Positions 1 through 64,000 of a stretch of 64,000 nt of DNA are shown in pieces. Position 1 is the first letter of the stretch. Each line of letters starts with the position of its first letter. The translations under genes and the position numbers were made by a program. The notes beneath the pieces are model-generated. The model saw only the letters and a program-made list of their open reading frames with translations, searched no databases and was not told the origin of the DNA. This stretch comes from Mycoplana azooxidifex (lineage in GTDB: Bacteria > Pseudomonadota > Alphaproteobacteria > Rhizobiales > Rhizobiaceae): assembly GCF_014196765.1 (NCBI RefSeq), contig NZ_JACIEE010000001.1:310001-374000 (forward strand), given 5' to 3'.

Positions 1-302
1 ATCACCATGCTGAAGATGAGCGAGAAGACGCCGTAGATCGCCAGGTTCTCGATCGACACGAGCCAGCGGGGCGCCGCCCACAGGCGCTCGTACTGGTCGA
101 GACCGACGAACTTGAGGCGCGGCAGCAGCTTCGAACTCGTGAACGAATAAAGCACTGTCCACAGCGTGCCGCCGAGAAAGACGACGACGGCGGTCAGCAT
201 CATCGGAATGGATGCGATCTTGGCACTGAGGTTGCGCGTCAGGCGGCTCGGCCGCCCGGGGTGTGCGCGAACGGTCGCTCGACCCGTCACTTGACCCGTC
301 AT
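1..302 (-). CDS. Sugar ABC transporter permease, 5' part only
   Basis: This is the N-terminal part of an inner-membrane permease of a binding-protein-dependent sugar importer; the rest lies beyond the window edge. The visible 100 residues begin MTGQVTGRATVRAH, then a hydrophobic segment (MMLTAVVVFLGGTLWTVLYS) followed by FVGLDQYERLW, a pattern usual at the start of MalF/UgpA-type permeases. The ATG has a GGAGAGGAG Shine-Dalgarno about 7 bases upstream. It follows the binding-protein gene in the same direction across a 107-base gap that holds a stem-loop, so the two are most likely one operon. Substrate cannot be read from this fragment. Confidence 0.85.
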   Translation of the reverse strand, partial: MTGQVTGRATVRAHPGRPSRLTRNLSAKIASIPMMLTAVVVFLGGTLWTVLYSFTSSKLLPRLKFVGLDQYERLWAAPRWLVSIENLAIYGVFSLIFSMV

Positions 303-354
303 GGGTGTCTCCTCTCCGGTGTATATTCCTCGCCGCGGCAAGGCAACGTTGCCG

Positions 355-391
355 TGCCGCCGGCCCCGTCCGGAGACCGGAGCCGGCGGCG
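355..391 (-). other. Intercistronic stem-loop between binding-protein and permease genes
   Basis: GCCGCCGGC (356-364) and GCCGGCGGC (382-390) are exact inverse complements, and the loop holds a second perfect hairpin (TCCGG-AGA-CCGGA). No T-run follows on the minus strand. It is therefore more likely a 3'-end stabiliser or partial attenuator than a full terminator. Such elements commonly let a binding protein be made in excess of its permease. Confidence 0.55.
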
Positions 392-409
392 TCAGCGCGA
401 ACAGGCCGA

Positions 410-1645
410 TCAGTCGGCTGTCGCGATGATTTCGGCGAAGCGCTTCTGGGCGTCTTCCGGCGACATCAACCCGCTGGCGAAGAATTCGGAGAACAGGTCC
501 TCCTTCTGCTTCTGGCTGTCGGCCGACAGCAACTGGTCGGTCCACTGGATGACGTTGCCCTTGGCCAGGATGTCGAGGCCCTTCTTCATGCAGTCGTTGG
601 CGGCGCCAAGGTCGACGTCGCCGCGCACGGGCAGCGAACCCTTCTTAAGATTGAAGGCGACCTGGGCCTTGGGATCGACCAGCGTTTCAGCCAGCGCCTC
701 CTGCGCCTTGGACTTCGCCTCGTCCTCGAGCAGCGGGAAGTAGAAGGCATCGCCGCCGGTGGCGATCATCTCGGTGACGCCGAGCCCGGGCAGGCAGCTA
801 TAGTCCTCGCCGGCCTTCAGGCCAGCCAGCTGGAATTCGCCCTGCGCCCAGTCGCCCATGATCTGGCCGCCGGCCTTGCCGGTGATGACCATGTTGGTCG
901 CCTGGTTCCAGTCCTGGACGTTGGTGCCCCTGGAAATCCGCCGCGCGTCGTCGGCCGCCTTGAACACCTTGGCCATCTCCGGACCGGCGGCCACCTCGGC
1001 GTTCTTCTCGCCGAACACCTGCAGGAACACGTCCTTGCCGGCAAGCGCCAGCATCAGCACGTCGAAGGCGCCGTTCGCCTGCCAGGCCTGCCCGCCGACG
1101 GCGAGCGGCACGATCCCCGCCTTCTCGAGCGCCGGCGCGGCCGCGACGAGCTCGTCCCAGTTCTTCGGCACGGGAACGCCGGCCTTCTCGAACGCGGCGT
1201 TCGACAGCCACAGCCATTGCCAGGAATGGATATTGATCGGCGCGCAGTAGATCTTGCCGTCGATCGTGCATGAATCGAGCAGGCTCGCCGGCCGGATCAC
1301 GTCCTTCCAGTTGCCCCGCTCGGCCACGTCCGTCAGGTCGCGCATCAGACCTTCCTGGACCAGTTCCTCAGCCTGCCGGCCGTGATTGAACTGCGTGGCG
1401 CCCATCGGGTCGCCGCCGGTGATGCGGCTGACCATGATCGGTCGGGCCGTGCTGCCGGCGCCGGCGATGGCGCCGTCCACCCATTTGTTGCCGGTAGCGT
1501 CGAAGGCCTTGGCCAGCTCGGCGACCGCCGCGGCTTCCCCGCCGGACGTCCACCAATGCGTCACCTCCAGGTCCGTCGCGTAGCTCGCTGCGACCGGAAG
1601 CGCGACAGTTGCCGCCAGAGCGGCAATCGCGGAACGAATTTTCAT
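410..1645 (-). CDS. Sugar ABC transporter periplasmic substrate-binding protein
   Basis: This 411-residue protein should be the periplasmic receptor of the adjacent importer. It starts with a signal peptide (MKIRSAIAALAATVALPVAASYA, cut likely after the last Ala). The mature part begins DLEVTHWWTSGGEAAAV, typical of family 1 sugar-binding proteins of the glucose/mannose type, and IHSWQWLWL and GDAFYFPL are further conserved-looking stretches. The length matches the family. The ATG is preceded by GGAGGAG. It is divergent from a LacI regulator, and an operator-like palindrome sits 16-28 bases upstream of the start. A glucose- or glucoside-type substrate is plausible but not proven. Confidence 0.88.
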   Translation of the reverse strand: MKIRSAIAALAATVALPVAASYATDLEVTHWWTSGGEAAAVAELAKAFDATGNKWVDGAIAGAGSTARPIMVSRITGGDPMGATQFNHGRQAEELVQEGLMRDLTDVAERGNWKDVIRPASLLDSCTIDGKIYCAPINIHSWQWLWLSNAAFEKAGVPVPKNWDELVAAAPALEKAGIVPLAVGGQAWQANGAFDVLMLALAGKDVFLQVFGEKNAEVAAGPEMAKVFKAADDARRISRGTNVQDWNQATNMVITGKAGGQIMGDWAQGEFQLAGLKAGEDYSCLPGLGVTEMIATGGDAFYFPLLEDEAKSKAQEALAETLVDPKAQVAFNLKKGSLPVRGDVDLGAANDCMKKGLDILAKGNVIQWTDQLLSADSQKQKEDLFSEFFASGLMSPEDAQKRFAEIIATAD

Positions 1646-2053
1646 GAGTCTCCTCCCTCACTGAAACGTTGCAGTAAAAACCTAGAGCAATCGATTTGCT
1701 CGCGCAACCCGCCGTCGCGAGAATCCGCAGAATTTGTACCCGGTCAGCCAGGCGCTGAAATGCTGCAATGCGAAGAACTTTGCGTAATGCCTTGCTTTAA
1801 TTGCACTTTATACGCAACCAATCGTGATCGATAGCACATATTTGCGCAAGCTGTTCAAACAAGCCGGACACAGCATTGACGCTGGCACGCAACCACGGCG
1901 GGCCAGAAAGCCACTCGACCGCCTCACAAGAAGCTAAAAGACGCCTCGACAACCGAACTGTATCGTTTCAGTATGGAAGTGCCATCGACGCAGGAGTGGC
2001 AACCGGTTCGCAGGCGTGGTACCGGCGATGGCAGAAGGGGATTGCAGACGCGC
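1646..2053. promoter_or_regulatory. Divergent control region with two LacI-type operator candidates
   Basis: This 408-base spacer separates the importer (minus) from its LacI regulator (plus). TGAAACGTTGCA at 1662-1673 and TGTATCGTTTCA at 1959-1970 (reverse complement TGAAACGATACA) both fit TGAAACGWTRCA with a central CG, the usual form of LacI-family operators. A further inverted repeat GAGCAA-TCGAT-TTGCTC lies at 1685-1701. The first site lies just before the binding-protein start, a repressing position. No gene is evident in the spacer. Confidence 0.6.
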
Positions 2054-3088
2054 ATGGACAGGATCACGAAGGAGCGGGCCAGCGGCGCCCCGTCCGGTCA
2101 GGAGCGACCGACGCTGAAGACGATCGCTTTCATGACCGGCCTCGGCATCACCACGGTTTCGCGCGCATTGAAGGATGCGCCGGATATCAGCCAGGAGACG
2201 AAGGAGCGCGTCCGCCTCGTCGCCAGCCAGATCGGCTACCAGCCGAACCGCGCCGGCGTGCGCCTCAGGACCGGAAAGACCAACGTGATCAGCCTCGTCC
2301 TCAGCCTCGAGGAAGAGATCATGGGCCTGACGAGCCCGCTCGTGGCCGGCATCTCGGAGATCCTCGGCGGCACCCCCTATCACCTCGTCGTGACGCCCTA
2401 CCGCACCGCCAACAATCCGCTCGACCCGATCCGCTACATCCTTGAGACCGGTGCGGCGGACGGCGTCATCATTTCCCGCACCGAGCCGCGCGACCCCCGC
2501 GTCGCCCTGATGATGGAGCGCAACTTTCCCTTCGTCACCCACGGCCGCACGGTGATGGGGCTGGAGCATCCGTTCCACGACTTCGACAACGAGCGCTTCG
2601 CCTACGAGGCGGTCAAGCGGCTGGCCGAGCGCGGCCGGCGCCACCTGATGCTGCTGGAGCCGCCCCCGCACCTGACCTTCAACATCCACATGCGAACCGG
2701 CTTCGAGCGGGCGGTGCGCGACTTCGGCGCCTCGATCTATCCCTTCAGCGAGGTCAACCTCGATTCCGGCCTGCCGGACATCCGCGCAGCCTGCGAACGG
2801 GTGATGCGGAGCGCCGACGCGCCGGACGGCATCGTCTCCGGCAGCGGTTCCGGTGCAGTCGCGCTGATCGCCGCCGTCGAGGGCAGCGGCCGCCGGATCG
2901 GCCACGACATCGACATCGTCTCCAAGGAGCCCAGCACCTTCCTGCAGTGGCTCCGGCCCGAAATCATGACCATGCGCGAGGACATCCGCCTTGCCGGCCG
3001 CGAACTCGCCAGCGCCGTCATCGGCCGCATCAACGGCCGCCCGGCGAGCGAGTTGCAGACGCTGAGCTACCCGATTCCGACGGATTGA
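2054..3088 (+). CDS. LacI-family transcriptional regulator
   Basis: This 344-residue DNA-binding repressor probably controls the divergent sugar importer. The N-terminal helix-turn-helix reads LKTIAFMTGLGITTVSRALK, followed by the hinge-type stretch IGYQPNRAGVRLRTGKTNVI, and a periplasmic-binding-protein-like effector domain fills the rest. The start MDRITKERAS is chosen because it has AGAAGGGG upstream. An in-frame ATG at 1973 would add 27 residues with no family resemblance and would overlap an operator-like palindrome. It ends 46 bases before a bidirectional terminator shared with gnd. The effector is unknown; a sugar or sugar phosphate is the usual case. Confidence 0.9.
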   Translation: MDRITKERASGAPSGQERPTLKTIAFMTGLGITTVSRALKDAPDISQETKERVRLVASQIGYQPNRAGVRLRTGKTNVISLVLSLEEEIMGLTSPLVAGISEILGGTPYHLVVTPYRTANNPLDPIRYILETGAADGVIISRTEPRDPRVALMMERNFPFVTHGRTVMGLEHPFHDFDNERFAYEAVKRLAERGRRHLMLLEPPPHLTFNIHMRTGFERAVRDFGASIYPFSEVNLDSGLPDIRAACERVMRSADAPDGIVSGSGSGAVALIAAVEGSGRRIGHDIDIVSKEPSTFLQWLRPEIMTMREDIRLAGRELASAVIGRINGRPASELQTLSYPIPTD

Positions 3089-3134
3089 TGCCTGCCCTCT
3101 GGGCGGAAGAAGCGCTGCCGCATCCGTAAACAAG

Positions 3135-3170
3135 AAGGGCCGGCGCACAGTGGCGCCGGCCCTTCGATGT
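3135..3170. terminator. Bidirectional intrinsic terminator between lacI-type gene and gnd
   Basis: AAGGGCCGGCGC (3135-3146) pairs perfectly with GCGCCGGCCCTT (3153-3164) across a 6-base loop. On the minus strand the stem is followed by CTTGTTT and on the plus strand by a weaker CGATGTT. Its place between two convergent genes fits a shared terminator. Confidence 0.8.
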
Positions 3171-3192
3171 TCCTGTAGACCGTGCGCCCCGC

Positions 3193-4635
3193 TCAGGCGC
3201 CGGCGACGAGGCCGCTGCCCCAGGGGCCGTGGTGGTTGTCGGCGCCGTCGATGCGGTCGAAGCCGTGCGCGCCGAAAAAGTCGCGCTGGGCCTGGATCAT
3301 GTTGGCCGTGCCGCGGCCACGGCGGTAGCTGTCGAAGTAGCCGAGCGCAGAAGCCAGCGCCGGAACCGGTAGACCGGCGAGAACGGCAGCCGAGACGACG
3401 CGACGCAGCGCACCGTCGGTCTCCTTGACCATGGTGGAGAAGGCGGGCGTGACGATCAGGTTCGCCGCATCGGGTGCTGCGGTGAAGGCGGACGTGATCT
3501 CGTCGAGGAACTGCGAGCGGATGATGCAGCCGGCACGCCAGATCTTGGCGATCGTCGGCATCGGCAGGTTCCAGCCGAATTCCTTCGAGGCTGCTGACAT
3601 GACGGCGAAGCCCTGCGCATAGGCGCCGATCTTGCCGGCCAGCAGCGCGCTTTCGAGATCCTTGATGAAGGCGTCCCTGTCGGAAACGGACAGCGCAGAG
3701 AGGCCGGGCAGGCCGAGGGTCTTCTCGGCCGCCTCGCGCTCGTCCTTCATCGACGACAGGCTGCGGGCAGCCACGGCCGCCTCGATCGCGGTCGCCGGCA
3801 CGCCCATGTTCTGCGCCTCGATCACCGACCACTTGCCGGTGCCCTTCTGGCCGGCCTTGTCGAGGATCATGTCGACGATCGGCTTTCCGGTCAGCGGATC
3901 GGCGGTCTCGAGCACCGTTCCGGAGATCTCGATCAGATAGGAGTTCAGGCGGCCCTTGTTCCAGGTGTCGAACACCTTGCCGATCTCGGTCGCGCTCATG
4001 TTCAGGCCGTCGCGCAGGATGCCGTAGATCTCGGCGATCATCTGCATGTCGGCATATTCGATGCCGTTGTGGATCGTCTTGACGAAGTGGCCGGCGCCGT
4101 TTTCGCCGAGCCAGGCGACGCAGGGCTCGTCATTGTACTTGGCGGCGATCGAGGTCAGCACCTTCTCCACGCGCTTCCAGCTGTCTTCCTTGCCGCCGAC
4201 CATGATCGAGGGGCCGTGGCGGGCACCCTCCTCGCCGCCGGACACCCCCATGCCGATGAAGGTCAGGCCGCTGTCCTTGAGCGCGTCGAAGCGGCGCATC
4301 GTGTCGCGGAAGTTGGCGTTGCCGGCATCGATCATGATGTCGTTCTTCTCAAGGAACGGCTTCAAAAGTTCCATCTGCTGGTCGACCGGATCGCCGGCCT
4401 TGATCATGATGATGATCGGCCTCGGCGGGCGGATGGCGGCGACAAATTCCTCGATGGTCTCGCAGGGGACGATCTGATCCTTGAGGCTGCCCGCCTCCTC
4501 GTAGAATTCCCGGGTACGCTCGGCCGTGCGGTTGAAGACCGCGATCTTGTTGCCCTTCTCGGCAATGTTGAGCGCCAGGTTCGATCCCATAACGCCGAGA
4601 CCGATCAAACCGATTTCCGCCTGTGCCACGTTCAT
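3193..4635 (-). CDS. gnd: 6-phosphogluconate dehydrogenase, decarboxylating
   Basis: Oxidises 6-phosphogluconate to ribulose 5-phosphate with NADP in the cytosolic pentose phosphate pathway. The 480 residues match the long-chain form. The start IGLIGLGVMGSNLALN is the Rossmann nucleotide loop, GVSGGEEGARHGPS is the substrate-site signature, and KTIHNGIEYADMQMIAE carries the catalytic Lys and neighbouring residues. The chosen ATG has GGAGG upstream; an ATG 99 bases earlier would add a tail not seen in the family. It is monocistronic here, with its own leader towards ccoS and a strong terminator. Confidence 0.97.
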   Translation of the reverse strand: MNVAQAEIGLIGLGVMGSNLALNIAEKGNKIAVFNRTAERTREFYEEAGSLKDQIVPCETIEEFVAAIRPPRPIIIMIKAGDPVDQQMELLKPFLEKNDIMIDAGNANFRDTMRRFDALKDSGLTFIGMGVSGGEEGARHGPSIMVGGKEDSWKRVEKVLTSIAAKYNDEPCVAWLGENGAGHFVKTIHNGIEYADMQMIAEIYGILRDGLNMSATEIGKVFDTWNKGRLNSYLIEISGTVLETADPLTGKPIVDMILDKAGQKGTGKWSVIEAQNMGVPATAIEAAVAARSLSSMKDEREAAEKTLGLPGLSALSVSDRDAFIKDLESALLAGKIGAYAQGFAVMSAASKEFGWNLPMPTIAKIWRAGCIIRSQFLDEITSAFTAAPDAANLIVTPAFSTMVKETDGALRRVVSAAVLAGLPVPALASALGYFDSYRRGRGTANMIQAQRDFFGAHGFDRIDGADNHHGPWGSGLVAGA

Positions 4636-4809
4636 ACCTCCGTCTGGAATGGTGCTTTGCCGGACGGCCGCAGAGGTCGAGAGGCGCTGCATAAAGATGG
4701 TTGCCCGTAGCGGAACAAGAAGAACCCGCTCCACTTTCGGTAGGCGGCTGTTTTGGCATTCAAATCGATTTACGACAAGCCGTTGTTTGGTAACAATCGC
4801 GCATGGCAG

Positions 4810-4986
4810 CTACCCGCCGTGCGCACCCGGCGAGCCGCGCTTGCCGCCTTCTTCGTCGTCGAGCACGCGCCACGCCGCTCCGTCCAGGTCGTCATACTGA
4901 CCGCTGCGGATCGACCAGAGGAAGGCGGCAAGGCCGAGCCCGCCGAGGAAGAGCGCAATCGGGATGAGGTAGATCAGCGTGTTCAT
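4810..4986 (-). CDS. ccoS: CcoS/FixS, cbb3 oxidase assembly protein
   Basis: A 58-residue inner-membrane protein needed for insertion of cofactors into cbb3-type cytochrome oxidase. The sequence MNTLIYLIPIALFLGGLGLA provides one N-terminal membrane helix, followed by FLWSIRSGQYDDLDGAAWRVL, the conserved CcoS core around SGQYDDLDG. Its ATG overlaps the ccoI stop as ATGA, so translation is coupled to the copper ATPase. It is the last gene of ccoGHIS. Confidence 0.93.
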   Translation of the reverse strand: MNTLIYLIPIALFLGGLGLAAFLWSIRSGQYDDLDGAAWRVLDDEEGGKRGSPGAHGG

Positions 4987-7283
4987 GCCGGCCTCGCCAG
5001 TCCCGACGCCGGCTTCGGCCCGGCCGCATCCTGCCGCAGCACCGGTGCCGGACCGCGCAGCCGCAGCGAATTCGCCACGACGATGATGGACGAGGTCGAC
5101 ATCGCGACAGCCGCGATCAGCGGGGTCGCATGGCCGAGGATCGCGACCGGCACGGCGATGACGTTGTAGCCGATCGCAAGCGTGAAGTTCTGCCGGATCA
5201 GGCTGCCTGCCCGCTTCGAGGTCTCGACCGCGAAGGAGACGGCGTCCAGCCCGTCGCGCAGGAAGACGAGGTCGGCCGCCTGCCGGCCGATGTCGGCGGC
5301 TGTTGCCGGCGCCATCGACACATGGGCCGCCGACAGTGCCGGCGCATCGTTGATGCCGTCGCCCACCATCAGCACCTTTGCGCCTGCCGCGGCACTTTCC
5401 TTGACCGCCTCGGTCTTGTCGCGCGGCGCAAGCCCTGCCCGCCAGCGGCTGACGCCGAGCTGGGCTGCGACCCGCTCCACGGCGGCCGGACGGTCGCCGG
5501 ACAGGATGCCGACTTCGATCCCGTCCTTGCGCAGGTGGGTGACGGTTTCGCGGGCGGCAGGCCGCAGCCGGTCCTCGAACCGGAAGGTCTCGATCGCGAC
5601 GCCGTCGAGCGACAGCACGACCTCCGAGGCCGGAATGCCATCGTCTGCCGGCTCGCCGCCGCTGCAGGCAAAGGCACGGTTTCCGAGCCGCCAGGTCCCC
5701 TCCGGCGTCACCGCCTCAAGGCCACTGCCCGGAATCTCCGCCACCGCCTCGAACTGCGGCACCGGCCCGAGATGGGCGGCGGCCAGCGCGGCCGAGAGCG
5801 GGTGGCGGGAATGGGCTGCAAGGGCTGAGGCGACGGCGAATGTCTGGTCACCCTTCAGGGTACCCGGCCGGCGGCCGACAGCCTCCCGCCCGATCAGGCG
5901 CGGCGCCCCCATGGTGAGCGTACCGGTCTTGTCGAAGACCGCGGTATCGATCTCGGCGAGCCTCTCCATCGCCGAACCGTCCTTGACCATGATGCCGCTC
6001 GCAAACAGGCGTCCCGCCGCCACCACCTGCACCACCGGCACGGCGAGGCCGAGCGCACAGGGGCAGGTGATGATCAGGACGGCGACGGCGACCAGCATCG
6101 CATGCTTCCAGTCGCCGTCGGCAAAGCCCCAGCCGAGGAAGGAGGCCAGCGCCAGCAGGTGCACCGCCGGCGAATAGTAGGATGCCGCCCGGTCGGCGAT
6201 GCGCCGATAGCGGGCGCGCCCGCCTTCGGCCGCCTCCATCAGGCCGATGACCTCGGCCAGAAACGAATCCCGCGCCACCGCCACGGCCTCGACCACCAGC
6301 GCCCCGGTGAGGTTCATCACGCCTGCCTCGAGCATGCTGCCCGGCTTTGCCGTGACCGGTGCACTCTCGCCGCTGACGAGCGAACGATCGACGTCGCTCA
6401 TGCCGGCGACGACGCGGGCGTCGACGGCCAGCCGTTCGCCGGCTGCGACCGACAGCCGGTCGCCCACCGCGATCTCCTCGACGGGGCGATACTCCCGCGC
6501 TCCGTCATCCTTGATCACCATCGCGCCGCGGGGCGAAAGCCTGGCAAGGCTGGTGATTGCCGAACGCGCCCGGTCGCGCATGACATGGTCCAGCGTGCGA
6601 CCGATCAGCAGGAAGAACAGCAGCGTCACCGTGGCATCGAACCAGGCATGTTCGCCGTGATGGATCGTCTCCCACAGCGAGACGAAATAGGAGAGCGTCA
6701 CCGCCAGCGAGATCGGCACGTCCATGTTGGTCCGCCCGTGCTTCAACGCGCCCCAGGCGGAGCGGAAGAAGAAGCGCCCGGCATAGATCAGCACCGGACC
6801 CGCGATCAGCGCCGAGATCCAGTGGAACAGGTCTCGCGTGGACGCTTCCGCACCCGACCAGATCGAGACCGAGAGCAGCATGATGTTCATCGCCGCGAAT
6901 CCCGAGACGGCGACGGCACGGATCAGTTCGTTGCGCAGCGCGTCGTCGGCTGCGATCGGCACGGTGAAGAGGTGGGCGGTGTAGCCGGTGCTGGCGATGG
7001 CGGCGGGGATCGCCTGCGGATCGAAGCCCTCGACATCGCGCCAGCGCACCGACACGCGCCGGGCGGTCAGGTTGACGCGGGCGCTTTCGATCGACGGCAG
7101 GCCCGACAACGCGCCTTCGATCGTGGAGATGCAGGCGCCGCAGTGGACGCCGGGAACGCTGAGATCGCTCTGGCGCAGGCCCTCGCCCAGATCGCGGGCG
7201 GCCAGCCGCATCTCTTCTGCAGACGGCAGCGCGCCGCCGGCAGCGTCGATCGCGCCTTCGGTACCCGGTGCGCAGCAGCTCAT
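4983..7283 (-). CDS. ccoI: CcoI/FixI, copper-exporting P1B ATPase for cbb3 oxidase
   Basis: This 766-residue membrane ATPase supplies copper to the cbb3 oxidase catalytic subunit. It has an N-terminal heavy-metal domain with the CxxC motif in VPGVHCGACIST, several membrane helices, the metal-transport CPC motif (IITCPCALGLAVP), the phosphorylation site DKTGTLTMG, and the hinge GDGINDAPALS. The start MSCCAPGTEG overlaps the ccoH stop by four bases; an extended upstream frame is only the shadow of ccoH. The gene order ccoG-H-I-S is that of fixGHIS in rhizobia. Confidence 0.96.
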   Translation of the reverse strand: MSCCAPGTEGAIDAAGGALPSAEEMRLAARDLGEGLRQSDLSVPGVHCGACISTIEGALSGLPSIESARVNLTARRVSVRWRDVEGFDPQAIPAAIASTGYTAHLFTVPIAADDALRNELIRAVAVSGFAAMNIMLLSVSIWSGAEASTRDLFHWISALIAGPVLIYAGRFFFRSAWGALKHGRTNMDVPISLAVTLSYFVSLWETIHHGEHAWFDATVTLLFFLLIGRTLDHVMRDRARSAITSLARLSPRGAMVIKDDGAREYRPVEEIAVGDRLSVAAGERLAVDARVVAGMSDVDRSLVSGESAPVTAKPGSMLEAGVMNLTGALVVEAVAVARDSFLAEVIGLMEAAEGGRARYRRIADRAASYYSPAVHLLALASFLGWGFADGDWKHAMLVAVAVLIITCPCALGLAVPVVQVVAAGRLFASGIMVKDGSAMERLAEIDTAVFDKTGTLTMGAPRLIGREAVGRRPGTLKGDQTFAVASALAAHSRHPLSAALAAAHLGPVPQFEAVAEIPGSGLEAVTPEGTWRLGNRAFACSGGEPADDGIPASEVVLSLDGVAIETFRFEDRLRPAARETVTHLRKDGIEVGILSGDRPAAVERVAAQLGVSRWRAGLAPRDKTEAVKESAAAGAKVLMVGDGINDAPALSAAHVSMAPATAADIGRQAADLVFLRDGLDAVSFAVETSKRAGSLIRQNFTLAIGYNVIAVPVAILGHATPLIAAVAMSTSSIIVVANSLRLRGPAPVLRQDAAGPKPASGLARPA

Positions 7284-7783
7284 GGCCTGCCTCCTGCGAC
7301 GACCGTGCGGATCGTCTGGTGAAAGATCGGCTGCCCTCCGCGAACGCTCGCGATGTCCGCGATCCATTGGCCTGCGGGCAATGTCCGTGCGGCAGAGTAG
7401 TTTCCCTCCCCGTCGCCGACAAGCGTCAGCGTGAAATCTTCCCGCTCGTCGGTGGGACGCTTGAACGTGACGGTCACCGCGTCGGCGGCAATCGGCCCGC
7501 CCGCAGCATCGTGGAGCCGGTAGCTGACCCGGCCGTCGGCGATGGTCAGTTCGCCGGCAAAACCGCTCTCGGCAAACGCCCTCGCCTTCTCCACCTTGCC
7601 GTTGAACTCCTGGCTGGCGACATAGGTGTTCTGCACCACCAGCCCGCTCCAGCTGCTGACCGCGTTCCAGGCCATGACGAGGTTGACCGTGATGATGGTA
7701 CCGAAGAACAGCAGCATCACCCCCAGCATGTGCCAGCCGGTAAAGCGGAAGCCGGGCTCGTCGGTTTTTGCGGGCGTGGTCAT
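7280..7783 (-). CDS. ccoH: CcoH/FixH, cbb3 oxidase accessory protein
   Basis: A 167-residue membrane-anchored accessory protein of cbb3 oxidase biogenesis. One helix near the N-terminus (GWHMLGVMLLFFGTIITVNL) is followed by NTYVASQEFNGKV, recognisable in FixH proteins, and a periplasmic beta-rich domain. The gene overlaps ccoI by ATGA and is overlapped by the ccoG stop, so all four genes are translationally linked. Its precise biochemical role is not settled in the family. Confidence 0.93.
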   Translation of the reverse strand: MTTPAKTDEPGFRFTGWHMLGVMLLFFGTIITVNLVMAWNAVSSWSGLVVQNTYVASQEFNGKVEKARAFAESGFAGELTIADGRVSYRLHDAAGGPIAADAVTVTFKRPTDEREDFTLTLVGDGEGNYSAARTLPAGQWIADIASVRGGQPIFHQTIRTVVAGGRP

Positions 7784-9363
7784 CTTGCGCCTCCGGGCAC
7801 GTTGAAATGGGCGTCATAGGTTCCGCGTTCGCCGCCCGGCCTGTCCTCGGCGATCAGGCTGAAGCCCTCGCCGGCCTCGGCGCGGAAGTCCTTGGGCAGC
7901 GTCACGAACACCTTCACCGCGGTCACCTTGTCGGGCTGGACCGGGATGTCGAAGCTGCGCCCGTTGCCGTCCGGGATGCCGGAAATGCGCATGGTCGCAT
8001 GTGGCAGTCCCTCGATCGAAAGCGTGATGGTGCGCGGCTCGGGGATCATGTTCAGGAGCTTCACCTCGTAGCCGTTGCGGATCGATCCGTCCGATTCGAC
8101 CACGAATTGCGGGTTGCGGTCGTGGATGACGTTGAGCCCCAGCCGGTCGCGCGAGACCAGCGCGAACACGAGCCCGAGACCGGCCAGCGTCCATATGACC
8201 AGATAGAAGACGGTGCGCAGCCGGAAGATGATGCGCCAGTCGAAATGCCGCACCTTTTCCGAGAAATTGCCGTCCGCCATGCGCACGCGCGCCGGATCGA
8301 TCGGACCGGCGCCACCGCCGGTGGCAAGCGCCATGTTGGCGCTATAGTCCGAAAGCGTCGCATAGGCGATCAGCCCCCTCTCCCTGCCGAGCTTGTCCAT
8401 CACCCCGTCGCAGGCATCGATGCAGAGCGCGCAGGTGATGCATTCCATCTGCTGGCCGTCGCGGATGTCGATACCCATGGGACAGACGGCCACGCAGGCG
8501 TTGCAATCGACGCAGTCGCCGACGCTCGCACCCTCCGCAACCGCCTTCTTGGCATGGCGCGAGCGCGGCTCGCCGCGCCAGTCGTTGTAGGTGACGACCA
8601 GCGAATTCTCGTCCACCATCGCCGCCTGGATGCGCGGCCACGGGCACATGTAGGTGCAGACCTGTTCGCGCATCAGGCCGCCGAAGACATAGGTCGTCGC
8701 CGCCAGCACGGCCACGGTAATGTAGGCGACGGGCTGCGCCTTCAGGGTAACGAAGCTCGCAAGCAGGTGCGGCGCGTCGGCGAAGTAGAAGATCCAGGCA
8801 CCGCCGGTGGCGACCGCAATCGCGAGCCAGATGGCATGCTTGGCGATGCGCTTGCGGATCTTGTCGAAGGTCCAGGGGCCGGCGTCGAGCTTCATGCGCG
8901 CATTCCGGTCGCCTTCGATCGCCCGTTCGACCACGAGGAAGAGATCGACCCAGACGGTCTGCGGACAGGCATAGCCGCACCAGGCGCGCCCGATCGCCGA
9001 GGTGACGAGGAACAAGCCGAAGCCCGCCATCACCAGCAACCCCGCCACGAAGAAGAATTCCTGCGGCCAGATCTCGATGAAGAAGAAATAGAACCGCCGA
9101 CCGGCGAGGTCGACCAGCACCGCCTGGTCCGGTGCATGCGCACCGCGGTCCCAGCGGATCCAGGGCGTCAGGTAGTAGATGCCGAGCGTGATCAGCATCA
9201 CGATCCACTTGAAGCGCCGGAACTGGCCCTCGGCCCGCTTCGGGAAGATCTTCTTCCGCTTTTCATAGAGCGGCTTGCGCACCTTGGCGGAATTGACCGC
9301 CTCGGCGTCAAGCCGTTCGATTGCGGCATCCTCTGAGGGCTCAAGGGCGTTGTAGATGTTCAT
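7780..9363 (-). CDS. ccoG: CcoG/FixG, membrane 4Fe-4S protein of cbb3 assembly
   Basis: A 527-residue membrane ferredoxin-like protein, thought to reduce copper for the cbb3 oxidase. It has several helices, a CGYACPQTVW loop, MCPWPRIQAAM, and two cysteine clusters, CVDCNACVAVCPMGI and CITCALCIDACDGV, the second with Asp where Pro is usual. The C-terminal part is a soluble immunoglobulin-like domain. The start MNIYNALEPSED is chosen because it begins the family-like sequence and lies downstream of the FNR box at 9415-9428. First gene of ccoGHIS. Confidence 0.95.
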   Translation of the reverse strand: MNIYNALEPSEDAAIERLDAEAVNSAKVRKPLYEKRKKIFPKRAEGQFRRFKWIVMLITLGIYYLTPWIRWDRGAHAPDQAVLVDLAGRRFYFFFIEIWPQEFFFVAGLLVMAGFGLFLVTSAIGRAWCGYACPQTVWVDLFLVVERAIEGDRNARMKLDAGPWTFDKIRKRIAKHAIWLAIAVATGGAWIFYFADAPHLLASFVTLKAQPVAYITVAVLAATTYVFGGLMREQVCTYMCPWPRIQAAMVDENSLVVTYNDWRGEPRSRHAKKAVAEGASVGDCVDCNACVAVCPMGIDIRDGQQMECITCALCIDACDGVMDKLGRERGLIAYATLSDYSANMALATGGGAGPIDPARVRMADGNFSEKVRHFDWRIIFRLRTVFYLVIWTLAGLGLVFALVSRDRLGLNVIHDRNPQFVVESDGSIRNGYEVKLLNMIPEPRTITLSIEGLPHATMRISGIPDGNGRSFDIPVQPDKVTAVKVFVTLPKDFRAEAGEGFSLIAEDRPGGERGTYDAHFNVPGGAR

Positions 9364-9414
9364 CGATGCACCGTCTCCACGCCCTGTTTGTGCGCCGCCG
9401 GCCCGCCTCGCTCC

Positions 9415-9428
9415 TTGACTTAAGTCAA
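9415..9428. promoter_or_regulatory. FNR/FixK-type anaerobox upstream of ccoG
   Basis: TTGACTTAAGTCAA is a perfect 14-base palindrome fitting TTGAY-N4-RTCAA, centred about 58 bases before the ccoG ATG. It probably drives ccoGHIS under low oxygen through FnrN or a FixK-like protein. The divergent SRPBCC gene starts 74 bases on the other side and could also respond. Confidence 0.88.
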
Positions 9429-9501
9429 AGATCGGGGTTGCCGGGCGCCCCGCCGGATGCGACAAAACAGCCGTTGTGACGGCACGGAGGAGGATACGAC
9501 G

Positions 9502-9915
9502 ATGACCACAATGCCCGCCCGGATCGTCCACGTCTCGATCGCGCGGAACTGGTCCGAGGTCTATGCCTTCGCCGCAAGGCCGGAAAACATGCCGCTCTGG
9601 GCCTCCGGCCTCGCCGCAGGGCTGACGCGAGAAGGGCAGGACTGGATTGCCGACGGCGGGCCTGTTGGCAACGTCCGGGTCCGCTTTGCCGAAGACAACG
9701 GCTTCGGCGTGATCGACCACAGCGTGACGATGCCGGACGGCCTCGTCGTCCGAAACGCCCTGCGGGTGGTGCCGAACGGCGACGGCGCCGAGGTGATGTT
9801 CACCCTGCTCCGGCTGCCGGGCATGGACGATGCGGCGTTCGAGGCCGATGCGACCCATGTGGCGCGGGATCTGCAAACGCTGAAAACATTGCTGGAAAAG
9901 GACGGAGAGAACTGA
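9502..9915 (+). CDS. SRPBCC-fold (START/polyketide-cyclase-like) protein
   Basis: A 137-residue cytosolic protein whose start (ARIVHVSIARNWSEVYAFAA) and middle (DHSVTMPDGLVVRNALRVV) match the SRPBCC hydrophobic-ligand fold by eye. No catalytic residues can be named. ATG 9502 has a strong GGAGGAGG and lies in a 414-base frame that ends with a TGA overlapping the next ATG, so it is coupled to the VOC gene. It is divergent from ccoG across the FNR box. Ligand and reaction are unknown. Confidence 0.7.
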   Translation: MTTMPARIVHVSIARNWSEVYAFAARPENMPLWASGLAAGLTREGQDWIADGGPVGNVRVRFAEDNGFGVIDHSVTMPDGLVVRNALRVVPNGDGAEVMFTLLRLPGMDDAAFEADATHVARDLQTLKTLLEKDGEN

Positions 9916-10271
9916 TGGCCACCGCCGGCAACGATCGCAAGATCGACTACATCGAATTCAATGTCACCGACATCGCCCGCGCGAAAGCCTTCTACGGTTC
10001 TGCGTTCGACTGGACCTTCACCGACTACGGGCCAGAATACAGCGAGTTCCAGGACGGCCGGCTGACCGGCGGCTTCACCACGCTGGCACCGGTCAAAGCA
10101 GCCGGCGGCCCGCTGGTCATCCTCTTCGCCGACGATCTCGAAGACGCCGTCGCCCGCGTCGAGAAAGCCGGCGGCCGCATCGTCAAGCCGATCTTCCCCT
10201 TCCCCGGCGGACGCCGCTTCCAGTTCGCCGATCCGGACGGGTACGAGCTGGGGGTGTGGTCGGATCGTTAG
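9915..10271 (+). CDS. VOC-family (glyoxalase/bleomycin-resistance-fold) protein
   Basis: A 118-residue single-domain vicinal-oxygen-chelate protein. The start DRKIDYIEFNVTDIARAKAF is the typical first beta-alpha unit (ARAKAFYGSAFDW), and the end FPGGRRFQFADPDGYELGVW is the typical last metal-ligand strand. Such proteins are usually dimers that isomerise or bind small molecules. It overlaps the SRPBCC gene by one base (TGATG), so the pair probably works together. Substrate unknown. Confidence 0.85.
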   Translation: MATAGNDRKIDYIEFNVTDIARAKAFYGSAFDWTFTDYGPEYSEFQDGRLTGGFTTLAPVKAAGGPLVILFADDLEDAVARVEKAGGRIVKPIFPFPGGRRFQFADPDGYELGVWSDR

Positions 10272-10355
10272 AGTCGGTTCCGGCGCCACCAATTCTGGAT
10301 AGTCTTCACGCGCCACAGCTTGTAAGGTGTCCGACAAAACCTGGAGCAAGCGGCC

Positions 10356-10550
10356 ATGAGTGCCAACGCGAAGCACGGTCAAAACCTGCCAAAGCCGCGA
10401 AGCGGGGTTGACGCCACGCGCAAGACGGCCGTGGGGGCATCGGATCGGATCCGGCGACTCCACGCGATCTTGAAAACGACGGAACAAGGTCGTCGCCATC
10501 TTTCGGAAGAGGAAGTGTTGCGGCAGGTCGCTGACGTCCGTGGCGACTGA
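10356..10550 (+). CDS. Probable antitoxin of a PIN-type toxin-antitoxin pair
   Basis: A 64-residue basic protein (MSANAKHGQNLPKPRSG and on) ending in the helical stretch SEEEVLRQVADVRGD. I do not recognise a named antitoxin family. Its size, the two-base gap before a PIN-domain gene and the shared orientation make it the likely antitoxin. The ATG has GGAG nine bases upstream. No clear DNA-binding motif is visible, so autoregulation cannot be claimed. Confidence 0.6.
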   Translation: MSANAKHGQNLPKPRSGVDATRKTAVGASDRIRRLHAILKTTEQGRRHLSEEEVLRQVADVRGD

Positions 10551-10552
10551 GA

Positions 10553-10960
10553 ATGCCGCAACGCATCTATGTCGACAGCAATATCTTTATCTACCTGATC
10601 GATGGCGATGACGACACGCGCCGCCGGGCACTGTCGGCGCTGGAGGAATTCGACCGACAGAACGCGAACATGTTCACATCCGAACTGACGATCGCCGAGT
10701 GCACCATCGCCCCGATCAGGGACCAACGGACGGACATCGTTGCGGCCTTTCACGGCCTGCTCGAAGATCCGAAGATCGTCGAACTGATGGCGATAACTCG
10801 TGACACTCTGGGACTGGCTGCGAACATGGCCGCCAGACTTCGATTGAAGCTGCCGGATGCCATCCACGTCGCAACCGCAGAAACCCTCTCCTGCGGAGTC
10901 TTCCTGACGAACGACCGGGGCATTCGCGCCCCAGCCGGCATCGAGATCCGGCAAATCTAA
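10553..10960 (+). CDS. PIN-domain ribonuclease toxin (VapC-like)
   Basis: A 135-residue PIN domain, usually a magnesium-dependent endoribonuclease toxin. The acidic residues of the active site are visible: Asp in IYVDSNIFIYLID, Glu in LTIAECTIAP, Asp in KLPDAIHVATA and Asp in FLTNDRG. The gene follows its putative antitoxin by two bases. Its stop codon lies at the edge of a dispersed repeat (10957-11060), so the pair could have arrived with or next to that element. Confidence 0.85.
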   Translation: MPQRIYVDSNIFIYLIDGDDDTRRRALSALEEFDRQNANMFTSELTIAECTIAPIRDQRTDIVAAFHGLLEDPKIVELMAITRDTLGLAANMAARLRLKLPDAIHVATAETLSCGVFLTNDRGIRAPAGIEIRQI

Positions 10961-11060
10961 AGCACATCGCGATCTTTCAGATTCGCTCCCGCGCTTTAGA
11001 CCTTTGATTTTGCGCATGTCGTAGTCGTAAAACCGCTACACACTTTTGCGCGACATGCTT
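10957..11060. repeat. Dispersed rhizobial-type intergenic repeat, about 104 bases
   Basis: The stretch from the PIN stop codon to the ccoP terminus has inverted ends: AAAGCACATCGCG (10959-10971) against CGCGACATGCTTT (11050-11062), differing by two bases when complemented. The internal text (ATCTTTCAGATTCGCTCC, AAAACCGCTACACACTTTT) resembles short non-coding repeats I recall from many Rhizobiaceae genomes. Copy number was not checked, and only one copy is in this window. Confidence 0.5.
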
Positions 11061-11081
11061 TGGCCGGCAGCGCCGGGCAGG

Positions 11082-11975
11082 CTACTCGCCGCCGCCCAGC
11101 GAATGCACGAACACAGCGAGTTGCTTGACCGTCGGTTCGCCGAGACGCGGCAGCCAGGCGGGCATGACCCCGTGCCTGGGGGCGCGGACCTGGTTGGCGA
11201 TCGCTTCCTCGCCCTCGCCCTTCAGCCAGATCGCGTCCGCAAGGTTCGGGGCGCCCATCTCGCGGTTGCCCCTTGCATCGTCGCCGTGGCACGAGGCGCA
11301 GTTGTCGGCGAAGATCTGCTGGCCCGGTTCGACCATGGCCGCATCGTGCGGCACACCTGTCAGGCTCACCACATAGGCGGAAACCTGCTTGATCTCGTCA
11401 GGCTGCAGCATGTCGTCAAACGCCGGCATCTCGGAGACATGCGTATCGGCGTCGCCTTCGAAGCGGATGCCGTGGGCGATCGTGTTGTAGATCTCGTCGA
11501 CGCTGCCGCCCCAGACCCAGTCGTCGTCGTTCAGGTTCGGGAAGCCCGCCGAGCCCGCCGCACCCGAGCCGTGGCACTGCACGCAGTTGACCTTGAAGGC
11601 GGCGGCCCCGCCAGCGATCGCGAACTGCGACAGTTCCGGGTCGGCGACGATGTCGGCAAGCGGCGCAGACGCGATCCGGTCCACGTAAACCACCTGCGCG
11701 GCCTTGGCCGCCTCCAGGTCCCTGGCCACGTCGGCACGGCCGGAATAGCCGAGAACGCCGCGCGTCGCCTCCGTCAGCATCGGCCAGGCCGGATAGGCGA
11801 TCATGTAGCCGATCCCCCAGACGATGGTGGCATAGAAGGTCCAGACCCACCAGCGCGGCATCGGGTTGTTCAGTTCGCGGATACCGTCCCATTCATGGCC
11901 GGTGGTCTCGACGCCGGAGATCTCGTCAATGTGCTTTTCAGCACCATGTTTGTCAGCCCCATGCTTGTCAGCCAT
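11082..11975 (-). CDS. ccoP: CcoP/FixP, diheme cytochrome c subunit of cbb3 oxidase
   Basis: A 297-residue membrane-anchored cytochrome c that passes electrons to the CcoN active site. Two heme c sites are visible, CVQCH at residues 131-135 and CASCH at 226-230, after one N-terminal helix (WWVWTFYATIVWGIGYMIAY). The start MADKHGADKHGAEKH has AGGAGGAC upstream; its tandem DKHGA units make an unusual His-rich cytosolic head. Last gene of ccoNOQP. Confidence 0.96.
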   Translation of the reverse strand: MADKHGADKHGAEKHIDEISGVETTGHEWDGIRELNNPMPRWWVWTFYATIVWGIGYMIAYPAWPMLTEATRGVLGYSGRADVARDLEAAKAAQVVYVDRIASAPLADIVADPELSQFAIAGGAAAFKVNCVQCHGSGAAGSAGFPNLNDDDWVWGGSVDEIYNTIAHGIRFEGDADTHVSEMPAFDDMLQPDEIKQVSAYVVSLTGVPHDAAMVEPGQQIFADNCASCHGDDARGNREMGAPNLADAIWLKGEGEEAIANQVRAPRHGVMPAWLPRLGEPTVKQLAVFVHSLGGGE

Positions 11976-11979
11976 GGTG

Positions 11980-12132
11980 TCAGTCCTCCTTGAGAGGGAT
12001 TTGCGCGGCATTCTCGGCGGCCTTGCGTCCGCTGGGCCGGAAGGTGAAGAGTATGACGCCGACGAAGAAGATCGCCATGGCGAGCAGTCCCCAGACGTCG
12101 GCGAAGTGCCGCATGGCCGTGTAGGTTTCCAT
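11980..12132 (-). CDS. ccoQ: CcoQ/FixQ, small cbb3 oxidase subunit
   Basis: A 50-residue single-helix membrane protein (METYTAMRHFADVWGLLAMA, then IFFVGVILFTFRPSGRKAA). FixQ proteins stabilise the cbb3 complex by keeping CcoP bound to the core. It sits between ccoO and ccoP with 4 and 12 base gaps, exactly the expected place. Confidence 0.95.
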   Translation of the reverse strand: METYTAMRHFADVWGLLAMAIFFVGVILFTFRPSGRKAAENAAQIPLKED

Positions 12133-12144
12133 GGTCCGCCTCCC

Positions 12145-12876
12145 TCACCGGTAACCGCTGGCGTCGTCGTAGGTGGAGAAATCCACCAGCGTGCCGAGCA
12201 TCTGCAGATAAGCCACCAGGGCATCCATCTCGGTCAGCTTCTGTGGGTCGCCGTCGAAGTCGCCCACCTTGGCCTTCGGATAGCGTTCCAGCAGTCCGGA
12301 CGTGTCGGCGTTCGGGTCCGCCTGTGCCTTGAGGTCCGCCTCTGCGTTCTCGATCATCGCATCGCCGTAGGGAACGTTCACGGCGCGGTTCGCCTTGAGG
12401 TTCATCGACACGTCGGAAATCGTAAGCGGCGTCGTCTTCAGGAAGGCGTAGCTCGGCATGACCGATTCCGGGACGACCGAGCGCGGCTCGATCAGGTGCT
12501 GTACGTGCCATTCGTTCGAATAGCGGTCGCCGACGCGGGCCAGGTCCGGCCCGGTTCGCTTCGAACCCCACTGGAAGGAATGGTCGTACATGCTTTCGGC
12601 GGCGAGCGAGTAGTGACCGTAGCGCTCGACCTCGTCCCGGAACGGCCGGATCATCTGGCTGTGACAGACATAACAACCTTCGCGGACGTAGATGTCGCGA
12701 CCGGCGAGCTCCAGCGGCGAGTAGGGCCGCATGCCCTCCACCTTCTCGATGGTGTTCTCCAGGTAGAAGAGCGGTGCGATTTCAACGATGCCGCCGACCG
12801 TGACCACGGCGAGCGACGCGACCAGCAGCAGCGTTGCGTTTCTCTCCAGAACGGAGTGTTTGTTCAGTATCGACAT
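12145..12876 (-). CDS. ccoO: CcoO/FixO, monoheme cytochrome c subunit of cbb3 oxidase
   Basis: A 243-residue cytochrome c subunit anchored by one N-terminal helix ([20 protein letters not shown]). The heme c motif CYVCH is at residues 68-72, within [20 protein letters not shown], the characteristic FixO signature. It receives electrons for the CcoN binuclear centre. It lies 14 bases after ccoN. Confidence 0.97.
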
Positions 12877-12890
12877 GGATCACACGCTCC

Positions 12891-14537
12891 TTATTCGGCA
12901 GGCTGCAGGGTTGCTTCGCGCGCAGGCCGGGCGCCGCCCATCGAGACCTCGTCGCGCAGGCGCCCGCGAATGGTCTGGTAGACGTTCCATGCCATGACCA
13001 GGCCGCCGGCGAGGTAGAGCACGCCGCCCAGCGTGCGGATGACATAGTAGGGGAACATCGCAAGCACGGTTTCCGCGAAGGAATAGACCAGGAAGCCCTG
13101 ATCGTTATACTCGCGCCACATCAGGCCCTGCTGGATCCCGGCAACCCACATGGCGGCGGCGTAGAGCACGATGCCGAGGGTGGCGAGCCAGAAGTGCCAG
13201 CTGACCATGTTGACCGAATAGAGCCGCTCGCGGTTCCACAGCCTCGGCGCGAGGTAGTAGACGGCGGCGAACGAGATCATGCCGTTCCAGCCGAGTGCGC
13301 CGGCGTGGACGTGGCCGATGGTCCAGTCGGTATAGTGCGACAGCGAGTTGACGGCCTTGATCGACAGCATCGGTCCCTCGAATGTCGCCATCCCGTAGAA
13401 GGCGATGGCTGCCACCATCATGCGGATGATAGGATCAGTGCGCACCTTGTCCCATGCGCCGGACAGCGTCATCAGGCCGTTGATCATGCCGCCCCAGGAG
13501 GGCATCCACAACACGATCGAAAACACCATGCCGAGCGTCTGCGCCCAGTCAGGCACCGCGGTGTAATGCAGGTGGTGTGGACCGGCCCAGATGTAGAGGA
13601 AGATGATCGACCAAAAGTGAACGATGGAAAGGCGGTAGGAATAGACCGGACGCCCCGCCTGCTTCGGTACGAAATAGTACATCATCGCCAGGAACGGGAT
13701 GGTCAGGAAGAAGGCCACGGCATTGTGGCCGTACCACCACTGCGTCACCGCGTCCTGCACGCCGGCAAAGGCTGAATAGCTCTTGACGCCGAGGAAGGAC
13801 ACCGGAATCGCCAGGTTGTTGATGACGTGCAGCATGGCGATGGTGACGATGAAGGAGAGGTAGAACCAGTTCGCCACATAGATATGCGGCTCCTTGCGCC
13901 TCAGGATCGTGCCGAGGAAGACGACGAGATAGGCGACCCAGACGATGGTGAGCCACAGGTCGACATACCACTCCGGCTCCGCATACTCGCGGCTCTGGGT
14001 GATGCCCAGGAGATACCCGGTCGCGGCCATGACGATGAAGAGCTGGTAGCCCCAGAAGACGAACCAGCCGAGATCGCCGCCAAACAGGCGCGCCCGCGAC
14101 GTCCGCTGGACGACGTAGAACGAGGTCGCGATCAGGGCGTTGCCGCCGAAGGCGAACACCACCGCCGAGGTGTGCAGCGGACGCAAGCGCCCGAAATTGA
14201 ACCACGGCTCCAGATTGAGATCGGGAAACGCCAGTTGGGCGGCGATGAGGACGCCGACCAGGAACCCGACGACGCCCCAGAAGACTGTGGCGATGACGCC
14301 GTATTTGACGACCTCGTCGAAATAGGGGTTGGCAGTACCCTTTGGAAGGCTGCTGTCGCCCGGCACCCGGTAGGGCGCGAAGGAAACGCGCCTGATCATG
14401 ACCACCGTGCCGGCGAGCAGCACGAAGAACAGCACCCACATATGGGCCTGGAACAGGTTGTCGTGGGCGAAGGCGGCGCCGAGCAGCGCGAAAAACGCGC
14501 CGATGGCCAGGAGCCCTGTCTCTAATCCGTATTTCAT
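12891..14537 (-). CDS. ccoN: CcoN/FixN, catalytic subunit of cbb3 cytochrome c oxidase
   Basis: A 548-residue multi-helix heme-copper oxidase subunit that reduces oxygen to water at very low oxygen. Features seen include [40 protein letters not shown] with the copper-site His, [15 protein letters not shown], and [13 protein letters not shown] near the C-terminus. The start MKYGLETG is chosen because GGTTGGGG lies nine bases before it; an ATG nine bases earlier would leave almost no spacing. An FNR box lies about 103 bases upstream. Confidence 0.97.
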
Positions 14538-14639
14538 TGTTGGCATCCCCAACCAGACGTGCGTTGCGAGCAGCGGGGACGAACGCGAATCCGTCCCCTG
14601 CAATCAGCCCATTGCTCGCAGATGCAGCACGAATTGGCC

Positions 14640-14653
14640 TTGACGCAGATCAA
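14640..14653. promoter_or_regulatory. FNR/FixK-type anaerobox between ccoN and hemerythrin gene
   Basis: TTGACGCAGATCAA fits TTGAY-N4-RTCAA exactly. It is 66 bases from the hemerythrin ATG and 103 from ccoN. A class II promoter centred at -41.5 would start hemerythrin mRNA near 14688, leaving a leader of about 24 bases. The spacing also allows control of ccoNOQP, so the site may be shared. Confidence 0.85.
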
Positions 14654-14711
14654 GGAGAAGGACGGGTCGCAGGCGCATCAATGCGGCAGGTTGCGGGTCA
14701 CTCAGGGAGAA

Positions 14712-15212
14712 ATGGACGCGATGACGCTGGAAAACGGGGAACAGAACAGGGTCTGCCACCTTCTTTCCGCCATGCCCGGCGACACCGTGTCGCTCGACTG
14801 GCTGGCGGGCGCCCATCGCGAGCAACTTCTTCTCTGTGACGCGCTGGAGGAGATCGCCGACAGCCTGCCGGCGAGCGTGAACCGGCAGAAATGCATCTAT
14901 GCGGCCATGGTGCTGGGTCCGCTGATCCATGGGCTGCACCGCTACGAGGAGGAGGTGCTCTTCCCCCACCTGACGGCGAGGACAAAAGGCAACGCGCTGC
15001 TCGCCGAGACGCTGAAGCGGCTGAAATTCGAGCATTGCGAGGACGAATGTTTCGCAGAAGAGCTCGTCGATACGCTCTTGAAGCTCGGCAGCGGCGCACC
15101 GGATGTCAACATCGAGGCCGCCGGCTACATGCTGCGCGGCTTCTTCGAGACGATCCGACGCCACATCGCGTTTGAGCGCGACCACCTGCTGCGCGGGCTC
15201 CACGACGCCTGA
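14712..15212 (+). CDS. Hemerythrin HHE-domain protein
   Basis: A 166-residue four-helix protein with likely diiron ligands: His35 (AHREQLL), His73/His76 and Glu80 (HGLHRYEEEVLFPH), His86, His108 and the cluster HIAFERDH at 151-158. Such proteins bind oxygen or nitric oxide or repair iron-sulfur centres. The ATG at 14712 follows AGGGAGA; the frame stays open upstream, but the FNR box lies inside that stretch, which favours this start. Divergent from ccoNOQP and probably co-induced at low oxygen. Confidence 0.85.
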   Translation: MDAMTLENGEQNRVCHLLSAMPGDTVSLDWLAGAHREQLLLCDALEEIADSLPASVNRQKCIYAAMVLGPLIHGLHRYEEEVLFPHLTARTKGNALLAETLKRLKFEHCEDECFAEELVDTLLKLGSGAPDVNIEAAGYMLRGFFETIRRHIAFERDHLLRGLHDA

Positions 15213-15239
15213 CGACGACGCCTCGCAACAGGTTTCCCG

Positions 15240-16193
15240 TCAGGCCTTGACGGTCTTGACGGTCTTCTTGATGTCCCAGCGGTCGTGGTACCAGAGCCAC
15301 TGGCCCGGATACTCGCGCACCCACTGCTCGACCTTGTCGTTCAGCTTCTGCGCCGTCGCATCGACGTCGATGGCGCCGTCCGGGCGGCGCGGAATCTCCA
15401 TCGCCGGTTCCAGTTCGAGGCGGAAACGGTTGTCCGGCAGGCGGATGCAGCGCGCCGGATAGACCTCGCAGTCGAACTGGCGGACCAGCTTGGCAAGCAG
15501 TGGATTGGTATGCACCGGACGGCCGAAGAAGCTCGTCGACAGACCCTTGCGGTACTTCTGGTCCACCAGCACGCCGACCGGTTCGCCGGCGTCGAGCTTG
15601 CGGGCCAGCGAGAACGACGAGCCCGCATGCGAGGGCACGAGATTGCCCATCCGCGCCCGGCGGAACTCGAACACCTTTTCGGCGATGTAGGGGTTGTTGG
15701 GCGGGCGGAACAGCACCGTCACCTCGATGCCGAAGGCGGCACCCGCCACCGGCAGCATCTCGAAATTGCCGGTATGGCCGGTGAAGACGATGAACGGTCG
15801 CCGGTTCTCGTAGAGGTCGATGAAGATCGGCACGCCCTCGACCTCGACGCGGCCGACCTTGTCGCTGAACGGATCGAAGTCGAACAGGCGATCGAGGAAG
15901 ACGTACTCCGCCGCCATCCGCCCCATGTTGCCCCAGCTGTCCATGGCGATCACGGTGAGCTCGGCTTCGGACTTCTCGGGGAATGCATTGCGCAGGTTCG
16001 TCAGCATCAGCTGATGCCGGCCGGTCTTCGGCCCGACGAAGCGGCCGAAGCGGTCAGCGAAATTCATCGCGCCATCAGCCGGAAACAGCTTCAGGACGTT
16101 CAGCAGCCCGAAGACGAGCTGCGCGACCAGCCACTGCTCGAAATTTCGCAGCGCCAGAACGGCGCGGGTGATGAGGCGGCGCACCGTGGTCAA
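15240..16193 (-). CDS. lpxXL: LpxXL, lipid A very-long-chain acyltransferase
   Basis: Transfers the 27-hydroxyoctacosanoyl chain from AcpXL to lipid A at the inner membrane. The 317 residues contain FTGHTGNFEMLPVAG with the HxxxxE-type catalytic His and Glu, VLFRPPNNPYI, and GVLVDQKYRKG, all typical of the LpxL/HtrB acyltransferase family. The frame starts with TTG overlapping the adh stop (TTGA); a GTG nine bases later is the alternative. Last gene of the acpXL cluster, in the order known from rhizobia. Confidence 0.9.
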   Translation of the reverse strand: MTTVRRLITRAVLALRNFEQWLVAQLVFGLLNVLKLFPADGAMNFADRFGRFVGPKTGRHQLMLTNLRNAFPEKSEAELTVIAMDSWGNMGRMAAEYVFLDRLFDFDPFSDKVGRVEVEGVPIFIDLYENRRPFIVFTGHTGNFEMLPVAGAAFGIEVTVLFRPPNNPYIAEKVFEFRRARMGNLVPSHAGSSFSLARKLDAGEPVGVLVDQKYRKGLSTSFFGRPVHTNPLLAKLVRQFDCEVYPARCIRLPDNRFRLELEPAMEIPRRPDGAIDVDATAQKLNDKVEQWVREYPGQWLWYHDRWDIKKTVKTVKA

Positions 16194-17218
16194 TCCACCC
16201 GCAGCACGATCTTGCCGAAGATCTGGCGCGATTCCATCCGTTCCAGCGCGGTGGCGATCCCGTCGAAGGTGATCTCGGTGTCGATCACCGGATGGACGAT
16301 GCCGCGCGCCATCTTCTGCATGGCGTTGGCCATGTTCTCCATGCGGCAGCCGAACGAGCCGAACAGCTTCAACTGCTGCTGGAACAGCATCATCAGGTTC
16401 ATCTCGGTCGACACACCGGAGGTCGAGCCGCAGGTGACGAGGCGGCCGCCGCGCTTCATGCAGAGCATGGAGCCGGCCCAGGTATCCTTGCCGACATGCT
16501 CGAACACGACGTCGACGCCCTTTTTCTTCGTCAGCTTGCGCACGACGCCTTCGAAGCGGTCCTCGCGATAGTTGATGACGTGGTCGGCGCCGAGCGCCTT
16601 GGCCCGTTCGATCTTGTCGTTGGAACCCACCGTGGTGATGACGGTGCAGCCCATCTTCTTGGCCAGCTGGATCGCAGCCGTGCCGATGCCCGATCCGCCG
16701 GCATGGACGAGGATCGTCTCGCCCGGCTCGAGCTTGGCATTGTCGAACAGCATATGCTCGACGGTGCCGAAGGTGACGGGCGCAAGAGCTGCAGCGATCG
16801 CATCGATCCCGGGCGGCGCCGGCACGAGCTGGCGGGCGGGAATGTTGATCTTCTCCTGCGCGAAGCCGTCGAGATGGAAGCCGTGCACGCCGCCGACATG
16901 TTCGCACAGATTGTCGCGGCCCTCGCGGCAGGGCTTGCACAGCCCGCAGATGCGCGCGCCGTAGACCGAGACGAGCTGCCCCGGCAGCACGTTTGCGACG
17001 CCCGGGCCGATCTGGTCGACCACGCCGGCAGCCTCCGCGCCGATGACGAGCGGCATCTTGCGCTTGGCGAACGCCATGCCGCGCCAGCCCCACACGTCGA
17101 TGTGGTTCAGCGCCACCGCCTTGACCCGAAGCGTCACCTCGCCCGGGCCTGGCGCTTCCGGTTCGGGAATGTCGGTCAGTTCGAGCTTGCGGTCGTCGAG
17201 AAGCTGCAATGCGCGCAT
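16190..17218 (-). CDS. Zinc-type alcohol dehydrogenase-like oxidoreductase of the acpXL cluster
   Basis: A 342-residue medium-chain dehydrogenase. The zinc and fold motifs are visible: GAEAAGVVDQIGPGV, the structural-zinc region CGLCKPCREGRDNLCEH with four cysteines, and the cofactor loop VHAGGSGIGTAAIQLAK. In rhizobia a gene of this type lies between fabF1XL and lpxXL and is presumed to act in 27-hydroxy fatty acid synthesis, though its reaction is not established. ATG 17218 has AAAGGAT upstream. A 275-base gap with a terminator-like hairpin separates it from fabF1. Confidence 0.9.
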   Translation of the reverse strand: MRALQLLDDRKLELTDIPEPEAPGPGEVTLRVKAVALNHIDVWGWRGMAFAKRKMPLVIGAEAAGVVDQIGPGVANVLPGQLVSVYGARICGLCKPCREGRDNLCEHVGGVHGFHLDGFAQEKINIPARQLVPAPPGIDAIAAALAPVTFGTVEHMLFDNAKLEPGETILVHAGGSGIGTAAIQLAKKMGCTVITTVGSNDKIERAKALGADHVINYREDRFEGVVRKLTKKKGVDVVFEHVGKDTWAGSMLCMKRGGRLVTCGSTSGVSTEMNLMMLFQQQLKLFGSFGCRMENMANAMQKMARGIVHPVIDTEITFDGIATALERMESRQIFGKIVLRVD

Positions 17219-17385
17219 GGTCTTATCCTTTGCCGCAGGTCGCGGCGTCGTGGTCGTCGCTTTTGGCATCCGGCGTGCCGTGCGGCTGGCGCCGGATGCG
17301 AGGTGCTGGATTGGCGGCCTGCCGACAGCCAGCGCGCCCCGATTGGGAACGATGCTCTAGAGCAACGGACATGCAAATGAAACCT

Positions 17386-17411
17386 CTTTCCCGCTGCAAC
17401 CGGCGGGAAAG
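17386..17411 (-). terminator. Terminator-like hairpin between fabF1XL and adh
   Basis: CTTTCCCGC (17386-17394) pairs perfectly with GCGGGAAAG (17403-17411). On the minus strand it is followed by AGGTTTCATTT, only modestly T-rich. It may reduce read-through into adh-lpxXL and so set lower levels of the last two genes. Confidence 0.5.
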
Positions 17412-17493
17412 TCGCGACTGGGCGCCGCCCGATGTATTCGAGCCGCAGCCGGCCGGCAGGATGGACAACGCCCTGCCCCGCGCCAGGTTGTCG

Positions 17494-18780
17494 TCAGGCC
17501 GGCTCGGCCGTCATCACCAGACTGGCGTTCTGGCCGCCGAAACCGAAGGAGTTCGACAGCACGGCGGAGACCTGCTTGTCGCGTTTCACATTCGGCACGA
17601 CATCGAGAACGATGGTCGGGTCGGGGTTCTGGTAGTTGATGGTCGGCGGCAGCGTGCCGGTCAGCATGGTCTGCAGCGAGAACACCGCCTCGATCGCACC
17701 GGCCGCCGTCAGCGTATGGCCGATCATCGACTTGTTGGAGGAAACCGCAATCTTCGACAACCCCTCGCCGAACACCGTCGACATCGCAAGATATTCCATC
17801 TTGTCGTTTTCCGGCGTCGAAGTGCCGTGGGCGTTGATGTAGCCGATCGCGTCCTCGGCAATGCCGGCATCCTCCAGCGCCGCCCGGATCGTGGCGATCG
17901 CAGGCCCGCCGTCCGGCGAGGACCGGGTGCGGTGGAAGTGGTCGGCCTTCTCCCCGCAGCCCTTCATGATGCCGAGCACGCGTGCGCCGCGGGCAATCGC
18001 CGATTCCAGCGATTCCAGCACCAGCGTCGCCGCCCCTTCCGCGATCACGAAGCCGTCGCGATCCTTGGTGAAGGGCTTGGAAGCTTTCTGCGGCGGGTCG
18101 TTCTGGGTCGAGAGCGCCGAAAGCAGCGCAAAGCGGATCAGCGCCTCGGCCGTCACCGAACCGTCGGTGCCGACGGTCAGCGCCCGTTCCGTGCGGCCCT
18201 GGCGGATCGCCTCGACGCCGAGCTGGATTGCGGTCGCACCGGAAGCGCAGGCCGTCGACAGCGTCACCGGCAGGCCGCGCGTGCCGAAGCGGTCGGCAAG
18301 CCGCTCGGAGATCGCGCCGAACAGCCAGGCCTCGTAGAGGGCTGGATCGGGCTTGTCGCGCAACACGGTCAGAAAGCGGTCATAGGCATCGCCCGGACGC
18401 TGCGACGGCGGCGCGCGGTCGGCGAGCGCGAAGCGCGCGCTCCATTCCGGCTCGATCGGCGGTGCGGCCAGGAACAGCGGACCACCGAAATCGCCGGAAA
18501 GCCCGGCCTGCGCCAGCGCTTCCTCGGTCGTCTCGCGGGCGTAGAAATAGGAGCGCTCGACCGGGTTCTCGGCCGGCAGGTCGACGAAATCGACCGTGCC
18601 CGCGATCCGCGTGTTGAGCCCGTCGACGGGAAAGCGGGTGATGCCGTGGATGCCGGAAACGCCGCCCGAGAGGGCTGCCCAGTTGTCCTTGAGCCCCTGG
18701 CCGAGCGAGGTGATGACGCCCATGCCGGTGACGGCGACGATCGGGCGTCCGAGATGGTCCCTGTAGGCTGCCTTGGTCAT
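17494..18780 (-). CDS. fabF1XL: FabF1XL, beta-ketoacyl-ACP synthase of very-long-chain fatty acid synthesis
   Basis: Condenses malonyl units with the growing chain carried by AcpXL. The full thiolase-fold triad is present in 428 residues: Cys178 in LSTACASGATAI, His318 in INAHGTSTPEND and His355 in NKSMIGHTLTAAG. It ends with the usual NSFGFGGQNASLV. It lies 11 bases after fabF2XL, whose product lacks the triad, so the two may form a catalytic/non-catalytic pair. Confidence 0.93.
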   Translation of the reverse strand: MTKAAYRDHLGRPIVAVTGMGVITSLGQGLKDNWAALSGGVSGIHGITRFPVDGLNTRIAGTVDFVDLPAENPVERSYFYARETTEEALAQAGLSGDFGGPLFLAAPPIEPEWSARFALADRAPPSQRPGDAYDRFLTVLRDKPDPALYEAWLFGAISERLADRFGTRGLPVTLSTACASGATAIQLGVEAIRQGRTERALTVGTDGSVTAEALIRFALLSALSTQNDPPQKASKPFTKDRDGFVIAEGAATLVLESLESAIARGARVLGIMKGCGEKADHFHRTRSSPDGGPAIATIRAALEDAGIAEDAIGYINAHGTSTPENDKMEYLAMSTVFGEGLSKIAVSSNKSMIGHTLTAAGAIEAVFSLQTMLTGTLPPTINYQNPDPTIVLDVVPNVKRDKQVSAVLSNSFGFGGQNASLVMTAEPA

Positions 18781-18791
18781 GCGCCCGTCCT

Positions 18792-19994
18792 CTATTTCTC
18801 TGCCTTCAGGATGGCGACGCCCTCGCCGCGGTGATGGCCGATCGTCGTGACGATCGCGGTCTCGGCAGGCCGTTCCATCGCCGTTTCGCCGGCCGGATCG
18901 AAGGCCGGCACCTTAGCCTCGTTTGCCAGCGCAAGCCCGGCAAGCGCCAGGCCCAGCGGAAACTGTGTCTCCAGCGCATGGCCGGTCACACCGGCATAGC
19001 CGCGCACCGGTGCGTTCGGGAACCGGCCTTCCAGCCAGGTCTTTTCGCGGGTCGACAGGTCATTGATGCCCGACGCGCCGGAGAAGACGACGGTTGCCCC
19101 GCCCTCGCCGTTCGCCAGCCCGGCGAGTACGTCGAGGCGGCGTTCCAGCCGCCCGTCCTCGCGGCCGCCGCGGTCGCCGCCGATGTCCTCGATCATGGCA
19201 TAGATGCGCGCGCCCCGCGCCTCGGCATGCGCGCGCGATTCCAGCACCAGGAAGGCGCCGACCGAACCGGAGACGATGCCGCCGCCGGCCTCGGGGTCGC
19301 GCGACCAGAGCGGCGTCCAGCCGCCGGTCGCATGCGCGCCGAGTGCCTCGTACAGCAGGATCACGTCCGGGCGCTCGGCGATGAAGCCGCCGCCGACCAG
19401 CGTATGCGTCGACTGCCCGGCGCGGATGCGCGCGAATGCTGTCTCGATGGCGCTGATGCCGGCGGCCTCTTCGCCCATGAAGGTGCGCGAGGAGCCGGTA
19501 ACTTTGTGGACGATCGAGATGTTGCCGGCCATCAGGTTGGAAAGCTGGGCGAGAAAGAGTGTCGGGCGCAGCTCCGTCGTCAGCTTCTCGTTGAGCAGAT
19601 GCTCGCGGTCGTTGCGCTTCAGCCCTTCGTCGACGATCAGGGAATCGACGTTGATGTCGCGCTCGCCGCCACCGGCGGCCACGATCATGTCCATAGTGCC
19701 GCAGGCCTCGGCATTCTCCTTCAGCCCGGCATCGTCGAGCGCCAGGCCGGCGGTGAAGACGCCGAGCCGCTGCCAGTTCTCCATCTGCCGCTGGTCGCCG
19801 CGCTTGGCGATCTGCTGCGACCAGTCGATCTCCGGCATCGGATGAACCGGATAGGGCGCAAAGCGCTCCGCCTCGATCTTCAGTTCCGGTGCGCTCCCGG
19901 CCTTGAGCAGCGCGATATGCGGCTCGGTGCCGACACCCTGGCAGGTGACGATGCCGATGCCGGTGATGACGACGTCGTTTGGCGCCTTCGTCAT
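18792..19994 (-). CDS. fabF2XL: FabF2XL, ketosynthase-fold protein lacking the catalytic triad
   Basis: A 400-residue ketosynthase-fold protein next to an intact FabF1XL. The region that should hold the active-site cysteine reads SSRTFMGEEAAGISAIETA, with Glu or nearby residues where TACxSG is expected. The first His motif is replaced by GASGINDLSTREK; a Gly-His remains in GVTGHALETQFPLG. This resembles the chain-length-factor subunits of type II polyketide synthases, so a structural or length-setting role is likely. Its ATG overlaps the fabZ stop (ATGA). Confidence 0.88.
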   Translation of the reverse strand: MTKAPNDVVITGIGIVTCQGVGTEPHIALLKAGSAPELKIEAERFAPYPVHPMPEIDWSQQIAKRGDQRQMENWQRLGVFTAGLALDDAGLKENAEACGTMDMIVAAGGGERDINVDSLIVDEGLKRNDREHLLNEKLTTELRPTLFLAQLSNLMAGNISIVHKVTGSSRTFMGEEAAGISAIETAFARIRAGQSTHTLVGGGFIAERPDVILLYEALGAHATGGWTPLWSRDPEAGGGIVSGSVGAFLVLESRAHAEARGARIYAMIEDIGGDRGGREDGRLERRLDVLAGLANGEGGATVVFSGASGINDLSTREKTWLEGRFPNAPVRGYAGVTGHALETQFPLGLALAGLALANEAKVPAFDPAGETAMERPAETAIVTTIGHHRGEGVAILKAEK

Positions 19995-20497
19995 GCGTCG
20001 TTTCCTCTTGAATTGCCCGTTGCGGCCCCGGTTGTGGCAAGCGCGTCCATAAGGCCGAGTTCCTCGGCCCGCTTGCGCACGATATCGCCGAGCGGCACCT
20101 CGCTGAAGGGCACGGTGCGCAGCTTCAGCTGCGCGTCGCAGACCTTCTTGCCGCCGGAGGTGATCTTCGCCTTGGTGACGGCGAAGCCCGAGCCGTCGTG
20201 CTCCAGCACTACTTCGATGTCGAGCACGGCGTCGGGCTCGACGAAGGCGCGCATCTTGGCGCCGTCGACCGACATCAGGAACGGCATGGCGGCGAAGTCG
20301 GTGGCGGCAAGAACCAGAAAGCCCGAGGCCTGCGCCATCGTCTCGATCAGGAGTACGCCCGGGACCAGCGGCATGCCGGGAAAATGTCCTTCGAAGACGG
20401 GGCTCTTGGAGGGAACGACGGAGCGCGCCCTCAGCGTCTTGCGCTCGGCGTCCACCGTTTCCACCCGGTCGATCATCTGGAAATATTCAAGCAGCAT
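19991..20497 (-). CDS. fabZXL: FabZXL-type 3-hydroxyacyl-ACP dehydratase
   Basis: A 168-residue hotdog-fold dehydratase. The helix motif FEGHFPGMPLVPGVLLIETM contains the catalytic His and the usual PGVLxxExMAQ pattern. It is presumed to dehydrate hydroxyacyl chains on AcpXL during very-long-chain synthesis. The start MLLEYFQMIDRVE has a weak AGG upstream. An inverted repeat GGTTAC-CTCGAT-GTAACC sits 22 bases before the ATG, and a hairpin separates it from acpXL. Confidence 0.9.
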   Translation of the reverse strand: MLLEYFQMIDRVETVDAERKTLRARSVVPSKSPVFEGHFPGMPLVPGVLLIETMAQASGFLVLAATDFAAMPFLMSVDGAKMRAFVEPDAVLDIEVVLEHDGSGFAVTKAKITSGGKKVCDAQLKLRTVPFSEVPLGDIVRKRAEELGLMDALATTGAATGNSRGNDA

Positions 20498-20518
20498 CGA
20501 AAACCTATCTTGCAGCCA

Positions 20519-20576
20519 GGTTACCTCGATGTAACCGGGGTCCGGAACGTGAAAGGCCTGCCAGGTGCGGCAGGCC
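20519..20576 (-). promoter_or_regulatory. acpXL-fabZ spacer: terminator-like hairpin and operator-like palindrome
   Basis: GGCCTGCC (20555-20562) pairs perfectly with GGCAGGCC (20569-20576); on the minus strand the stem is followed by TTTC, consistent with partial termination after acpXL. Nearer fabZ, GGTTAC (20519-20524) and GTAACC (20531-20536) form a 6-6-6 inverted repeat of the kind bound by dimeric regulators. Together they could give excess acyl carrier over enzyme. The regulator is unknown. Confidence 0.45.
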
Positions 20577-20627
20577 GTCAGCGCCCGAAAACGGGATGCG
20601 GATGGCCGCGCGCGGCAGCCGCGGCCA

Positions 20628-20906
20628 TCACGCCTTGGCGGCGCGCAGCTCGTCGATCTTGGCGCAGAGGTTCTGCAGCACGAAGTATTCCTCGGTCGCC
20701 ACCTTGCCTTCGTTGACGTCCTGCGTCCACTTCTCGAGCGGGATCTTGATGCCGAACTCCTTGTCGATCGCAAATACGATGTCGAGGAAGTCCAGGCTGT
20801 CGATGCCGAGATCGTCGATCGTGTGGCTCTCGGGCTTGATGGTTTCGCGATCGATCTCGCTGGTTTCCGCGATGATGTCGGCAACCTTGTCAAATGTAGC
20901 TGTCAC
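20628..20906 (-). CDS. acpXL: AcpXL, acyl carrier protein for very-long-chain lipid A fatty acid
   Basis: A 92-residue acyl carrier protein dedicated to the 28-carbon hydroxy acid of lipid A. Ser37 in [12 protein letters not shown] is the phosphopantetheine site. The sequence [19 protein letters not shown] agrees with the rhizobial AcpXL N-terminus as I recall it. That fixes a GTG start at 20906, with AGAGGT upstream. First gene of the lipid A fatty acid cluster. Confidence 0.96.
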
Positions 20907-21240
20907 GCCAGTACCTCTTAAAATCCTTTGTTGCGCGATCCTATAAGTAAATTGGGCGGAATTGCCAATGGGCTGTTCCGGGCGCGCTGCAAATTGACTG
21001 TGGCCTGTTGCCCGGACATCGATCGCCCTGCCCGCGGTGGAATTCTGCCGAAATCCGCAGCAAACGCATCCCGAATTGATTTCGATCAAGTCCGACCGCA
21101 AGAATTCGACTTAACAATCGTCAATAGCAGCCTGATGGTGGCAGCGAGGCGCAAGGAGGCAACAATGTCGCATTGTCTCCCTTTCGATTCTCGTTCACTG
21201 GTGGGTCGCGGTCATTCCGTGTCAGAAAAAGGCGATCCCG
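20907..21240. promoter_or_regulatory. Divergent acpXL/fnrN control region with anaerobox
   Basis: For acpXL (minus) a sigma-70-like promoter is visible: TTGGCA at 20968-20963, 17 bases, TATAGG at 20945-20940, which would give a leader near 27 bases. For fnrN (plus) a perfect FNR box TTGATTTCGATCAA lies at 21076-21089, suggesting autoregulation. A further inverted repeat ACAATG-TCG-CATTGT at 21162-21176 lies in the fnrN leader. No separate gene is supported here. Confidence 0.65.
21076..21089. promoter_or_regulatory. FNR/FixK-type anaerobox upstream of fnrN
   Basis: TTGATTTCGATCAA is an exact match to the FNR consensus, about 158 bases before the fnrN ATG. FnrN genes of rhizobia are commonly autoregulated through such boxes. 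Confidence 0.88.
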
Positions 21241-21966
21241 ATGGACATGCAGCGCAGCGACATTCACAGCTCCGACATTCCCATCGTCTGCCGCGCCTGC
21301 GAGGCGCGGCACGGTGGCGCGTGCAGCGCGCTCTCGCCGCAGCAACTGGGAGAACTGAGCAAGCACTCCAGCCGCAGGCGCCTGCAGGCCGGCACCGAAG
21401 TCGTCGGCCAGGGCGAGGAGATGGCCACCTGTGCCAACATCATGCGCGGCGTGGTCAAGCTCACCCGGATGATGCCGGACGGCCGCCAGCAGATCGTCGG
21501 CCTCCAGTTCGCCCCCGACTTCCTCGGCCGCCCCTTCGCAGCCGAGAGCCCGCACAGCGCGGAAGCTGCAACGGATACGGAGATCTGCACCTTTCCGCGC
21601 CACCTGCTGGAACGCATGGTGACCCGGGCGCCGGAACTGGAGCACCGGCTGCACCAGCAGGTGCTGAAGGAACTGGACGAAGCGCGCGACTGGATGCTGA
21701 CGCTCGGCCGCAAGAACGCCCAGGAAAAAGTGGCGAGCTTCCTCTTCCTGATCGCCACGCACTACGATCCCGAGACCGTCGACGGCTCCGCCTTCGACCT
21801 GCCGCTGTCGCGCGCAGACATTGCCGATTTCCTCGGCCTGACCATCGAGACCGTCAGCCGCCAGTTCACCAAGCTGCGCAAGGAAAACGTCATCCGCATC
21901 GAGAACAACCGGCACGTCACGGTGCCCGACATCGAGCGCCTGCAGCAGTTCGCCGGCATCGACTGA
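21241..21966 (+). CDS. fnrN: FnrN, oxygen-sensing FNR/CRP-family regulator
   Basis: A 241-residue regulator that activates low-oxygen genes. The iron-sulfur ligands are visible as Cys17, Cys20, Cys28 (CRACEARHGGAC) and the central Cys116 (TEICTFPR). An effector beta-roll is followed by the helix-turn-helix SRADIADFLGLTIETVSRQF, whose E..SR residues match recognition of TTGAT half-sites. Its own promoter and three other places in the window carry that site. ATG 21241 has AAGGCGA upstream. Confidence 0.95.
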   Translation: MDMQRSDIHSSDIPIVCRACEARHGGACSALSPQQLGELSKHSSRRRLQAGTEVVGQGEEMATCANIMRGVVKLTRMMPDGRQQIVGLQFAPDFLGRPFAAESPHSAEAATDTEICTFPRHLLERMVTRAPELEHRLHQQVLKELDEARDWMLTLGRKNAQEKVASFLFLIATHYDPETVDGSAFDLPLSRADIADFLGLTIETVSRQFTKLRKENVIRIENNRHVTVPDIERLQQFAGID

Positions 21967-22049
21967 CCGGGCAGCGACGACACGCCAATCCTTCGGGCGC
22001 GTGCACGAAGGTTCTGGCGGACGCCCACGTAGGCGCCCGCCGTTGTTCG

Positions 22050-22805
22050 CTAGACCTGCAGGCCGCCGGCCACGTCGATCACGCCGCCGGTGATGTAGCC
22101 GCCATTCGGCCCCGCCAGGAAGCAGACGGTGGCCGACACCTCCTCGAGCGTCGCGATCCGCCGGATCGGATGCAGGTCCATGATTGCGTCCGGCAACTTG
22201 TCGCGTACATCGGCCGCCATGTCGGTCGGCATGATGCCGGGCTGGATGACGTTGACCGTGATGTCGCGTCCGCCGAGATCGCGGGCGACACCCCGCGCAT
22301 ATCCGGCGATGGCCGCCTTGGTTCCCGAATAGTCCGCGACGCCGGCGAACGGGACGCGGCTGCCGAGGAGTGAGCCGATGAAGATGATCCGGCCGCCGTC
22401 CGGCAGCACCGGCGCTGCCGCGCGCGTGGTCGCCACCGCGCCCATGACGTTGATCTGCCACTGGCGGTCGAGATTGACCGTGTCGAGCTCGGGATCGTCG
22501 ATCGTCCTGCCCTGCACGGCGATCGCCGCATTGTTGACGAGGATGTCGAGCCTGCCGAAATGCGCCGCCACCTTGTCGACCAGCGGTTTGGCTGCCGCCG
22601 TGTCGGCCTGGTCGCTCCGGATCGCGAGTGCCCTGACCCCTTTCGCCTTCAGCTTCTCGACCACGGCTTCGGCTTTCTCGGCCGAGGCGACGTAGCTGAT
22701 CGCCACGTCCGCCCCCTGGTCGGCGAGCGCCTCGGCCACGGCTGCGCCGAGCCCGCGCGAGCCGCCGGTCACAAGCGCAACCTTGCCCTTCAATATGTTC
22801 GACAT
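22050..22805 (-). CDS. Short-chain dehydrogenase/reductase
   Basis: A 251-residue Rossmann-fold oxidoreductase. It has the cofactor loop TGGSRGLGAAVAEAL, NNAAI, the catalytic Ser region IGSLLGS and the YxxxK motif in DYSGTKAAIAGYARG. The start MSNILKGKVALVTG has AAAAGGAT upstream. It is divergent from a TetR regulator, with three copies of a 12-base operator between them, so it is probably the regulated target. Substrate unknown. Confidence 0.92.
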   Translation of the reverse strand: MSNILKGKVALVTGGSRGLGAAVAEALADQGADVAISYVASAEKAEAVVEKLKAKGVRALAIRSDQADTAAAKPLVDKVAAHFGRLDILVNNAAIAVQGRTIDDPELDTVNLDRQWQINVMGAVATTRAAAPVLPDGGRIIFIGSLLGSRVPFAGVADYSGTKAAIAGYARGVARDLGGRDITVNVIQPGIMPTDMAADVRDKLPDAIMDLHPIRRIATLEEVSATVCFLAGPNGGYITGGVIDVAGGLQV

Positions 22806-22861
22806 GAGAGGATCCTTTTCCATCGCCATCGGGGCACCGCTGCAAGCGATGCGCCATTTCA

Positions 22862-22932
22862 TAACAATCGTTACGATAACGATCGGTATGAAATTTGACG
22901 CGCACCGTCAAGTGGTTTAATAACGGTCGTTA
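22862..22932. promoter_or_regulatory. Three TetR-type operator copies between SDR and tetR genes
   Basis: Three 12-base sites fit TAACRRTCGKTA: TAACAATCGTTA (22862-22873), TAACGATCGGTA (22877-22888) and TAACGGTCGTTA (22921-22932). Centres are 15 and 44 bases apart. They fill the space between the divergent starts, so binding would shut both genes. Confidence 0.72.
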
Positions 22933-22952
22933 CGGAAAGGCTTGATCGTGCA

Positions 22953-23558
22953 ATGGGACGCCATCGCGAATTTGATGTGGAGAAAGCACTGGACGCCGCG
23001 CTATGCGTCTTCTGGCGCAAGGGCTACGAGGGTGCCTCCTACACCGACCTGACTGAGGCCACCGGGGTGGAGCGGCCCGCCCTCTATTCCGCATTCGGCA
23101 ACAAGGAAGCGCTCTTCCGCCGGGTCCTGAATCGCTATTACGAGCGTTACTTCGACTACCTGCCGGAAGCACTCGATCTACCGACAGCCCGGGAAGTCGC
23201 CGCCCACATCCTCTACAGCGCAGTCGACCTCAACACCCGTTACCCCGATCGTACGGGGTGTCTCGTCATCAACGGGGCGCTGGCGGGATCGGATGAGGCG
23301 GAACCCGTGCGACAAACGCTGATCGATGCCCGCGCGGTGGCCGAGGCGCAGCTTCGTGAACGCTTCGAACGGGCAAAGGCCGAGGGAGACCTGCCCGAGA
23401 CGGCCAAGCCTGACGCGCTTGCGGCGTTCCTGATGGCCGTCACGCATGGCATGGCGGTTCAGGCCAAGGCCGGCTTCAGCCGCGACAGGCTCGAGGCCGT
23501 TGTCGAGCAAGCGCTTTCCGCCTGGCCCGCCGGCCGTACCAGTATCTCCGGAACCTAG
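22953..23558 (+). CDS. TetR-family transcriptional regulator
   Basis: A 201-residue repressor. The N-terminal helix-turn-helix reads GYEGASYTDLTEATGVERPA then LYSAFGNKEALFRRVL, the canonical TetR DNA-binding unit. The C-terminal ligand domain contains TGCLVINGALAGSDEAE, seen in regulators of stress-inducible oxidoreductases. It probably represses itself and the divergent SDR. Its stop overlaps the convergent cbiB stop by four bases (CTAG). Confidence 0.92.
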   Translation: MGRHREFDVEKALDAALCVFWRKGYEGASYTDLTEATGVERPALYSAFGNKEALFRRVLNRYYERYFDYLPEALDLPTAREVAAHILYSAVDLNTRYPDRTGCLVINGALAGSDEAEPVRQTLIDARAVAEAQLRERFERAKAEGDLPETAKPDALAAFLMAVTHGMAVQAKAGFSRDRLEAVVEQALSAWPAGRTSISGT

Positions 23559-24535
23559 ACTGCGGCCGCCAGAGCAGCACCGGTGAGAGCAAAGAGCACC
23601 AGCGCATCGCAGGCGCGGTTGAACACTTTGATCCCGCGGCGAATATCGTCCGGCGTCGCAGCGGTGCGACCGGCTGCGTTCATCATCGGCTCGTCCACCC
23701 GCACGCCGCCATAGACGCGCGGCCCCGCAAGCCCGACCCCGAGAGCGCCCGCCATCGCCGCTTCCGGCCAGCCCGAATTGGGCGAGCGGTGCAGGCCGCT
23801 ATCGCGCAGGCCGAGGTCGAGCGCCGCCTGCGCCGCCCGCCTGCCGATCGTCGCCCAGGCACCCGCTGCGACAAGGACGATGGAGAGCCGCGCCGCCGGC
23901 CAGTTGGCAAGGTCGTCGAGCCTGGCGGCTGCCCGGCCGAACTCCAGGTATTTCGCGTTCCTGTGGCCGATCATCGAATCGGCCGTGTTGAGCATCTTGT
24001 AGGCCAGCACTCCCGGCAGCCCCAGCAGCGCGTACCAGAGCGCAGGCGCCACGACGCCATCGGAAAAGTTCTCCGCAAGGCTCTCGATCGCCGCACGGCA
24101 GACCGCCGGCTCGTCCAGTGTCGCCGGATCGCGGCCGACGATCATCGAGACTGCCTGCTGCCCGCCCTCAAGCCCGCCCTGCCGCAGCCCGAGTGCCACG
24201 GCGCCCACATGGTCGGCGAGGCTCTTCTGGGCAAGGAACAGCGCGACGACGGCCGCTTCGAGAGCAAGCCCGGGCCAGCCGAGCAGCCCCAGCAGGCCGT
24301 GGATCACCGAGCCGACCAGCATACTCGCCGCCAAAAGCGCACCGATCGCCACCGCGCCGTTGAAGCGGCGCGTCTCCGGCTTCATCCGCTTTCCGTTGAA
24401 CATCCGGTCGAAGAAGGAGATGGCCCGGCCGAACACCACGACCGGATGCGGCACGCGCTCCCAGAGCTTCGGCGGATCACCGACGATGCGGTCGATGACG
24501 AGGGCGGCGGCGAGGACGATCAACGTGACGGTCAT
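23555..24535 (-). CDS. cbiB: Adenosylcobinamide-phosphate synthase (CbiB, CobD in rhizobial naming)
   Basis: A 326-residue membrane enzyme that attaches the aminopropanol arm to adenosylcobyric acid. Recognisable motifs are VLAAALVIDRIVGDPPKLWE, RVPHPVVVFG, ESLAENFSDGVVAPALWY, and RSPNSGWPEAAMAGALGVGL. Several hydrophobic helices fit the inner-membrane location. Last gene of the block cobE-A-B-C-cbiB, 17 bases after cobC, its partner in making the side arm. Confidence 0.95.
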   Translation of the reverse strand: MTVTLIVLAAALVIDRIVGDPPKLWERVPHPVVVFGRAISFFDRMFNGKRMKPETRRFNGAVAIGALLAASMLVGSVIHGLLGLLGWPGLALEAAVVALFLAQKSLADHVGAVALGLRQGGLEGGQQAVSMIVGRDPATLDEPAVCRAAIESLAENFSDGVVAPALWYALLGLPGVLAYKMLNTADSMIGHRNAKYLEFGRAAARLDDLANWPAARLSIVLVAAGAWATIGRRAAQAALDLGLRDSGLHRSPNSGWPEAAMAGALGVGLAGPRVYGGVRVDEPMMNAAGRTAATPDDIRRGIKVFNRACDALVLFALTGAALAAAV

Positions 24536-24552
24536 GGATCGGGACCCATCGT

Positions 24553-25587
24553 TCAGGCGCTGGGCAGCGCGAGCGGCCGGGCCGGGGTCAGCGCCAGCGT
24601 CAGAGCTTGCGCCAGACGGCGATCGGCGGCGACATCCGGGGCAAGCCCGAAGCGGAGCCAGGTCCGGTCATAGGCGAACGGACGCACGAGCACATGCTGC
24701 CGGCAGAGCGCCTCGTACAGATCCGCCGCGCGCGAATGCGAGACGAGCGAGAACAGCGCTGTCCCTCCGACGACATCGAGCCCGGAGTGCCGCAGGACCG
24801 CATCCAGCGCCGACTTGCGCTCTGCGATCGACTGCCGGATCGGGGTGCAGTCGCCCGCCATCAGGCCCGTCGCGATCGTCAGCGCCGGCCCGGAGACCGC
24901 CCAGGGGCCGAGCCACTCGGCAAAGTCAGCAAGCAGGCGTTCCTCGCCAAGGACGAAACCGAGCCGCAGGCCCGCAAGGCCGAAGAACTTGCCGAAGGAG
25001 CGGAACACCACCAGCCCCGGCGCGATACCCGCATGGGCTGAGAGCGAGGCCCCGGGCTCCATGTCGCCGAAAGCCTCGTCCACCACCATCGTTCCGCCCG
25101 ACCGTGCCAGGCGGTCGCGAACCTGCAAGAGCTCTTCCGGCCGATGCAGGCGCCCGTCGGGATTGTTGGGGTTGACCGCCACCACGAGCCCGTGGTCGTC
25201 GCCAACGCCGTCGAGCGTGCCGATTTCATCCACAACGCATCCGGCCGCGCGCAGCACGCGCGCATATTCGCCATAGGTCGGGGACAGGATGGCGACACGC
25301 CGGCCTGCGGGGACCAGCCGCGGCAACAACTGGATCGCAGCCTGCGTTCCCGGCACCGGCAGCGGCAGGCAGCTGTCACTGCGGTAGTAGCGCGCGGCGG
25401 CCTTTCTCGTCGCGTCGAGGCGTCCCCGGTCCGGAAGACGGTGCCAGGCAGCAGCATCGACCGCCGGCAGTGCCACCGGGCAGGGATTGATGCCGGTGGA
25501 AAGGTCCAGCCAGTCCTCCGGCCGCCCGCCATGGCGTTCGGCCGCCGCCGAAATACCACCGCCGTGCTGGATCGGCGCCTCGGTCAT
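24553..25587 (-). CDS. cobC: CobC, threonine-phosphate decarboxylase-like aminotransferase-fold enzyme
   Basis: A 344-residue PLP enzyme of the type that makes aminopropanol phosphate for the cobinamide arm. The family start GGGISAAAERHGG and DLSTGINPCP are visible, followed by VAVNPNNPDGRLH, and the PLP lysine in FRSFGKFFGLAGLRLGF. Its start overlaps the cobB stop by four bases, and cbiB follows it. Confidence 0.94.
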   Translation of the reverse strand: MTEAPIQHGGGISAAAERHGGRPEDWLDLSTGINPCPVALPAVDAAAWHRLPDRGRLDATRKAAARYYRSDSCLPLPVPGTQAAIQLLPRLVPAGRRVAILSPTYGEYARVLRAAGCVVDEIGTLDGVGDDHGLVVAVNPNNPDGRLHRPEELLQVRDRLARSGGTMVVDEAFGDMEPGASLSAHAGIAPGLVVFRSFGKFFGLAGLRLGFVLGEERLLADFAEWLGPWAVSGPALTIATGLMAGDCTPIRQSIAERKSALDAVLRHSGLDVVGGTALFSLVSHSRAADLYEALCRQHVLVRPFAYDRTWLRFGLAPDVAADRRLAQALTLALTPARPLALPSA

Positions 25588-26891
25588 CGTGCCCCCTCCG
25601 CGAGGTCGATCACGTGCATGTAGGAGCCGGCGACGTTGTCCCGGCGCAGGCCCGTGACGCCGAGGTCCTGCCCTGTCGCGTCGACTACCGAGAACAGCCG
25701 TTCCGCCTCGCCCTCCCGCGCCACGGTCGAATAGTGGAATTCATGCGCGGTCATCGCATGGGTAAAGCCCGAACCCGGAAGCGGGCTCAGCCGCCGGTAG
25801 CCGAGTTGACGCCGGCGCTCCGCGAAGCTGGTCACGAGCGGCAGCAGGCCGAGCATGCGGTGCCGGGTTCCCTCCGCATCAACCAATCCCTCGCCCAGCG
25901 CCATGTAGCCCCCGCATTCGCCGTAGATCCGCATACCGCGCCCGGCCGCAGCGCGCATGCCATCGCGGAAATTGGCCGCATCGGCCAGACGGGCGCCATG
26001 CAGTTCGGGATAACCGCCGGGCAGAAACACCGCATCGCACGCTGTCTGTGGCCCCTCGTCGGCGAGCGGCGAGAAGAAGGAGATCTCCGCGCCCTGCCCG
26101 GCCCAGCCGGCGAGCAGGTGCGGGTAGATGAAGGCGAAGGCATCATCGCGGGCAACCGCGATGCGCCGGCCGAGCGGCGGCAGGCGTGCGACATCGGCCG
26201 TGGTGACCGAAACTCCGCCCTGCCCGGCCGTGGCCTGCACCCGTTCGAGATCGACGCTGCGGCGCACGGTCTCCGCCGCCCGCGCGACGAACGCTTCCAA
26301 CGCCGCATGCTCGCCTGCCTGCACCAGTCCGAGATGGCGCTCGGGAAGCGACAGCGCCGGATCGTGCCGGATCGCGCCGAAGATGGCGATGCCCGCCTTT
26401 TCCAGCGCCGACCGCAGCATCGCCTCATGGCGCTCGCTTCCGACCTTGTTCAGGATCACGCCGCCAACGCGCACGTCGTCGCGGAAGCGGACATAGCCCT
26501 GCACGAGGGCAGCGACCGAATGCGACAGCCGGCTGCAATCGACCACGAGCACCACCGGCAGCCCGAGCATGGCTGCGAGATCCGCCGGCGAGCCGTTCCC
26601 GTCCGCGGCACCATCGAACAGCCCCATCATCGCCTCTATGAGAAGCAGCCTGCCGCCGCGCTGCTGTACTGCCGCATTGTCGACCAGCAGTTCCGGCCGC
26701 ATCGCCCAGGGATCGTAGTTCAGGCAGACCGAGCGGCTGGCGGCGGCGTGGAAGGCGGGATCGATGTAGTCGGGGCCGGCCTTGCCGGGCGAGAGCGCGA
26801 CGCCCGCGTCCGACAGCGCCCGCAGGAGGCCGAGGGTGACCGTCGTCTTGCCCGAGCCCGACGCCGGGGCGGCGATCATCAGCCCGCTCAT
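25584..26891 (-). CDS. cobB: CobB, hydrogenobyrinic acid a,c-diamide synthase
   Basis: A 435-residue ATP- and glutamine-dependent amidase acting on the a and c side chains. The N-terminal P-loop-like region is IAAPASGSGKTTVTLGLLRA. The C-terminal class I glutaminase domain has FLPGGYPELHG, the nucleophile Cys in IYGECGGYMALG and the His in AHEFHYS. The start MSGLMIAAPAS overlaps the cobA stop by four bases; a longer upstream frame is only a shadow of cobA. Confidence 0.95.
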   Translation of the reverse strand: MSGLMIAAPASGSGKTTVTLGLLRALSDAGVALSPGKAGPDYIDPAFHAAASRSVCLNYDPWAMRPELLVDNAAVQQRGGRLLLIEAMMGLFDGAADGNGSPADLAAMLGLPVVLVVDCSRLSHSVAALVQGYVRFRDDVRVGGVILNKVGSERHEAMLRSALEKAGIAIFGAIRHDPALSLPERHLGLVQAGEHAALEAFVARAAETVRRSVDLERVQATAGQGGVSVTTADVARLPPLGRRIAVARDDAFAFIYPHLLAGWAGQGAEISFFSPLADEGPQTACDAVFLPGGYPELHGARLADAANFRDGMRAAAGRGMRIYGECGGYMALGEGLVDAEGTRHRMLGLLPLVTSFAERRRQLGYRRLSPLPGSGFTHAMTAHEFHYSTVAREGEAERLFSVVDATGQDLGVTGLRRDNVAGSYMHVIDLAEGAR

Positions 26892-27730
26892 GCAGGGTCC
26901 TTCAGCGTGCGGGCGCCGAGCGGATCGGGCACCAGCACCCTGCCCTCGCGCAGAGCGCCGAGCCAGTCGAGCGAGCCGCGCAGCCGGACGACTTCGCCGA
27001 CCACGACGATCGCCGGCGGCTCCAGCCCCGAGGCAGCCGCATCCGCTGCCGAACGCGAAAGCGTTGTCTCCAGCACGGCCTGCCCGGCCGTCGCGGCGTT
27101 GCAGACGAAGGCGACCGGTTCGTCCGGCGAGCGACCGGCTGCCATCAGCTTTGCGGCGATCTGGCCGATATGCTTCATCGCCATGTACATGACGATCACC
27201 GGCGAGCCGGCGGCGATCGCCGCCCAGTCGATGCGGTCGGGCACGACGCCCGAGGAATCGTGCCCGGTCAGGAACGTCACCGCATGGTTCACCTCGCGAT
27301 GCGTCACCGGGATCCCGGCATAGGCGAGCCCGCCGATGCCGGCGGTGATGCCCGGCACGACGCGGAAGGGGATCTTGTGCTCGACCAGCGTCAGCGCTTC
27401 CTCGCCGCCACGACCGAACACGAACGGATCGCCGCCTTTCAGCCGCAGGACGCGCTTGCCCGCACGCGCGAGCTCCACCAGCCTGAGCGAGATGTCGCGC
27501 TGCTTCGGCGACGGCTTGCCGCCCCGCTTGCCGGCGAATTCGATCGCGGCATCCGGCCTGGCGAACTGCAGGCAATCGGCGTTGACGAGCGCGTCGTGGA
27601 CGATGACATCGGCCTGTCGCAACCCGTGGACGGCAAGCATCGTCAGGAGCCCCGCATCGCCCGGGCCCGCGCCGACGAGCCAGACGCTGCCGGGCTCCAG
27701 TTCGGGCAAGGAGGAGAACAGTGCATCCAT
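26888..27730 (-). CDS. cobA: CobA, uroporphyrinogen III C-methyltransferase
   Basis: A 280-residue SAM-dependent methyltransferase that makes precorrin-2, the branch point to B12. The family signatures VWLVGAGPGDAGLLTMLAV, LRLKGGDPFVFGRGGEEA, VVPGITAGIGG and AGIPVTHREVNHAVTFLTGH are present. No CysG-type siroheme domain is fused. The ATG shares one base with the cobE stop (TGATG). Confidence 0.97.
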   Translation of the reverse strand: MDALFSSLPELEPGSVWLVGAGPGDAGLLTMLAVHGLRQADVIVHDALVNADCLQFARPDAAIEFAGKRGGKPSPKQRDISLRLVELARAGKRVLRLKGGDPFVFGRGGEEALTLVEHKIPFRVVPGITAGIGGLAYAGIPVTHREVNHAVTFLTGHDSSGVVPDRIDWAAIAAGSPVIVMYMAMKHIGQIAAKLMAAGRSPDEPVAFVCNAATAGQAVLETTLSRSAADAAASGLEPPAIVVVGEVVRLRGSLDWLGALREGRVLVPDPLGARTLKDPA

Positions 27731-28218
27731 CAGCCCGCCCTCACGACTACCGGATCCGCGACCGAAAAGACGGATTCATTTTCTGAAGAAACTTTCGCAT
27801 CGAATTGAAAAGGCGCCGCGATCGCCGCAGTCGCACGCACTGAGCGCATCTTCGGCACGACCAGTCGCGCACCGGCGCCGGCGGCGGCGAGTGCTGCGGC
27901 CTCGGCAACGCCATGGCATCCCGTATGGCGAAAGACGACATCGGAAGGATTGGCAAGCCGCGGCGTCTCGGCCTCGAGCGTTGCGGCATCGAACGTGCGG
28001 AAAGGGACTTCGAAATGCCGGGCCGCGGCGAACATGGCCGGCTCCTCGGCGCGGGTATCGAGCGAGACGATCAGGGCAAGGCGATAATCGCGCCCGGCGG
28101 CGCGCAGCGCCTCTTCGGCAAGGCCGATCACTTCGGCCGCCGCCGTTCCGCGCTCGCAGCCAAGACCCAGCACGAGCGAGGGTGTCGCACCGTCGTTCAC
28201 CTGCACCGCTTCCGTCAT
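27730..28218 (-). CDS. cobE: CobE, cobalamin biosynthesis protein (CbiG C-terminal-like)
   Basis: A 162-residue protein of the CobE/CbiG-C family. It has a start SLVLGLGCERGTAAAEVIGL, typical of the fold, and MRSVRATAAIA near the C-terminus. Its exact role in the aerobic pathway is unclear; CobE is known as needed for B12 but without a defined reaction. ATG 28218 is preferred because GAGGAC lies upstream; an ATG 27 bases earlier lacks a site. First gene of its operon, behind a long leader with a terminator-like hairpin. Confidence 0.85.
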   Translation of the reverse strand: MTEAVQVNDGATPSLVLGLGCERGTAAAEVIGLAEEALRAAGRDYRLALIVSLDTRAEEPAMFAAARHFEVPFRTFDAATLEAETPRLANPSDVVFRHTGCHGVAEAAALAAAGAGARLVVPKMRSVRATAAIAAPFQFDAKVSSENESVFSVADPVVVRAG

Positions 28219-28624
28219 CGGGCTGTCCTCGTTCCCCCTGGACATGCGCGGTGCGGGTGATCCGTCTCGGCAGCCCCGGATCTGGCCCCCTTCGAGGGTC
28301 GGCCGCTCCAGGCACCTGTCCGGCCCGCAAGGGGCACCGCCGCATGTCTGACCTGTTTACCGAAGCGGCATTTCCCGGTCAAACGGGTTTGCGTCGTCGG
28401 ATGGAACGGAAACGGCATCGTCGAAAAAACCAGCAGTCGAAGAGGTTCGATCGGACGGGGTTCTGCTGGCCGTACGAGGAACAGGCCACAAGAACCAGTC
28501 GCGACATGGCCCTTGTCAGCAGCGGCACCGTCCCGGCGCTCGTCGCCGTTCCGGTGATCGCAGCGACGGTCGGCACTTTTCGAGGCGATCGCTTTCGGCT
28601 TTGCATTTGCCGGCGGCATCTGAC
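28219..28624. promoter_or_regulatory. Divergent leader region between cobE and TSUP transporter
   Basis: This 406-base spacer holds no gene I can support. On the minus strand it contains an intrinsic-terminator-like hairpin (28424-28469) about 207 bases before the cobE start, so cobE transcription beginning further upstream may be attenuated. I looked for a B12 box or other cobalamin riboswitch landmarks and did not find them; only an imperfect CAGGCACCTG palindrome at 28309-28318 recalls part of the box. Confidence 0.5.
28424..28469 (-). terminator. Terminator-like hairpin in the cobE leader
   Basis: CCAGCAG (28430-28436) pairs with CTGCTGG (28463-28469). On the minus strand the stem is followed at once by six T (28429-28424). 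The loop holds a smaller hairpin (TCGAA-GAGG-TTCGA). It is oriented towards cobE and lies inside its upstream region, so it fits attenuation or the end of a short RNA. Confidence 0.55.
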
Positions 28625-29452
28625 ATGGAAAGCCGTCCTTCCTCCAGCCTGCCCGGACTCCTACGCGTGGTCGACGTCACACTGCAGCTTCTCCTCCTTC
28701 TGTTCCTCGCAGCCTTCATCGCCGGCTTCATCGACGCCATCGCCGGCGGCGGCGGCATGATCACGATACCCGCCATGCTGATCGCCGGGATACCGCCGCT
28801 GGAAGTGCTGGGTACCAACAAGCTGCAGTCGCTGTTCGGTTCCGGTTCCGCCACGGTCGCCTATGCCCGCGCCGGCCACGTCGAGGTCAGGCGGCAGTTG
28901 CCGATGGCCGCGCTGGCCGCGGTCGGTGCGGCGTTCGGCGCAGCACTCGCCACCGTCATCCCCGGCGAGGCGCTGCGCGCGGTGCTGCCCTTCCTGCTCC
29001 TCGGCATCGCGCTCTACTTTGCGCTGAAGCCGAGCATCGGCGACGTCGACAAGCATCGCCGCCTGTCGGAAAAAGCCTTCGCCCTCTCGGTGGTCCCGCT
29101 GATCGGGTTCTACGACGGCGTCTTCGGCCCCGGCACCGGCTCGTTCTTCATGCTCGCCTTCGTCTCGCTTGCGGGCTTCGGCGTCCTCAAGGCGACGGCC
29201 AACACCAAGCTCCTGAACTTCGGCTCCAATGTCGGCGGCTTCGCCTTCTTCCTCGGCTACGGCGTCGTGCTGTGGAAGGTCGGCATCACCATGGGCATCG
29301 GCCAATTCCTGGGCGCCCAGGTCGGCTCCCGCTTCGCCATGCGAAAGGGTGCAGCGATCATCAAGCCGCTGCTGGTCGTCACCAGCATGGCGCTCGCCAT
29401 CCGCCTCCTGGCCGACCCGACCAATCCGCTACGGGTCTGGCTCGGCTGGTAG
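28625..29452 (+). CDS. TSUP-family (TauE/SafE) membrane transporter
   Basis: A 275-residue protein of about eight membrane helices. The family motifs are FIDAIAGGGGMITIPAML, GTNKLQSLFGSGSATVAYAR, GFYDGVFGPGTGSFFMLAF and KATANTKLLNFGSNVGG. TSUP proteins usually export or import organosulfonates, sulfite or other anions. Divergent from the cobE operon, which hints at a role linked to B12 or cobalt, but this is inference from position only. The start is uncertain; ATG 28625 lacks a strong ribosome site and a GTG at 28667 is an alternative. Confidence 0.85.
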   Translation: MESRPSSSLPGLLRVVDVTLQLLLLLFLAAFIAGFIDAIAGGGGMITIPAMLIAGIPPLEVLGTNKLQSLFGSGSATVAYARAGHVEVRRQLPMAALAAVGAAFGAALATVIPGEALRAVLPFLLLGIALYFALKPSIGDVDKHRRLSEKAFALSVVPLIGFYDGVFGPGTGSFFMLAFVSLAGFGVLKATANTKLLNFGSNVGGFAFFLGYGVVLWKVGITMGIGQFLGAQVGSRFAMRKGAAIIKPLLVVTSMALAIRLLADPTNPLRVWLGW

Positions 29453-29458
29453 GTCCGT

Positions 29459-30265
29459 TCAGGCCCCGGGCTTGCGCGCCACCACATAGAAATACTCGAC
29501 CGCCGGCCCGATCCCCCGCGCCAGCGAATTGCCGTCGAGGTCAAGAAGCGCATGGGGCGCCTCGAAACCGGACGAACGGAGTTGTCGGTCGGCCTGCTCG
29601 GGTGTCGTCGCATAGACGAGGATACCGAAGTCATGGGCTCCGTGCAGCATGATCGCATGCTCGGCATCCCGTTCCTCCAGGCGCGCATGGCGGAACTTTC
29701 GCCAGAAGCCGGTGGCCGAACGCGTCGCGTAGGCGCCGGCGCGGAGCACGAGGCGAACCGGATCCCTGGTCCAGTGGAGCCGCCGATAACCGACGCGCCG
29801 GCTGAAGCCGGACCAGCCACGATGGAAGGTGGAGAAGACGAACACCCCGCCCGGCGCCAGCACCCTCTCGACCGCCGCCATTGCCCGCAGCCTCCCCTCG
29901 GGATTGACCGAGTCGATCCCGTTGTAGCTGAAGAACGCCACGTCGAACGCCCCTTCGGGCAGGCCGGAGAGATCGCGTGCGTCCATCAGTTCCAGCCTCA
30001 GGTCGGGGTTTTTCCTGCGGGCAAGGGTGATCATCTCGGGCGTGTAGTCGATGCCGAGATAGCTTTCGGCGCGGTCCCTGAGGAGTGCGGACGTGCGCCC
30101 GCCGCCGACGCCGATGTCCAGCACGCGTCGGCCCGGCGCCAGAGCGAAGCCGGCATCGAGAGCAGCCGCCTCGCCCGCGTTGAGATAGCCGCCGCCGTGT
30201 TGATAGTCACGGAGCACGAACGGATCGCTCCAGCTCTTCCGGTTGATCGTCTCCATCGCGTGCAT
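29459..30265 (-). CDS. Class I SAM-dependent methyltransferase
   Basis: A 268-residue methyltransferase. Motif I is VLDIGVGGGRTSALLRD; later motifs include YLGIDYTPEMITLARR, FDVAFFSYNGIDSV and RVLAPGGVFVFSTFH. The start MHAMETINRKS has AGGGAGA upstream. It is convergent with the TSUP gene (6-base gap) and is not clearly part of the B12 operons. Its substrate cannot be read from the sequence. Confidence 0.88.
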   Translation of the reverse strand: MHAMETINRKSWSDPFVLRDYQHGGGYLNAGEAAALDAGFALAPGRRVLDIGVGGGRTSALLRDRAESYLGIDYTPEMITLARRKNPDLRLELMDARDLSGLPEGAFDVAFFSYNGIDSVNPEGRLRAMAAVERVLAPGGVFVFSTFHRGWSGFSRRVGYRRLHWTRDPVRLVLRAGAYATRSATGFWRKFRHARLEERDAEHAIMLHGAHDFGILVYATTPEQADRQLRSSGFEAPHALLDLDGNSLARGIGPAVEYFYVVARKPGA

Positions 30266-30511
30266 GGCCGTCTCCCTAGCAAATGCAGATATCCCGCGAT
30301 CTGCGGAATTGAGACGGAGCATAGGGAGCAAAGCGTGGTCGGGATGGTAAAAACCGTATTAACGGCCTGCAAAAGCCGGCTTATGCTTAACACGGAAAGG
30401 ATCCGCCCGATCCGGCACGCCAACACCTTTGTGCCCCGCAGCGAAGCGGGACACGATCGCCAGGCATGTCTCATTCCGGCACGGACAGCGGTACCGGCCA
30501 AATCGTGAGGT

Positions 30512-31183
30512 TCAGAACTCGACGCCGATCTGCGCCTTGATTCCCGAGCGGAACGGATGCTTGACGAGTTCCATCTCGGTGACGAGATCGGCGATCTCGA
30601 TCAGTTCGTCCTTGGCATTGCGCCCGGTCAGCACGACATGCGTCATGTGGGGTTTCTGCGTCTGCAGGAACGCCACCACCTCGTTGACGTCGATATAGTC
30701 GTAGCGCAGCGCGATGTTGATCTCGTCGAGCAGGACCATCGAATTGCGCTCGTCGCAGATCAGTTCCTTCGCCTTCTCCCAAGCCTTCTGCGCGGTGGCG
30801 ACGTCGCGCGCCCGGTCCTGCGTCTCCCAGGTGAAACCCTCGCCGAGCGTATGGAACTGGCAGAGATCGGAGAAATGCTTCTCGATCAGCTCGCGCTCGC
30901 CGGTCACCATCGCGCCCTTGATGAACTGCACGACGGCCGACGGCTTGCCATGGGCGATATGCCGGAAGATCATGCCGAAGCCGGCCGTGGACTTGCCCTT
31001 GCCCTTGCCGGTATGGACGATGACCAGGCCCTTCTGGTCCGTCTTGGTGGCCATGATCTTTTCGCGGGCCTGCTTCTTCTTGGCCATCTTCTCCGAATGG
31101 CGCGCAAGCTCGGCCTCGGTCATGCCGGCTTCGACGGTCTCATTGACGGTCTCATTGACGGTTTCTGTGTCAATATCGCTCAT
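30512..31183 (-). CDS. cobO: CobO, corrinoid adenosyltransferase
   Basis: Transfers the adenosyl group of ATP to cob(I)yrinic acid diamide. The 223 residues contain the P-loop VHTGKGKGKSTAGFGMIFRH, LLDEINIALRYDYID and HVVLTGRNAKDELIEIADLV, all typical of CobA/CobO-type enzymes. ATG 31183 has GAGGAG upstream. The N-terminus carries a perfect tandem 12-base duplication (GGTCTCATTGAC, 31136-31159) giving repeated NETV residues. Last gene of the riboswitch-controlled operon. Confidence 0.96.
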   Translation of the reverse strand: MSDIDTETVNETVNETVEAGMTEAELARHSEKMAKKKQAREKIMATKTDQKGLVIVHTGKGKGKSTAGFGMIFRHIAHGKPSAVVQFIKGAMVTGERELIEKHFSDLCQFHTLGEGFTWETQDRARDVATAQKAWEKAKELICDERNSMVLLDEINIALRYDYIDVNEVVAFLQTQKPHMTHVVLTGRNAKDELIEIADLVTEMELVKHPFRSGIKAQIGVEF

Positions 31184-31193
31184 GGCGTGCTCC

Positions 31194-31583
31194 TCAATTG
31201 TCATGCTTGGGCAGGTCGTCGTCGCAGGAAAGCCAGGCAACCCGCTCACTCCAGAACCAGTGCTGGGTGACGGTCACGCCCGAGGCGTCGTCGAGCGCGG
31301 CGACGTAGAGGTCGATCTCGCCGGGCCGCCTGACCGTCGCAAAGCTCAAGGGCGAGCCGCAATCGCCGCAAAAGCCGCGCGAAACCCCGGGCGACGACTC
31401 ATAGTGGCGCAGCGCCTCGCCCTCGAAGGTGACATTCGCATCCGCGACGCAGAAGAAGCTCGTCACCGGCGACGACGTCGCCCGCCGGCAACTCTCGCAG
31501 TGGCAGTGGCCGGTGCGAATGATCGGGCCTGAGACCTTGAAGCGCACCGATCTGCACAGGCAGCGTCCGGAAAGCCCGGTCAT
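31194..31583 (-). CDS. GFA/CENP-V-family zinc protein between cobN and cobO
   Basis: A 129-residue protein of the glutathione-dependent formaldehyde-activating (GFA) fold. The zinc-binding cysteines are visible as CLC (residues 8-10), CHCESC (27-32) and FCGDCGSP (71-78). GFA proteins bind zinc through such clusters; few have proven activities. Its ATG overlaps the cobN stop (ATGA), and cobO follows after 10 bases, so it is fully embedded in the B12 operon. Function there is unknown. Confidence 0.88.
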   Translation of the reverse strand: MTGLSGRCLCRSVRFKVSGPIIRTGHCHCESCRRATSSPVTSFFCVADANVTFEGEALRHYESSPGVSRGFCGDCGSPLSFATVRRPGEIDLYVAALDDASGVTVTQHWFWSERVAWLSCDDDLPKHDN

Positions 31584-34500
31584 GACGCCCTCCTCTTGCC
31601 GGCGATCTCTCCCAGTTCGAACCGCGCCGAATTGGAGCGCGGCGACCATAGCCGGCGATCGATCGCCTCGACCAGACGGTCGGACATCTCCTTCAGCGCC
31701 GCGGGGTTCTTCTCGGCCATGAAGGCGCGCACGCGCTCGTCGAGAATATACGCCTTGTAGACTGCTTCGAAATGATGGTCCTTCACCGCTCCCGTGGTCG
31801 CGGCGAAGGCGAACATGAAGTCGACGGTCGCGGCCAGCTCGAAGGCGCCCTTGTAGCCGTGGCGCATCATGCCCTCGATCCACTTCGGATTGACGACGCG
31901 AGCGCGCACGACGCGGCCGATCTCGTCCTCGAGCGTGCGCACCACGGGCTTTTCCGGGCGCGAATGGTCGTTGTGGTAGACAGTCGGCTGCGATCCCGTC
32001 AGGTGCGCGACCGCGGCCGCCATCCCGCCCTCGAACTGGTAGTACTCGTCGCTGTCGAGCAAATCGTGCTCGCGGTTGTCCTGGTTCTGGATGATCGCCT
32101 GCAGGCTCTTCATCCGTGCCTCCAGCCGGTCGCGGCTGGCTGCGTCCTCGCCCTCGCCGGCATAGGCATGCGCGCCCCAGGCGAGCCAGGCCTCGGCAAG
32201 GTCGCCCCTGTCCTTCCACAGCCCCTCGTCGATCATCGTCTGCAGCCCGGCGCCGTAGCTTCCGGGCCTGGCCCCGAAGACGCGGTAGCCCGCCCTGGCG
32301 CGCGCCTCGCCTTCGGTGGCGCCGTGTGCGGCAAGGGCTGCGGCCTCCGCCCGCATCCGCGCTGCGATCGGGTTGTCCTCGCCGTCCTCGTCCAGCGCGC
32401 CGATCGCACGCACGGCGCGGTCGAACAGCGCGATCTGCTCGGGAAAGGCGTCTCGGAAGAAGCCGGAGATGCGCAGCGTCACGTCGACGCGCGGCCGGCG
32501 CAAAAGCGCGGGCGGAATGACCTCGTAGCCGGTCACCCGCCGCGAGACCGTGTCCCAGACGGGCTTCGCGCCGATCAGCGCCAGCGCCTGGGCGATGTCG
32601 TCGCCGCCGGTGCGCATGTTCGACGTGCCCCAGGCGGTGATGCCGAACGAGGTCGGCCATTCGCCATGGTCCTGCGCATAGCGCGTCACCAGCAGTTCCG
32701 CCGATTTTCGCCCCAGTTCCCACGCCGCCGGCGTCGGTACGGCACGGCTGTCGACCGAATAGAAGTTGCGCCCCGTCGGCAGCACGTCCGGCCGCCCGCG
32801 TGTCGGCGCGCCGGAGGGGCCGGGCTCGACGAAACGTCCGGACAGCCCGCGCATCAGCGCCGCCATCTCGGCTTCGCCGCAGGCCTCGATGGAGGGGCGG
32901 ATCGAGTGCCTGACCTGGTCCAGCACCGCCCGCGTCGCTTCCCAGCCGTCCGGGCAAGGCAGTTCGCCCGAGACGAGCCGTGCCGCCAGCAACTCGATAC
33001 GCTCGACCGTGTCCCCGGCCGTCCGCCACGCAACATCGGTCTGCGAAGCCAGGATATCCGGCATCGGACCCGTCCACGGATCGGAGGAAACACAATCGAG
33101 CGGGTCAAACGCTGTGTGCGGCGGGGTACCCCCCTCTGTCCTGCCGGACATCTCCCCCTCATGGGGGGAGATCGATGGAGCGAGGCCCCGACCATCACCA
33201 GCGTGGCCGTCAACAGCCGCGTCCGCACCATCCGCGTCACCACGCCCGCTGCCATCCGTATGGACCGCCGCCATCCGCCTGGTTCCGATCTCCCCCCTTG
33301 AGGGGGAGATGCCCGGCAGGGCAGAGGGGGGTGCGTCCCGTGTGGCAGCGATGTCGACTGCGACAGGCGAACCACCACCCAACGCATCCGCGGCGATCGC
33401 CCGTTGCAGGCTGGCGTCGCCGCCTTCGCCCAGCCCGCGCGGCACCCGCGCGAGCGCCAGCGTCAGGTCGGTCAGAAGCCGCCCCGACGGCGAGACGCCG
33501 AAGACGTGCAGGCCGTCGCGGATCTGCATCTCCTTCAGGTCGCAGAGATAGGCGTCGAGCTTCTGCAGCGCCGCCTCCTCGCCGTCCGACCTGGCGATCC
33601 CCGCATCCTGGTCGAGGCCGATGTCGCGGACGAGGTCGAGGATCTGCCTGCTCAGGAGCCGCAGCCGCCGCGGATCGCCGCCGGAGGCGTCGTAGAATTC
33701 GTCCACCAGCGCCTCGAGGTCTTTCAGCGGCCCGTAGGTCTCCGCCCGCGTCAGCGGCGGCGTCAGGTGGTCGATGATGACCGCGGCGGACCGGCGCTTG
33801 GCCTGCGTGCCCTCGCCCGGATCGTTGACGATGAAGGGATAGAGATGCGGCACCGGCCCGAACACGGCTTCCGGATAGCAGGCCTCCGACAGCGCCAGCG
33901 CCTTGCCCGGCAGCCATTCGAGGTTGCCGTGCTTGCCGACATGGACGATCGCATGGACATCGCAGACCTCGCGCAGATAGGCATAGAAGGCGAAATAGCC
34001 GTGCGGCGGCACCAGATCCTGCGAATGGTAGGTTTCTTTCGGGTCGATATTGTAGCCGCGCGCCGGCTGGATGCCGACCAGCGTCCCGCCGAAACGGCAG
34101 AGCGGCAGCGCGAAGACGTCGCCGGTCACGAAGGGATCCGCCTCGGGCGCACCCCAGCGGGCCGTGACCTGCTCCTGAATCGATCCGGGAAGAGACGCAA
34201 AGAAGCGATTGTATTGTTTAAGCGAAATCGTCTCGCGGATCTCGCGTCCGTCGTTCGCAGCATTGGTCGACCCCGCCATCAGGTGCGCGATCAGCGCATC
34301 GCCGCCGGAAGGCAAGTCGGCGACGGCATAGCCGTCCGCCTTCATTTTTCGCAGGATCTCGAGCGTGCCCGCCGGCGTGTCCAGCCCGACGCCGTTGCCG
34401 AGCCGGCCGTCGCGGTTCGGATAGTTCGCCATCACCAGCGCGATGCGGCGCTCGCCCGGTCCGGTCCGCCGCAGCCGCGCCCAGTTGGCCGCAAGCCGGG

Positions 34501-35989
34501 CCGAAAAGCGGATCCGGTCCGCCACCGGCTCGAGGCTGACGATGTTCGTCTCGACCTCGGCGTCCCAGCGGGCGGCAGCCTTGAACGATACGGCCCGCGC
34601 CAGCACCCGGCCGTCCACCTCCGGCAGCGACACGTTCATGCCGAGGTCGCGCGCCGTAAGCCCCTGCCCGGACGCCTGCCAGGCCTCGCGGGAGGAGCCG
34701 GAAAAGATGACCTGCAATACCTGCGCACCGGTCTCGTCGAGCACCGTCGGCCTGCGGTTTGCGCCGGGCGCGGAGACGGCGAAGCTCGTCGCGTTGAGCG
34801 CCACCTCCGGCCGCACGGCCGCAAAGGCTGCGCGCACGATCTCGATCGAGGCCGGGTCCTTGAGGCTGGAGACGAAGATCGGCAGCGCCCGCACGCCAAC
34901 GTCTGCAAGCGCCTCGATCAGCAGTTCCACCGGCCGTGTCTCACCGCTCTGGACATAGGCGCGGTAGAAGCAGATGGCGACGGTCGGGGGTTCGGAGGCC
35001 TCGCCCGCGACCACGCCCCCTTCGTCCGCAGCGCCCCGCTCATCCCGCGCGAAGATACCCCCCTCTGTCCTGCCGGACATCTCCCTCTCAAGGGGGGAGA
35101 TCGATGGAGTGAGGCCTTGCCCTGGAACTGCGTCGGCATTTGTAGAACCGTCCGACAGAAGACCGCGAAGCTCATCCCCGGCCACAGCACCACGCACTGC
35201 AGCTGCCATGTCACGCCGCCCATGCCCCTGGCCGATCTCCCCCCTTGAGGGGGAGATGTCCGGCAGGACAGAGGGGGGTGCACTTCTCGCAACCCGCCCC
35301 TCATCCGCCCTTCGGGCACCTTCTCCCCGCAAGCGGGGAGAAGGAGAGACATCCGCTGCCTGTGCCACCCCCTCTCCCCGTTCACGGGGAGAGGGCTGGG
35401 GTGAGGGGCAAACTTCGCGCCACGTCTCGACGTCGACCACGCCGCTCCCCGGCCACCAGATCCCGGCCTTCTCCAGCGGCGCTGCCGCCTCCGGTTTCTC
35501 GCCGCCGAAGACGAGCGCGTCCGCATAGGAGAGGAAACGGGCGGCATTCTCCGCCCCGCCCTCGGTAAGATAGGCCCAGAGCCGCAGCCGGTCGTCGTCC
35601 GGGATCCGGTTGAACGGCGCGAGCCCCTCGTCCGGCCGGTCGTCGCCGGGAAGCGCCACGATGGTGATGTCGTTTGCGACCGCCGTGGCATGGAGCGCTT
35701 CCAGCACGTAGCGGAAATAGCTGGCGCCGCCGAGCGCCCGCACCACGATCAGCCTGGCATGCCGCGCCGTGCGCTCGACATAGGTATCGACCGACATCGG
35801 ATGGGTAAGCGAGGCAAGGCTTGCAAGCCTCAGCCGCATCCGCGCCTGCCGGCCGCGATGGGCGGCGGCGATCGACGCCAGCTCGGTATCGGCCGCCGAC
35901 AGAAACAGGACGTCGCCCGGCGACTGCCCGAGATCGATCGCCTCCTTGCCGTCGGCGATGGTGCCCTTCTGGGCTAGCAGCAGGTGCAT
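31580..35989 (-). CDS. cobN: CobN, large subunit of aerobic cobaltochelatase, with two repeat-encoded insertions
   Basis: Inserts cobalt into hydrogenobyrinic acid a,c-diamide with CobS and CobT. Conserved CobN text includes HVGKHGNLEWLPGKALALSE, ANYPNRDGRLGNGVGLDTPA, WGTSNMRTGGDDIAQALALI and VYHNDHSRPEKPVVRTLEDE. At 1469 residues it is about 190 longer than the roughly 1270-1280 usual for rhizobial CobN. The excess maps to two low-complexity blocks, residues about 194-311 and 886-954, encoded by palindromic repeats (35058-35408 and 33129-33332). Both keep the frame open. The ATG has GGAGAG upstream. Confidence 0.95.
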   Translation of the reverse strand: MHLLLAQKGTIADGKEAIDLGQSPGDVLFLSAADTELASIAAAHRGRQARMRLRLASLASLTHPMSVDTYVERTARHARLIVVRALGGASYFRYVLEALHATAVANDITIVALPGDDRPDEGLAPFNRIPDDDRLRLWAYLTEGGAENAARFLSYADALVFGGEKPEAAAPLEKAGIWWPGSGVVDVETWREVCPSPQPSPRERGEGVAQAADVSPSPRLRGEGARRADEGRVARSAPPSVLPDISPSRGEIGQGHGRRDMAAAVRGAVAGDELRGLLSDGSTNADAVPGQGLTPSISPLEREMSGRTEGGIFARDERGAADEGGVVAGEASEPPTVAICFYRAYVQSGETRPVELLIEALADVGVRALPIFVSSLKDPASIEIVRAAFAAVRPEVALNATSFAVSAPGANRRPTVLDETGAQVLQVIFSGSSREAWQASGQGLTARDLGMNVSLPEVDGRVLARAVSFKAAARWDAEVETNIVSLEPVADRIRFSARLAANWARLRRTGPGERRIALVMANYPNRDGRLGNGVGLDTPAGTLEILRKMKADGYAVADLPSGGDALIAHLMAGSTNAANDGREIRETISLKQYNRFFASLPGSIQEQVTARWGAPEADPFVTGDVFALPLCRFGGTLVGIQPARGYNIDPKETYHSQDLVPPHGYFAFYAYLREVCDVHAIVHVGKHGNLEWLPGKALALSEACYPEAVFGPVPHLYPFIVNDPGEGTQAKRRSAAVIIDHLTPPLTRAETYGPLKDLEALVDEFYDASGGDPRRLRLLSRQILDLVRDIGLDQDAGIARSDGEEAALQKLDAYLCDLKEMQIRDGLHVFGVSPSGRLLTDLTLALARVPRGLGEGGDASLQRAIAADALGGGSPVAVDIAATRDAPPSALPGISPSRGEIGTRRMAAVHTDGSGRGDADGADAAVDGHAGDGRGLAPSISPHEGEMSGRTEGGTPPHTAFDPLDCVSSDPWTGPMPDILASQTDVAWRTAGDTVERIELLAARLVSGELPCPDGWEATRAVLDQVRHSIRPSIEACGEAEMAALMRGLSGRFVEPGPSGAPTRGRPDVLPTGRNFYSVDSRAVPTPAAWELGRKSAELLVTRYAQDHGEWPTSFGITAWGTSNMRTGGDDIAQALALIGAKPVWDTVSRRVTGYEVIPPALLRRPRVDVTLRISGFFRDAFPEQIALFDRAVRAIGALDEDGEDNPIAARMRAEAAALAAHGATEGEARARAGYRVFGARPGSYGAGLQTMIDEGLWKDRGDLAEAWLAWGAHAYAGEGEDAASRDRLEARMKSLQAIIQNQDNREHDLLDSDEYYQFEGGMAAAVAHLTGSQPTVYHNDHSRPEKPVVRTLEDEIGRVVRARVVNPKWIEGMMRHGYKGAFELAATVDFMFAFAATTGAVKDHHFEAVYKAYILDERVRAFMAEKNPAALKEMSDRLVEAIDRRLWSPRSNSARFELGEIAGKRRAS
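33129..33332. repeat. Inverted pair of type-A palindromic repeats inside cobN (second block)
   Basis: Copy A1 (33129-33173) carries CTCTGTCCTGCCGGACATCT then CCCCCTCATGGGGGGAGATC. Copy A2 (33287-33332) is the same element reversed, with GATCTCCCCCCTTGAGGGGG then AGATGCCCGGCAGGGCAGAG. They bracket about 113 bases starting GATGGAGCGAGGCC. The 204-base unit encodes CobN residues about 886-954, including SALPGISPSRGEIG and SISPHEGEMSGRTEGG, with no stop codon. Confidence 0.9.
35058..35408. repeat. Composite palindromic repeat block inside cobN (first block)
   Basis: Copy A3 (35058-35103) and inverted copy A4 (35234-35279) bracket about 130 bases that begin GATGGAGTGAGGCC, as in the second block. 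Next come one type-B element (35297-35344, CTTCTCCCCGCAAGCGGGGA) and one type-C element (35368-35408, CTCTCCCCGTTCACGGGGAG). The block encodes CobN residues about 194-311, for example PSPQPSPRERGEGV and PSVLPDISPSRGEIG. Confidence 0.9.
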
Positions 35990-36092
35990 GACGGCTCTCC
36001 GCTTCGGCGCGACAGATTACACCCGGCCTGCCGGCTATCTCCCCCACAGGCAATGTTATCGCGTGTGAGCTGCCACAGGCGCAGCAAACGCC

Positions 36093-36224
36093 CACTTCTC
36101 CCCGCCGGGGAGAAGTGCCGAGCGGATGCGAGGCGATGAGGGGGGATCGGGGCACGCCATGGCGCTTCGCGCCGCCCCCTCATCCGGCCCTGCGGGCCAC
36201 CTTCTCCCCGCTGGGGAGAAGAGG
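36093..36224. repeat. Type-B palindromic repeat pair in the cobW-cobN spacer
   Basis: CACTTCTCCCCGCCGGGGAG (from 36093) with the GGATGCGAGGCGATGAGGGG arm, and in opposite orientation CCCCTCATCCGGCCCTGCGG (from 36176) with CCTTCTCCCCGCTGGGGAGA. The two copies face each other about 30 bases apart. They occupy most of the 290-base spacer between cobW and cobN, where no gene is seen, and could form mRNA hairpins that tune cobN expression. Confidence 0.85.
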
Positions 36225-36279
36225 GAGCCAGTCGCCGAGCTCGGTCCCAGCGGTGGCCCTGTTCCCTAGACACGGCCGC

Positions 36280-37332
36280 TCAGCCTACCGCGCCGGCGAT
36301 CGCCGCACGCACGGCTGCCTCGTCCATGTCGTGCAGGCCGATGACGACGAGGCGGGTGCCGCGGGTCTCGCCGGCGTTCCAGGCGCGCTCGAAATACTGG
36401 TCGATCCGGCTGCCGACAGCCTGGATCAAAAGCCGCATCGGCTTGCCGGGCACGTCGGCGAAGCCCTTGACGCGCAGCACGTCGTGCTCGGCGATGACGC
36501 CCTTCAGCCGCTCCACGAAGCCGGCCGGATCGGCGACCGGGCCGAGCTCGACGACGAAGCTGTCGAACTCGTCGTGATCGTGTTCCTCGCCGTTCTCGTG
36601 CTCCAGCTCGTGATGCGACTTGCGGTTGGCGATATCGTCCTCGGTGCCGACGCCGAGGCCGAGGAGAACGGCGGCGGCGACGTCGCCGTTCTTCGCCTCG
36701 ATCATGGTCGGCTTGCGGGAGATGCGGGAGGCCACCTCGTCGCGCACCGTCTTCAGCCCGGCAGCGTCGATCAGGTCGGTCTTGTTGAGCACGATCAGGT
36801 CGGCCGCCGTCAGCTGGTCCTCGAACAGTTCCTCCAGCGGGCTCTCGTGGTCGAGGTTGTCATCCTCGACGCGCAGTGCATCCACCCGGTCGTGGTCGTC
36901 GGCGAAGCGGCCGGCGGCAACCGCGGCGCTGTCGACGACAGTGATGACGCCGTCGACCGTCACCTGCGTCTTGATCTCCGGCCAGTTGAAGGCGGCGACC
37001 AGCGGTTGCGGCAGCGCCAGGCCGGACGTCTCGATGACGATGTGGTCGGGGCGGTTCTCGCGCTCCAGCAGCTTCGACATGGTCGGGATGAAATCGTCGG
37101 CGACGGTGCAGCAGATGCAGCCGTTGGTCAGTTCGATGATGTCGTCCTCGCTGCAGGCCTCCGCGCCGCAGCCCTTCAGCACGTCGCCGTCGACGCCGAG
37201 GTCGCCGAACTCGTTGATGATCAGCGCGATCCGCTTTCCATTGGCGTTCTGCAGCAGGTTGCGGATCATCGTCGTCTTGCCCGCGCCGAGAAAGCCGGTG
37301 ATGACGGTGGCGGGGATCTTTTGCTGGAGCAT
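36280..37332 (-). CDS. cobW: CobW, GTPase metallochaperone of cobalamin synthesis
   Basis: A 350-residue G3E-family GTPase thought to deliver cobalt to the CobNST chelatase. The P-loop is VITGFLGAGKTTMIRNLL, the metal site is GCICCTVADDF, and the GTP-specificity motif is VLNKTDLID. A His/Glu/Asp-rich stretch (SHHELEHENGEEHDHDEFDS) is a likely metal buffer. It lies 4 bases after cobP and 290 before cobN, behind the cobalamin riboswitch. Confidence 0.96.
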   Translation of the reverse strand: MLQQKIPATVITGFLGAGKTTMIRNLLQNANGKRIALIINEFGDLGVDGDVLKGCGAEACSEDDIIELTNGCICCTVADDFIPTMSKLLERENRPDHIVIETSGLALPQPLVAAFNWPEIKTQVTVDGVITVVDSAAVAAGRFADDHDRVDALRVEDDNLDHESPLEELFEDQLTAADLIVLNKTDLIDAAGLKTVRDEVASRISRKPTMIEAKNGDVAAAVLLGLGVGTEDDIANRKSHHELEHENGEEHDHDEFDSFVVELGPVADPAGFVERLKGVIAEHDVLRVKGFADVPGKPMRLLIQAVGSRIDQYFERAWNAGETRGTRLVVIGLHDMDEAAVRAAIAGAVG

Positions 37333-37336
37333 GGGC

Positions 37337-37864
37337 TCAACCCTTCATTTTCAGCGGCAGGCCTGCCGCGACAAAATAGACTTCGGAAGAAAGCTGCGCC
37401 ACCTGCTGGTGCAGCCTGCCGGCGTGGTCGCGGAATTCGCGCGCCATCTGGTTGTCCGGCACGATCCCGAGCCCGACCTCATTAGAAACGAACACGAGCC
37501 GCCCCGGCGCAGTGACGACGGCGGCTGCGAGATCGTCGAAGGCGGCCGCCATGTCGTGCTTTTCGAGCATCAGGTTCGTCACCCAAAGCGTCAGGCAATC
37601 GACGAGCAGCACCCGGTCGTCTCGCGCCGTATCGTTGATGCGTTCCGGCAGCGCTAAGGGCTCCTCGTGCGTCACCCAGCCATGGCTGCCGCGCTGCGCC
37701 TTGTGCTGGTCGATGCGCGCGCGCATCTCCTCGTCCCAGGCGCGGCCGGTGGCGATGTAGTGCCTGGAAAGGCCGCTCTCGGCGGCCAGCCCTTCGGCAA
37801 ATGCGGATTTTCCGGAACGCGCACCGCCCAGAACCAGGACGGCTCCGGGCGATGTCGTTTTCAT
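37337..37864 (-). CDS. cobP: CobP, adenosylcobinamide kinase/guanylyltransferase
   Basis: A 175-residue bifunctional enzyme that phosphorylates adenosylcobinamide and adds GMP. The N-terminal P-loop is [19 protein letters not shown], followed by [20 protein letters not shown] with the GMP-accepting His region, [15 protein letters not shown] and [13 protein letters not shown]. The ATG shares one base with the cbtA stop (TGATG). A longer frame upstream is only a shadow of cbtA. Confidence 0.95.
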
Positions 37865-38664
37865 CAGGCTGCCTTTGCTGCGATCTTCCTGGTGACGCCG
37901 ATCTTCTCGTTGGCGAACCCGAGCGAAAGGCCGAGCACGATCCAGAAGAACAGCGTGGTGGCGAGCGCCGCCACGGCGAACTCCGCCCCGAGCACGGCCG
38001 GCACGTTGCTGGCGATGTCGGCAGGCTGCGGCGCGCCGTAGACCTGCGGCGCCGCGATCAGCACGACGCCGGCGACCTTCGCCGCAATCCCGTCCTTCAG
38101 GATCAGCAGGTAGAGCCCCACGGCCGAAAGCACCACGGTCGCAATCCACCAGGCCTGGCGATCCCCAAGTTCGGCTGCCGGGAAGCCCGGAAGCTCCGGC
38201 GGCAGGCCGATGGCCGGCAGGAGATGCACGGCAAGCCAGCCGGCAGCGCCCCAGAGCGCACCGTTGGCGACCGTGATCGCATTGCCCGTCACGAGGCTCA
38301 CACCCGCCAGCAGCAGCGCGAAGCCCGCACCGGTGACGAGGTTGGCAAGCAGCGTGCCGGAGAAGCGGCTCATGCCGAACATGATGCCGCCGTCCTCGTG
38401 CTCGCCCTCATGGGCATGGGCGACCGAGATCGGCGAGAGATAGGCGGCCACCTCCGACAATGCCGCGCCGATGCCGAGCGCGGAATGCTCGTGCGAAGCG
38501 TCCGGCCGGGCTTCGGCACCGGGGGCGGCAGGCTCTTCATCGCCGCCCTCGAATTCCTCGGCATGAAGGATGAGCGGAATCACCCGCGCCTCCTGGGCGG
38601 CCGTCATCAGCGCACCGGAGAACAGCCCGGCCACCAGTGCGGCCAGGAGATATTTGACGATCAT
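37864..38664 (-). CDS. cbtA: CbtA, predicted cobalt transporter membrane subunit
   Basis: A 266-residue protein with several membrane helices ([20 protein letters not shown] and others). It has a His-rich periplasmic or cytosolic segment ([27 protein letters not shown]) suited to metal binding. CbtA proteins are predicted cobalt importers found under cobalamin riboswitches, as here. It lies 12 bases after cbtB. Confidence 0.92.
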
Positions 38665-38676
38665 GACATCTGCTCC

Positions 38677-38853
38677 TTAGTGGCAGGGAAAGCCGTAGGA
38701 GTGGCGGGTATCGTGCGCGGTGTCGTGCAGGACGGACGAATTGGCGAGGCCTGCGCCGAACACCAGGAATCCGCCGAGCAGAAGCGCTACGAGACCGGCA
38801 TAGAGACGATCGTTGAGGGAAAGGGAAACAGAAGAAACGTGAGACGCAGCCAT
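38677..38853 (-). CDS. cbtB: CbtB, small His-rich cobalt transporter subunit
   Basis: A 58-residue single-helix protein (DRLYAGLVALLLGGFLVFGA) ending in HDTAHDTRHSYGFPCH, the characteristic CbtB tail with metal-binding His and Cys. The start MAASHVSSVS has GGAGGTTG upstream. First gene after the cobalamin riboswitch, whose 3' boundary lies about 57 bases upstream. Confidence 0.93.
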   Translation of the reverse strand: MAASHVSSVSLSLNDRLYAGLVALLLGGFLVFGAGLANSSVLHDTAHDTRHSYGFPCH

Positions 38854-39311
38854 GACAACCTCCGTGCTGGCAACGGGGAAAATCCCCAGGTCGGGCACAA
38901 TGCCCTTATTGGCCGGCAGGTCTCCTGGCTCGCGGCGTCGGGCGTCATGCGCCTGCGGCCCATCCTCGCCTTCCCGGGTGATGTGCGACATGAAAGGCGG
39001 ACGATTCGTAGAGATAGAGGCGTCCAGACCCCGGTTCATCATGCCGCCACCCAGTGGCTTTGCCGGTCTGATCCGACCGGCTGGATAGGCCTCGCCACTC
39101 TACAGTCGCGGGGTCGGCCGTGATTGGAGCGCCCTGATTGGGTCCACCCCGTCACGTTCCCATTTAAGCGCCCGTCCATCACTGGACCGACGCACCTTCC
39201 AATAGTGGCGATGATTATGCCTGCGGGGGCTGGAAGTCAATTGGCAGGAAACGGCATCCGCCGCGCCGAATGCGTCGCCGCGGCGGCTGTTCGATCAGTT
39301 CCGCGGGCCGC
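38854..39311 (-). promoter_or_regulatory. cbtB leader region
   Basis: This 458-base spacer is mostly the riboswitch. After the B12 box a short hairpin GGGCA-TTG-TGCCC (38894-38906, minus strand) lies between the aptamer and the cbtB ribosome site and may belong to the expression platform. Upstream of 39168 no recognisable gene remains before the next coding region ends at 39312. Confidence 0.6.
38911..39168 (-). ncRNA. Cobalamin riboswitch (AdoCbl-type) controlling cbtBA-cobP-cobW
   Basis: Read on the minus strand, the landmarks of the cobalamin riboswitch appear in order: TTAAATGGGAACGTGA near the 5' end, AATCACGG then CCCCGCGACTGTAGAG, AAGCCACTGGGTGGC in the core, and the B12 box GAGCCAGGAGACCTGCCGGC (38912-38931). 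The 3' boundary is 57 bases before cbtB. High adenosylcobalamin should shut the cobalt-uptake and late B12 genes downstream, probably as far as cobO. Confidence 0.95.
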
Positions 39312-41141
39312 TCAGTAGCCCGGCCCGCTGATCGTCAGGTCGCCCCCAGGGCCGTAGTTGCCCCCGACCGGCCCCTCGTAGACGCCGCCGACCGGACCCT
39401 CGCGATAGTAGCCGTCGACCGGCCCCTCGTAGACGCCGTAGCCGTCATTGTAGTAGCGGTCGCGCCGGGCGCGCTGGCGCGTGACATATTCGCGACTGCG
39501 GTTCTCGGCGAAGCGCGCCGACTGGCGCAACTCGCGGTACTGCTTGCGCGTCAGGTACCCGTCGCCAGCGTAGCCGGCCGAGCGCTGCCAGGAGGAGATC
39601 GCAGCCCGCGTGCGTGGACCGTAGACGCCGTCCGCCCCGCCGGTGCCGTAACCCAGCGCATTCAGCCAGCGCTGGGACTGGGCACGCGCGGCCGGATCGA
39701 GATAGGCCTCGCGCACATCCGAAGGCGTCTGGAAGACCTTCGGCTGCTGGCCGGGCGCAGGCTGCGTCTGGCGAATCAGCGGTTCCGTCCCAGCGCCGAG
39801 CGGCGCGGCAGCGGCGGGAGCGTTGATGGCGGGCTCCCGCGCGGCGACGTCGCCGGAGGTCTCTTCGTCGCCTGTGGTGTTACCGCCCTTTTCCAGCGCG
39901 GCAAGGCGCTGGCGCGCCTCGTCGGCAAAGCGGCCTTGCGGGAACTCGCGCAGGTAGCCCTCGAAAGCCTGCGGCCGGCCGTTCAGCACCGCGCGGCTCC
40001 AGTTGTTGTCCTCACGACGGGCCAGCCGCTCGGCCTCCCCGTCTGCGGCCCCGTCCACCGGCCCGGCTGCGGCTGCATCGGCGGCCCCGTCTACGGCCAA
40101 GCCACCCTCAGGATTGGCCGCAGGGCTCGCGTTCGCATTCTCGCCATCGGTCGGGAGTGCCTCGGTGTCGAGCGCGTCGGCAACGCTGCCGTCAGCGACC
40201 GGCGGCGCGACGGACGGCTCTGCCGCCTGCTGTTCCTCTCTTGCGCGTTCGGCGTCGGCCTCGGCCGCTTCCCCCTGGGCCTTTTCGGCAGCAGCGGCAT
40301 CCGCCCTCGCCTGCGCTTGCGCAGCCGCACGGGCCTCTTCCTCCGCCTTCGCCTTCTCGGCTTGCGCCTCGGCGATCGCGCGCTCGCGTTCGGCTTCCGC
40401 GGCCGCCTGTTCCGCCTCGGCCCGCGCGGCAGCGGCCGCATCGGCGCGCACCTTCGCCTCGGCCGCGGCCTTCGCTTCCTCTTCCGCCTTCAAGCGGGCC
40501 TGCTCGGCCTTTGCCTGCTGCTCGGCCTTGAGCCTTTCGGCCTCGGCCGCTTCCTCGGCGCGCTTGCGCTCGGCCTCAGCCGCCTGCCGTTCCGCCTCGG
40601 CCTTCGCCGCCGCTACACGCTTCGCCTCGGCCTCCGCGCGCGCCAGTTCTTCCTTGCGCTGCCGCTCGGCCTCTTCCACGCGCTTCGCCTCGGCCGCAGC
40701 GGCCAGCCGCTCCTCTTCCGCCCGCTGCTTCTCGGCGACGATCCTGGCCTCCTGCTCGGCCTTCAGCCGCGCGGCTTCGTCGGCCTTGCGGGCGGCCTCG
40801 GCCTTTTCCTTCTCAGAGCCAGCACCGGTGGCCACGGTTGGATCCTGCGCCTTCTGATCGCTTGCGGCCGCGGTGCTGGCAACGCCCCTGGCGTTCAGTT
40901 CGGCCAGCCGGAGCCGGGCCATCGAGGCGAAGGTGCCGTTCGGATAATCCTTCAGATAGGCCTCGTAGCCTGCCGGGTCGCTGCTGGAGGATACCTTCTG
41001 CCAGAGGGAGAACTCGTTTTCCCAGCGCTTGCTGGCGCTGACAGCCGGCTTCGTCTCGGCCGCCTGCACCGCCGGTCCGCCAGCGATCGCAAGCCCGATC
41101 AGCCCCGCCCATCCGAGTTTCGCAAAACGGCCACTGGTCAT
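39312..41141 (-). CDS. Secreted coiled-coil protein with peptidoglycan-binding-like domain
   Basis: A 609-residue exported protein. The signal peptide is GWAGLIGLAIAGGPAVQAA. Two similar motifs, GYEAYLKDYPNGTFASMARL and AFEGYLREFPQGRFADEARQ, flank a roughly 220-residue Ala/Glu/Lys coiled coil resembling TolA. A C-terminal peptidoglycan-binding-like unit (WLNALGYGTGGADGVYGP, AISSWQR) follows, then EGPV/G-Y repeats. The start has AGGGAAAG upstream; an ATG 30 bases earlier is an alternative. It likely sits in the periplasm or bridges to the wall; its role is unknown. Confidence 0.8.
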   Translation of the reverse strand: MTSGRFAKLGWAGLIGLAIAGGPAVQAAETKPAVSASKRWENEFSLWQKVSSSSDPAGYEAYLKDYPNGTFASMARLRLAELNARGVASTAAASDQKAQDPTVATGAGSEKEKAEAARKADEAARLKAEQEARIVAEKQRAEEERLAAAAEAKRVEEAERQRKEELARAEAEAKRVAAAKAEAERQAAEAERKRAEEAAEAERLKAEQQAKAEQARLKAEEEAKAAAEAKVRADAAAAARAEAEQAAAEAERERAIAEAQAEKAKAEEEARAAAQAQARADAAAAEKAQGEAAEADAERAREEQQAAEPSVAPPVADGSVADALDTEALPTDGENANASPAANPEGGLAVDGAADAAAAGPVDGAADGEAERLARREDNNWSRAVLNGRPQAFEGYLREFPQGRFADEARQRLAALEKGGNTTGDEETSGDVAAREPAINAPAAAAPLGAGTEPLIRQTQPAPGQQPKVFQTPSDVREAYLDPAARAQSQRWLNALGYGTGGADGVYGPRTRAAISSWQRSAGYAGDGYLTRKQYRELRQSARFAENRSREYVTRQRARRDRYYNDGYGVYEGPVDGYYREGPVGGVYEGPVGGNYGPGGDLTISGPGY

Positions 41142-41304
41142 TCGACTTTCCCTTTCGATCGCATGCGACATCCCCCGACAGATAGCCGCAGGGCGATGCC
41201 ACTCAAGGTCTTTGCATCGGATTCTGGCGCAACTTTGGTGGTAACCTTAACCGACGAAGATGACGAAACGGCTTCGCCATTCGCTCGGAAAACGTCTCAG
41301 CGGC

Positions 41305-41318
41305 CCCGATTAATCGGG
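41305..41318. promoter_or_regulatory. Perfect 14-base palindrome after cobQ
   Basis: CCCGATTAATCGGG is self-complementary and lies 5 bases after the cobQ stop and about 165 bases before the coiled-coil gene. With no loop it is a poor terminator, so a regulator site is more likely. No family is named. Confidence 0.35.
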
Positions 41319-41323
41319 ATGGT

Positions 41324-42784
41324 TCAATCACTTTCCATCAGCGTCGAAAGCCACCTGTGATCCAGCACCGCCTCGAGCTCGGCGGCAACGCCGTCGAGCG
41401 CCGCGTCCACCGCGCCCCGGTAGTCGAAGCCGCCGCCGGCGATGCCGAATTCTGCAAGCAGCCGGCTGCGAAAGGCATCGCTCGCCATGAAGCCATGCAG
41501 GTATGTGCCGAACACCCGGCCATCCGCCGAGGTCGCGCCGTCCGCCCTGCCGTCGATCATAATAGGTGGACGAGCGCAGTCGGGGCCGGTGGTCCGGCCG
41601 AGATGGATCTCATAGCCTTCCAGCGGCACGTCGTAGTCGAGCGAGCGCGCCCGGCTGTTACGTACCGTCTTCTCCGGCGCCATCTCGGTCTCGACGTCGA
41701 GCAGGCCGAGACCCTCCACCGCGCGGTCGCTGCCCTCGATGCCGAGCGGATCGCGCACCGACCGGCCCAGCATCTGGTAGCCGCCGCAGATGCCGATGGT
41801 GCGCCCGCCGCGCCGGTGATGCAGGGCGAGGTCGCGATCCCACCCTTGCGCGCGGAAATCCTTCAGGTCGGCTATGGTGGATTTCGAGCCCGGCAGGATG
41901 ACGAGGCCGGCATCCGCCGGCAACCGCTCGCCGGGACGAACGAAGACGAGCTCCACGTCCGGCTCCTGCGCCAGCGGATCGAGATCGTCGAAATTGGCGA
42001 TGCGCGGCAGCACCGGCACTGCAACCTTCAGCGCGCCGGGCCGGCCGGAAGCCAGCCGTTCCAGCACCACCGAATCCTCCGGCGGCAGTTGCCGCGCATG
42101 CTTCAGCCAGGGCACGATGCCGAGGCACGGCCAGCCGGTATGCTGCCCGATCGCCGCGATGCCGTCGTCGAACAAGGTGACGTCGCCGCGAAACTTGTTG
42201 ATCAGGTAGCCCGACACCATCGCCCGGTCCTGCGGCGGCAGGATCGCCTTCGTGCCGACCAGCGAGGCGATCACCCCGCCGCGGTCGATATCGCCGACGA
42301 GCACGACGGGAACGCCTGCCCGCGTCGCAAAGCCCATGTTAGCGATGTCGCCGGCGCGCAGGTTGATTTCGGCCGGGGAACCCGCCCCCTCGACGACGAC
42401 GAGATCGGCACCGTCGCAGACGCTTTCGAAGCTCTCCATCACCGCGTCCATCAACCTTGGCTTGAGCGCCTGGTAGTCGCGTCCCTTCGCCTGGCCGAAC
42501 AAGCGACCCTGCACGATGATCTGGCTGCCGGTGTCGGATTGCGGCTTCAGCAGCACCGGATTCATGTGCACCGACGAAGGCGTGCGCGCCGCCATCGCCT
42601 GCAGCCATTGCGCCCGCCCGATCTCGCCGCCGTCATCCGAGACAGCGGCGTTGTTCGACATGTTCTGCGGCTTGAACGGCCGCACCCGCAATCCGCGATT
42701 GGAGGCAATCCGGCAGAGCCCCGCGACCAGTACCGTTTTTCCGACATCGGAGCCGGTTCCCTGCAGCATGATTTTTCGTGTCAT
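41324..42784 (-). CDS. cobQ: CobQ, adenosylcobyric acid synthase (glutamine-hydrolysing)
   Basis: Amidates side chains b, d, e and g of adenosylcobyrinic acid a,c-diamide. The 486 residues start [20 protein letters not shown] with the ATP-binding loop, then [14 protein letters not shown] and [14 protein letters not shown]. The glutaminase domain has [14 protein letters not shown], nucleophile Cys in [11 protein letters not shown] and His in GTYLHGFM. Separate from the other cob blocks, with the PG-binding-like gene downstream. Confidence 0.96.
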
Positions 42785-42884
42785 GCCCCTTCCCTAGCAC
42801 CGCGCCGGAGCACCGCAAAGCCCTGAAAGCGCCGCGATGCCGGCGCAATCGGGCTGCGGCCCTGCGACCTGCGACGAAAGTGCT

Positions 42885-42896
42885 AATATGCATATT
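42885..42896. promoter_or_regulatory. AT-rich 12-base palindrome between cobQ and a small gene
   Basis: AATATGCATATT is perfectly self-complementary and stands out in GC-rich surroundings. TAATAT (42884-42889) within it could be a -10 element for the small plus-strand gene at 43012, or the whole could be an operator. Weak evidence. Confidence 0.35.
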
Positions 42897-43011
42897 CCGT
42901 TTACGACATCCGATGGCGGCGGCAATGGCGATTTCGTTTCCGTCCAGGCCTATATCGCCACTATCGGAGCAGCGGAGAACACCGCCGCCGGAAACCCCAA
43001 GGACAAAGACC

Positions 43012-43155
43012 ATGCTGTTCATCTTCAGCAAGCCCAATTTCGTTCAGATCGCGTGGAACGGCAAGGCTCCCGAGCGCCAGTCGCGCGTGCGCAACCTCGT
43101 CGCCGAAGCCCCGCTCGGCCCGCTCAGCATCGTGCGGACGCGCAACGTCGGCTGA
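43012..43155 (+). CDS. Small 47-residue protein of unknown function
   Basis: Encodes MLFIFSKPNFVQIAWNGKAP followed by a basic stretch (ERQSRVRNLVAEA) and ends VRTRNVG. The ATG has AAGGAC eight bases upstream, and a clear intrinsic terminator follows the stop by about 30 bases. A ribosome site, compact frame and own terminator support a real gene; I do not recognise the family. Confidence 0.55.
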   Translation: MLFIFSKPNFVQIAWNGKAPERQSRVRNLVAEAPLGPLSIVRTRNVG

Positions 43156-43182
43156 GGCCATCTTGACGGAACAAATGACGGG

Positions 43183-43212
43183 CGCCCTTGTGCAAGCGGG
43201 GGCGTTTTTCTT
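43183..43212 (+). terminator. Intrinsic terminator after the 47-residue gene
   Basis: CGCCC (43183-43187) pairs with GGGCG (43200-43204), extended by wobble pairs, and is followed by TTTTTCTTTG. It closes the small gene at 43012-43155. Confidence 0.65.
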
Positions 43213-43905
43213 TGTCTGATGAAAACGGGAAAGCAGCAAAAGAAAAAGCCGCGGACCGCCCAACGGGTGCTCCACGGCCGGTCCGAAACACGGACGACAC
43301 CGGATGAACGCACCGGCGAAAGATCGACCCCGGTACGCACTACCTGACCCGGGGACCGGCAGGGACATTGCCCGCCGCATGCCGATTGATAGCCTGACAT
43401 CGTTACCGGATCGTTATCACGCGCCTCACCAGACGCAAATTGCGCATTTTTAGAGCCCTGCGTAGAAATTTTTATGAAAATTGCATGCGCCGTATTCAGG
43501 ACAGCATCTGTCCTGATCGGGCTACCGGCGTATCCGTTTGCGACCGCCGGAATATCAACGGTGCCCAGCAATGAGCAAAAGCTCACTTTTTGCCCGCCGC
43601 CCTGCCGCAATTGCAGCACCCGGATATCCCGCGGCAGGTTGCCAACAGCCTGCCGCCCCGCCTCGACGGTTGATTTCCTTGTCAGAATCCTTACGCTGCC
43701 TCCAGCGACGAAATAAGGCTCTCGCGGCGACAGGGTTCCGCCGCCGGCCATCAAGAACCGGTGTCGCTGTAAGCAGGGGATCGACTTGCCTGACCCGGTT
43801 TTTCGCCCCTGCCTGTGGAACGTAATCGATCGGGCAGCCAGGTGTTGCAGTGCCCTGACACGCCCCGGATGAATTGCTGCCATCAGACTGGGAGATGACA
43901 AGATC
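43213..43905. other. Gene-poor spacer with a candidate short RNA
   Basis: About 690 bases with no convincing protein gene; a plus-strand frame from 43474 (80 codons) has no ribosome site. A promoter-like pair TTGCGC-17-TAGAAA ends near 43467. It is followed by a perfect hairpin TCAGGACA-GCATC-TGTCCTGA (43496-43516) and a terminator TGAGC-AAAA-GCTCA then CTTTTT (43572-43591). That arrangement would give a transcript near 120 bases. The last 300 bases lead into the betaine importer, whose ATG follows GGGAGATGAC. Confidence 0.4.
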
Positions 43906-44904
43906 ATGAAGAAGCTGCTCGCTTCAACCGCCCTCGCCGCCGGCCTCTATGCCGGCGCCGGCGCGGCACAGGCTGCCGATTGCGGTAGCGTATCGATCGC
44001 CGAGATGAACTGGGCTTCGGCCGGCGTTGCCGCCTATGTCGACAAGATCATCCTCGAAAACGGCTATGGCTGCACGGTGACGCTCGTCACCGGCGATACC
44101 ATGCCGACCTTCACCTCCATGAACGAGAAGGGCGAACCCGACCTCGCTCCGGAGTTCTGGGTCAATTCGGTCCGCACCTCGCTCGACGCGGCGATCGCCG
44201 AGGGCCGCCTGATCCAGGCCGCACCGCTGCTGTCGGAAGGCGGCGTCGAAGGGTGGTGGATCCCGAAGTTCATCGCCGACGCCCATCCCGACATCAAGTC
44301 GGTCCAGGACGCGCTCAAGCATCCCGAGCTTTTCCCGGCGCCCGAAGACGCGTCGAAGGCCGCGGTGCACAACTGCCCGTCCGGCTGGAACTGCCAGGTT
44401 TCCACCGCCAACCTCTACAATGCGCTGAACGCCAAGGACGCCGGCTTCGACCTCGTCGACACCGGCTCGGCTGCCGGCCTCGACGGCTCGATCGCCAACG
44501 CCTTCGAGAAGAAGACCGGCTGGCTCGGCTACTACTGGGCGCCGACGGCCATTCTCGGCAAGTACGAGATGACCAAGCTCTCCTTCGGCGTCGAGCACGA
44601 CAAGAAGGAGTGGGACGCCTGCACCGCGATCCCCGACTGCCCGAGCCCCAAGGTGAACGCCTATCCGGTCTCCGACGTCTTCACCGTCGTGACCAAGGCC
44701 TTCGCCGACAAGGCCGGCGTCACCATGGACTACATGAAAACGCGCCAGTGGGACAACCAGACGGTCGGCAAGGTTCTCGCCTGGATGGGCGACAACCAGG
44801 GCACGAACGAGGATGCCGCCAAGTACTTCCTCGAGACCTATCCCGACATGTGGACCAAGTGGGTATCCCCGGAGGTCGCCGAGAAGGTCAAGGCGTCTCT
44901 CTGA
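43906..44904 (+). CDS. Glycine betaine-type ABC transporter, substrate-binding protein
   Basis: A 332-residue periplasmic receptor. The signal peptide MKKLLASTALAAGLYAGAGA ends before AADCGSVSIAEMNW, and aromatic-rich segments (EFWVNSVRT, GWWIPKF, WLGYYWAPT, DMWTKWVSP) suit a quaternary-ammonium cage as in the OpuAC family. Four or more cysteines may form disulfides. First gene of a three-gene importer followed by a strong terminator-like hairpin that would favour excess binding protein. Ligand not proven; choline, glycine betaine, proline betaine or related compounds are possible. Confidence 0.9.
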   Translation: MKKLLASTALAAGLYAGAGAAQAADCGSVSIAEMNWASAGVAAYVDKIILENGYGCTVTLVTGDTMPTFTSMNEKGEPDLAPEFWVNSVRTSLDAAIAEGRLIQAAPLLSEGGVEGWWIPKFIADAHPDIKSVQDALKHPELFPAPEDASKAAVHNCPSGWNCQVSTANLYNALNAKDAGFDLVDTGSAAGLDGSIANAFEKKTGWLGYYWAPTAILGKYEMTKLSFGVEHDKKEWDACTAIPDCPSPKVNAYPVSDVFTVVTKAFADKAGVTMDYMKTRQWDNQTVGKVLAWMGDNQGTNEDAAKYFLETYPDMWTKWVSPEVAEKVKASL

Positions 44905-44919
44905 GCCGCCGTTTCACGG

Positions 44920-44952
44920 AGGGCCGGCGGCGGATGACCGGCGGCCCTTTTT
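44920..44952 (+). terminator. Terminator-like hairpin after the binding-protein gene
   Basis: AGGGCCG (44920-44926) pairs perfectly with CGGCCCT (44942-44948), followed by TTTTT. It lies 16 bases after the binding-protein stop and 210 before the permease, so partial termination is likely. Confidence 0.75.
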
Positions 44953-45162
44953 CGTTGCCTGCAGATTGAACACGGCGCACGGTTGCTGCCGGCGACTGCG
45001 AACAGAAAAAGCAAGGTCGCAAACAGCACAGGCTGATGCGCCGCTTCATGTGAAAAGACAAGGATAACGAAAAGCCGGTGCGCACACGCACAAGAACAAT
45101 CCCGAAGGTTGTGCCCTGGCGCGATCGGCGGGGAGCGTAACCGGCGGAACAAGGGGATTGAT

Positions 45163-46063
45163 ATGGCACTGTGCGACTACTTGCCGGCGATGCTTTGCAA
45201 GTTTCCCGCGCTCAGCGACTCGACGATCCGCGCGGGGCGCAAGACGATCGACGACGGCTTCAAGGCCTTCGTGCGCTCCTACAGCGACATCATCGACACC
45301 GCCGTGCAGCCGCTACAGGTCTTCCTGAACTTTCTCGAACGCCTGTTCGTCACCTCGCCCTGGCCGATCATCCTCATCGCGATGCTCGTGATCGTCTATC
45401 TCGGCAGCCGCAGCGTGCGCGTCACGATCGGCACCGCGCTCGCCATGTACTTCATCGGCCTGTTCGGCCTTTGGAACGACGCGATGGTGACGCTGGCCAT
45501 GACCACCGTCTGCACCATCTTCGCGGTCCTGCTCGGCATCCCGATCGGCATCCTGATGGCGCGCTTCGACCGGGTGCAGGCAACCGTCAATCCCATTCTC
45601 GACGTGATGCAGACGATGCCGAGCTTCGTCTATCTCATCCCTGTCGTGATGATCTTCGGCATCGGCAAGGTTCCGGGCATGATCGCCGTCGTCATCTATG
45701 CCGTCCCGCCGATGATCCGGCTCACCAATCTCGGCATCCGCCTGGTCGACAAGGAGGTTCTGGAAGCGGCCGACGCCTTCGGCTCCTCAGGCTGGCAGAA
45801 GCTGAAGAACGTCCAGATCCCATTGGCGCTGCCGACCATCATGGCCGGCATCAACCAGACGATCATGATGTCGCTGGCCATGGTCGTCGTCGCCTCGATG
45901 GTGGGTGTCGGCGGGCTCGGCAAGAACGTGCTCGGCGCCATCAACAACCAGTTCTTCACCGTCGGCTTCCTCAACGGCTTCGCACTCGTCGCGATCGCCA
46001 TCATTTTCGACCGTACCAGCCAGGCCTTTGGCAAGCGCCTGCAGAAGCACTCGGAGGTAATCC

Positions 46064-46071
<8 letters not shown>
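45163..46071 (+). CDS. Glycine betaine-type ABC transporter, permease
   Basis: A 302-residue inner-membrane permease of the ProW/OpuAB type. The transmembrane part includes LFGLWNDAMVTLAMTTVCTI, MQTMPSFVYLIPVVMIFGIG and the ATPase-coupling segment around EAADAFGSSGWQKLKNVQIP. ATG 45163 has AAGGGG upstream. Its end overlaps the ATPase start by eight bases. A long spacer (44905-45162) precedes it and holds the terminator-like hairpin. Confidence 0.95.
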
Positions 46072-47113
<1,042 letters not shown>

Positions 47114-47445
47114 GCAAGCCTCAAGACACAGGAGGCTGCGGGTCGGAAAGCGCCCTGCCCGTCGCCGGCGACCGCCGAATCATGCCTCTTGTTCCGTGAA
47201 GCTCTCGCGCGCATTCCGGTGACGCGGGGGTAGCCCACACCCATTCCCACGGGCGAGGACGCCCGCAACGTAAGGCGTGCAACGCAGACAGCGCTTTCCT
47301 CGCCGCCGGCGCAACTCTCTCTGCCTTCAATGCTTGCACGGACATAAAGAAATCTTTATATCTAGATGCAAGCATGGCCTATACCGACATGACAATGTGC
47401 CTTCGACCGCCCGCCGGTCCGGGGACGGACGGGAAAGTTGAACCG
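47114..47445 (+). promoter_or_regulatory. Leader of the betaine-homocysteine methyltransferase-like gene
   Basis: A 332-base spacer without a gene. A perfect hairpin CGGGCG-AGGA-CGCCCG lies at 47250-47265. Nearer the gene, ATAAAG-AAAT-CTTTAT (47344-47359) is an AT-rich palindrome resembling operators of ArsR-type SAH-responsive regulators (SahR) at methyl-cycle genes of alphaproteobacteria, as I recall them. No SAM-II or SAH riboswitch landmarks were found. Confidence 0.5.
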
Positions 47446-48459
47446 ATGACGACCGAAAACAATGCGCTGGCAGCGCTGCTGGCCGAAAAGCCTTTCCTGC
47501 TCGCCGACGGTGCCACCGGCACCTCCCTGTTTGCCATGGGTCTGGAGGCCGGCGAGGCGCCGGAGCTCTGGAACGAGGCCAAGCCCGACAACATCACCCG
47601 GCTGCACCAGGACTTCGTCGATGCCGGCGCCGACATCATCCTGACCAACACCTTCGGCGGCACCCGCCATCGCCTCAAGCTGCACCACGCGCAGGACCGC
47701 GTCTTCGCGCTCAACAAGCGCGCCGCCGAGATCGCCCGCACCGTCGCCGACAAGGCACAGCGCAAGGTGATCGTCGCCGGCTCCGTCGGTCCCACCGGCG
47801 AACTGCTGATCCCGCTCGGCGCGCTAACCTATGACGACGCGGTTGCAGCCTTCGCCGAGCAGATCGAGGGCCTGAAGGCCGGCGGCGCCGACGTCGCCTG
47901 GATCGAGACCATGTCGTCGCCGGAAGAGATCCGTGCAGCCGCCGAGGCCGCCGTCAAGGTCGGCCTGCCCTTCGTCTATACCGGCTCGTTCGATACCGCC
48001 GGCAAGACGATGATGGGCCTGCATCCGAAGGACATCCACGGCGTTGCCGGTGACATCGGCACCGGCCCGCTCGCCGTCGGCGCCAATTGCGGCGTCGGCG
48101 CCTCCGATATCCTCTCATCCCTGCTCGACATGACCGGCGCCGACCCGTCTGCCACGATCGTGGTCAAGGGCAATTGCGGCATCCCGGAATATCGCGGCGC
48201 CGAAATCCATTATTCCGGCACGCCGCCGCTGATGGCCGAATATGCAAGGCTCGCCCGCGACGCCGGCGCCCGCATCATCGGTGGCTGCTGCGGCACCTCC
48301 TGCGAGCACCTCGCCGCCATGCGCCAAGCGCTCGACGCCCACGAACCGCGCGAGCGCCCGACGCTGGAGGCGATCGTCGAAGTCATCGGCCCCCTTCGCA
48401 ACAAGTCCGCAAACGAAAGCGCCCCCGCCCGCGAACGCAGCCGCCGCGGCAGGGCCTGA
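47446..48459 (+). CDS. Betaine-homocysteine S-methyltransferase-like protein
   Basis: A 337-residue homocysteine methyltransferase-fold enzyme, probably zinc dependent. It has LADGATGTSLFAMGLEAGEA, ILTNTFGGTRHRLKLH, the zinc ligands in GANCGVG and GGCCGTSCEHLAAM. It would move a methyl group from a betaine to homocysteine to give methionine. The last residues (ARERSRRGRA) form a basic tail like those of the corrinoid proteins nearby. ATG 47446 has GGGAAAG upstream; an in-frame ATG at 47374 is less likely because an operator-like palindrome sits at 47344. Confidence 0.88.
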   Translation: MTTENNALAALLAEKPFLLADGATGTSLFAMGLEAGEAPELWNEAKPDNITRLHQDFVDAGADIILTNTFGGTRHRLKLHHAQDRVFALNKRAAEIARTVADKAQRKVIVAGSVGPTGELLIPLGALTYDDAVAAFAEQIEGLKAGGADVAWIETMSSPEEIRAAAEAAVKVGLPFVYTGSFDTAGKTMMGLHPKDIHGVAGDIGTGPLAVGANCGVGASDILSSLLDMTGADPSATIVVKGNCGIPEYRGAEIHYSGTPPLMAEYARLARDAGARIIGGCCGTSCEHLAAMRQALDAHEPRERPTLEAIVEVIGPLRNKSANESAPARERSRRGRA

Positions 48460-48469
48460 GCGGACGCCC

Positions 48470-48645
48470 ACCTCCCCCTTGAGGGAGGAGGGTAGCCCCT
48501 CACCCTAACCCTCTCCCCGCGAGCGGGGAGAGGGGACGCGCCCAGGGCAAAGCACCCTGCACTGTCTCGCAGAATCCCGAATACGCCGCGGCAATCGCCC
48601 TTCTCCCCGCCTGCGGGGAGAAGGTGCCGGCAGGCGGATGAGGGG
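48470..48645. repeat. Intergenic palindromic repeats, types A-like, C and B
   Basis: Between the methyltransferase and the next gene lie a short A-like piece CCTCCCCCTTGAGGGAGGA (48471-48489), a type-C element (48495-48535, CTCTCCCCGCGAGCGGGGAG) and an inverted type-B element (48598-48645, CTTCTCCCCGCCTGCGGGGA). The same families are found at 36.1 kb and inside cobN. No gene is seen in this 298-base spacer. Confidence 0.85.
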
Positions 48646-48757
48646 CTGCGGGAGTTGCGCCCGGTCCGTCGCGCCCCGACCGATTCCCGCCGCTTGCACG
48701 CCCCCGCCCCGTCCTCTATCCGGGGAATCTGATAGAGATTCGCTGGAGACCGGGCCG

Positions 48758-49099
48758 ATGAACGCAGCCGCCTTTCCCGACCGGGACACAATCGCCGAGA
48801 AGATTTCCGCGCTCAGTGAGGCCGACCAGTCGTTCCTGAAGCTCCTGATGGAGAACCCGCAGCAGGACGAGAACCTGATGGCGGGACTCGATTTCCATCT
48901 CGCCACGGCGGCACAGGGACGGTTCCTGAACTCGCTCAAGCTGGAAAAGCTCGGCGCATGGTTCGGCAACACCGCACCTGCGCGCCTGCAGATGCGGCTG
49001 ATGGAGGCCGCCCGCGCGAGCCAGCACGCCGCCCACCAGGCCTTCCGCACCGGCCTGACCCGCTCGGGCGGCCTCGAAAGAGCCTATCCCAAGGTCTGA
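48758..49099 (+). CDS. Hypothetical 113-residue helical protein
   Basis: An uncharacterised protein, mostly helical by composition (DTIAEKISALSEADQSFLKL and later LEKLGAWFGNTAPARLQMRL). I recognise no domain. ATG 48758 has TGGAGAC upstream, and codon use looks like neighbouring genes. It ends before a minus-strand secreted protein. Confidence 0.65.
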   Translation: MNAAAFPDRDTIAEKISALSEADQSFLKLLMENPQQDENLMAGLDFHLATAAQGRFLNSLKLEKLGAWFGNTAPARLQMRLMEAARASQHAAHQAFRTGLTRSGGLERAYPKV

Positions 49100-49162
49100 G
49101 CTCCCCGCCCTGAGCCTTGAGGCCTATCGGTTGTCATGGCACAGCTCGAACGGACGACGCCT

Positions 49163-49906
49163 TCAATAGGGCAACCCACCCGCCACCGCGATCACCGTGC
49201 CCATGCGCGAAAAGCGGTCGTTGCGCCGGACGTCGGGCGCATAGAGGCTGGAAATACTGCCATCAAGAAAGAGCGCGCCCCGGCAGCCCAGCGCATCACG
49301 AAACAGTGTGGCGAAGTCGTGAAAGCGCACCGCACTTCGCGAAATCGCGAACGCCACGCGCCCGTCCGGCAGGATGCCGACGCCGTTGCGCACGTAAAGA
49401 CTGTCGCTATTCGGCAGGAAGCGCGGATGGATGCGGCCGTCAACGACCAGCATCGGTCCCGACTGGGTGGCGAACTGCACCTCCGGCTGCGCCTTTGCGA
49501 AAGCCTCCGTCTCCATCACCCCCGCCGCACCCTTGCCGACAAAGAACACGCCGTTCGGCTTGAGGAAGAAATTTCCCTCGCCCGCCTCGCGGTTCAGCGG
49601 ACGGCGCTCGCGCCCGTATTCGACGAGCAGCCCGACCGGCAAATAGCCAGGGTGATACATCCCGCCGTTCATCCCGAAGACGAGGAACTCCCGGTCCTCG
49701 CGCAGGATGTCGCGCACCGCCCAGTAGGTCAGCGGATCGGTCGCCCCGTCCGGCACCCCATAGACGCGGATCGTCTCGCGCGCCGGATCGAAGCTGCAGA
49801 TGATGTAGCTGTCGGCAAGATGGCGGATTTCCTCGCAGGCCGCGGAGGCCGGGCCGGCGGCGAGCGATGAGGCGGCGAGCGCAAGGCCGAGAAGATGGCG
49901 CTTCAT
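49163..49906 (-). CDS. Secreted phosphodiester glycosidase-family protein
   Basis: A 247-residue exported protein with signal peptide MKRHLLGLALAASSLAAGPA. Family-typical text includes NGGMYHPGYLPVGLLVE, GNFFLKPNGVFFVGKG, ATQSGPMLVVDGRIHP and LFLDGSISSLYAPDV. This is the NAGPA-like phosphodiester glycosidase domain, whose bacterial substrates are largely unknown. The start is set by the signal peptide; ATGs upstream lack one. Confidence 0.88.
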   Translation of the reverse strand: MKRHLLGLALAASSLAAGPASAACEEIRHLADSYIICSFDPARETIRVYGVPDGATDPLTYWAVRDILREDREFLVFGMNGGMYHPGYLPVGLLVEYGRERRPLNREAGEGNFFLKPNGVFFVGKGAAGVMETEAFAKAQPEVQFATQSGPMLVVDGRIHPRFLPNSDSLYVRNGVGILPDGRVAFAISRSAVRFHDFATLFRDALGCRGALFLDGSISSLYAPDVRRNDRFSRMGTVIAVAGGLPY

Positions 49907-49968
49907 GGATTGTCGAACTCCGAGATCGAGTCGATCACAAGCTCGCATCTTCGCCCCTCTGTCGCAAA

Positions 49969-50661
49969 TCACAGCCCCAGCGCGGCCATATGGAAGCGCA
50001 ACTGATCGTCGCAGTAGCGATATCCCTCACCGACCGGACAGGCGTTGCGGGCGAGGCAGCCGCCGGTCATGCAGCCTTCGCGGCCAGCCTCCGTACGCAG
50101 GTGCCCCCGGCAGGCCGCAACGTCGAAACCGGCGCCCGTCACCGCTACGGCCGGACATGGGCGCAGACACGGCCGGTCGCGACAGGTATCGCACGGATGT
50201 GGCCCGACCGGCTCCACATCCGCCTCGAGCGGGTGATCGAAGCCGAGCGCGCCGCGATAGCCGTGCCACAGGCCGAAACGGGGGTGGATCAGGATACCAA
50301 GCGGGGAGGCCCGCAGGCCCTCGGCCCGCATCGCCCATTGCTGGAAGGGCTGCCAGGGTGGGTCGGAGGGAAAATAGGCCGCGGCACCCCATGCTGCCGC
50401 GATCGGCGTGATCACCGCTTTCGACCAGGCGTCGAGCGGATCGCCGCCGTCGCGATCCGGCGCCTCGTCCTGCCAGGCGCGAAAATGCGGCCAGATCGAG
50501 CTTCCGATGTTTCCGATCAGCGCGACGCTCGCCGCCCTGCCGCCGCCGGGAAGGATGGGTGACGCCTCGCCCTCGGCAAAATTCACGAGGCCGCGCAAAA
50601 AAAGACCGTGCGGCTGGAGAGCCGCACGGATCGTATCGCTGGTGGGGCGTCCCGCCGTCAT
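49969..50661 (-). CDS. Iron-sulfur (4Fe-4S) protein next to mttB-like gene
   Basis: A 230-residue protein. A cysteine cluster CDTCRDRPCLRPCP (C-x2-C-x4-C-x3-CP) with further Cys in ACRGHLRTEAGREGCMTGGC and ARNACPVGEGYRY suggests one or more iron-sulfur centres, resembling the ferredoxin part of epoxyqueuosine reductase-type proteins. The N-terminal half is hydrophilic with SSIWPHFRAW. Adjacent to and co-oriented with the MttB-like gene, it could donate electrons for corrinoid reactivation, an inference only. Its ATG overlaps a tiny frame's stop (ATGA). Confidence 0.75.
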   Translation of the reverse strand: MTAGRPTSDTIRAALQPHGLFLRGLVNFAEGEASPILPGGGRAASVALIGNIGSSIWPHFRAWQDEAPDRDGGDPLDAWSKAVITPIAAAWGAAAYFPSDPPWQPFQQWAMRAEGLRASPLGILIHPRFGLWHGYRGALGFDHPLEADVEPVGPHPCDTCRDRPCLRPCPAVAVTGAGFDVAACRGHLRTEAGREGCMTGGCLARNACPVGEGYRYCDDQLRFHMAALGL

Positions 50662-50717
50662 TTCGGCTTCGGCCCCTGAAGTTCGTAGTGCGGTCGCCAG
50701 ACTTCCTTCTGGATCAT
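50658..50717 (-). CDS. Possible 19-residue coupling ORF or 3' extension of the mttB-like gene
   Basis: A frame MIQKEVWRPHYELQGPKPK lies between the MttB-like stop and the iron-sulfur gene, ending in an ATGA overlap with the latter. The same frame is open from the MttB-like TGA (50771-50769) for 36 codons. It may be a leader peptide for translational coupling, a decayed C-terminus, or noise. A GTG at 50726 is another possible start. Confidence 0.3.
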   Translation of the reverse strand: MIQKEVWRPHYELQGPKPK

Positions 50718-50768
50718 GTCTGCCACCGTCGATGCTCCGCCTTGCTCCCTGGCGCGTTCGGGAACCTT

Positions 50769-52343
50769 TCAGGTGAAGGCGTCGGGCATGGATTCCTTGC
50801 GCTTGGCGACATAGGCGAGCAGCGCCTCGTCGATCGCCGGGTCCAGGTAAGGTGCCTCGTACTGCTCCAGCCAGGTGCGGCACAGCGCATTGGCGCGCTG
50901 CTCGATGCGCTTGCTTCCCTCGATCTCCCACTGCTCGAACGAGTTGTTGTCGGCGAGCGGCGAGCGGTAGAACGCCGTCTGGAAGTTGGCCTGCGTATGC
51001 GCGCAGCCGAGATAGTGGCTGCCGGGCCCGACTTCCCTGATCGCGTCGAGCGCCTGGGCCTCTTCGGTCAGGTCGATGCCCTCGGCCATCTTCTGCATCA
51101 TGCCGAGCTGGTCCTGGTCGATCATGAACTTCTCGTAGGACGACACGAGGCCGCCCTCCAGCCATCCGGCCGCATGCAGCACGAAATTGGTACCGGCGAG
51201 CAGCGTCATGTTCAGCGTGTTGGCGCTCTCGTGCGCGGCCTGCGCATCCGGAACCTTGGAGCCGCAGAGCGAGCCGCCGGTCCTGAACGGCAGGCCGAGT
51301 CGGCGGGCGAGCTGGGCTGCACCATAGGAGACGAGCGACGGCTCCGGCGTGCCGAAGGTCGGCGCGCCCGACTGCATCGAGATAGAGGCGGCGAACGTGC
51401 CGAACAGCACCGGCGAGCCGGCGCGGATCAGCTGGGTGAAGGCCGCACCGGCCAGAACCTCGGCCAGGATCTGCGTCAACGTGCCTGCGACCGTGACCGG
51501 GCTCATCGCGCCAGACAGGATGAACGGCGAGACGACCGAGGCCTGGTTGTGGCGGGCATAGACCTTCAGCGCCCCCACCATGGTCTCGTCGAAGACCATC
51601 GGCGAATTGGCGTTGATCAGGTTCAGCGTCACGGTGTTCTGCTCGACGAAGTCTTCGCCGAAGACGAGCTTCGCCATGGCGATCGTGTCCTCGGCGCGCT
51701 CGGGCGCGGTCACCGAGCCCATGAACGGCTTGTCGGAATATTTGAGGTGGCTGTAGATCATGTCCAGGTGGCGCTTGTTCACCGGGACGTCCACCGGCTC
51801 GCAGACCGTGCCGCCCGACGAATGCATCGACGGCGCCATGTAGGCGAGCTTCACGAAATTGCGGAAGTCCTCGATCGTCGCATAGCGGCGGTTGCCCTCC
51901 AGGTCGCGCACGAAGGGAGGCCCGTAGACGGGGGCGAACACGGTCGCCTTGCCGCCAATCTCCACACTGCGGACCGGATTGCGGGCGTGCCAGGTGAAGG
52001 ATTTCGGAGCCGTCTTCAAGAGTTCGCGGCAGAGCCCCTTGGGAAAGTGCACCCGCTCGCCCTTGATTTCGCAACCAGCGTCCTTCCAGAGCGCCAAGGC
52101 CTCCGCATCGTCGCGGAACTCGATGCCGATCTCCTCCAGCACGGTGTCGGCATTGCGTTCGATCAGTTGCAGGCCTTCCTCGTCCAGCACCTCGTACTCG
52201 CGGATCTTGCGGGTGATGTAGGGCAAGGACGGGCCGGGGCCACCGCCGGAACGCGATGCACGGCGTGCCGCAGCTCCGCGTCCTTCGCCGCGTGCACGGC
52301 GACCGCCACCTTCGCCTTCCGGCTGCTCTGTCGTCAAACTCAT
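50769..52343 (-). CDS. MttB-family methyltransferase without pyrrolysine
   Basis: A 524-residue corrinoid-dependent methyltransferase of the trimethylamine methyltransferase (MttB/MtgB) superfamily. The core includes LPYITRKIREYEVLDEEGLQ, GPPFVRDLEGNRRYATIEDF, EQNTVTLNLINANSPMVFDE and AAGWLEGGLVSSYEKFMIDQ. No in-frame TAG interrupts it, so it resembles the non-pyrrolysine group that demethylates betaines. An Arg/Gly-rich N-terminal stretch (GEGGGRRARGEGRGAAARRA) precedes the fold. ATG 52343 has GAGGAAG upstream. Divergent from the corrinoid protein. Confidence 0.9.
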   Translation of the reverse strand: MSLTTEQPEGEGGGRRARGEGRGAAARRASRSGGGPGPSLPYITRKIREYEVLDEEGLQLIERNADTVLEEIGIEFRDDAEALALWKDAGCEIKGERVHFPKGLCRELLKTAPKSFTWHARNPVRSVEIGGKATVFAPVYGPPFVRDLEGNRRYATIEDFRNFVKLAYMAPSMHSSGGTVCEPVDVPVNKRHLDMIYSHLKYSDKPFMGSVTAPERAEDTIAMAKLVFGEDFVEQNTVTLNLINANSPMVFDETMVGALKVYARHNQASVVSPFILSGAMSPVTVAGTLTQILAEVLAGAAFTQLIRAGSPVLFGTFAASISMQSGAPTFGTPEPSLVSYGAAQLARRLGLPFRTGGSLCGSKVPDAQAAHESANTLNMTLLAGTNFVLHAAGWLEGGLVSSYEKFMIDQDQLGMMQKMAEGIDLTEEAQALDAIREVGPGSHYLGCAHTQANFQTAFYRSPLADNNSFEQWEIEGSKRIEQRANALCRTWLEQYEAPYLDPAIDEALLAYVAKRKESMPDAFT

Positions 52344-52649
52344 GTCCGTACTTCCTCGGTTCTTGAACGGCGCTCCGTCGCCTGATGCTCATATGCTACC
52401 AAGCGATCGACTCGGGACGGGTCTTAATGCGCCAACGGCTGGCGCAGGGGAGACACCGCCGGAACCCTCCAGTCGCCCCTTTGATTTGCCCTGTCAATCC
52501 CGGCGTCCAGCCGCTACCATCAACATATTCGCGTCGTCGCTTTTTGCTCCATGCGACGTCGCTTTCGAAATCGGATCTTAACGGCAACATCGCTAACACT
52601 GGAATGCCCGGCCCGTGCCTGCCGCGCCACTGGAGACGAGGAGACATTC
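52344..52649. promoter_or_regulatory. Divergent control region between mttB-like and corrinoid-protein genes
   Basis: A 306-base spacer without a gene. GCGTCGTCGCTTT (52531-52543) and GCGACGTCGCTTT (52553-52565) are 13-base direct repeats with one mismatch and a 22-base period, about two helical turns. The core GCGACGTCGC is itself a perfect palindrome. This is a plausible double operator for coordinating both transcription units; the regulator is not in the window by any visible clue. Confidence 0.5.
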
Positions 52650-53348
52650 ATGGCAGACGACGAAATCATTCTCGCCGACCTCTCCGACGAAGAGCTCGTG
52701 CAGCAGATGCACGACGATCTCTACGACGGCCTGAAGGAGGAGATCGAGGAAGGGACCAACATCCTGCTCGAACGCGGCTGGGCCCCCTACGACGTTCTCA
52801 CCCAGGCCCTCGTCGAAGGCATGCGCATCGTCGGCATCGATTTCCGCGACGGCATCCTCTTCGTCCCCGAAGTCCTTCTGTCGGCCAATGCGATGAAGGC
52901 CGGCATGTTCATCCTGCGCCCGCTCCTCGCCGCCACCGGCGCGCCGAAGCAGGGCAAGATGGTCATCGGCACCGTCAAGGGCGACATCCACGACATCGGC
53001 AAGAACCTCGTCGGCATGATGATGGAGGGCGCCGGCTTCGACGTCATCGACCTCGGCATCAACAACCCGGTCGAGAACTACCTGGAAGCGATCGAGCGCG
53101 AGCAGCCGGATATCCTCGGCATGTCGGCGCTGCTGACGACGACCATGCCCTACATGAAGGTCGTGATCGACACGCTGAAGGAAAAGGGCATGCGCGACGA
53201 CTACGTCGTCCTGGTCGGCGGCGCGCCGCTGAACGAGGAGTTCGGCAAGGCTGTCGGTGCCGACGCTTACTGCCGCGACGCGGCCGTGGCCGTCGAGACG
53301 GCCAAGGACTTCATGAAGCGCAAGCACAACATGCTGGCCGGCGCCTGA
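52650..53348 (+). CDS. Corrinoid protein of a methyltransferase system
   Basis: A 232-residue B12-binding protein. The axial-ligand motif is GDIHDIGKNLV with His114, followed by LGMSALLTTTMPYMKVVID and VLVGGAPLNEEFG of the cobalamin Rossmann domain. The N-terminal helical domain (LFVPEVLLSANAMKAGMFIL) caps the corrinoid. It should carry the methyl group between the MttB-like enzyme and the tetrahydrofolate methyltransferase. ATG 52650 has GAGGAG upstream. Confidence 0.95.
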   Translation: MADDEIILADLSDEELVQQMHDDLYDGLKEEIEEGTNILLERGWAPYDVLTQALVEGMRIVGIDFRDGILFVPEVLLSANAMKAGMFILRPLLAATGAPKQGKMVIGTVKGDIHDIGKNLVGMMMEGAGFDVIDLGINNPVENYLEAIEREQPDILGMSALLTTTMPYMKVVIDTLKEKGMRDDYVVLVGGAPLNEEFGKAVGADAYCRDAAVAVETAKDFMKRKHNMLAGA

Positions 53349-53405
53349 GACCGAAAAGGCGGCGTCCGCTTGCGCAGGCGCCGCCGCGATCTCATATGCT
53401 GATGA

Positions 53406-53564
53406 TTACTGGGCTGCCCGGGCGACATCCCTGCCCGCAGCCTCTGTGGCGTTGACGGTGTTGGCCGTGTCCTGGCCGATTCCGCGGATGGTGTTGCCGC
53501 AGGCGCTGAGCGAGGCGAGCGCTGCGAGTACGAGGCTGATCTTGGACAGGGTCTTGATGGTCAT
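53406..53564 (-). CDS. Entericidin-like small lipoprotein
   Basis: A 52-residue protein with a lipoprotein signal (SLVLAALASLSAC) and the entericidin-type body GNTIRGIGQDTANTVNATEA. Such lipoproteins sit in the membrane or outer membrane; in enterics they form a toxin-antidote pair, but many bacteria hold lone copies. It is antisense inside the spacer between the corrinoid protein and the DUF1638 gene, 17 bases from the latter's start codon. Confidence 0.85.
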   Translation of the reverse strand: MTIKTLSKISLVLAALASLSACGNTIRGIGQDTANTVNATEAAGRDVARAAQ

Positions 53565-53581
53565 GGTCGGAGTTCCTCTCG

Positions 53582-54241
53582 ATGGATGCGAACACAAATG
53601 AAGTATGGGAAGACAAGTCCCGGCTTCAACGCGCGAACGGCGAAAAAGTTCGCGTAATCGCCTGTGGCGCCATCGCACGCGAAGTGATCGCCGTCTGCAA
53701 GGCAAATCGCCTCGACCATATCGACCTGCAATGTCTTCCCGCCATCTGGCACGCCTACCCGGAAAAAATCACCCCCGGCATCGAGCGGGCGATCACAGAG
53801 GCGCGCGCAGACGGGATCGAGCGGATATTCATCGGCTATGCTGACTGCGGCACGGGCGGGCTGCTGGACGTGCTCTGCACACGCGAGGGCGTCCAGCGCA
53901 TCGAAGGTCCGCACTGTTATTCCTTCTTCGCCGGCAACGAGGCGTTCTCGCGCAACGACGACGACGTTACCTCCTTCTTCCTCACTGATTTCCTGGCCCG
54001 CCAGTTCGAGGCCTTCGTCGTCGAACCGCTGGGGCTCGACCGGCATCCGCAGCTGCTGCCGATGTACTTCGGCAACTACCGCAAGCTCGTCTATCTCTCC
54101 CAGGTCGAGGACGAGGCCCTCCAGCAAAAGGCGCGGCAGGCGGCCGACTATCTCGGCCTCGAATACGAATACCGCTTCACCGGCTATGGCGACCTCTCCC
54201 CGGCCCTGACCGCTCTCGCGACGTCCTCCACCGACGCTTGA
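53582..54241 (+). CDS. DUF1638-family protein
   Basis: A 219-residue cytosolic protein of unknown function. The text VRVIACGAIAREVIAV, AIWHAYPEKITPGIERAI, IGYADCGTGGLLDVLCTREG and GPHCYSFFAGNEAF fits the DUF1638 family; several Cys and His might bind metal. It is found near corrinoid methyltransferase genes in other organisms as I recall, matching this context. The only ATG that keeps the conserved start is 53582, with GGAG upstream. Confidence 0.85.
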   Translation: MDANTNEVWEDKSRLQRANGEKVRVIACGAIAREVIAVCKANRLDHIDLQCLPAIWHAYPEKITPGIERAITEARADGIERIFIGYADCGTGGLLDVLCTREGVQRIEGPHCYSFFAGNEAFSRNDDDVTSFFLTDFLARQFEAFVVEPLGLDRHPQLLPMYFGNYRKLVYLSQVEDEALQQKARQAADYLGLEYEYRFTGYGDLSPALTALATSSTDA

Positions 54242-54367
54242 CGATGGCTTGTGGCGGACGAGATCCTCGCGCATAGAATGCACGATTTCAAAAGATCCTG
54301 ACGCTAAGGTTCGCCCGGAAAGATCCCGTCGGCTGGCGGCGGGGCGATGCGGGACGGCGGGACAGGC

Positions 54368-55204
54368 ATGACAGACATCGCAGGAGAAGGCACGGCAGCA
54401 GACGACGGCCAGGCACCATCGCGGCCACCAGACGCTGCGATGGGCCGCGTCGTCGTCCTCACCCAGGGCGGTCCCAACCCGGAAATCCTCGTCAACGCAT
54501 TGAAGCGCCGCGTCCCCGATCTCCTCGTCGTCGAGGAGAAGCCGGAATCCAAGAAAGCGATGCTGCGCCAGAAGGTGCGCCGCCTCGGCTGGGTCACCGC
54601 ATTCGGCCAGATGGCGACGATGGCTGTGTCGAAATTCGGCAAGCCGCTCGCCCGCCGCCGCGCCAGCGAGATCGTCCGCCAGTTCGGTGTCGACGTCCGG
54701 CCCGACCCGGCGCTGCCGCGAATCTCGATCGACAGCGCCAACAGTGCGGAATTCGTGCGCCTGGTCGGCGAACTGAAGCCCGCCGTGCTGTTCCTCGTCA
54801 GCTGCCGCATCCTCAGGCCCGAAACGCTGCGGGCCGTTCCCTGCCCGGTGCTCAACTTCCACGCCGGCATCAATCCGCAGTATCGTGGTCAGCAGGGCGG
54901 CTACTGGGCACGGGTGATGGGCGACGAGGCGAACTTCGGCGCGACCGTCCACCTGGTCGACGCAGGCGTCGATACTGGCGGCGTTATCGGCCAGGTCCGC
55001 GTGACGCCCTCGCGCAAGGACACGATGCACACCTATCCGCTGCTCCTGACCGCAGCCGGCACCGATATCGCTGCCCGCGCCGTGGCCGACGCCCTCGCCG
55101 GCGCGGTGCGGCCGCAGGAGACGACGACGGAACCGTCCCGCCAATGGTACCACCCGACGCTCTGGCGGTGGCTGTGGACCGGAATGACGCGCGGGATCTG
55201 GTGA
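54368..55204 (+). CDS. Formyltransferase-fold protein
   Basis: A 278-residue protein whose C-terminal half matches formyl transferases: PVLNFHAGINPQYRGQQGGY contains Asn-x-His and the loop, and GATVHLVDAGVDTGGVIGQV the catalytic Asp. The first part (MGRVVVLTQGGPNPEILV) carries a nucleotide-like loop not usual in Fmt. The C-terminal OB domain of Fmt is missing. It could hydrolyse or transfer formyl groups of 10-formyl-tetrahydrofolate in this one-carbon cluster. Start between 54347 and 54368 is uncertain. Confidence 0.75.
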   Translation: MTDIAGEGTAADDGQAPSRPPDAAMGRVVVLTQGGPNPEILVNALKRRVPDLLVVEEKPESKKAMLRQKVRRLGWVTAFGQMATMAVSKFGKPLARRRASEIVRQFGVDVRPDPALPRISIDSANSAEFVRLVGELKPAVLFLVSCRILRPETLRAVPCPVLNFHAGINPQYRGQQGGYWARVMGDEANFGATVHLVDAGVDTGGVIGQVRVTPSRKDTMHTYPLLLTAAGTDIAARAVADALAGAVRPQETTTEPSRQWYHPTLWRWLWTGMTRGIW

Positions 55205-55209
55205 TACTT

Positions 55210-55245
55210 GGCCAGTGCGCCGGCCAGTGCCTTGGCCAGTGCCTC
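55210..55245. repeat. Three tandem 12-base repeats
   Basis: GGCCAGTGCGCC, GGCCAGTGCCTT and GGCCAGTGCCTC follow one another from 55210 to 55245, just after the formyltransferase-like gene. They lie in a 179-base spacer with no other gene and may reflect slippage rather than function. Confidence 0.6.
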
Positions 55246-55383
55246 GGCAGGCCGTCATTGCCATTGCGCAAGCGGAGCATGCCCGGCCGAATCCCACGTC
55301 GTTTTTGAGCGATGCCCGGTCGTGGCGAGCGCAGCCACCGGGCCCTGCAGCAAGCATTGTCGGAACCGAGGAGTACTTTCACC

Positions 55384-55686
55384 ATGGCAGACCGCATCAT
55401 CGTCTATTGGCGCGACATCCCCGCCCAGGTCATCATCAAGCAGGGCCGCAGGACGGCCAAGCGCGAACTGTCGCTGCGCTTCACCGAGGCGATCGACATG
55501 TGCGCCATGCGCACGGGCGCCGCCGAGACCGACGACTACCTCGCCGAATGGCGCAAGGCCGATCCGGTCCCGGTTTCCGACGACCTGGAGGCCGAGGCCG
55601 ACAGGGCCGCAGCTGAGTTCGAGGCAGCCTACGACCGCGAACGGCTGGTGGCGCTGGTCAAGGCCGGGGGCCGCGACGATGGCTGA
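55384..55686 (+). CDS. PF13769-type small protein (annotated elsewhere as virulence factor)
   Basis: A 100-residue acidic protein (MADRIIVYWRDIPAQVIIKQ, then FTEAIDMCAMRTGAAETDDY). It matches what I recall of the Virulence_fact domain, a family without known biochemistry. ATG 55384 has GAGGAG upstream. It overlaps the MetV-like gene by eight bases, so it belongs to the one-carbon operon and probably works with that reductase, an inference. Confidence 0.7.
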   Translation: MADRIIVYWRDIPAQVIIKQGRRTAKRELSLRFTEAIDMCAMRTGAAETDDYLAEWRKADPVPVSDDLEAEADRAAAEFEAAYDRERLVALVKAGGRDDG

Positions 55687-56254
55687 CCCCAAGCCCGGCA
55701 ACGCTGCCCCCGCCAAGAAGGCGGCGACCGGCGCCTATACGCCGGTCGGGGTCTCGCCGGACCGCCGCTCCCGGCACAAATATACGGTCCGGCTCTGGGC
55801 TGTCCGTCATTCGCGCTTCTTCGAGTGGTTCTACAATCGATTCGCCGCAGCCTTCCTGCTGCTCGATCCGGTCTGGAGGCTGTTCGGATACCAGCGCGTC
55901 GAGCGGCCGGTCACCTTCGTCGAGCGCCATGTGAAGGGCTTCCTGTTCGACTGTCGCATGTGCGGCCAGTGCGTGCTGTCGTCGACGGGCATGTCGTGTC
56001 CGATGAACTGTCCCAAGCAGTTGCGCAACGGTCCCTGCGGCGGCGTTCGGGCCAACGGCAATTGCGAGGTCGAGCCGGATATGCCCTGCGTCTGGGTGCA
56101 GGCCTGGAAGGGATCGCAGAACATGGCGAATGGAAATGCCATCATGAACGTGCAGAAGCCGGTGAACCAGTCGCTGCGCGAGACATCCTCCTGGCTGCGC
56201 GTCACCGCCGAGGCCGCGGCGGCCCGCGAGGCTGCGAGCGGAAAGGACGCCTGA
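55679..56254 (+). CDS. MetV-like protein, methylenetetrahydrofolate reductase C-terminal type
   Basis: A 191-residue cysteine-rich protein with CRMCGQCVLSSTGMSCPMNC and CPKQLRNGPCGGV plus two later Cys, suited to zinc or iron-sulfur binding. This is the MTHFR_C/MetV partner that forms MetVF reductases in acetogens. It overlaps the previous gene by eight bases and is followed by metF after three bases, the order expected for a complex. A hydrophobic helix (FFEWFYNRFAAAFLLLDPVW) lies at the N-terminus. Confidence 0.82.
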   Translation: MADPKPGNAAPAKKAATGAYTPVGVSPDRRSRHKYTVRLWAVRHSRFFEWFYNRFAAAFLLLDPVWRLFGYQRVERPVTFVERHVKGFLFDCRMCGQCVLSSTGMSCPMNCPKQLRNGPCGGVRANGNCEVEPDMPCVWVQAWKGSQNMANGNAIMNVQKPVNQSLRETSSWLRVTAEAAAAREAASGKDA

Positions 56255-56257
56255 TCC

Positions 56258-57352
56258 ATGGCCCATATCGACGAGAACCCCCTCGGCCCCCACCTGCCGC
56301 TCGATCCCCAGCCCGGCCATTCGTCCCTCGGCCGGCTGGAACGCGTGCTCAGGCGCGGCGAATTCGCCGTCACCGCCGAGCTGAACCCGCCCGACAGCGC
56401 CAATCCGGAAGACGTCTACGAACGCGCCGCGATCTTCGACGGCTGGGTGGACGGCATCAATGCGGTCGATGCCTCCGGCGCCAACTGCCACATGTCGTCG
56501 GTCGGCATCTGCGCGCTCCTGACCCGTATGGGCTATGCCCCGATCATGCAGATCGCCTGCCGTGACAAGAACCGCATCGCCATCCAGGGCGACGTGCTGG
56601 GCGCGGCCGCCATGGGCGTCTGCAACATCATGTGCCTCACGGGCGACGGCGTGCAGGCCGGCGACCAGCCCGGCGCCAAGCCGGTCTTCGATCTCGACTG
56701 CATGTCGCTGCTCGAGACCGTCCGCATCATGCGCGACAATTCCAAGTTCCTGTCCGGCCGCAAGCTGACGACGCCGCCGAAGGTCTTTCTCGGCGCGGCG
56801 ATCAACCCCTTCGCGCCCCCCTACGATTTCCGCCCCTACCGGCTCGCCAAGAAGATCGAGGCCGGCGCGCAGTTCGTGCAGAGCCAGTACTGCTTCGACG
56901 TGCCGATGTTCAGGGAATACATGAAAAAGGTCCGCGACCTCGGCCTGCACGAGAAATGCTTCATCCTCGTCGGCGTCGGTCCGATGGCGTCGGCCAAGAC
57001 GGCCAAGTGGATCCGCTCCAACGTACCCGGCATCCATATTCCGGATTCCATCATCGCCCGCCTCGAAGGCGCGCAGGACCAGAAGAAGGAAGGCAAGCAG
57101 CTCTGCATCGACATCATCAACGAGGTGAAGGAGATCGAGGGCGTGTCCGGCGTTCACGTGATGGCCTACCGCCAGGAGGAATACGTCGCCGAGATCGTCC
57201 ACGAATCCGGCGTCCTCAAGGGCCGCAAGCCCTGGACGCGCGAACCGAACCCGGTCGATACCCTCGTTGCCGAGCGCCTGGAGGAAGCCCGCGCCGGCAA
57301 GGAGCAGAACCAGCAGGAAATGGCCGAGATCGCCGCCCAACACCCGCATTGA
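56258..57352 (+). CDS. metF: Methylenetetrahydrofolate reductase (MetF)
   Basis: A 364-residue TIM-barrel flavoenzyme interconverting methylene- and methyl-tetrahydrofolate. The text RRGEFAVTAELNPPDSANPE contains the catalytic Glu region, with QIACRDKNRIAIQGDVLGAA, FLGAAINPFAPP and FVQSQYCFDVPMFREYMKKV. It is longer than E. coli MetF (about 296) and adjoins a MetV-like partner, so it is probably a MetVF type. In this context it may run in the oxidative direction. Confidence 0.93.
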   Translation: MAHIDENPLGPHLPLDPQPGHSSLGRLERVLRRGEFAVTAELNPPDSANPEDVYERAAIFDGWVDGINAVDASGANCHMSSVGICALLTRMGYAPIMQIACRDKNRIAIQGDVLGAAAMGVCNIMCLTGDGVQAGDQPGAKPVFDLDCMSLLETVRIMRDNSKFLSGRKLTTPPKVFLGAAINPFAPPYDFRPYRLAKKIEAGAQFVQSQYCFDVPMFREYMKKVRDLGLHEKCFILVGVGPMASAKTAKWIRSNVPGIHIPDSIIARLEGAQDQKKEGKQLCIDIINEVKEIEGVSGVHVMAYRQEEYVAEIVHESGVLKGRKPWTREPNPVDTLVAERLEEARAGKEQNQQEMAEIAAQHPH

Positions 57353-57437
57353 TCGCGGCGGGCGCCATCCGACACGCCACCTTGTAACCCGAAAATTCGC
57401 GCGATAGCTTGTCGCCCACACCACCAGAGGAAACTTA

Positions 57438-58403
57438 ATGACCCGCACCATCGTCGCTTCCGCCACCCGCGAGATCGTCATCGGCTTCGACCAGCCGTTC
57501 TGCGTCATCGGCGAGCGGATCAACCCGACCGGCCGCAAGAAGCTGGCAGCCGAGATGATCGAGGGCAATTTCGACACGGTCATCAAGGACGCGCTGGAAC
57601 AGGTCGCGGCCGGCGCCACCATGCTCGACGTCAATGCGGGCGTCACCTCGGTCAACCCGAACGAGACCGAGCCGGGACTGCTGGTCAAGACGCTGGAAAT
57701 CGTCCAGGGCCTGGTCGACGTGCCGCTCTCGATCGACAGCTCGGTAACGGCTGCGATCGAGGCCGGCCTCAGGGTCGCCAAGGGTCGGCCGCTGGTCAAC
57801 TCGGTCACCGGCGAGGAAGAAAAGCTCGAGGCGATCCTGCCGCTGGTCAAGAAGTACAACGTGCCGGTCGTCGCGATCTCCAACGACGAGACCGGCATCT
57901 CGATGGACCCGGACGTGCGCTTCGCCGTCGCCAAGAAGATCGTCGAGCGCGCCATGGACCATGGCATCAAGCCGGAAGACATCGTCGTCGATCCGCTCGT
58001 CATGCCGATCGGCGCGCTGGGCGACGCCGGCCGCCAGGTGTTCGCGCTGCTGCGCCGCCTGCGCGAGGAGCTGAAGGTCAACACCACCTGCGGCCTCTCC
58101 AACATCTCCTTCGGCCTGCCGCACCGCCACGGCATCAACGCCGGCTTCATCCCCATGGTGATCGGCGCCGGCATGACGAGCGCGATCATGAACCCCTGCC
58201 GCCCGCAGGAGATGGAGGCCGTGCGCGCCGCCAACGTCCTGAACGGCACCGACGCCAACTGCAGCAACTGGATCATGACCTACCGCGACCACAAGCCCGC
58301 CGAGGGCGGCGCCGTGGCAGCCGCCTCGCCCGCCCCGTCGGCAGGTGGCGGCCGTCGTGGCGGACGTGCCGGCCGCACCGGCGGGGGCGCGTCGCGGGAG
58401 TAG
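57438..58403 (+). CDS. Methyltetrahydrofolate:corrinoid methyltransferase (DHPS fold)
   Basis: A 321-residue pterin-binding enzyme that moves methyl groups between tetrahydrofolate and a corrinoid protein. DHPS-fold landmarks are VIGERINPTGRKKLAAEMIE, GATMLDVNAGVTSVNPNETE, LSIDSSVTAAIEAGL and GLSNISFGLPHRHGINAGFI. The C-terminus adds a Gly/Arg tail (GGGRRGGRAGRTGGGASRE) not part of the fold. ATG 57438 has AGAGGAAAC upstream. Confidence 0.93.
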   Translation: MTRTIVASATREIVIGFDQPFCVIGERINPTGRKKLAAEMIEGNFDTVIKDALEQVAAGATMLDVNAGVTSVNPNETEPGLLVKTLEIVQGLVDVPLSIDSSVTAAIEAGLRVAKGRPLVNSVTGEEEKLEAILPLVKKYNVPVVAISNDETGISMDPDVRFAVAKKIVERAMDHGIKPEDIVVDPLVMPIGALGDAGRQVFALLRRLREELKVNTTCGLSNISFGLPHRHGINAGFIPMVIGAGMTSAIMNPCRPQEMEAVRAANVLNGTDANCSNWIMTYRDHKPAEGGAVAAASPAPSAGGGRRGGRAGRTGGGASRE

Positions 58404-58408
58404 CGTCG

Positions 58409-58756
58409 ATGACCCCGCGTCGCCTGCGCAAGGATGCCTCCACGCTCTGGTTCCAGGCGCCCTTCGTCATGGCGATGCGGATCCACGAGATGCAGATGGC
58501 GGCGCTGACCGGCAAATCGCAGGACGCAGCCGAGATGAACCGCATGGTGACGGAGAAGGTGATGGCCACAGCCGAAAGTGCCGTGGCCGTCAACATGGCG
58601 ATCTCGCGCGCGGCCTTCGGCGCGGCGATGCAGATGATGACCGGCGGCCGTCCCTCCACCGCCAAGGCCGGCGAAACCATCGCCGCGGCAGCCCTCAAGC
58701 CTTACGGAAAGCGCGTGCGCGCCAATGCGCGGCGCCTGTCGAAAAAGAAATCCTGA
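58409..58756 (+). CDS. Methionine-rich helical protein of unknown function
   Basis: A 115-residue basic protein (MTPRRLRKDASTLWFQAPFV) with about 12 Met, 11 of them within some 60 residues (VMAMRIHEMQM, NRMVTEKVM, AAMQMMTGG). It looks helical, recalling phasin-like proteins, but no family is certain. It begins five bases after the previous stop, with GGGAG upstream, and precedes the activator gene. Role unknown. Confidence 0.65.
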   Translation: MTPRRLRKDASTLWFQAPFVMAMRIHEMQMAALTGKSQDAAEMNRMVTEKVMATAESAVAVNMAISRAAFGAAMQMMTGGRPSTAKAGETIAAAALKPYGKRVRANARRLSKKKS

Positions 58757-58933
58757 TCCCGCCAATGTGACAGGCGCACGTGCCCTCCCTGAAATGATGC
58801 TGGCAGATCTTTCCAAGTCGGGACTTTCCATGTCGGGATTTGACGGTTATCAGGCGGCATTCCGGTGCAGTCTGGTAACGAGGCGTGATGCGGCGGCCCG
58901 CTAGGCCCGCGTCCGGGAGGAAAGACTTTATCC

Positions 58934-61009
58934 ATGCGCATCGAAGGCAATTCCGAAAACGAGAGCAACATGAGCGAAGCGGCGCAGACCGATCCCCTCG
59001 TCCTCTTCATGCCGTCCGGCAAGCGCGGCCGCTTCCCCGTGGGCACCCCGGTCCTCGACGCGGCGCGCAAGCTCGGTGTTTATGTCGAAAGCGTCTGCGG
59101 CGGCCGAGCCACCTGCGGGCGCTGTCAGATCGAGGTGCAGGAAGGCAGCTTCGCCAAGCACAAGATCGTCTCCTCGCTGACACATATCTCGGAAAAGGGC
59201 CCCAAGGAGGAGCGCTACGAGAAGGTCCGCGGCCTGCCCGATGGCCGTCGCCTCTCCTGTTCCGCCCTCATCCTCGGCGACCTCGTCGTCGACGTGCCGC
59301 AGGATACCGTCATCAACGCCCAGGTGGTGCGCAAGGCCGCGACCGACCGCGTCATCGAGCGCAACGCCGCCGTCCAGCTCTGCTATGTCGAGGTGGACGA
59401 GCCCGACATGCACAAGCCGCTCGGCGACCTCGACCGGCTCAAGGTGGTGCTGGAGAAGGACTGGGGCTGGAAGGATCTGCTGATCGCGCCCCATCTGATC
59501 CCGCAGGTGCAGGGTATCTTGCGCAAGGGCAACTGGGGCGTGACCGCCGCGATCCACCGCGACATGGATAGTTCCCGCCCCTTCATCATCGGCCTGTGGC
59601 CGGGCCTGAAGAACGAAGCCTACGGCATTGCCTGCGACATCGGCTCGACGACGATCGCCATGCATCTGGTCTCGCTCCTCTCCGGCCGTATCGTCGCTTC
59701 ATCCGGCACCTCCAACCCGCAGATCCGCTTCGGCGAGGACCTGATGAGTCGGGTCTCCTACGTGATGATGAACCCGGACGGCCGGGAAGCGATGACCAAG
59801 GCGGTGCGCGAGGCCGTCAACGGCCTGATCGGCAAGGTCTGCGACGAGGGCGGCGTCGACCGCCACGACGTTCTCGACATGGTCTTCGTCGCCAACCCGA
59901 TCATGCACCACCTGTTCCTCGGCATCGACCCGACCGAGCTCGGCCAGGCGCCGTTCGCGCTCGCCGTCTCCGGCGCGCTGCAATACTGGGCAAGCGACAT
60001 CGACATCGACGTCAACCGCGGTGCCCGCGTCTACCTCCTGCCCTGCATTGCCGGCCATGTCGGCGCGGACGCCGCCGGCGCCACGCTTTCCGAAGGCCCC
60101 TACCGCCAGGACAAGATGATGCTGCTCGTCGACGTCGGCACCAATGCCGAGATCGTGCTCGGCAACCGGCAGCGCGTCGTCGCCGCCTCGTCGCCCACGG
60201 GCCCCGCCTTCGAGGGCGCGGAAATCTCGTCCGGCCAGCGCGCCGCGCCGGGCGCGATCGAGCGCGTGCGCATCGATCCCGTCACCCTTGAACCGCGCTT
60301 CCGCGTCATCGGCGTCGACCAGTGGTCCGACGAGGACGGCTTCGCCGAGGCCGCGGCGTCCGTCGGCGTCACCGGCATCTGCGGCTCGGCGATCATCGAG
60401 GTCGTGGCCGAGATGTACCTGACCGGCCTGATCTCGGAAGACGGCGTGGTGGACGGCGCGATGGCGGCCAGGACGCCGCGTATCATCGCCAACGGCCGCA
60501 CCTTCTCCTACCTGCTGCAGGACGGCGAGCCGCGCATCACGGTGACGCAGAACGACATCCGCGCGATCCAGCTCGCCAAGGCAGCACTCTATGCGGGGAT
60601 CAAGCTCCTGATGGAGAAGCAGGGCGTCGACCATGTCGACACGATCCGCTTCGCCGGCGCCTTCGGCTCCTTCATCGATCCGAAATACGCGATGGTGCTC
60701 GGCCTGATCCCGGACTGCGACCTTTCCGAGGTCAAGGCGGTCGGCAACGCCGCCGGCACCGGCGCGCTGATGGCGCTGCTCAACCGCGGCCACCGCCGCG
60801 AGATCGAGCAGGTGGTCGGCCGGATCGAGAAGATCGAGACGGCACTGGAAGGCAATTTCCAGCAGCTCTTCATCGATGCCATGGCGATGCCGAACAAGGT
60901 CGACGCCTTCCCCAACCTTTCGACCGTCGTCACCCTGCCCGAACGAAAAGCGCCGTCCGACGACGGCGGCGAAGGCGGCGGCCGCCGCAGGCGCCGCAGC
61001 CGGGAATAG
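58934..61009 (+). CDS. RACo-like reductive activator of corrinoid protein (2Fe-2S plus ASKHA)
   Basis: A 691-residue ATP-driven activator that would return cob(II)alamin to cob(I)alamin. The N-terminal plant-type 2Fe-2S domain has Cys55, Cys61, Cys64 and Cys109 (VCGGRATCGRCQIEV, LSCSAL). An actin-like ASKHA part starts ACDIGSTTIAMHL near residue 232, with LLVDVGTNAEIVLGN and GTGALMALLNRGHRREIEQV later. It ends in an Arg-rich tail (GGRRRRRSRE) and has no C-terminal 4Fe-4S clusters, so it is closer to RACo than RamA. An ATG at 58970 is an alternative start. Confidence 0.9.
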   Translation: MRIEGNSENESNMSEAAQTDPLVLFMPSGKRGRFPVGTPVLDAARKLGVYVESVCGGRATCGRCQIEVQEGSFAKHKIVSSLTHISEKGPKEERYEKVRGLPDGRRLSCSALILGDLVVDVPQDTVINAQVVRKAATDRVIERNAAVQLCYVEVDEPDMHKPLGDLDRLKVVLEKDWGWKDLLIAPHLIPQVQGILRKGNWGVTAAIHRDMDSSRPFIIGLWPGLKNEAYGIACDIGSTTIAMHLVSLLSGRIVASSGTSNPQIRFGEDLMSRVSYVMMNPDGREAMTKAVREAVNGLIGKVCDEGGVDRHDVLDMVFVANPIMHHLFLGIDPTELGQAPFALAVSGALQYWASDIDIDVNRGARVYLLPCIAGHVGADAAGATLSEGPYRQDKMMLLVDVGTNAEIVLGNRQRVVAASSPTGPAFEGAEISSGQRAAPGAIERVRIDPVTLEPRFRVIGVDQWSDEDGFAEAAASVGVTGICGSAIIEVVAEMYLTGLISEDGVVDGAMAARTPRIIANGRTFSYLLQDGEPRITVTQNDIRAIQLAKAALYAGIKLLMEKQGVDHVDTIRFAGAFGSFIDPKYAMVLGLIPDCDLSEVKAVGNAAGTGALMALLNRGHRREIEQVVGRIEKIETALEGNFQQLFIDAMAMPNKVDAFPNLSTVVTLPERKAPSDDGGEGGGRRRRRSRE

Positions 61010-61085
61010 GCCTACGGGGACAGGTTTCGGCACGGAACCCGCTCCGACCTGTGCGGCTGATGACGCATTCCTGATCGCCCCCAAC

Positions 61086-61099
61086 TTGACGTGCATCAA
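61086..61099. promoter_or_regulatory. FNR/FixK-type anaerobox upstream of a P-type ATPase
   Basis: TTGACGTGCATCAA fits TTGAY-N4-RTCAA. It is centred 99 bases before the ATPase ATG. Downstream GATAGG (61120-61125) or TATACT (61111-61116) could serve as -10 elements, the former giving the usual -39 to -41 spacing. Confidence 0.85.
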
Positions 61100-61191
61100 G
61101 CGGGCACCCCTATACTCGTGATAGGCCTCGGGGTATCACGCCGCGCCTCCTGCCGGACGCGGTCGCCCGAAAGCTTGCACGGAGGACCGGG

Positions 61192-63945
<2,754 letters not shown>

Positions 63946-63955
63946 GCCCGTCTCG

Positions 63956-64000
63956 TCAGCAGGCCACGGGCAGCAGCATCTCCTTCGGGCTGCGCTCGTA
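63956..64000 (-). CDS. 3' end of an unidentified minus-strand gene
   Basis: The last 45 bases read on the minus strand give YERSPKEMLLPVAC and a TGA. This could be the C-terminus of a gene entering from the right, convergent with the ATPase. Fourteen residues are too few to identify it and it may be chance. Confidence 0.25.
   Translation of the reverse strand, partial: YERSPKEMLLPVAC

Follow-up and report, generated by a model that had tools for sequence, protein, structure and literature searches.

Gene content of the locus

A cluster of genes for B12-dependent methyl transfer occupies positions 47446-61009 of the window, that is, of the whole 64,000-nucleotide stretch of Mycoplana azooxidifex DNA analysed (Table 1). 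Reading frames and family matches bear out both the cluster and the coordinates given to it in a preliminary description of this DNA, together with most of the parts named there: an MttB-family methyltransferase lacking pyrrolysine, a separate corrinoid protein (MtgC-like, with a DxHxxG motif at residue 112), a methyltetrahydrofolate:corrinoid methyltransferase (MtgD-like; NCBIfam PRK07535, 399.7 bits, cut-off 259), MetF with a MetV-like partner, a RACo-like activator (299 bits to the solved RACo 3zyy) and an iron-sulphur protein, here termed FeS. The NAGPA-type gene, which overlaps the FeS stop, was missing by name from that list. The conserved unknowns described there correspond to the DUF1638, PF13769, formyltransferase-like and phasin-like proteins (the last below the cut-off of its family model) and to x153, for which no Pfam family was found. 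The surroundings were also described correctly: a betaine-type importer lies just upstream, cbb3 oxidase genes (FixO, COX1 and FixG families, with a P-type ATPase) lie at about 5-14.6 kb of the window, and B12 genes (CobD, CobO, CobN, CobW and CbtA) at 23.5-38.7 kb.

Table 1. Features of the locus, with the number of comparison loci carrying each gene (80 Rhizobiaceae loci selected by FeS; 32 DUF1638 loci from relatives)
Feature	Position	Strand	Family evidence	Of 80	Of 32
Cobalamin riboswitch	38898-39213	minus			
OpuAC-type substrate-binding protein, betaine-type ABC importer	43906..44904	+	PF04069 1e-54	35 (many loci stop short of this gene)	
Importer permease (BPD_transp_1)	45109..46071	+	PF00528 2.7e-27	35	
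Importer ATPase (ABC_tran)	46064..47113	+	PF00005 4.7e-33	63	
MtgE-like homocysteine S-methyltransferase, annotated betaine-homocysteine methyltransferase	47446..48459	+	PF02574 (S-methyl_trans) 4.1e-64	73	18
x153, Rhizobiaceae protein	48755..49099 (ORF opens 48638)	+		58	
NAGPA-type (phosphodiester glycosidase family) protein, in mttB-FeS gene row	49163..49972	-	PF09992 4e-20	70	
FeS, small CblC/QueG-like protein (230 aa), candidate corrinoid reductase or repair protein	49969-50661	-			21
MtgB-like, MttB family (524-aa frame without in-frame stop)	50769..52343	-	PF06253 3e-233	80	28
MtgC-like corrinoid protein	52650..53348 (ORF opens 52551)	+	PF02310, PF02607	75	31
DUF1638, presumed B12-reactivation partner	53582..54241	+	PF07796 1.4e-26	75	
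Formyltransferase-like protein, lineage-specific	54347..55204	+	PF00551 2.3e-13	44	9
PF13769 'Virulence_fact' protein	55384..55686 (ORF opens 55312)	+	PF13769 8.2e-26	69	25
MetV-like Fe-S partner of MetF	55679..56254	+	PF12225 5.4e-28	63	16
MetF-like methylene-THF reductase	56258..57352	+	PF02219 2.5e-33	63	16
MtgD-like methyl-THF:corrinoid methyltransferase	57438..58403	+	PF00809 9e-29	67	28
Phasin-like small protein	58409..58756	+	PhaP6 model 49 bits, below cut-off 100	45	
RACo/RamA-type ATP-dependent corrinoid activator, N-terminal 2Fe-2S	58934..61009	+	PF14574 3.1e-87, PF17651, PF17650, Fer2	58	27

Conservation and co-occurrence

The neighbourhood comparison proposed in the preliminary description finds the cluster kept across the Rhizobiaceae loci, six of the 80 FeS-selected loci and seven of the 32 DUF1638 loci being shorter than 19 kb. 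The association of its genes is more than chance, and in S. meliloti 4H41 mtgE, FeS, mttB, mtgC, DUF1638, PF13769, metV, metF, mtgD and RACo follow in the same order. Another MTHFR-family gene lies between PF13769 and mtgD in six of the nine metVF-less loci listed (the two substitutes tested scored 1.6e-9 and 8.6e-7); a MetF at that place is absent in the other three, and in 6/80 FeS-selected loci, absences that weigh against the model set out below. Within DUF1638, residues C28, C51, H57, C89, H111 and C112 are invariant (at least 97%) when aligned with 29 relatives.

Co-occurrence was counted in 240 alphaproteobacterial genomes drawn evenly, with relatedness ignored. MttB was found in 51 genomes and RACo in 55, the latter accompanying mttB in 49/51 cases and DUF1638 in 42/43. 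These parts had been described as known from anaerobic acetogens and methanogens; they are evidently not confined to anaerobes, and a route once thought typical of such organisms is commonplace among aerobic rhizobia, bacteria that encounter betaines from plants.

Relation to the MtgBCDE system

The cluster is another rhizobial copy of a published system, MtgBCDE of Ruegeria pomeroyi (PMC12478193, 2025), the model for which is reported there to be genetically supported, with MtgC and MtgD necessary for methionine as well as for betaine-supported growth. As in the R. pomeroyi and S. meliloti systems, the MttB-family, B12-binding, pterin-binding and homocysteine-binding parts are encoded in the window as separate proteins, the reactivation genes for RamA/RACo and DUF1638 are present, and an additional MetF paralogue lies near mtgD. 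The S. meliloti cluster is described as holding MtgBCDE, two reactivation modules and a cobalamin operon together (PMC12478193), and cobalamin biosynthesis genes are likewise co-located in the window. The window differs by its MetV-MetF pair, in which MetV adjoins MetF as in the acetogen-type MetVF, and by its genes for FeS, PF13769 and the formyltransferase-like, NAGPA-type and phasin-like proteins. In its main text, PMC12478193 makes no mention of virulence, ferredoxin, iron-sulphur, MMACHC or MetV. Two cluster proteins, one of which resembles known B12-handling enzymes, still seem to be without explanation.

The route outlined in the preliminary description, from demethylation through cob(I)alamin to tetrahydrofolate and then to oxidation or methionine, agrees in parts and order with the R. 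pomeroyi system as presented in PMC12478193. Glycine betaine, or less probably some other quaternary amine, would enter via the adjacent importer, and MtgB would pass one methyl group to cob(I)alamin on MtgC, from which MtgD would hand it to tetrahydrofolate for oxidation of methyl-THF to methylene-THF by MetV-MetF; on an alternative branch, MtgE could use the MtgC-bound methyl to form methionine. RACo and DUF1638 would restore cob(I)alamin whenever accidental oxidation had produced cob(II)alamin. FeS may assist in reduction or repair of the corrinoid, and PF13769 may supply an unrecognised working part that acts alongside DUF1638, MtgD or RACo. A probability of roughly 0.77 is assigned to this MtgBCDE-type reading, FeS and PF13769 included as putative extra parts. 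What the analysis itself establishes is gene content, family membership, cluster conservation, co-occurrence and the predicted FeS fold; the substrate, the direction of flux in M. azooxidifex and the roles of FeS and PF13769 are inferred.

Substrate, flux and alternative readings

The MtgB frame runs uninterrupted and contains no in-frame amber codon, and the pyrrolysine-type trimethylamine methyltransferase MttB was rejected as its identity (TIGR02369, 283.7 bits against a cut-off of 525). MtgB scores 1091 bits to 4yyc and 409 bits to 9yce, the latter bearing the PDB name 'Glycine betaine methyltransferase', and shares 43% identity with the 2qne chain across 468 aa; 2qne and 9yce are both taken by us to be MtgB of Desulfitobacterium hafniense. 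The window enzyme differs from this relative in its aerobic host setting. A separate origin is reported for the corrinoid protein (PMC12478193).

Sequence alone leaves the MtgB substrate unfixed, and the same machinery might act on proline betaine, carnitine, choline or another methylated amine. The genome holds five MttB-family genes, and substrates may therefore be divided among paralogues; among the four own paralogues listed, the window copy and one other (own2) are closest to the 2qne chain, own2 being as near to the betaine enzyme as MtgB itself (43.3% against 43.2%; the others 36% and 29%), and MttB relatives with different substrates are cited in PMC12478193. A substrate other than glycine betaine nevertheless appears rather unlikely, given the adjoining OpuAC-type betaine-family importer and the reported requirement for the homologous R. 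pomeroyi system in growth on glycine betaine (PMC12478193). Less likely again is that the first gene encodes a true B12-free betaine-homocysteine methyltransferase beside a separate corrinoid system. Its ORF spans 47374-48459, the second in-frame Met serving as the start at 47446, and cysteines of zinc-binding type (Cys239, Cys305 and Cys306 of the ORF, in GANCGVG and GGCC), presumably the zinc ligands, align with those of MetH modules. The betaine-homocysteine name given to it earlier agrees with NCBIfam PRK07534 (569 bits, cut-off 338), and mtgE homologues alone are reported to convert betaine and homocysteine to methionine in vitro, Phaeobacter inhibens Bmt using both betaine and DMSP (PMC12366255). 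The nearest solved relatives are, however, MetH homocysteine modules (2.6e-40, against 2.9e-12 for human BHMT), and the S. meliloti homologue is described as lacking the betaine-binding residues (PMC12478193). MtgE probably serves as the homocysteine module in a split methionine synthase and not as a stand-alone enzyme, a view disputed by PMC12366255.

That the whole cluster serves mainly as a split methionine synthase (MtgCDE with reactivation), MttB being secondary, is very improbable. In P. inhibens, methionine is reported to depend on split synthase subunits, a RamA-like protein and DUF1638 (PMC5764234, 2018), and the window holds counterparts of all three modules and of both reactivation proteins, its cluster differing in the inclusion of mttB. 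Against this reading, mtgE is found in 18/32 DUF1638 loci versus 28/32 for mttB, the pairing of RACo with mttB is nearly constant, and the genome adds a MetH-type reactivation domain (PF02965, 420 bits, in a 1286-aa frame). This domain and a second MTHFR elsewhere in the genome (295 bits) make the MtgBCDE-type cluster look mainly catabolic. Nine GCV_T-domain matches occur in the genome, including at least one within a dimethylglycine-dehydrogenase-like protein; proteins of this kind could act on the product left after demethylation. Counting against the main model is a possible B12-free betaine route, offered by a Rieske-type oxygenase encoded next to a pair of dimethylglycine-dehydrogenase-like genes (L071).

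FeS and the accessory genes

The AlphaFold2 prediction for FeS (pLDDT 90.9) is closest in fold to human CblC/MMACHC, then to reductive dehalogenases and QueG (Foldseek against the PDB: MMACHC 4.2e-5, PceA 9.7e-4, QueG 6.5e-3), MMACHC/CblC chains taking ranks 1-19 at TM values of about 0.5-0.6 and an rmsd of about 6 Å. The Pfam MMACHC family PF16690 matches the window protein at 12.3 bits, below the gathering score of 27, and 13 of 17 FeS relatives at E<=1 (best 6.9e-5); a divergent relative gave no match at E 0.1. Eight cysteines, following a predicted nitroreductase-type module, are invariant across sets of 17 and 45 sequences. FeS thereby resembles, by prediction, the class III B12/[4Fe-4S] enzymes QueG and RdhA, in which a two-[4Fe-4S] cysteine set likewise follows such a module. 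The cysteine order (4+1+3) is that of QueG, with similar but not identical spacing, whereas the C-terminal alpha-helical repeat domain of QueG is absent in FeS, which ends 22 residues past the last cluster cysteine; compared with CblC/MMACHC, the predicted fold is alike and the ferredoxin-like part is found in FeS only.

FeS is a candidate corrinoid reductase, perhaps representing a new B12/[4Fe-4S] family. It is tentatively proposed, at odds well short of even, that FeS could be a minimal new family pairing a CblC-like cobalamin module with its own two-cluster electron wire, which would reduce or dealkylate the corrinoid of aerobic methyltransferases (MtgC in Rhizobiaceae) and give aerobic bacteria a second means of reactivation in addition to ATP-driven RACo, PF13769 and DUF1638 being further undescribed parts of reactivation or transfer complexes. 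Somewhat less than an even chance attends the alternative that FeS processes cobalamin generally, or acts on a small-molecule substrate, and is only parked beside mttB in Rhizobiaceae. This would suit the 12 of 49 FeS genomes without mttB in the 240-genome sample, 11 of which have a MetH reactivation domain, and the 20 FeS loci outside Rhizobiaceae, where the stretch examined held mttB in one and mtgC and DUF1638 in one, and no neighbour gene family was common to more than four. It accords less well with the adjacency of FeS to mttB in 80/80 Rhizobiaceae loci found with FeS and with the enrichment of mttB among FeS genomes (37/49, relatedness ignored). The authors of the QueG structure remarked that more B12/[4Fe-4S] families may exist and are hard to find without a motif (PMC4646009); FeS is a concrete candidate for one, and might reveal by what means cob(I)alamin methyltransferases are kept active in a cell exposed to oxygen.

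The name of the PF13769 protein is misleading: RACo is present in 45/45 of the sampled alphaproteobacterial genomes with PF13769 (one RACo match below cut-off; relatedness ignored), a distribution that points to C1/B12 metabolism. The formyltransferase-like protein carries N-x-H and D-x-G-x-D-x-G motifs.

The cluster and its published counterpart

All of the cluster parts named in the preliminary description were found in the sequence, and its limits, 47446 and 61009, proved to be true gene ends. A betaine-type importer, cbb3-type genes and cobalamin genes neighbour the cluster in the window, and a cobalamin riboswitch was seen at the cobalt-transport/cob genes. The model first proposed, in which an imported quaternary amine is demethylated and its methyl group passed through cob(I)alamin to tetrahydrofolate for oxidation or methionine synthesis, is supported by the sequence features of the MtgBCDE system (MttB-type, corrinoid, pterin and homocysteine modules), every testable one of which is matched here (PMC12478193). 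The window cluster is a further copy of this already published system, beyond which the small iron-sulfur protein (FeS) encoded next to mttB and the 'Virulence_fact' gene (PF13769) constitute the testable new questions.

Glycine betaine growth and methionine in R. pomeroyi are both stated to require MtgC and MtgD, and MtgBCDE, two reactivation modules and a cobalamin operon are, per the authors, co-located in S. meliloti (PMC12478193). According to PMC5764234, P. inhibens depends on DUF1638 and a RamA-like protein as well as on its split methionine synthase; the authors offered no specific role for DUF1638 there, and remarked that S. meliloti carries this set despite having MetH.

DUF1638 was found by search in 32 of 61 relatives' genomes. 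The 32 loci examined (one genome contributed two; seven span less than 19 kb) held mtgC in 31, mttB and mtgD in 28 each, RACo in 27, PF13769 in 25, FeS in 21, mtgE in 18, and metV and metF in 16 each. The formyltransferase-like, x153 and phasin-like genes (nine loci each) and NAGPA (seven) were rejected as core parts. A genome-wide FeS scan yielded 575 confirmed loci, the best 80 of which, all from Rhizobiaceae and favouring close relatives, were named. Among these best 80, mttB lay within 600 bases of FeS in every case, accompanied by mtgC and DUF1638 (75 each), mtgE (73), PF13769 (69), mtgD (67), metV/metF (63) and RACo (58); the nearest named relative was Rhizobium rhizolycopersici DBTS2 (FeS 77%), and gene order at L101, from S. 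meliloti 4H41, matches that of the window. The formyltransferase-like gene, whose N-x-H and D motifs look intact in the window, is retained in 44 of the same best 80. At L145 (Rhizobium sp. 32-5/1), mttB, DUF1638 and metF were each matched twice, as if the cluster were part-duplicated.

Fate of the methyl group

A catabolic role for the cluster is favoured because a MetH reactivation domain (within a 1286-aa frame) and a second MTHFR are both encoded elsewhere in the genome. Among the loci listed as lacking MetVF, nine carry both PF13769 and mtgD; another MTHFR-family gene fills the slot in six of them (two confirmed), and it is empty in three. Among the best 80 of the 575 FeS loci the MetF slot is likewise empty in six, mostly Neorhizobium (L134, L137, L139, L148, L149 and L150), where PF13769 is immediately followed by mtgD; methyl-THF oxidation is therefore usually, not always, encoded in the cluster. 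A structure search returned no solved relatives of MetV. Matches to the MetH reactivation domain in 240 alphaproteobacterial genomes fell into two classes: a strong one of about 380-447 bits and a weak one, mostly about 126-190 bits, in which an internal stop was often flagged.

The iron-sulfur protein

A Pfam search with a longer frame of FeS (230 aa) found no family at the standard threshold. Thirteen of 17 family members matched Pfam MMACHC at E<=1 (best 6.9e-5), the window copy scoring under that family's cut-off; against solved structures, the single sequence met human MMACHC at 0.013, and a 17-sequence profile reached nothing stronger than weak ferredoxin matches (0.044 at best), with MMACHC at 0.9. 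The predicted model is confident (pLDDT 90.9, pTM 0.87), and in its fold search ranks 1-19 were MMACHC/CblC (best 4.2e-5, TM about 0.5-0.6), followed by PceA (9.7e-4), NpRdhA (2.4e-3) and QueG (6.5e-3). All four folds bind cobalamin, the last three with two [4Fe-4S] clusters and CblC with none. Three alignments, each with the window sequence added, used 16 of 21 relatives (L042, L045, L049, L053 and L056 were left out for a long upstream extension or internal stop), 44 of 60 and 34 of 54 non-redundant candidates. Eight cysteines of FeS are invariant in sets of 17 and 45 sequences. Their 4+1+3 order resembles that of the QueG ligands listed in PMC4646009, whereas the spacing differs. Both a plain Pfam MMACHC member and a plain QueG were rejected as identities for FeS. 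Weak FeS-profile matches in other genomes led to Fe-S proteins of 440-470 aa, one matching QueG at 5.5e-7; three of them (L202, L203 and L206) bridge FeS and QueG in sequence, and two have an SCP2 domain.

That FeS belongs exclusively to MtgBCDE was rejected. Of 61 matching genomes among the 240, 49 were counted as strong, the 12 dropped being partial and weak (E 6.4e-12 to 6.9e-4). Since 12 of the 49 lack mttB, and since among 20 FeS loci from this set mttB was nearby in one and mtgC with DUF1638 in one, a dedicated role is counted against; outside Rhizobiaceae the gene is mostly unlinked. Unlinked copies showed no conserved neighbour, none being common to more than four of the 20 loci. Phylum-wide (398 genomes), 71 matched, 59 strongly, 19 of the latter outside the class.

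PF13769 and DUF1638

The 240 genomes hold mttB in 51, DUF1638 in 43, PF13769 in 45 and RACo in 55 (one under its cut-off). The 45 with PF13769 have RACo in all cases, mttB in 44 and DUF1638 in 39 (Fisher P < 1e-33, relatedness ignored); PF13769 lies less than 400 bases from DUF1638 in 28 of the 39 genomes having both, and no more than 7 kb separates it from RACo in 27 of the 45. It also occurs outside this setting, a control search having found it in Bacillus subtilis, where searches for MttB and RACo found neither. A partial literature search returned no description of FeS or PF13769 in the proposed role, nor, within its partial coverage, the term PF13769.

DUF1638 has five to six invariant Cys/His positions against 29 relatives (C28, C51, H57, C89, H111 and C112), and this invariance suggests a metal site. 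Its predicted model (pLDDT 80.7) had no PDB fold match at E<=0.001.

MttB paralogues and substrate

Identification of the window mttB as a pyrrolysine MttB was rejected. Its product scores 1091 bits against PDB 4yyc, an S. meliloti protein, and 409 bits against 9yce (named Glycine betaine methyltransferase). By a quick tree and identities covering four of the five own paralogues (that on C11 was left out), it and a second paralogue, own2, were equally like the betaine enzyme and were not separated. The four further MttB-family genes lie at loci L002-L005 and L068-L071.

Coordinates of features (G000, source genome, 5.88 Mb; C, its contigs; L, genomic loci; window, G000:C1:310001-374000)
Feature	Location	Strand
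Cobalamin riboswitch	window 38898-39213	-
Betaine-type importer	window 43906-47113	
Formyltransferase-like gene	window 54347-55204	
Further MttB-family gene	G000:C2:284526-286016	
Further MttB-family gene	G000:C11:11121-12623	
Further MttB-family gene	G000:C5:328687-330186	
Further MttB-family gene	G000:C1:674372-675862	
Gene group with most divergent mttB	L071:9355-18084	
NADH:flavin oxidoreductase-type gene	L068:10563-12608	

Next to the most divergent mttB lie a gene for a Rieske oxygenase and two large frames that resemble dimethylglycine dehydrogenase; this group is a possible second betaine route. The C2 mttB precedes an NADH:flavin oxidoreductase-type gene, which, by likeness, may encode a cyclic betaine demethylase.
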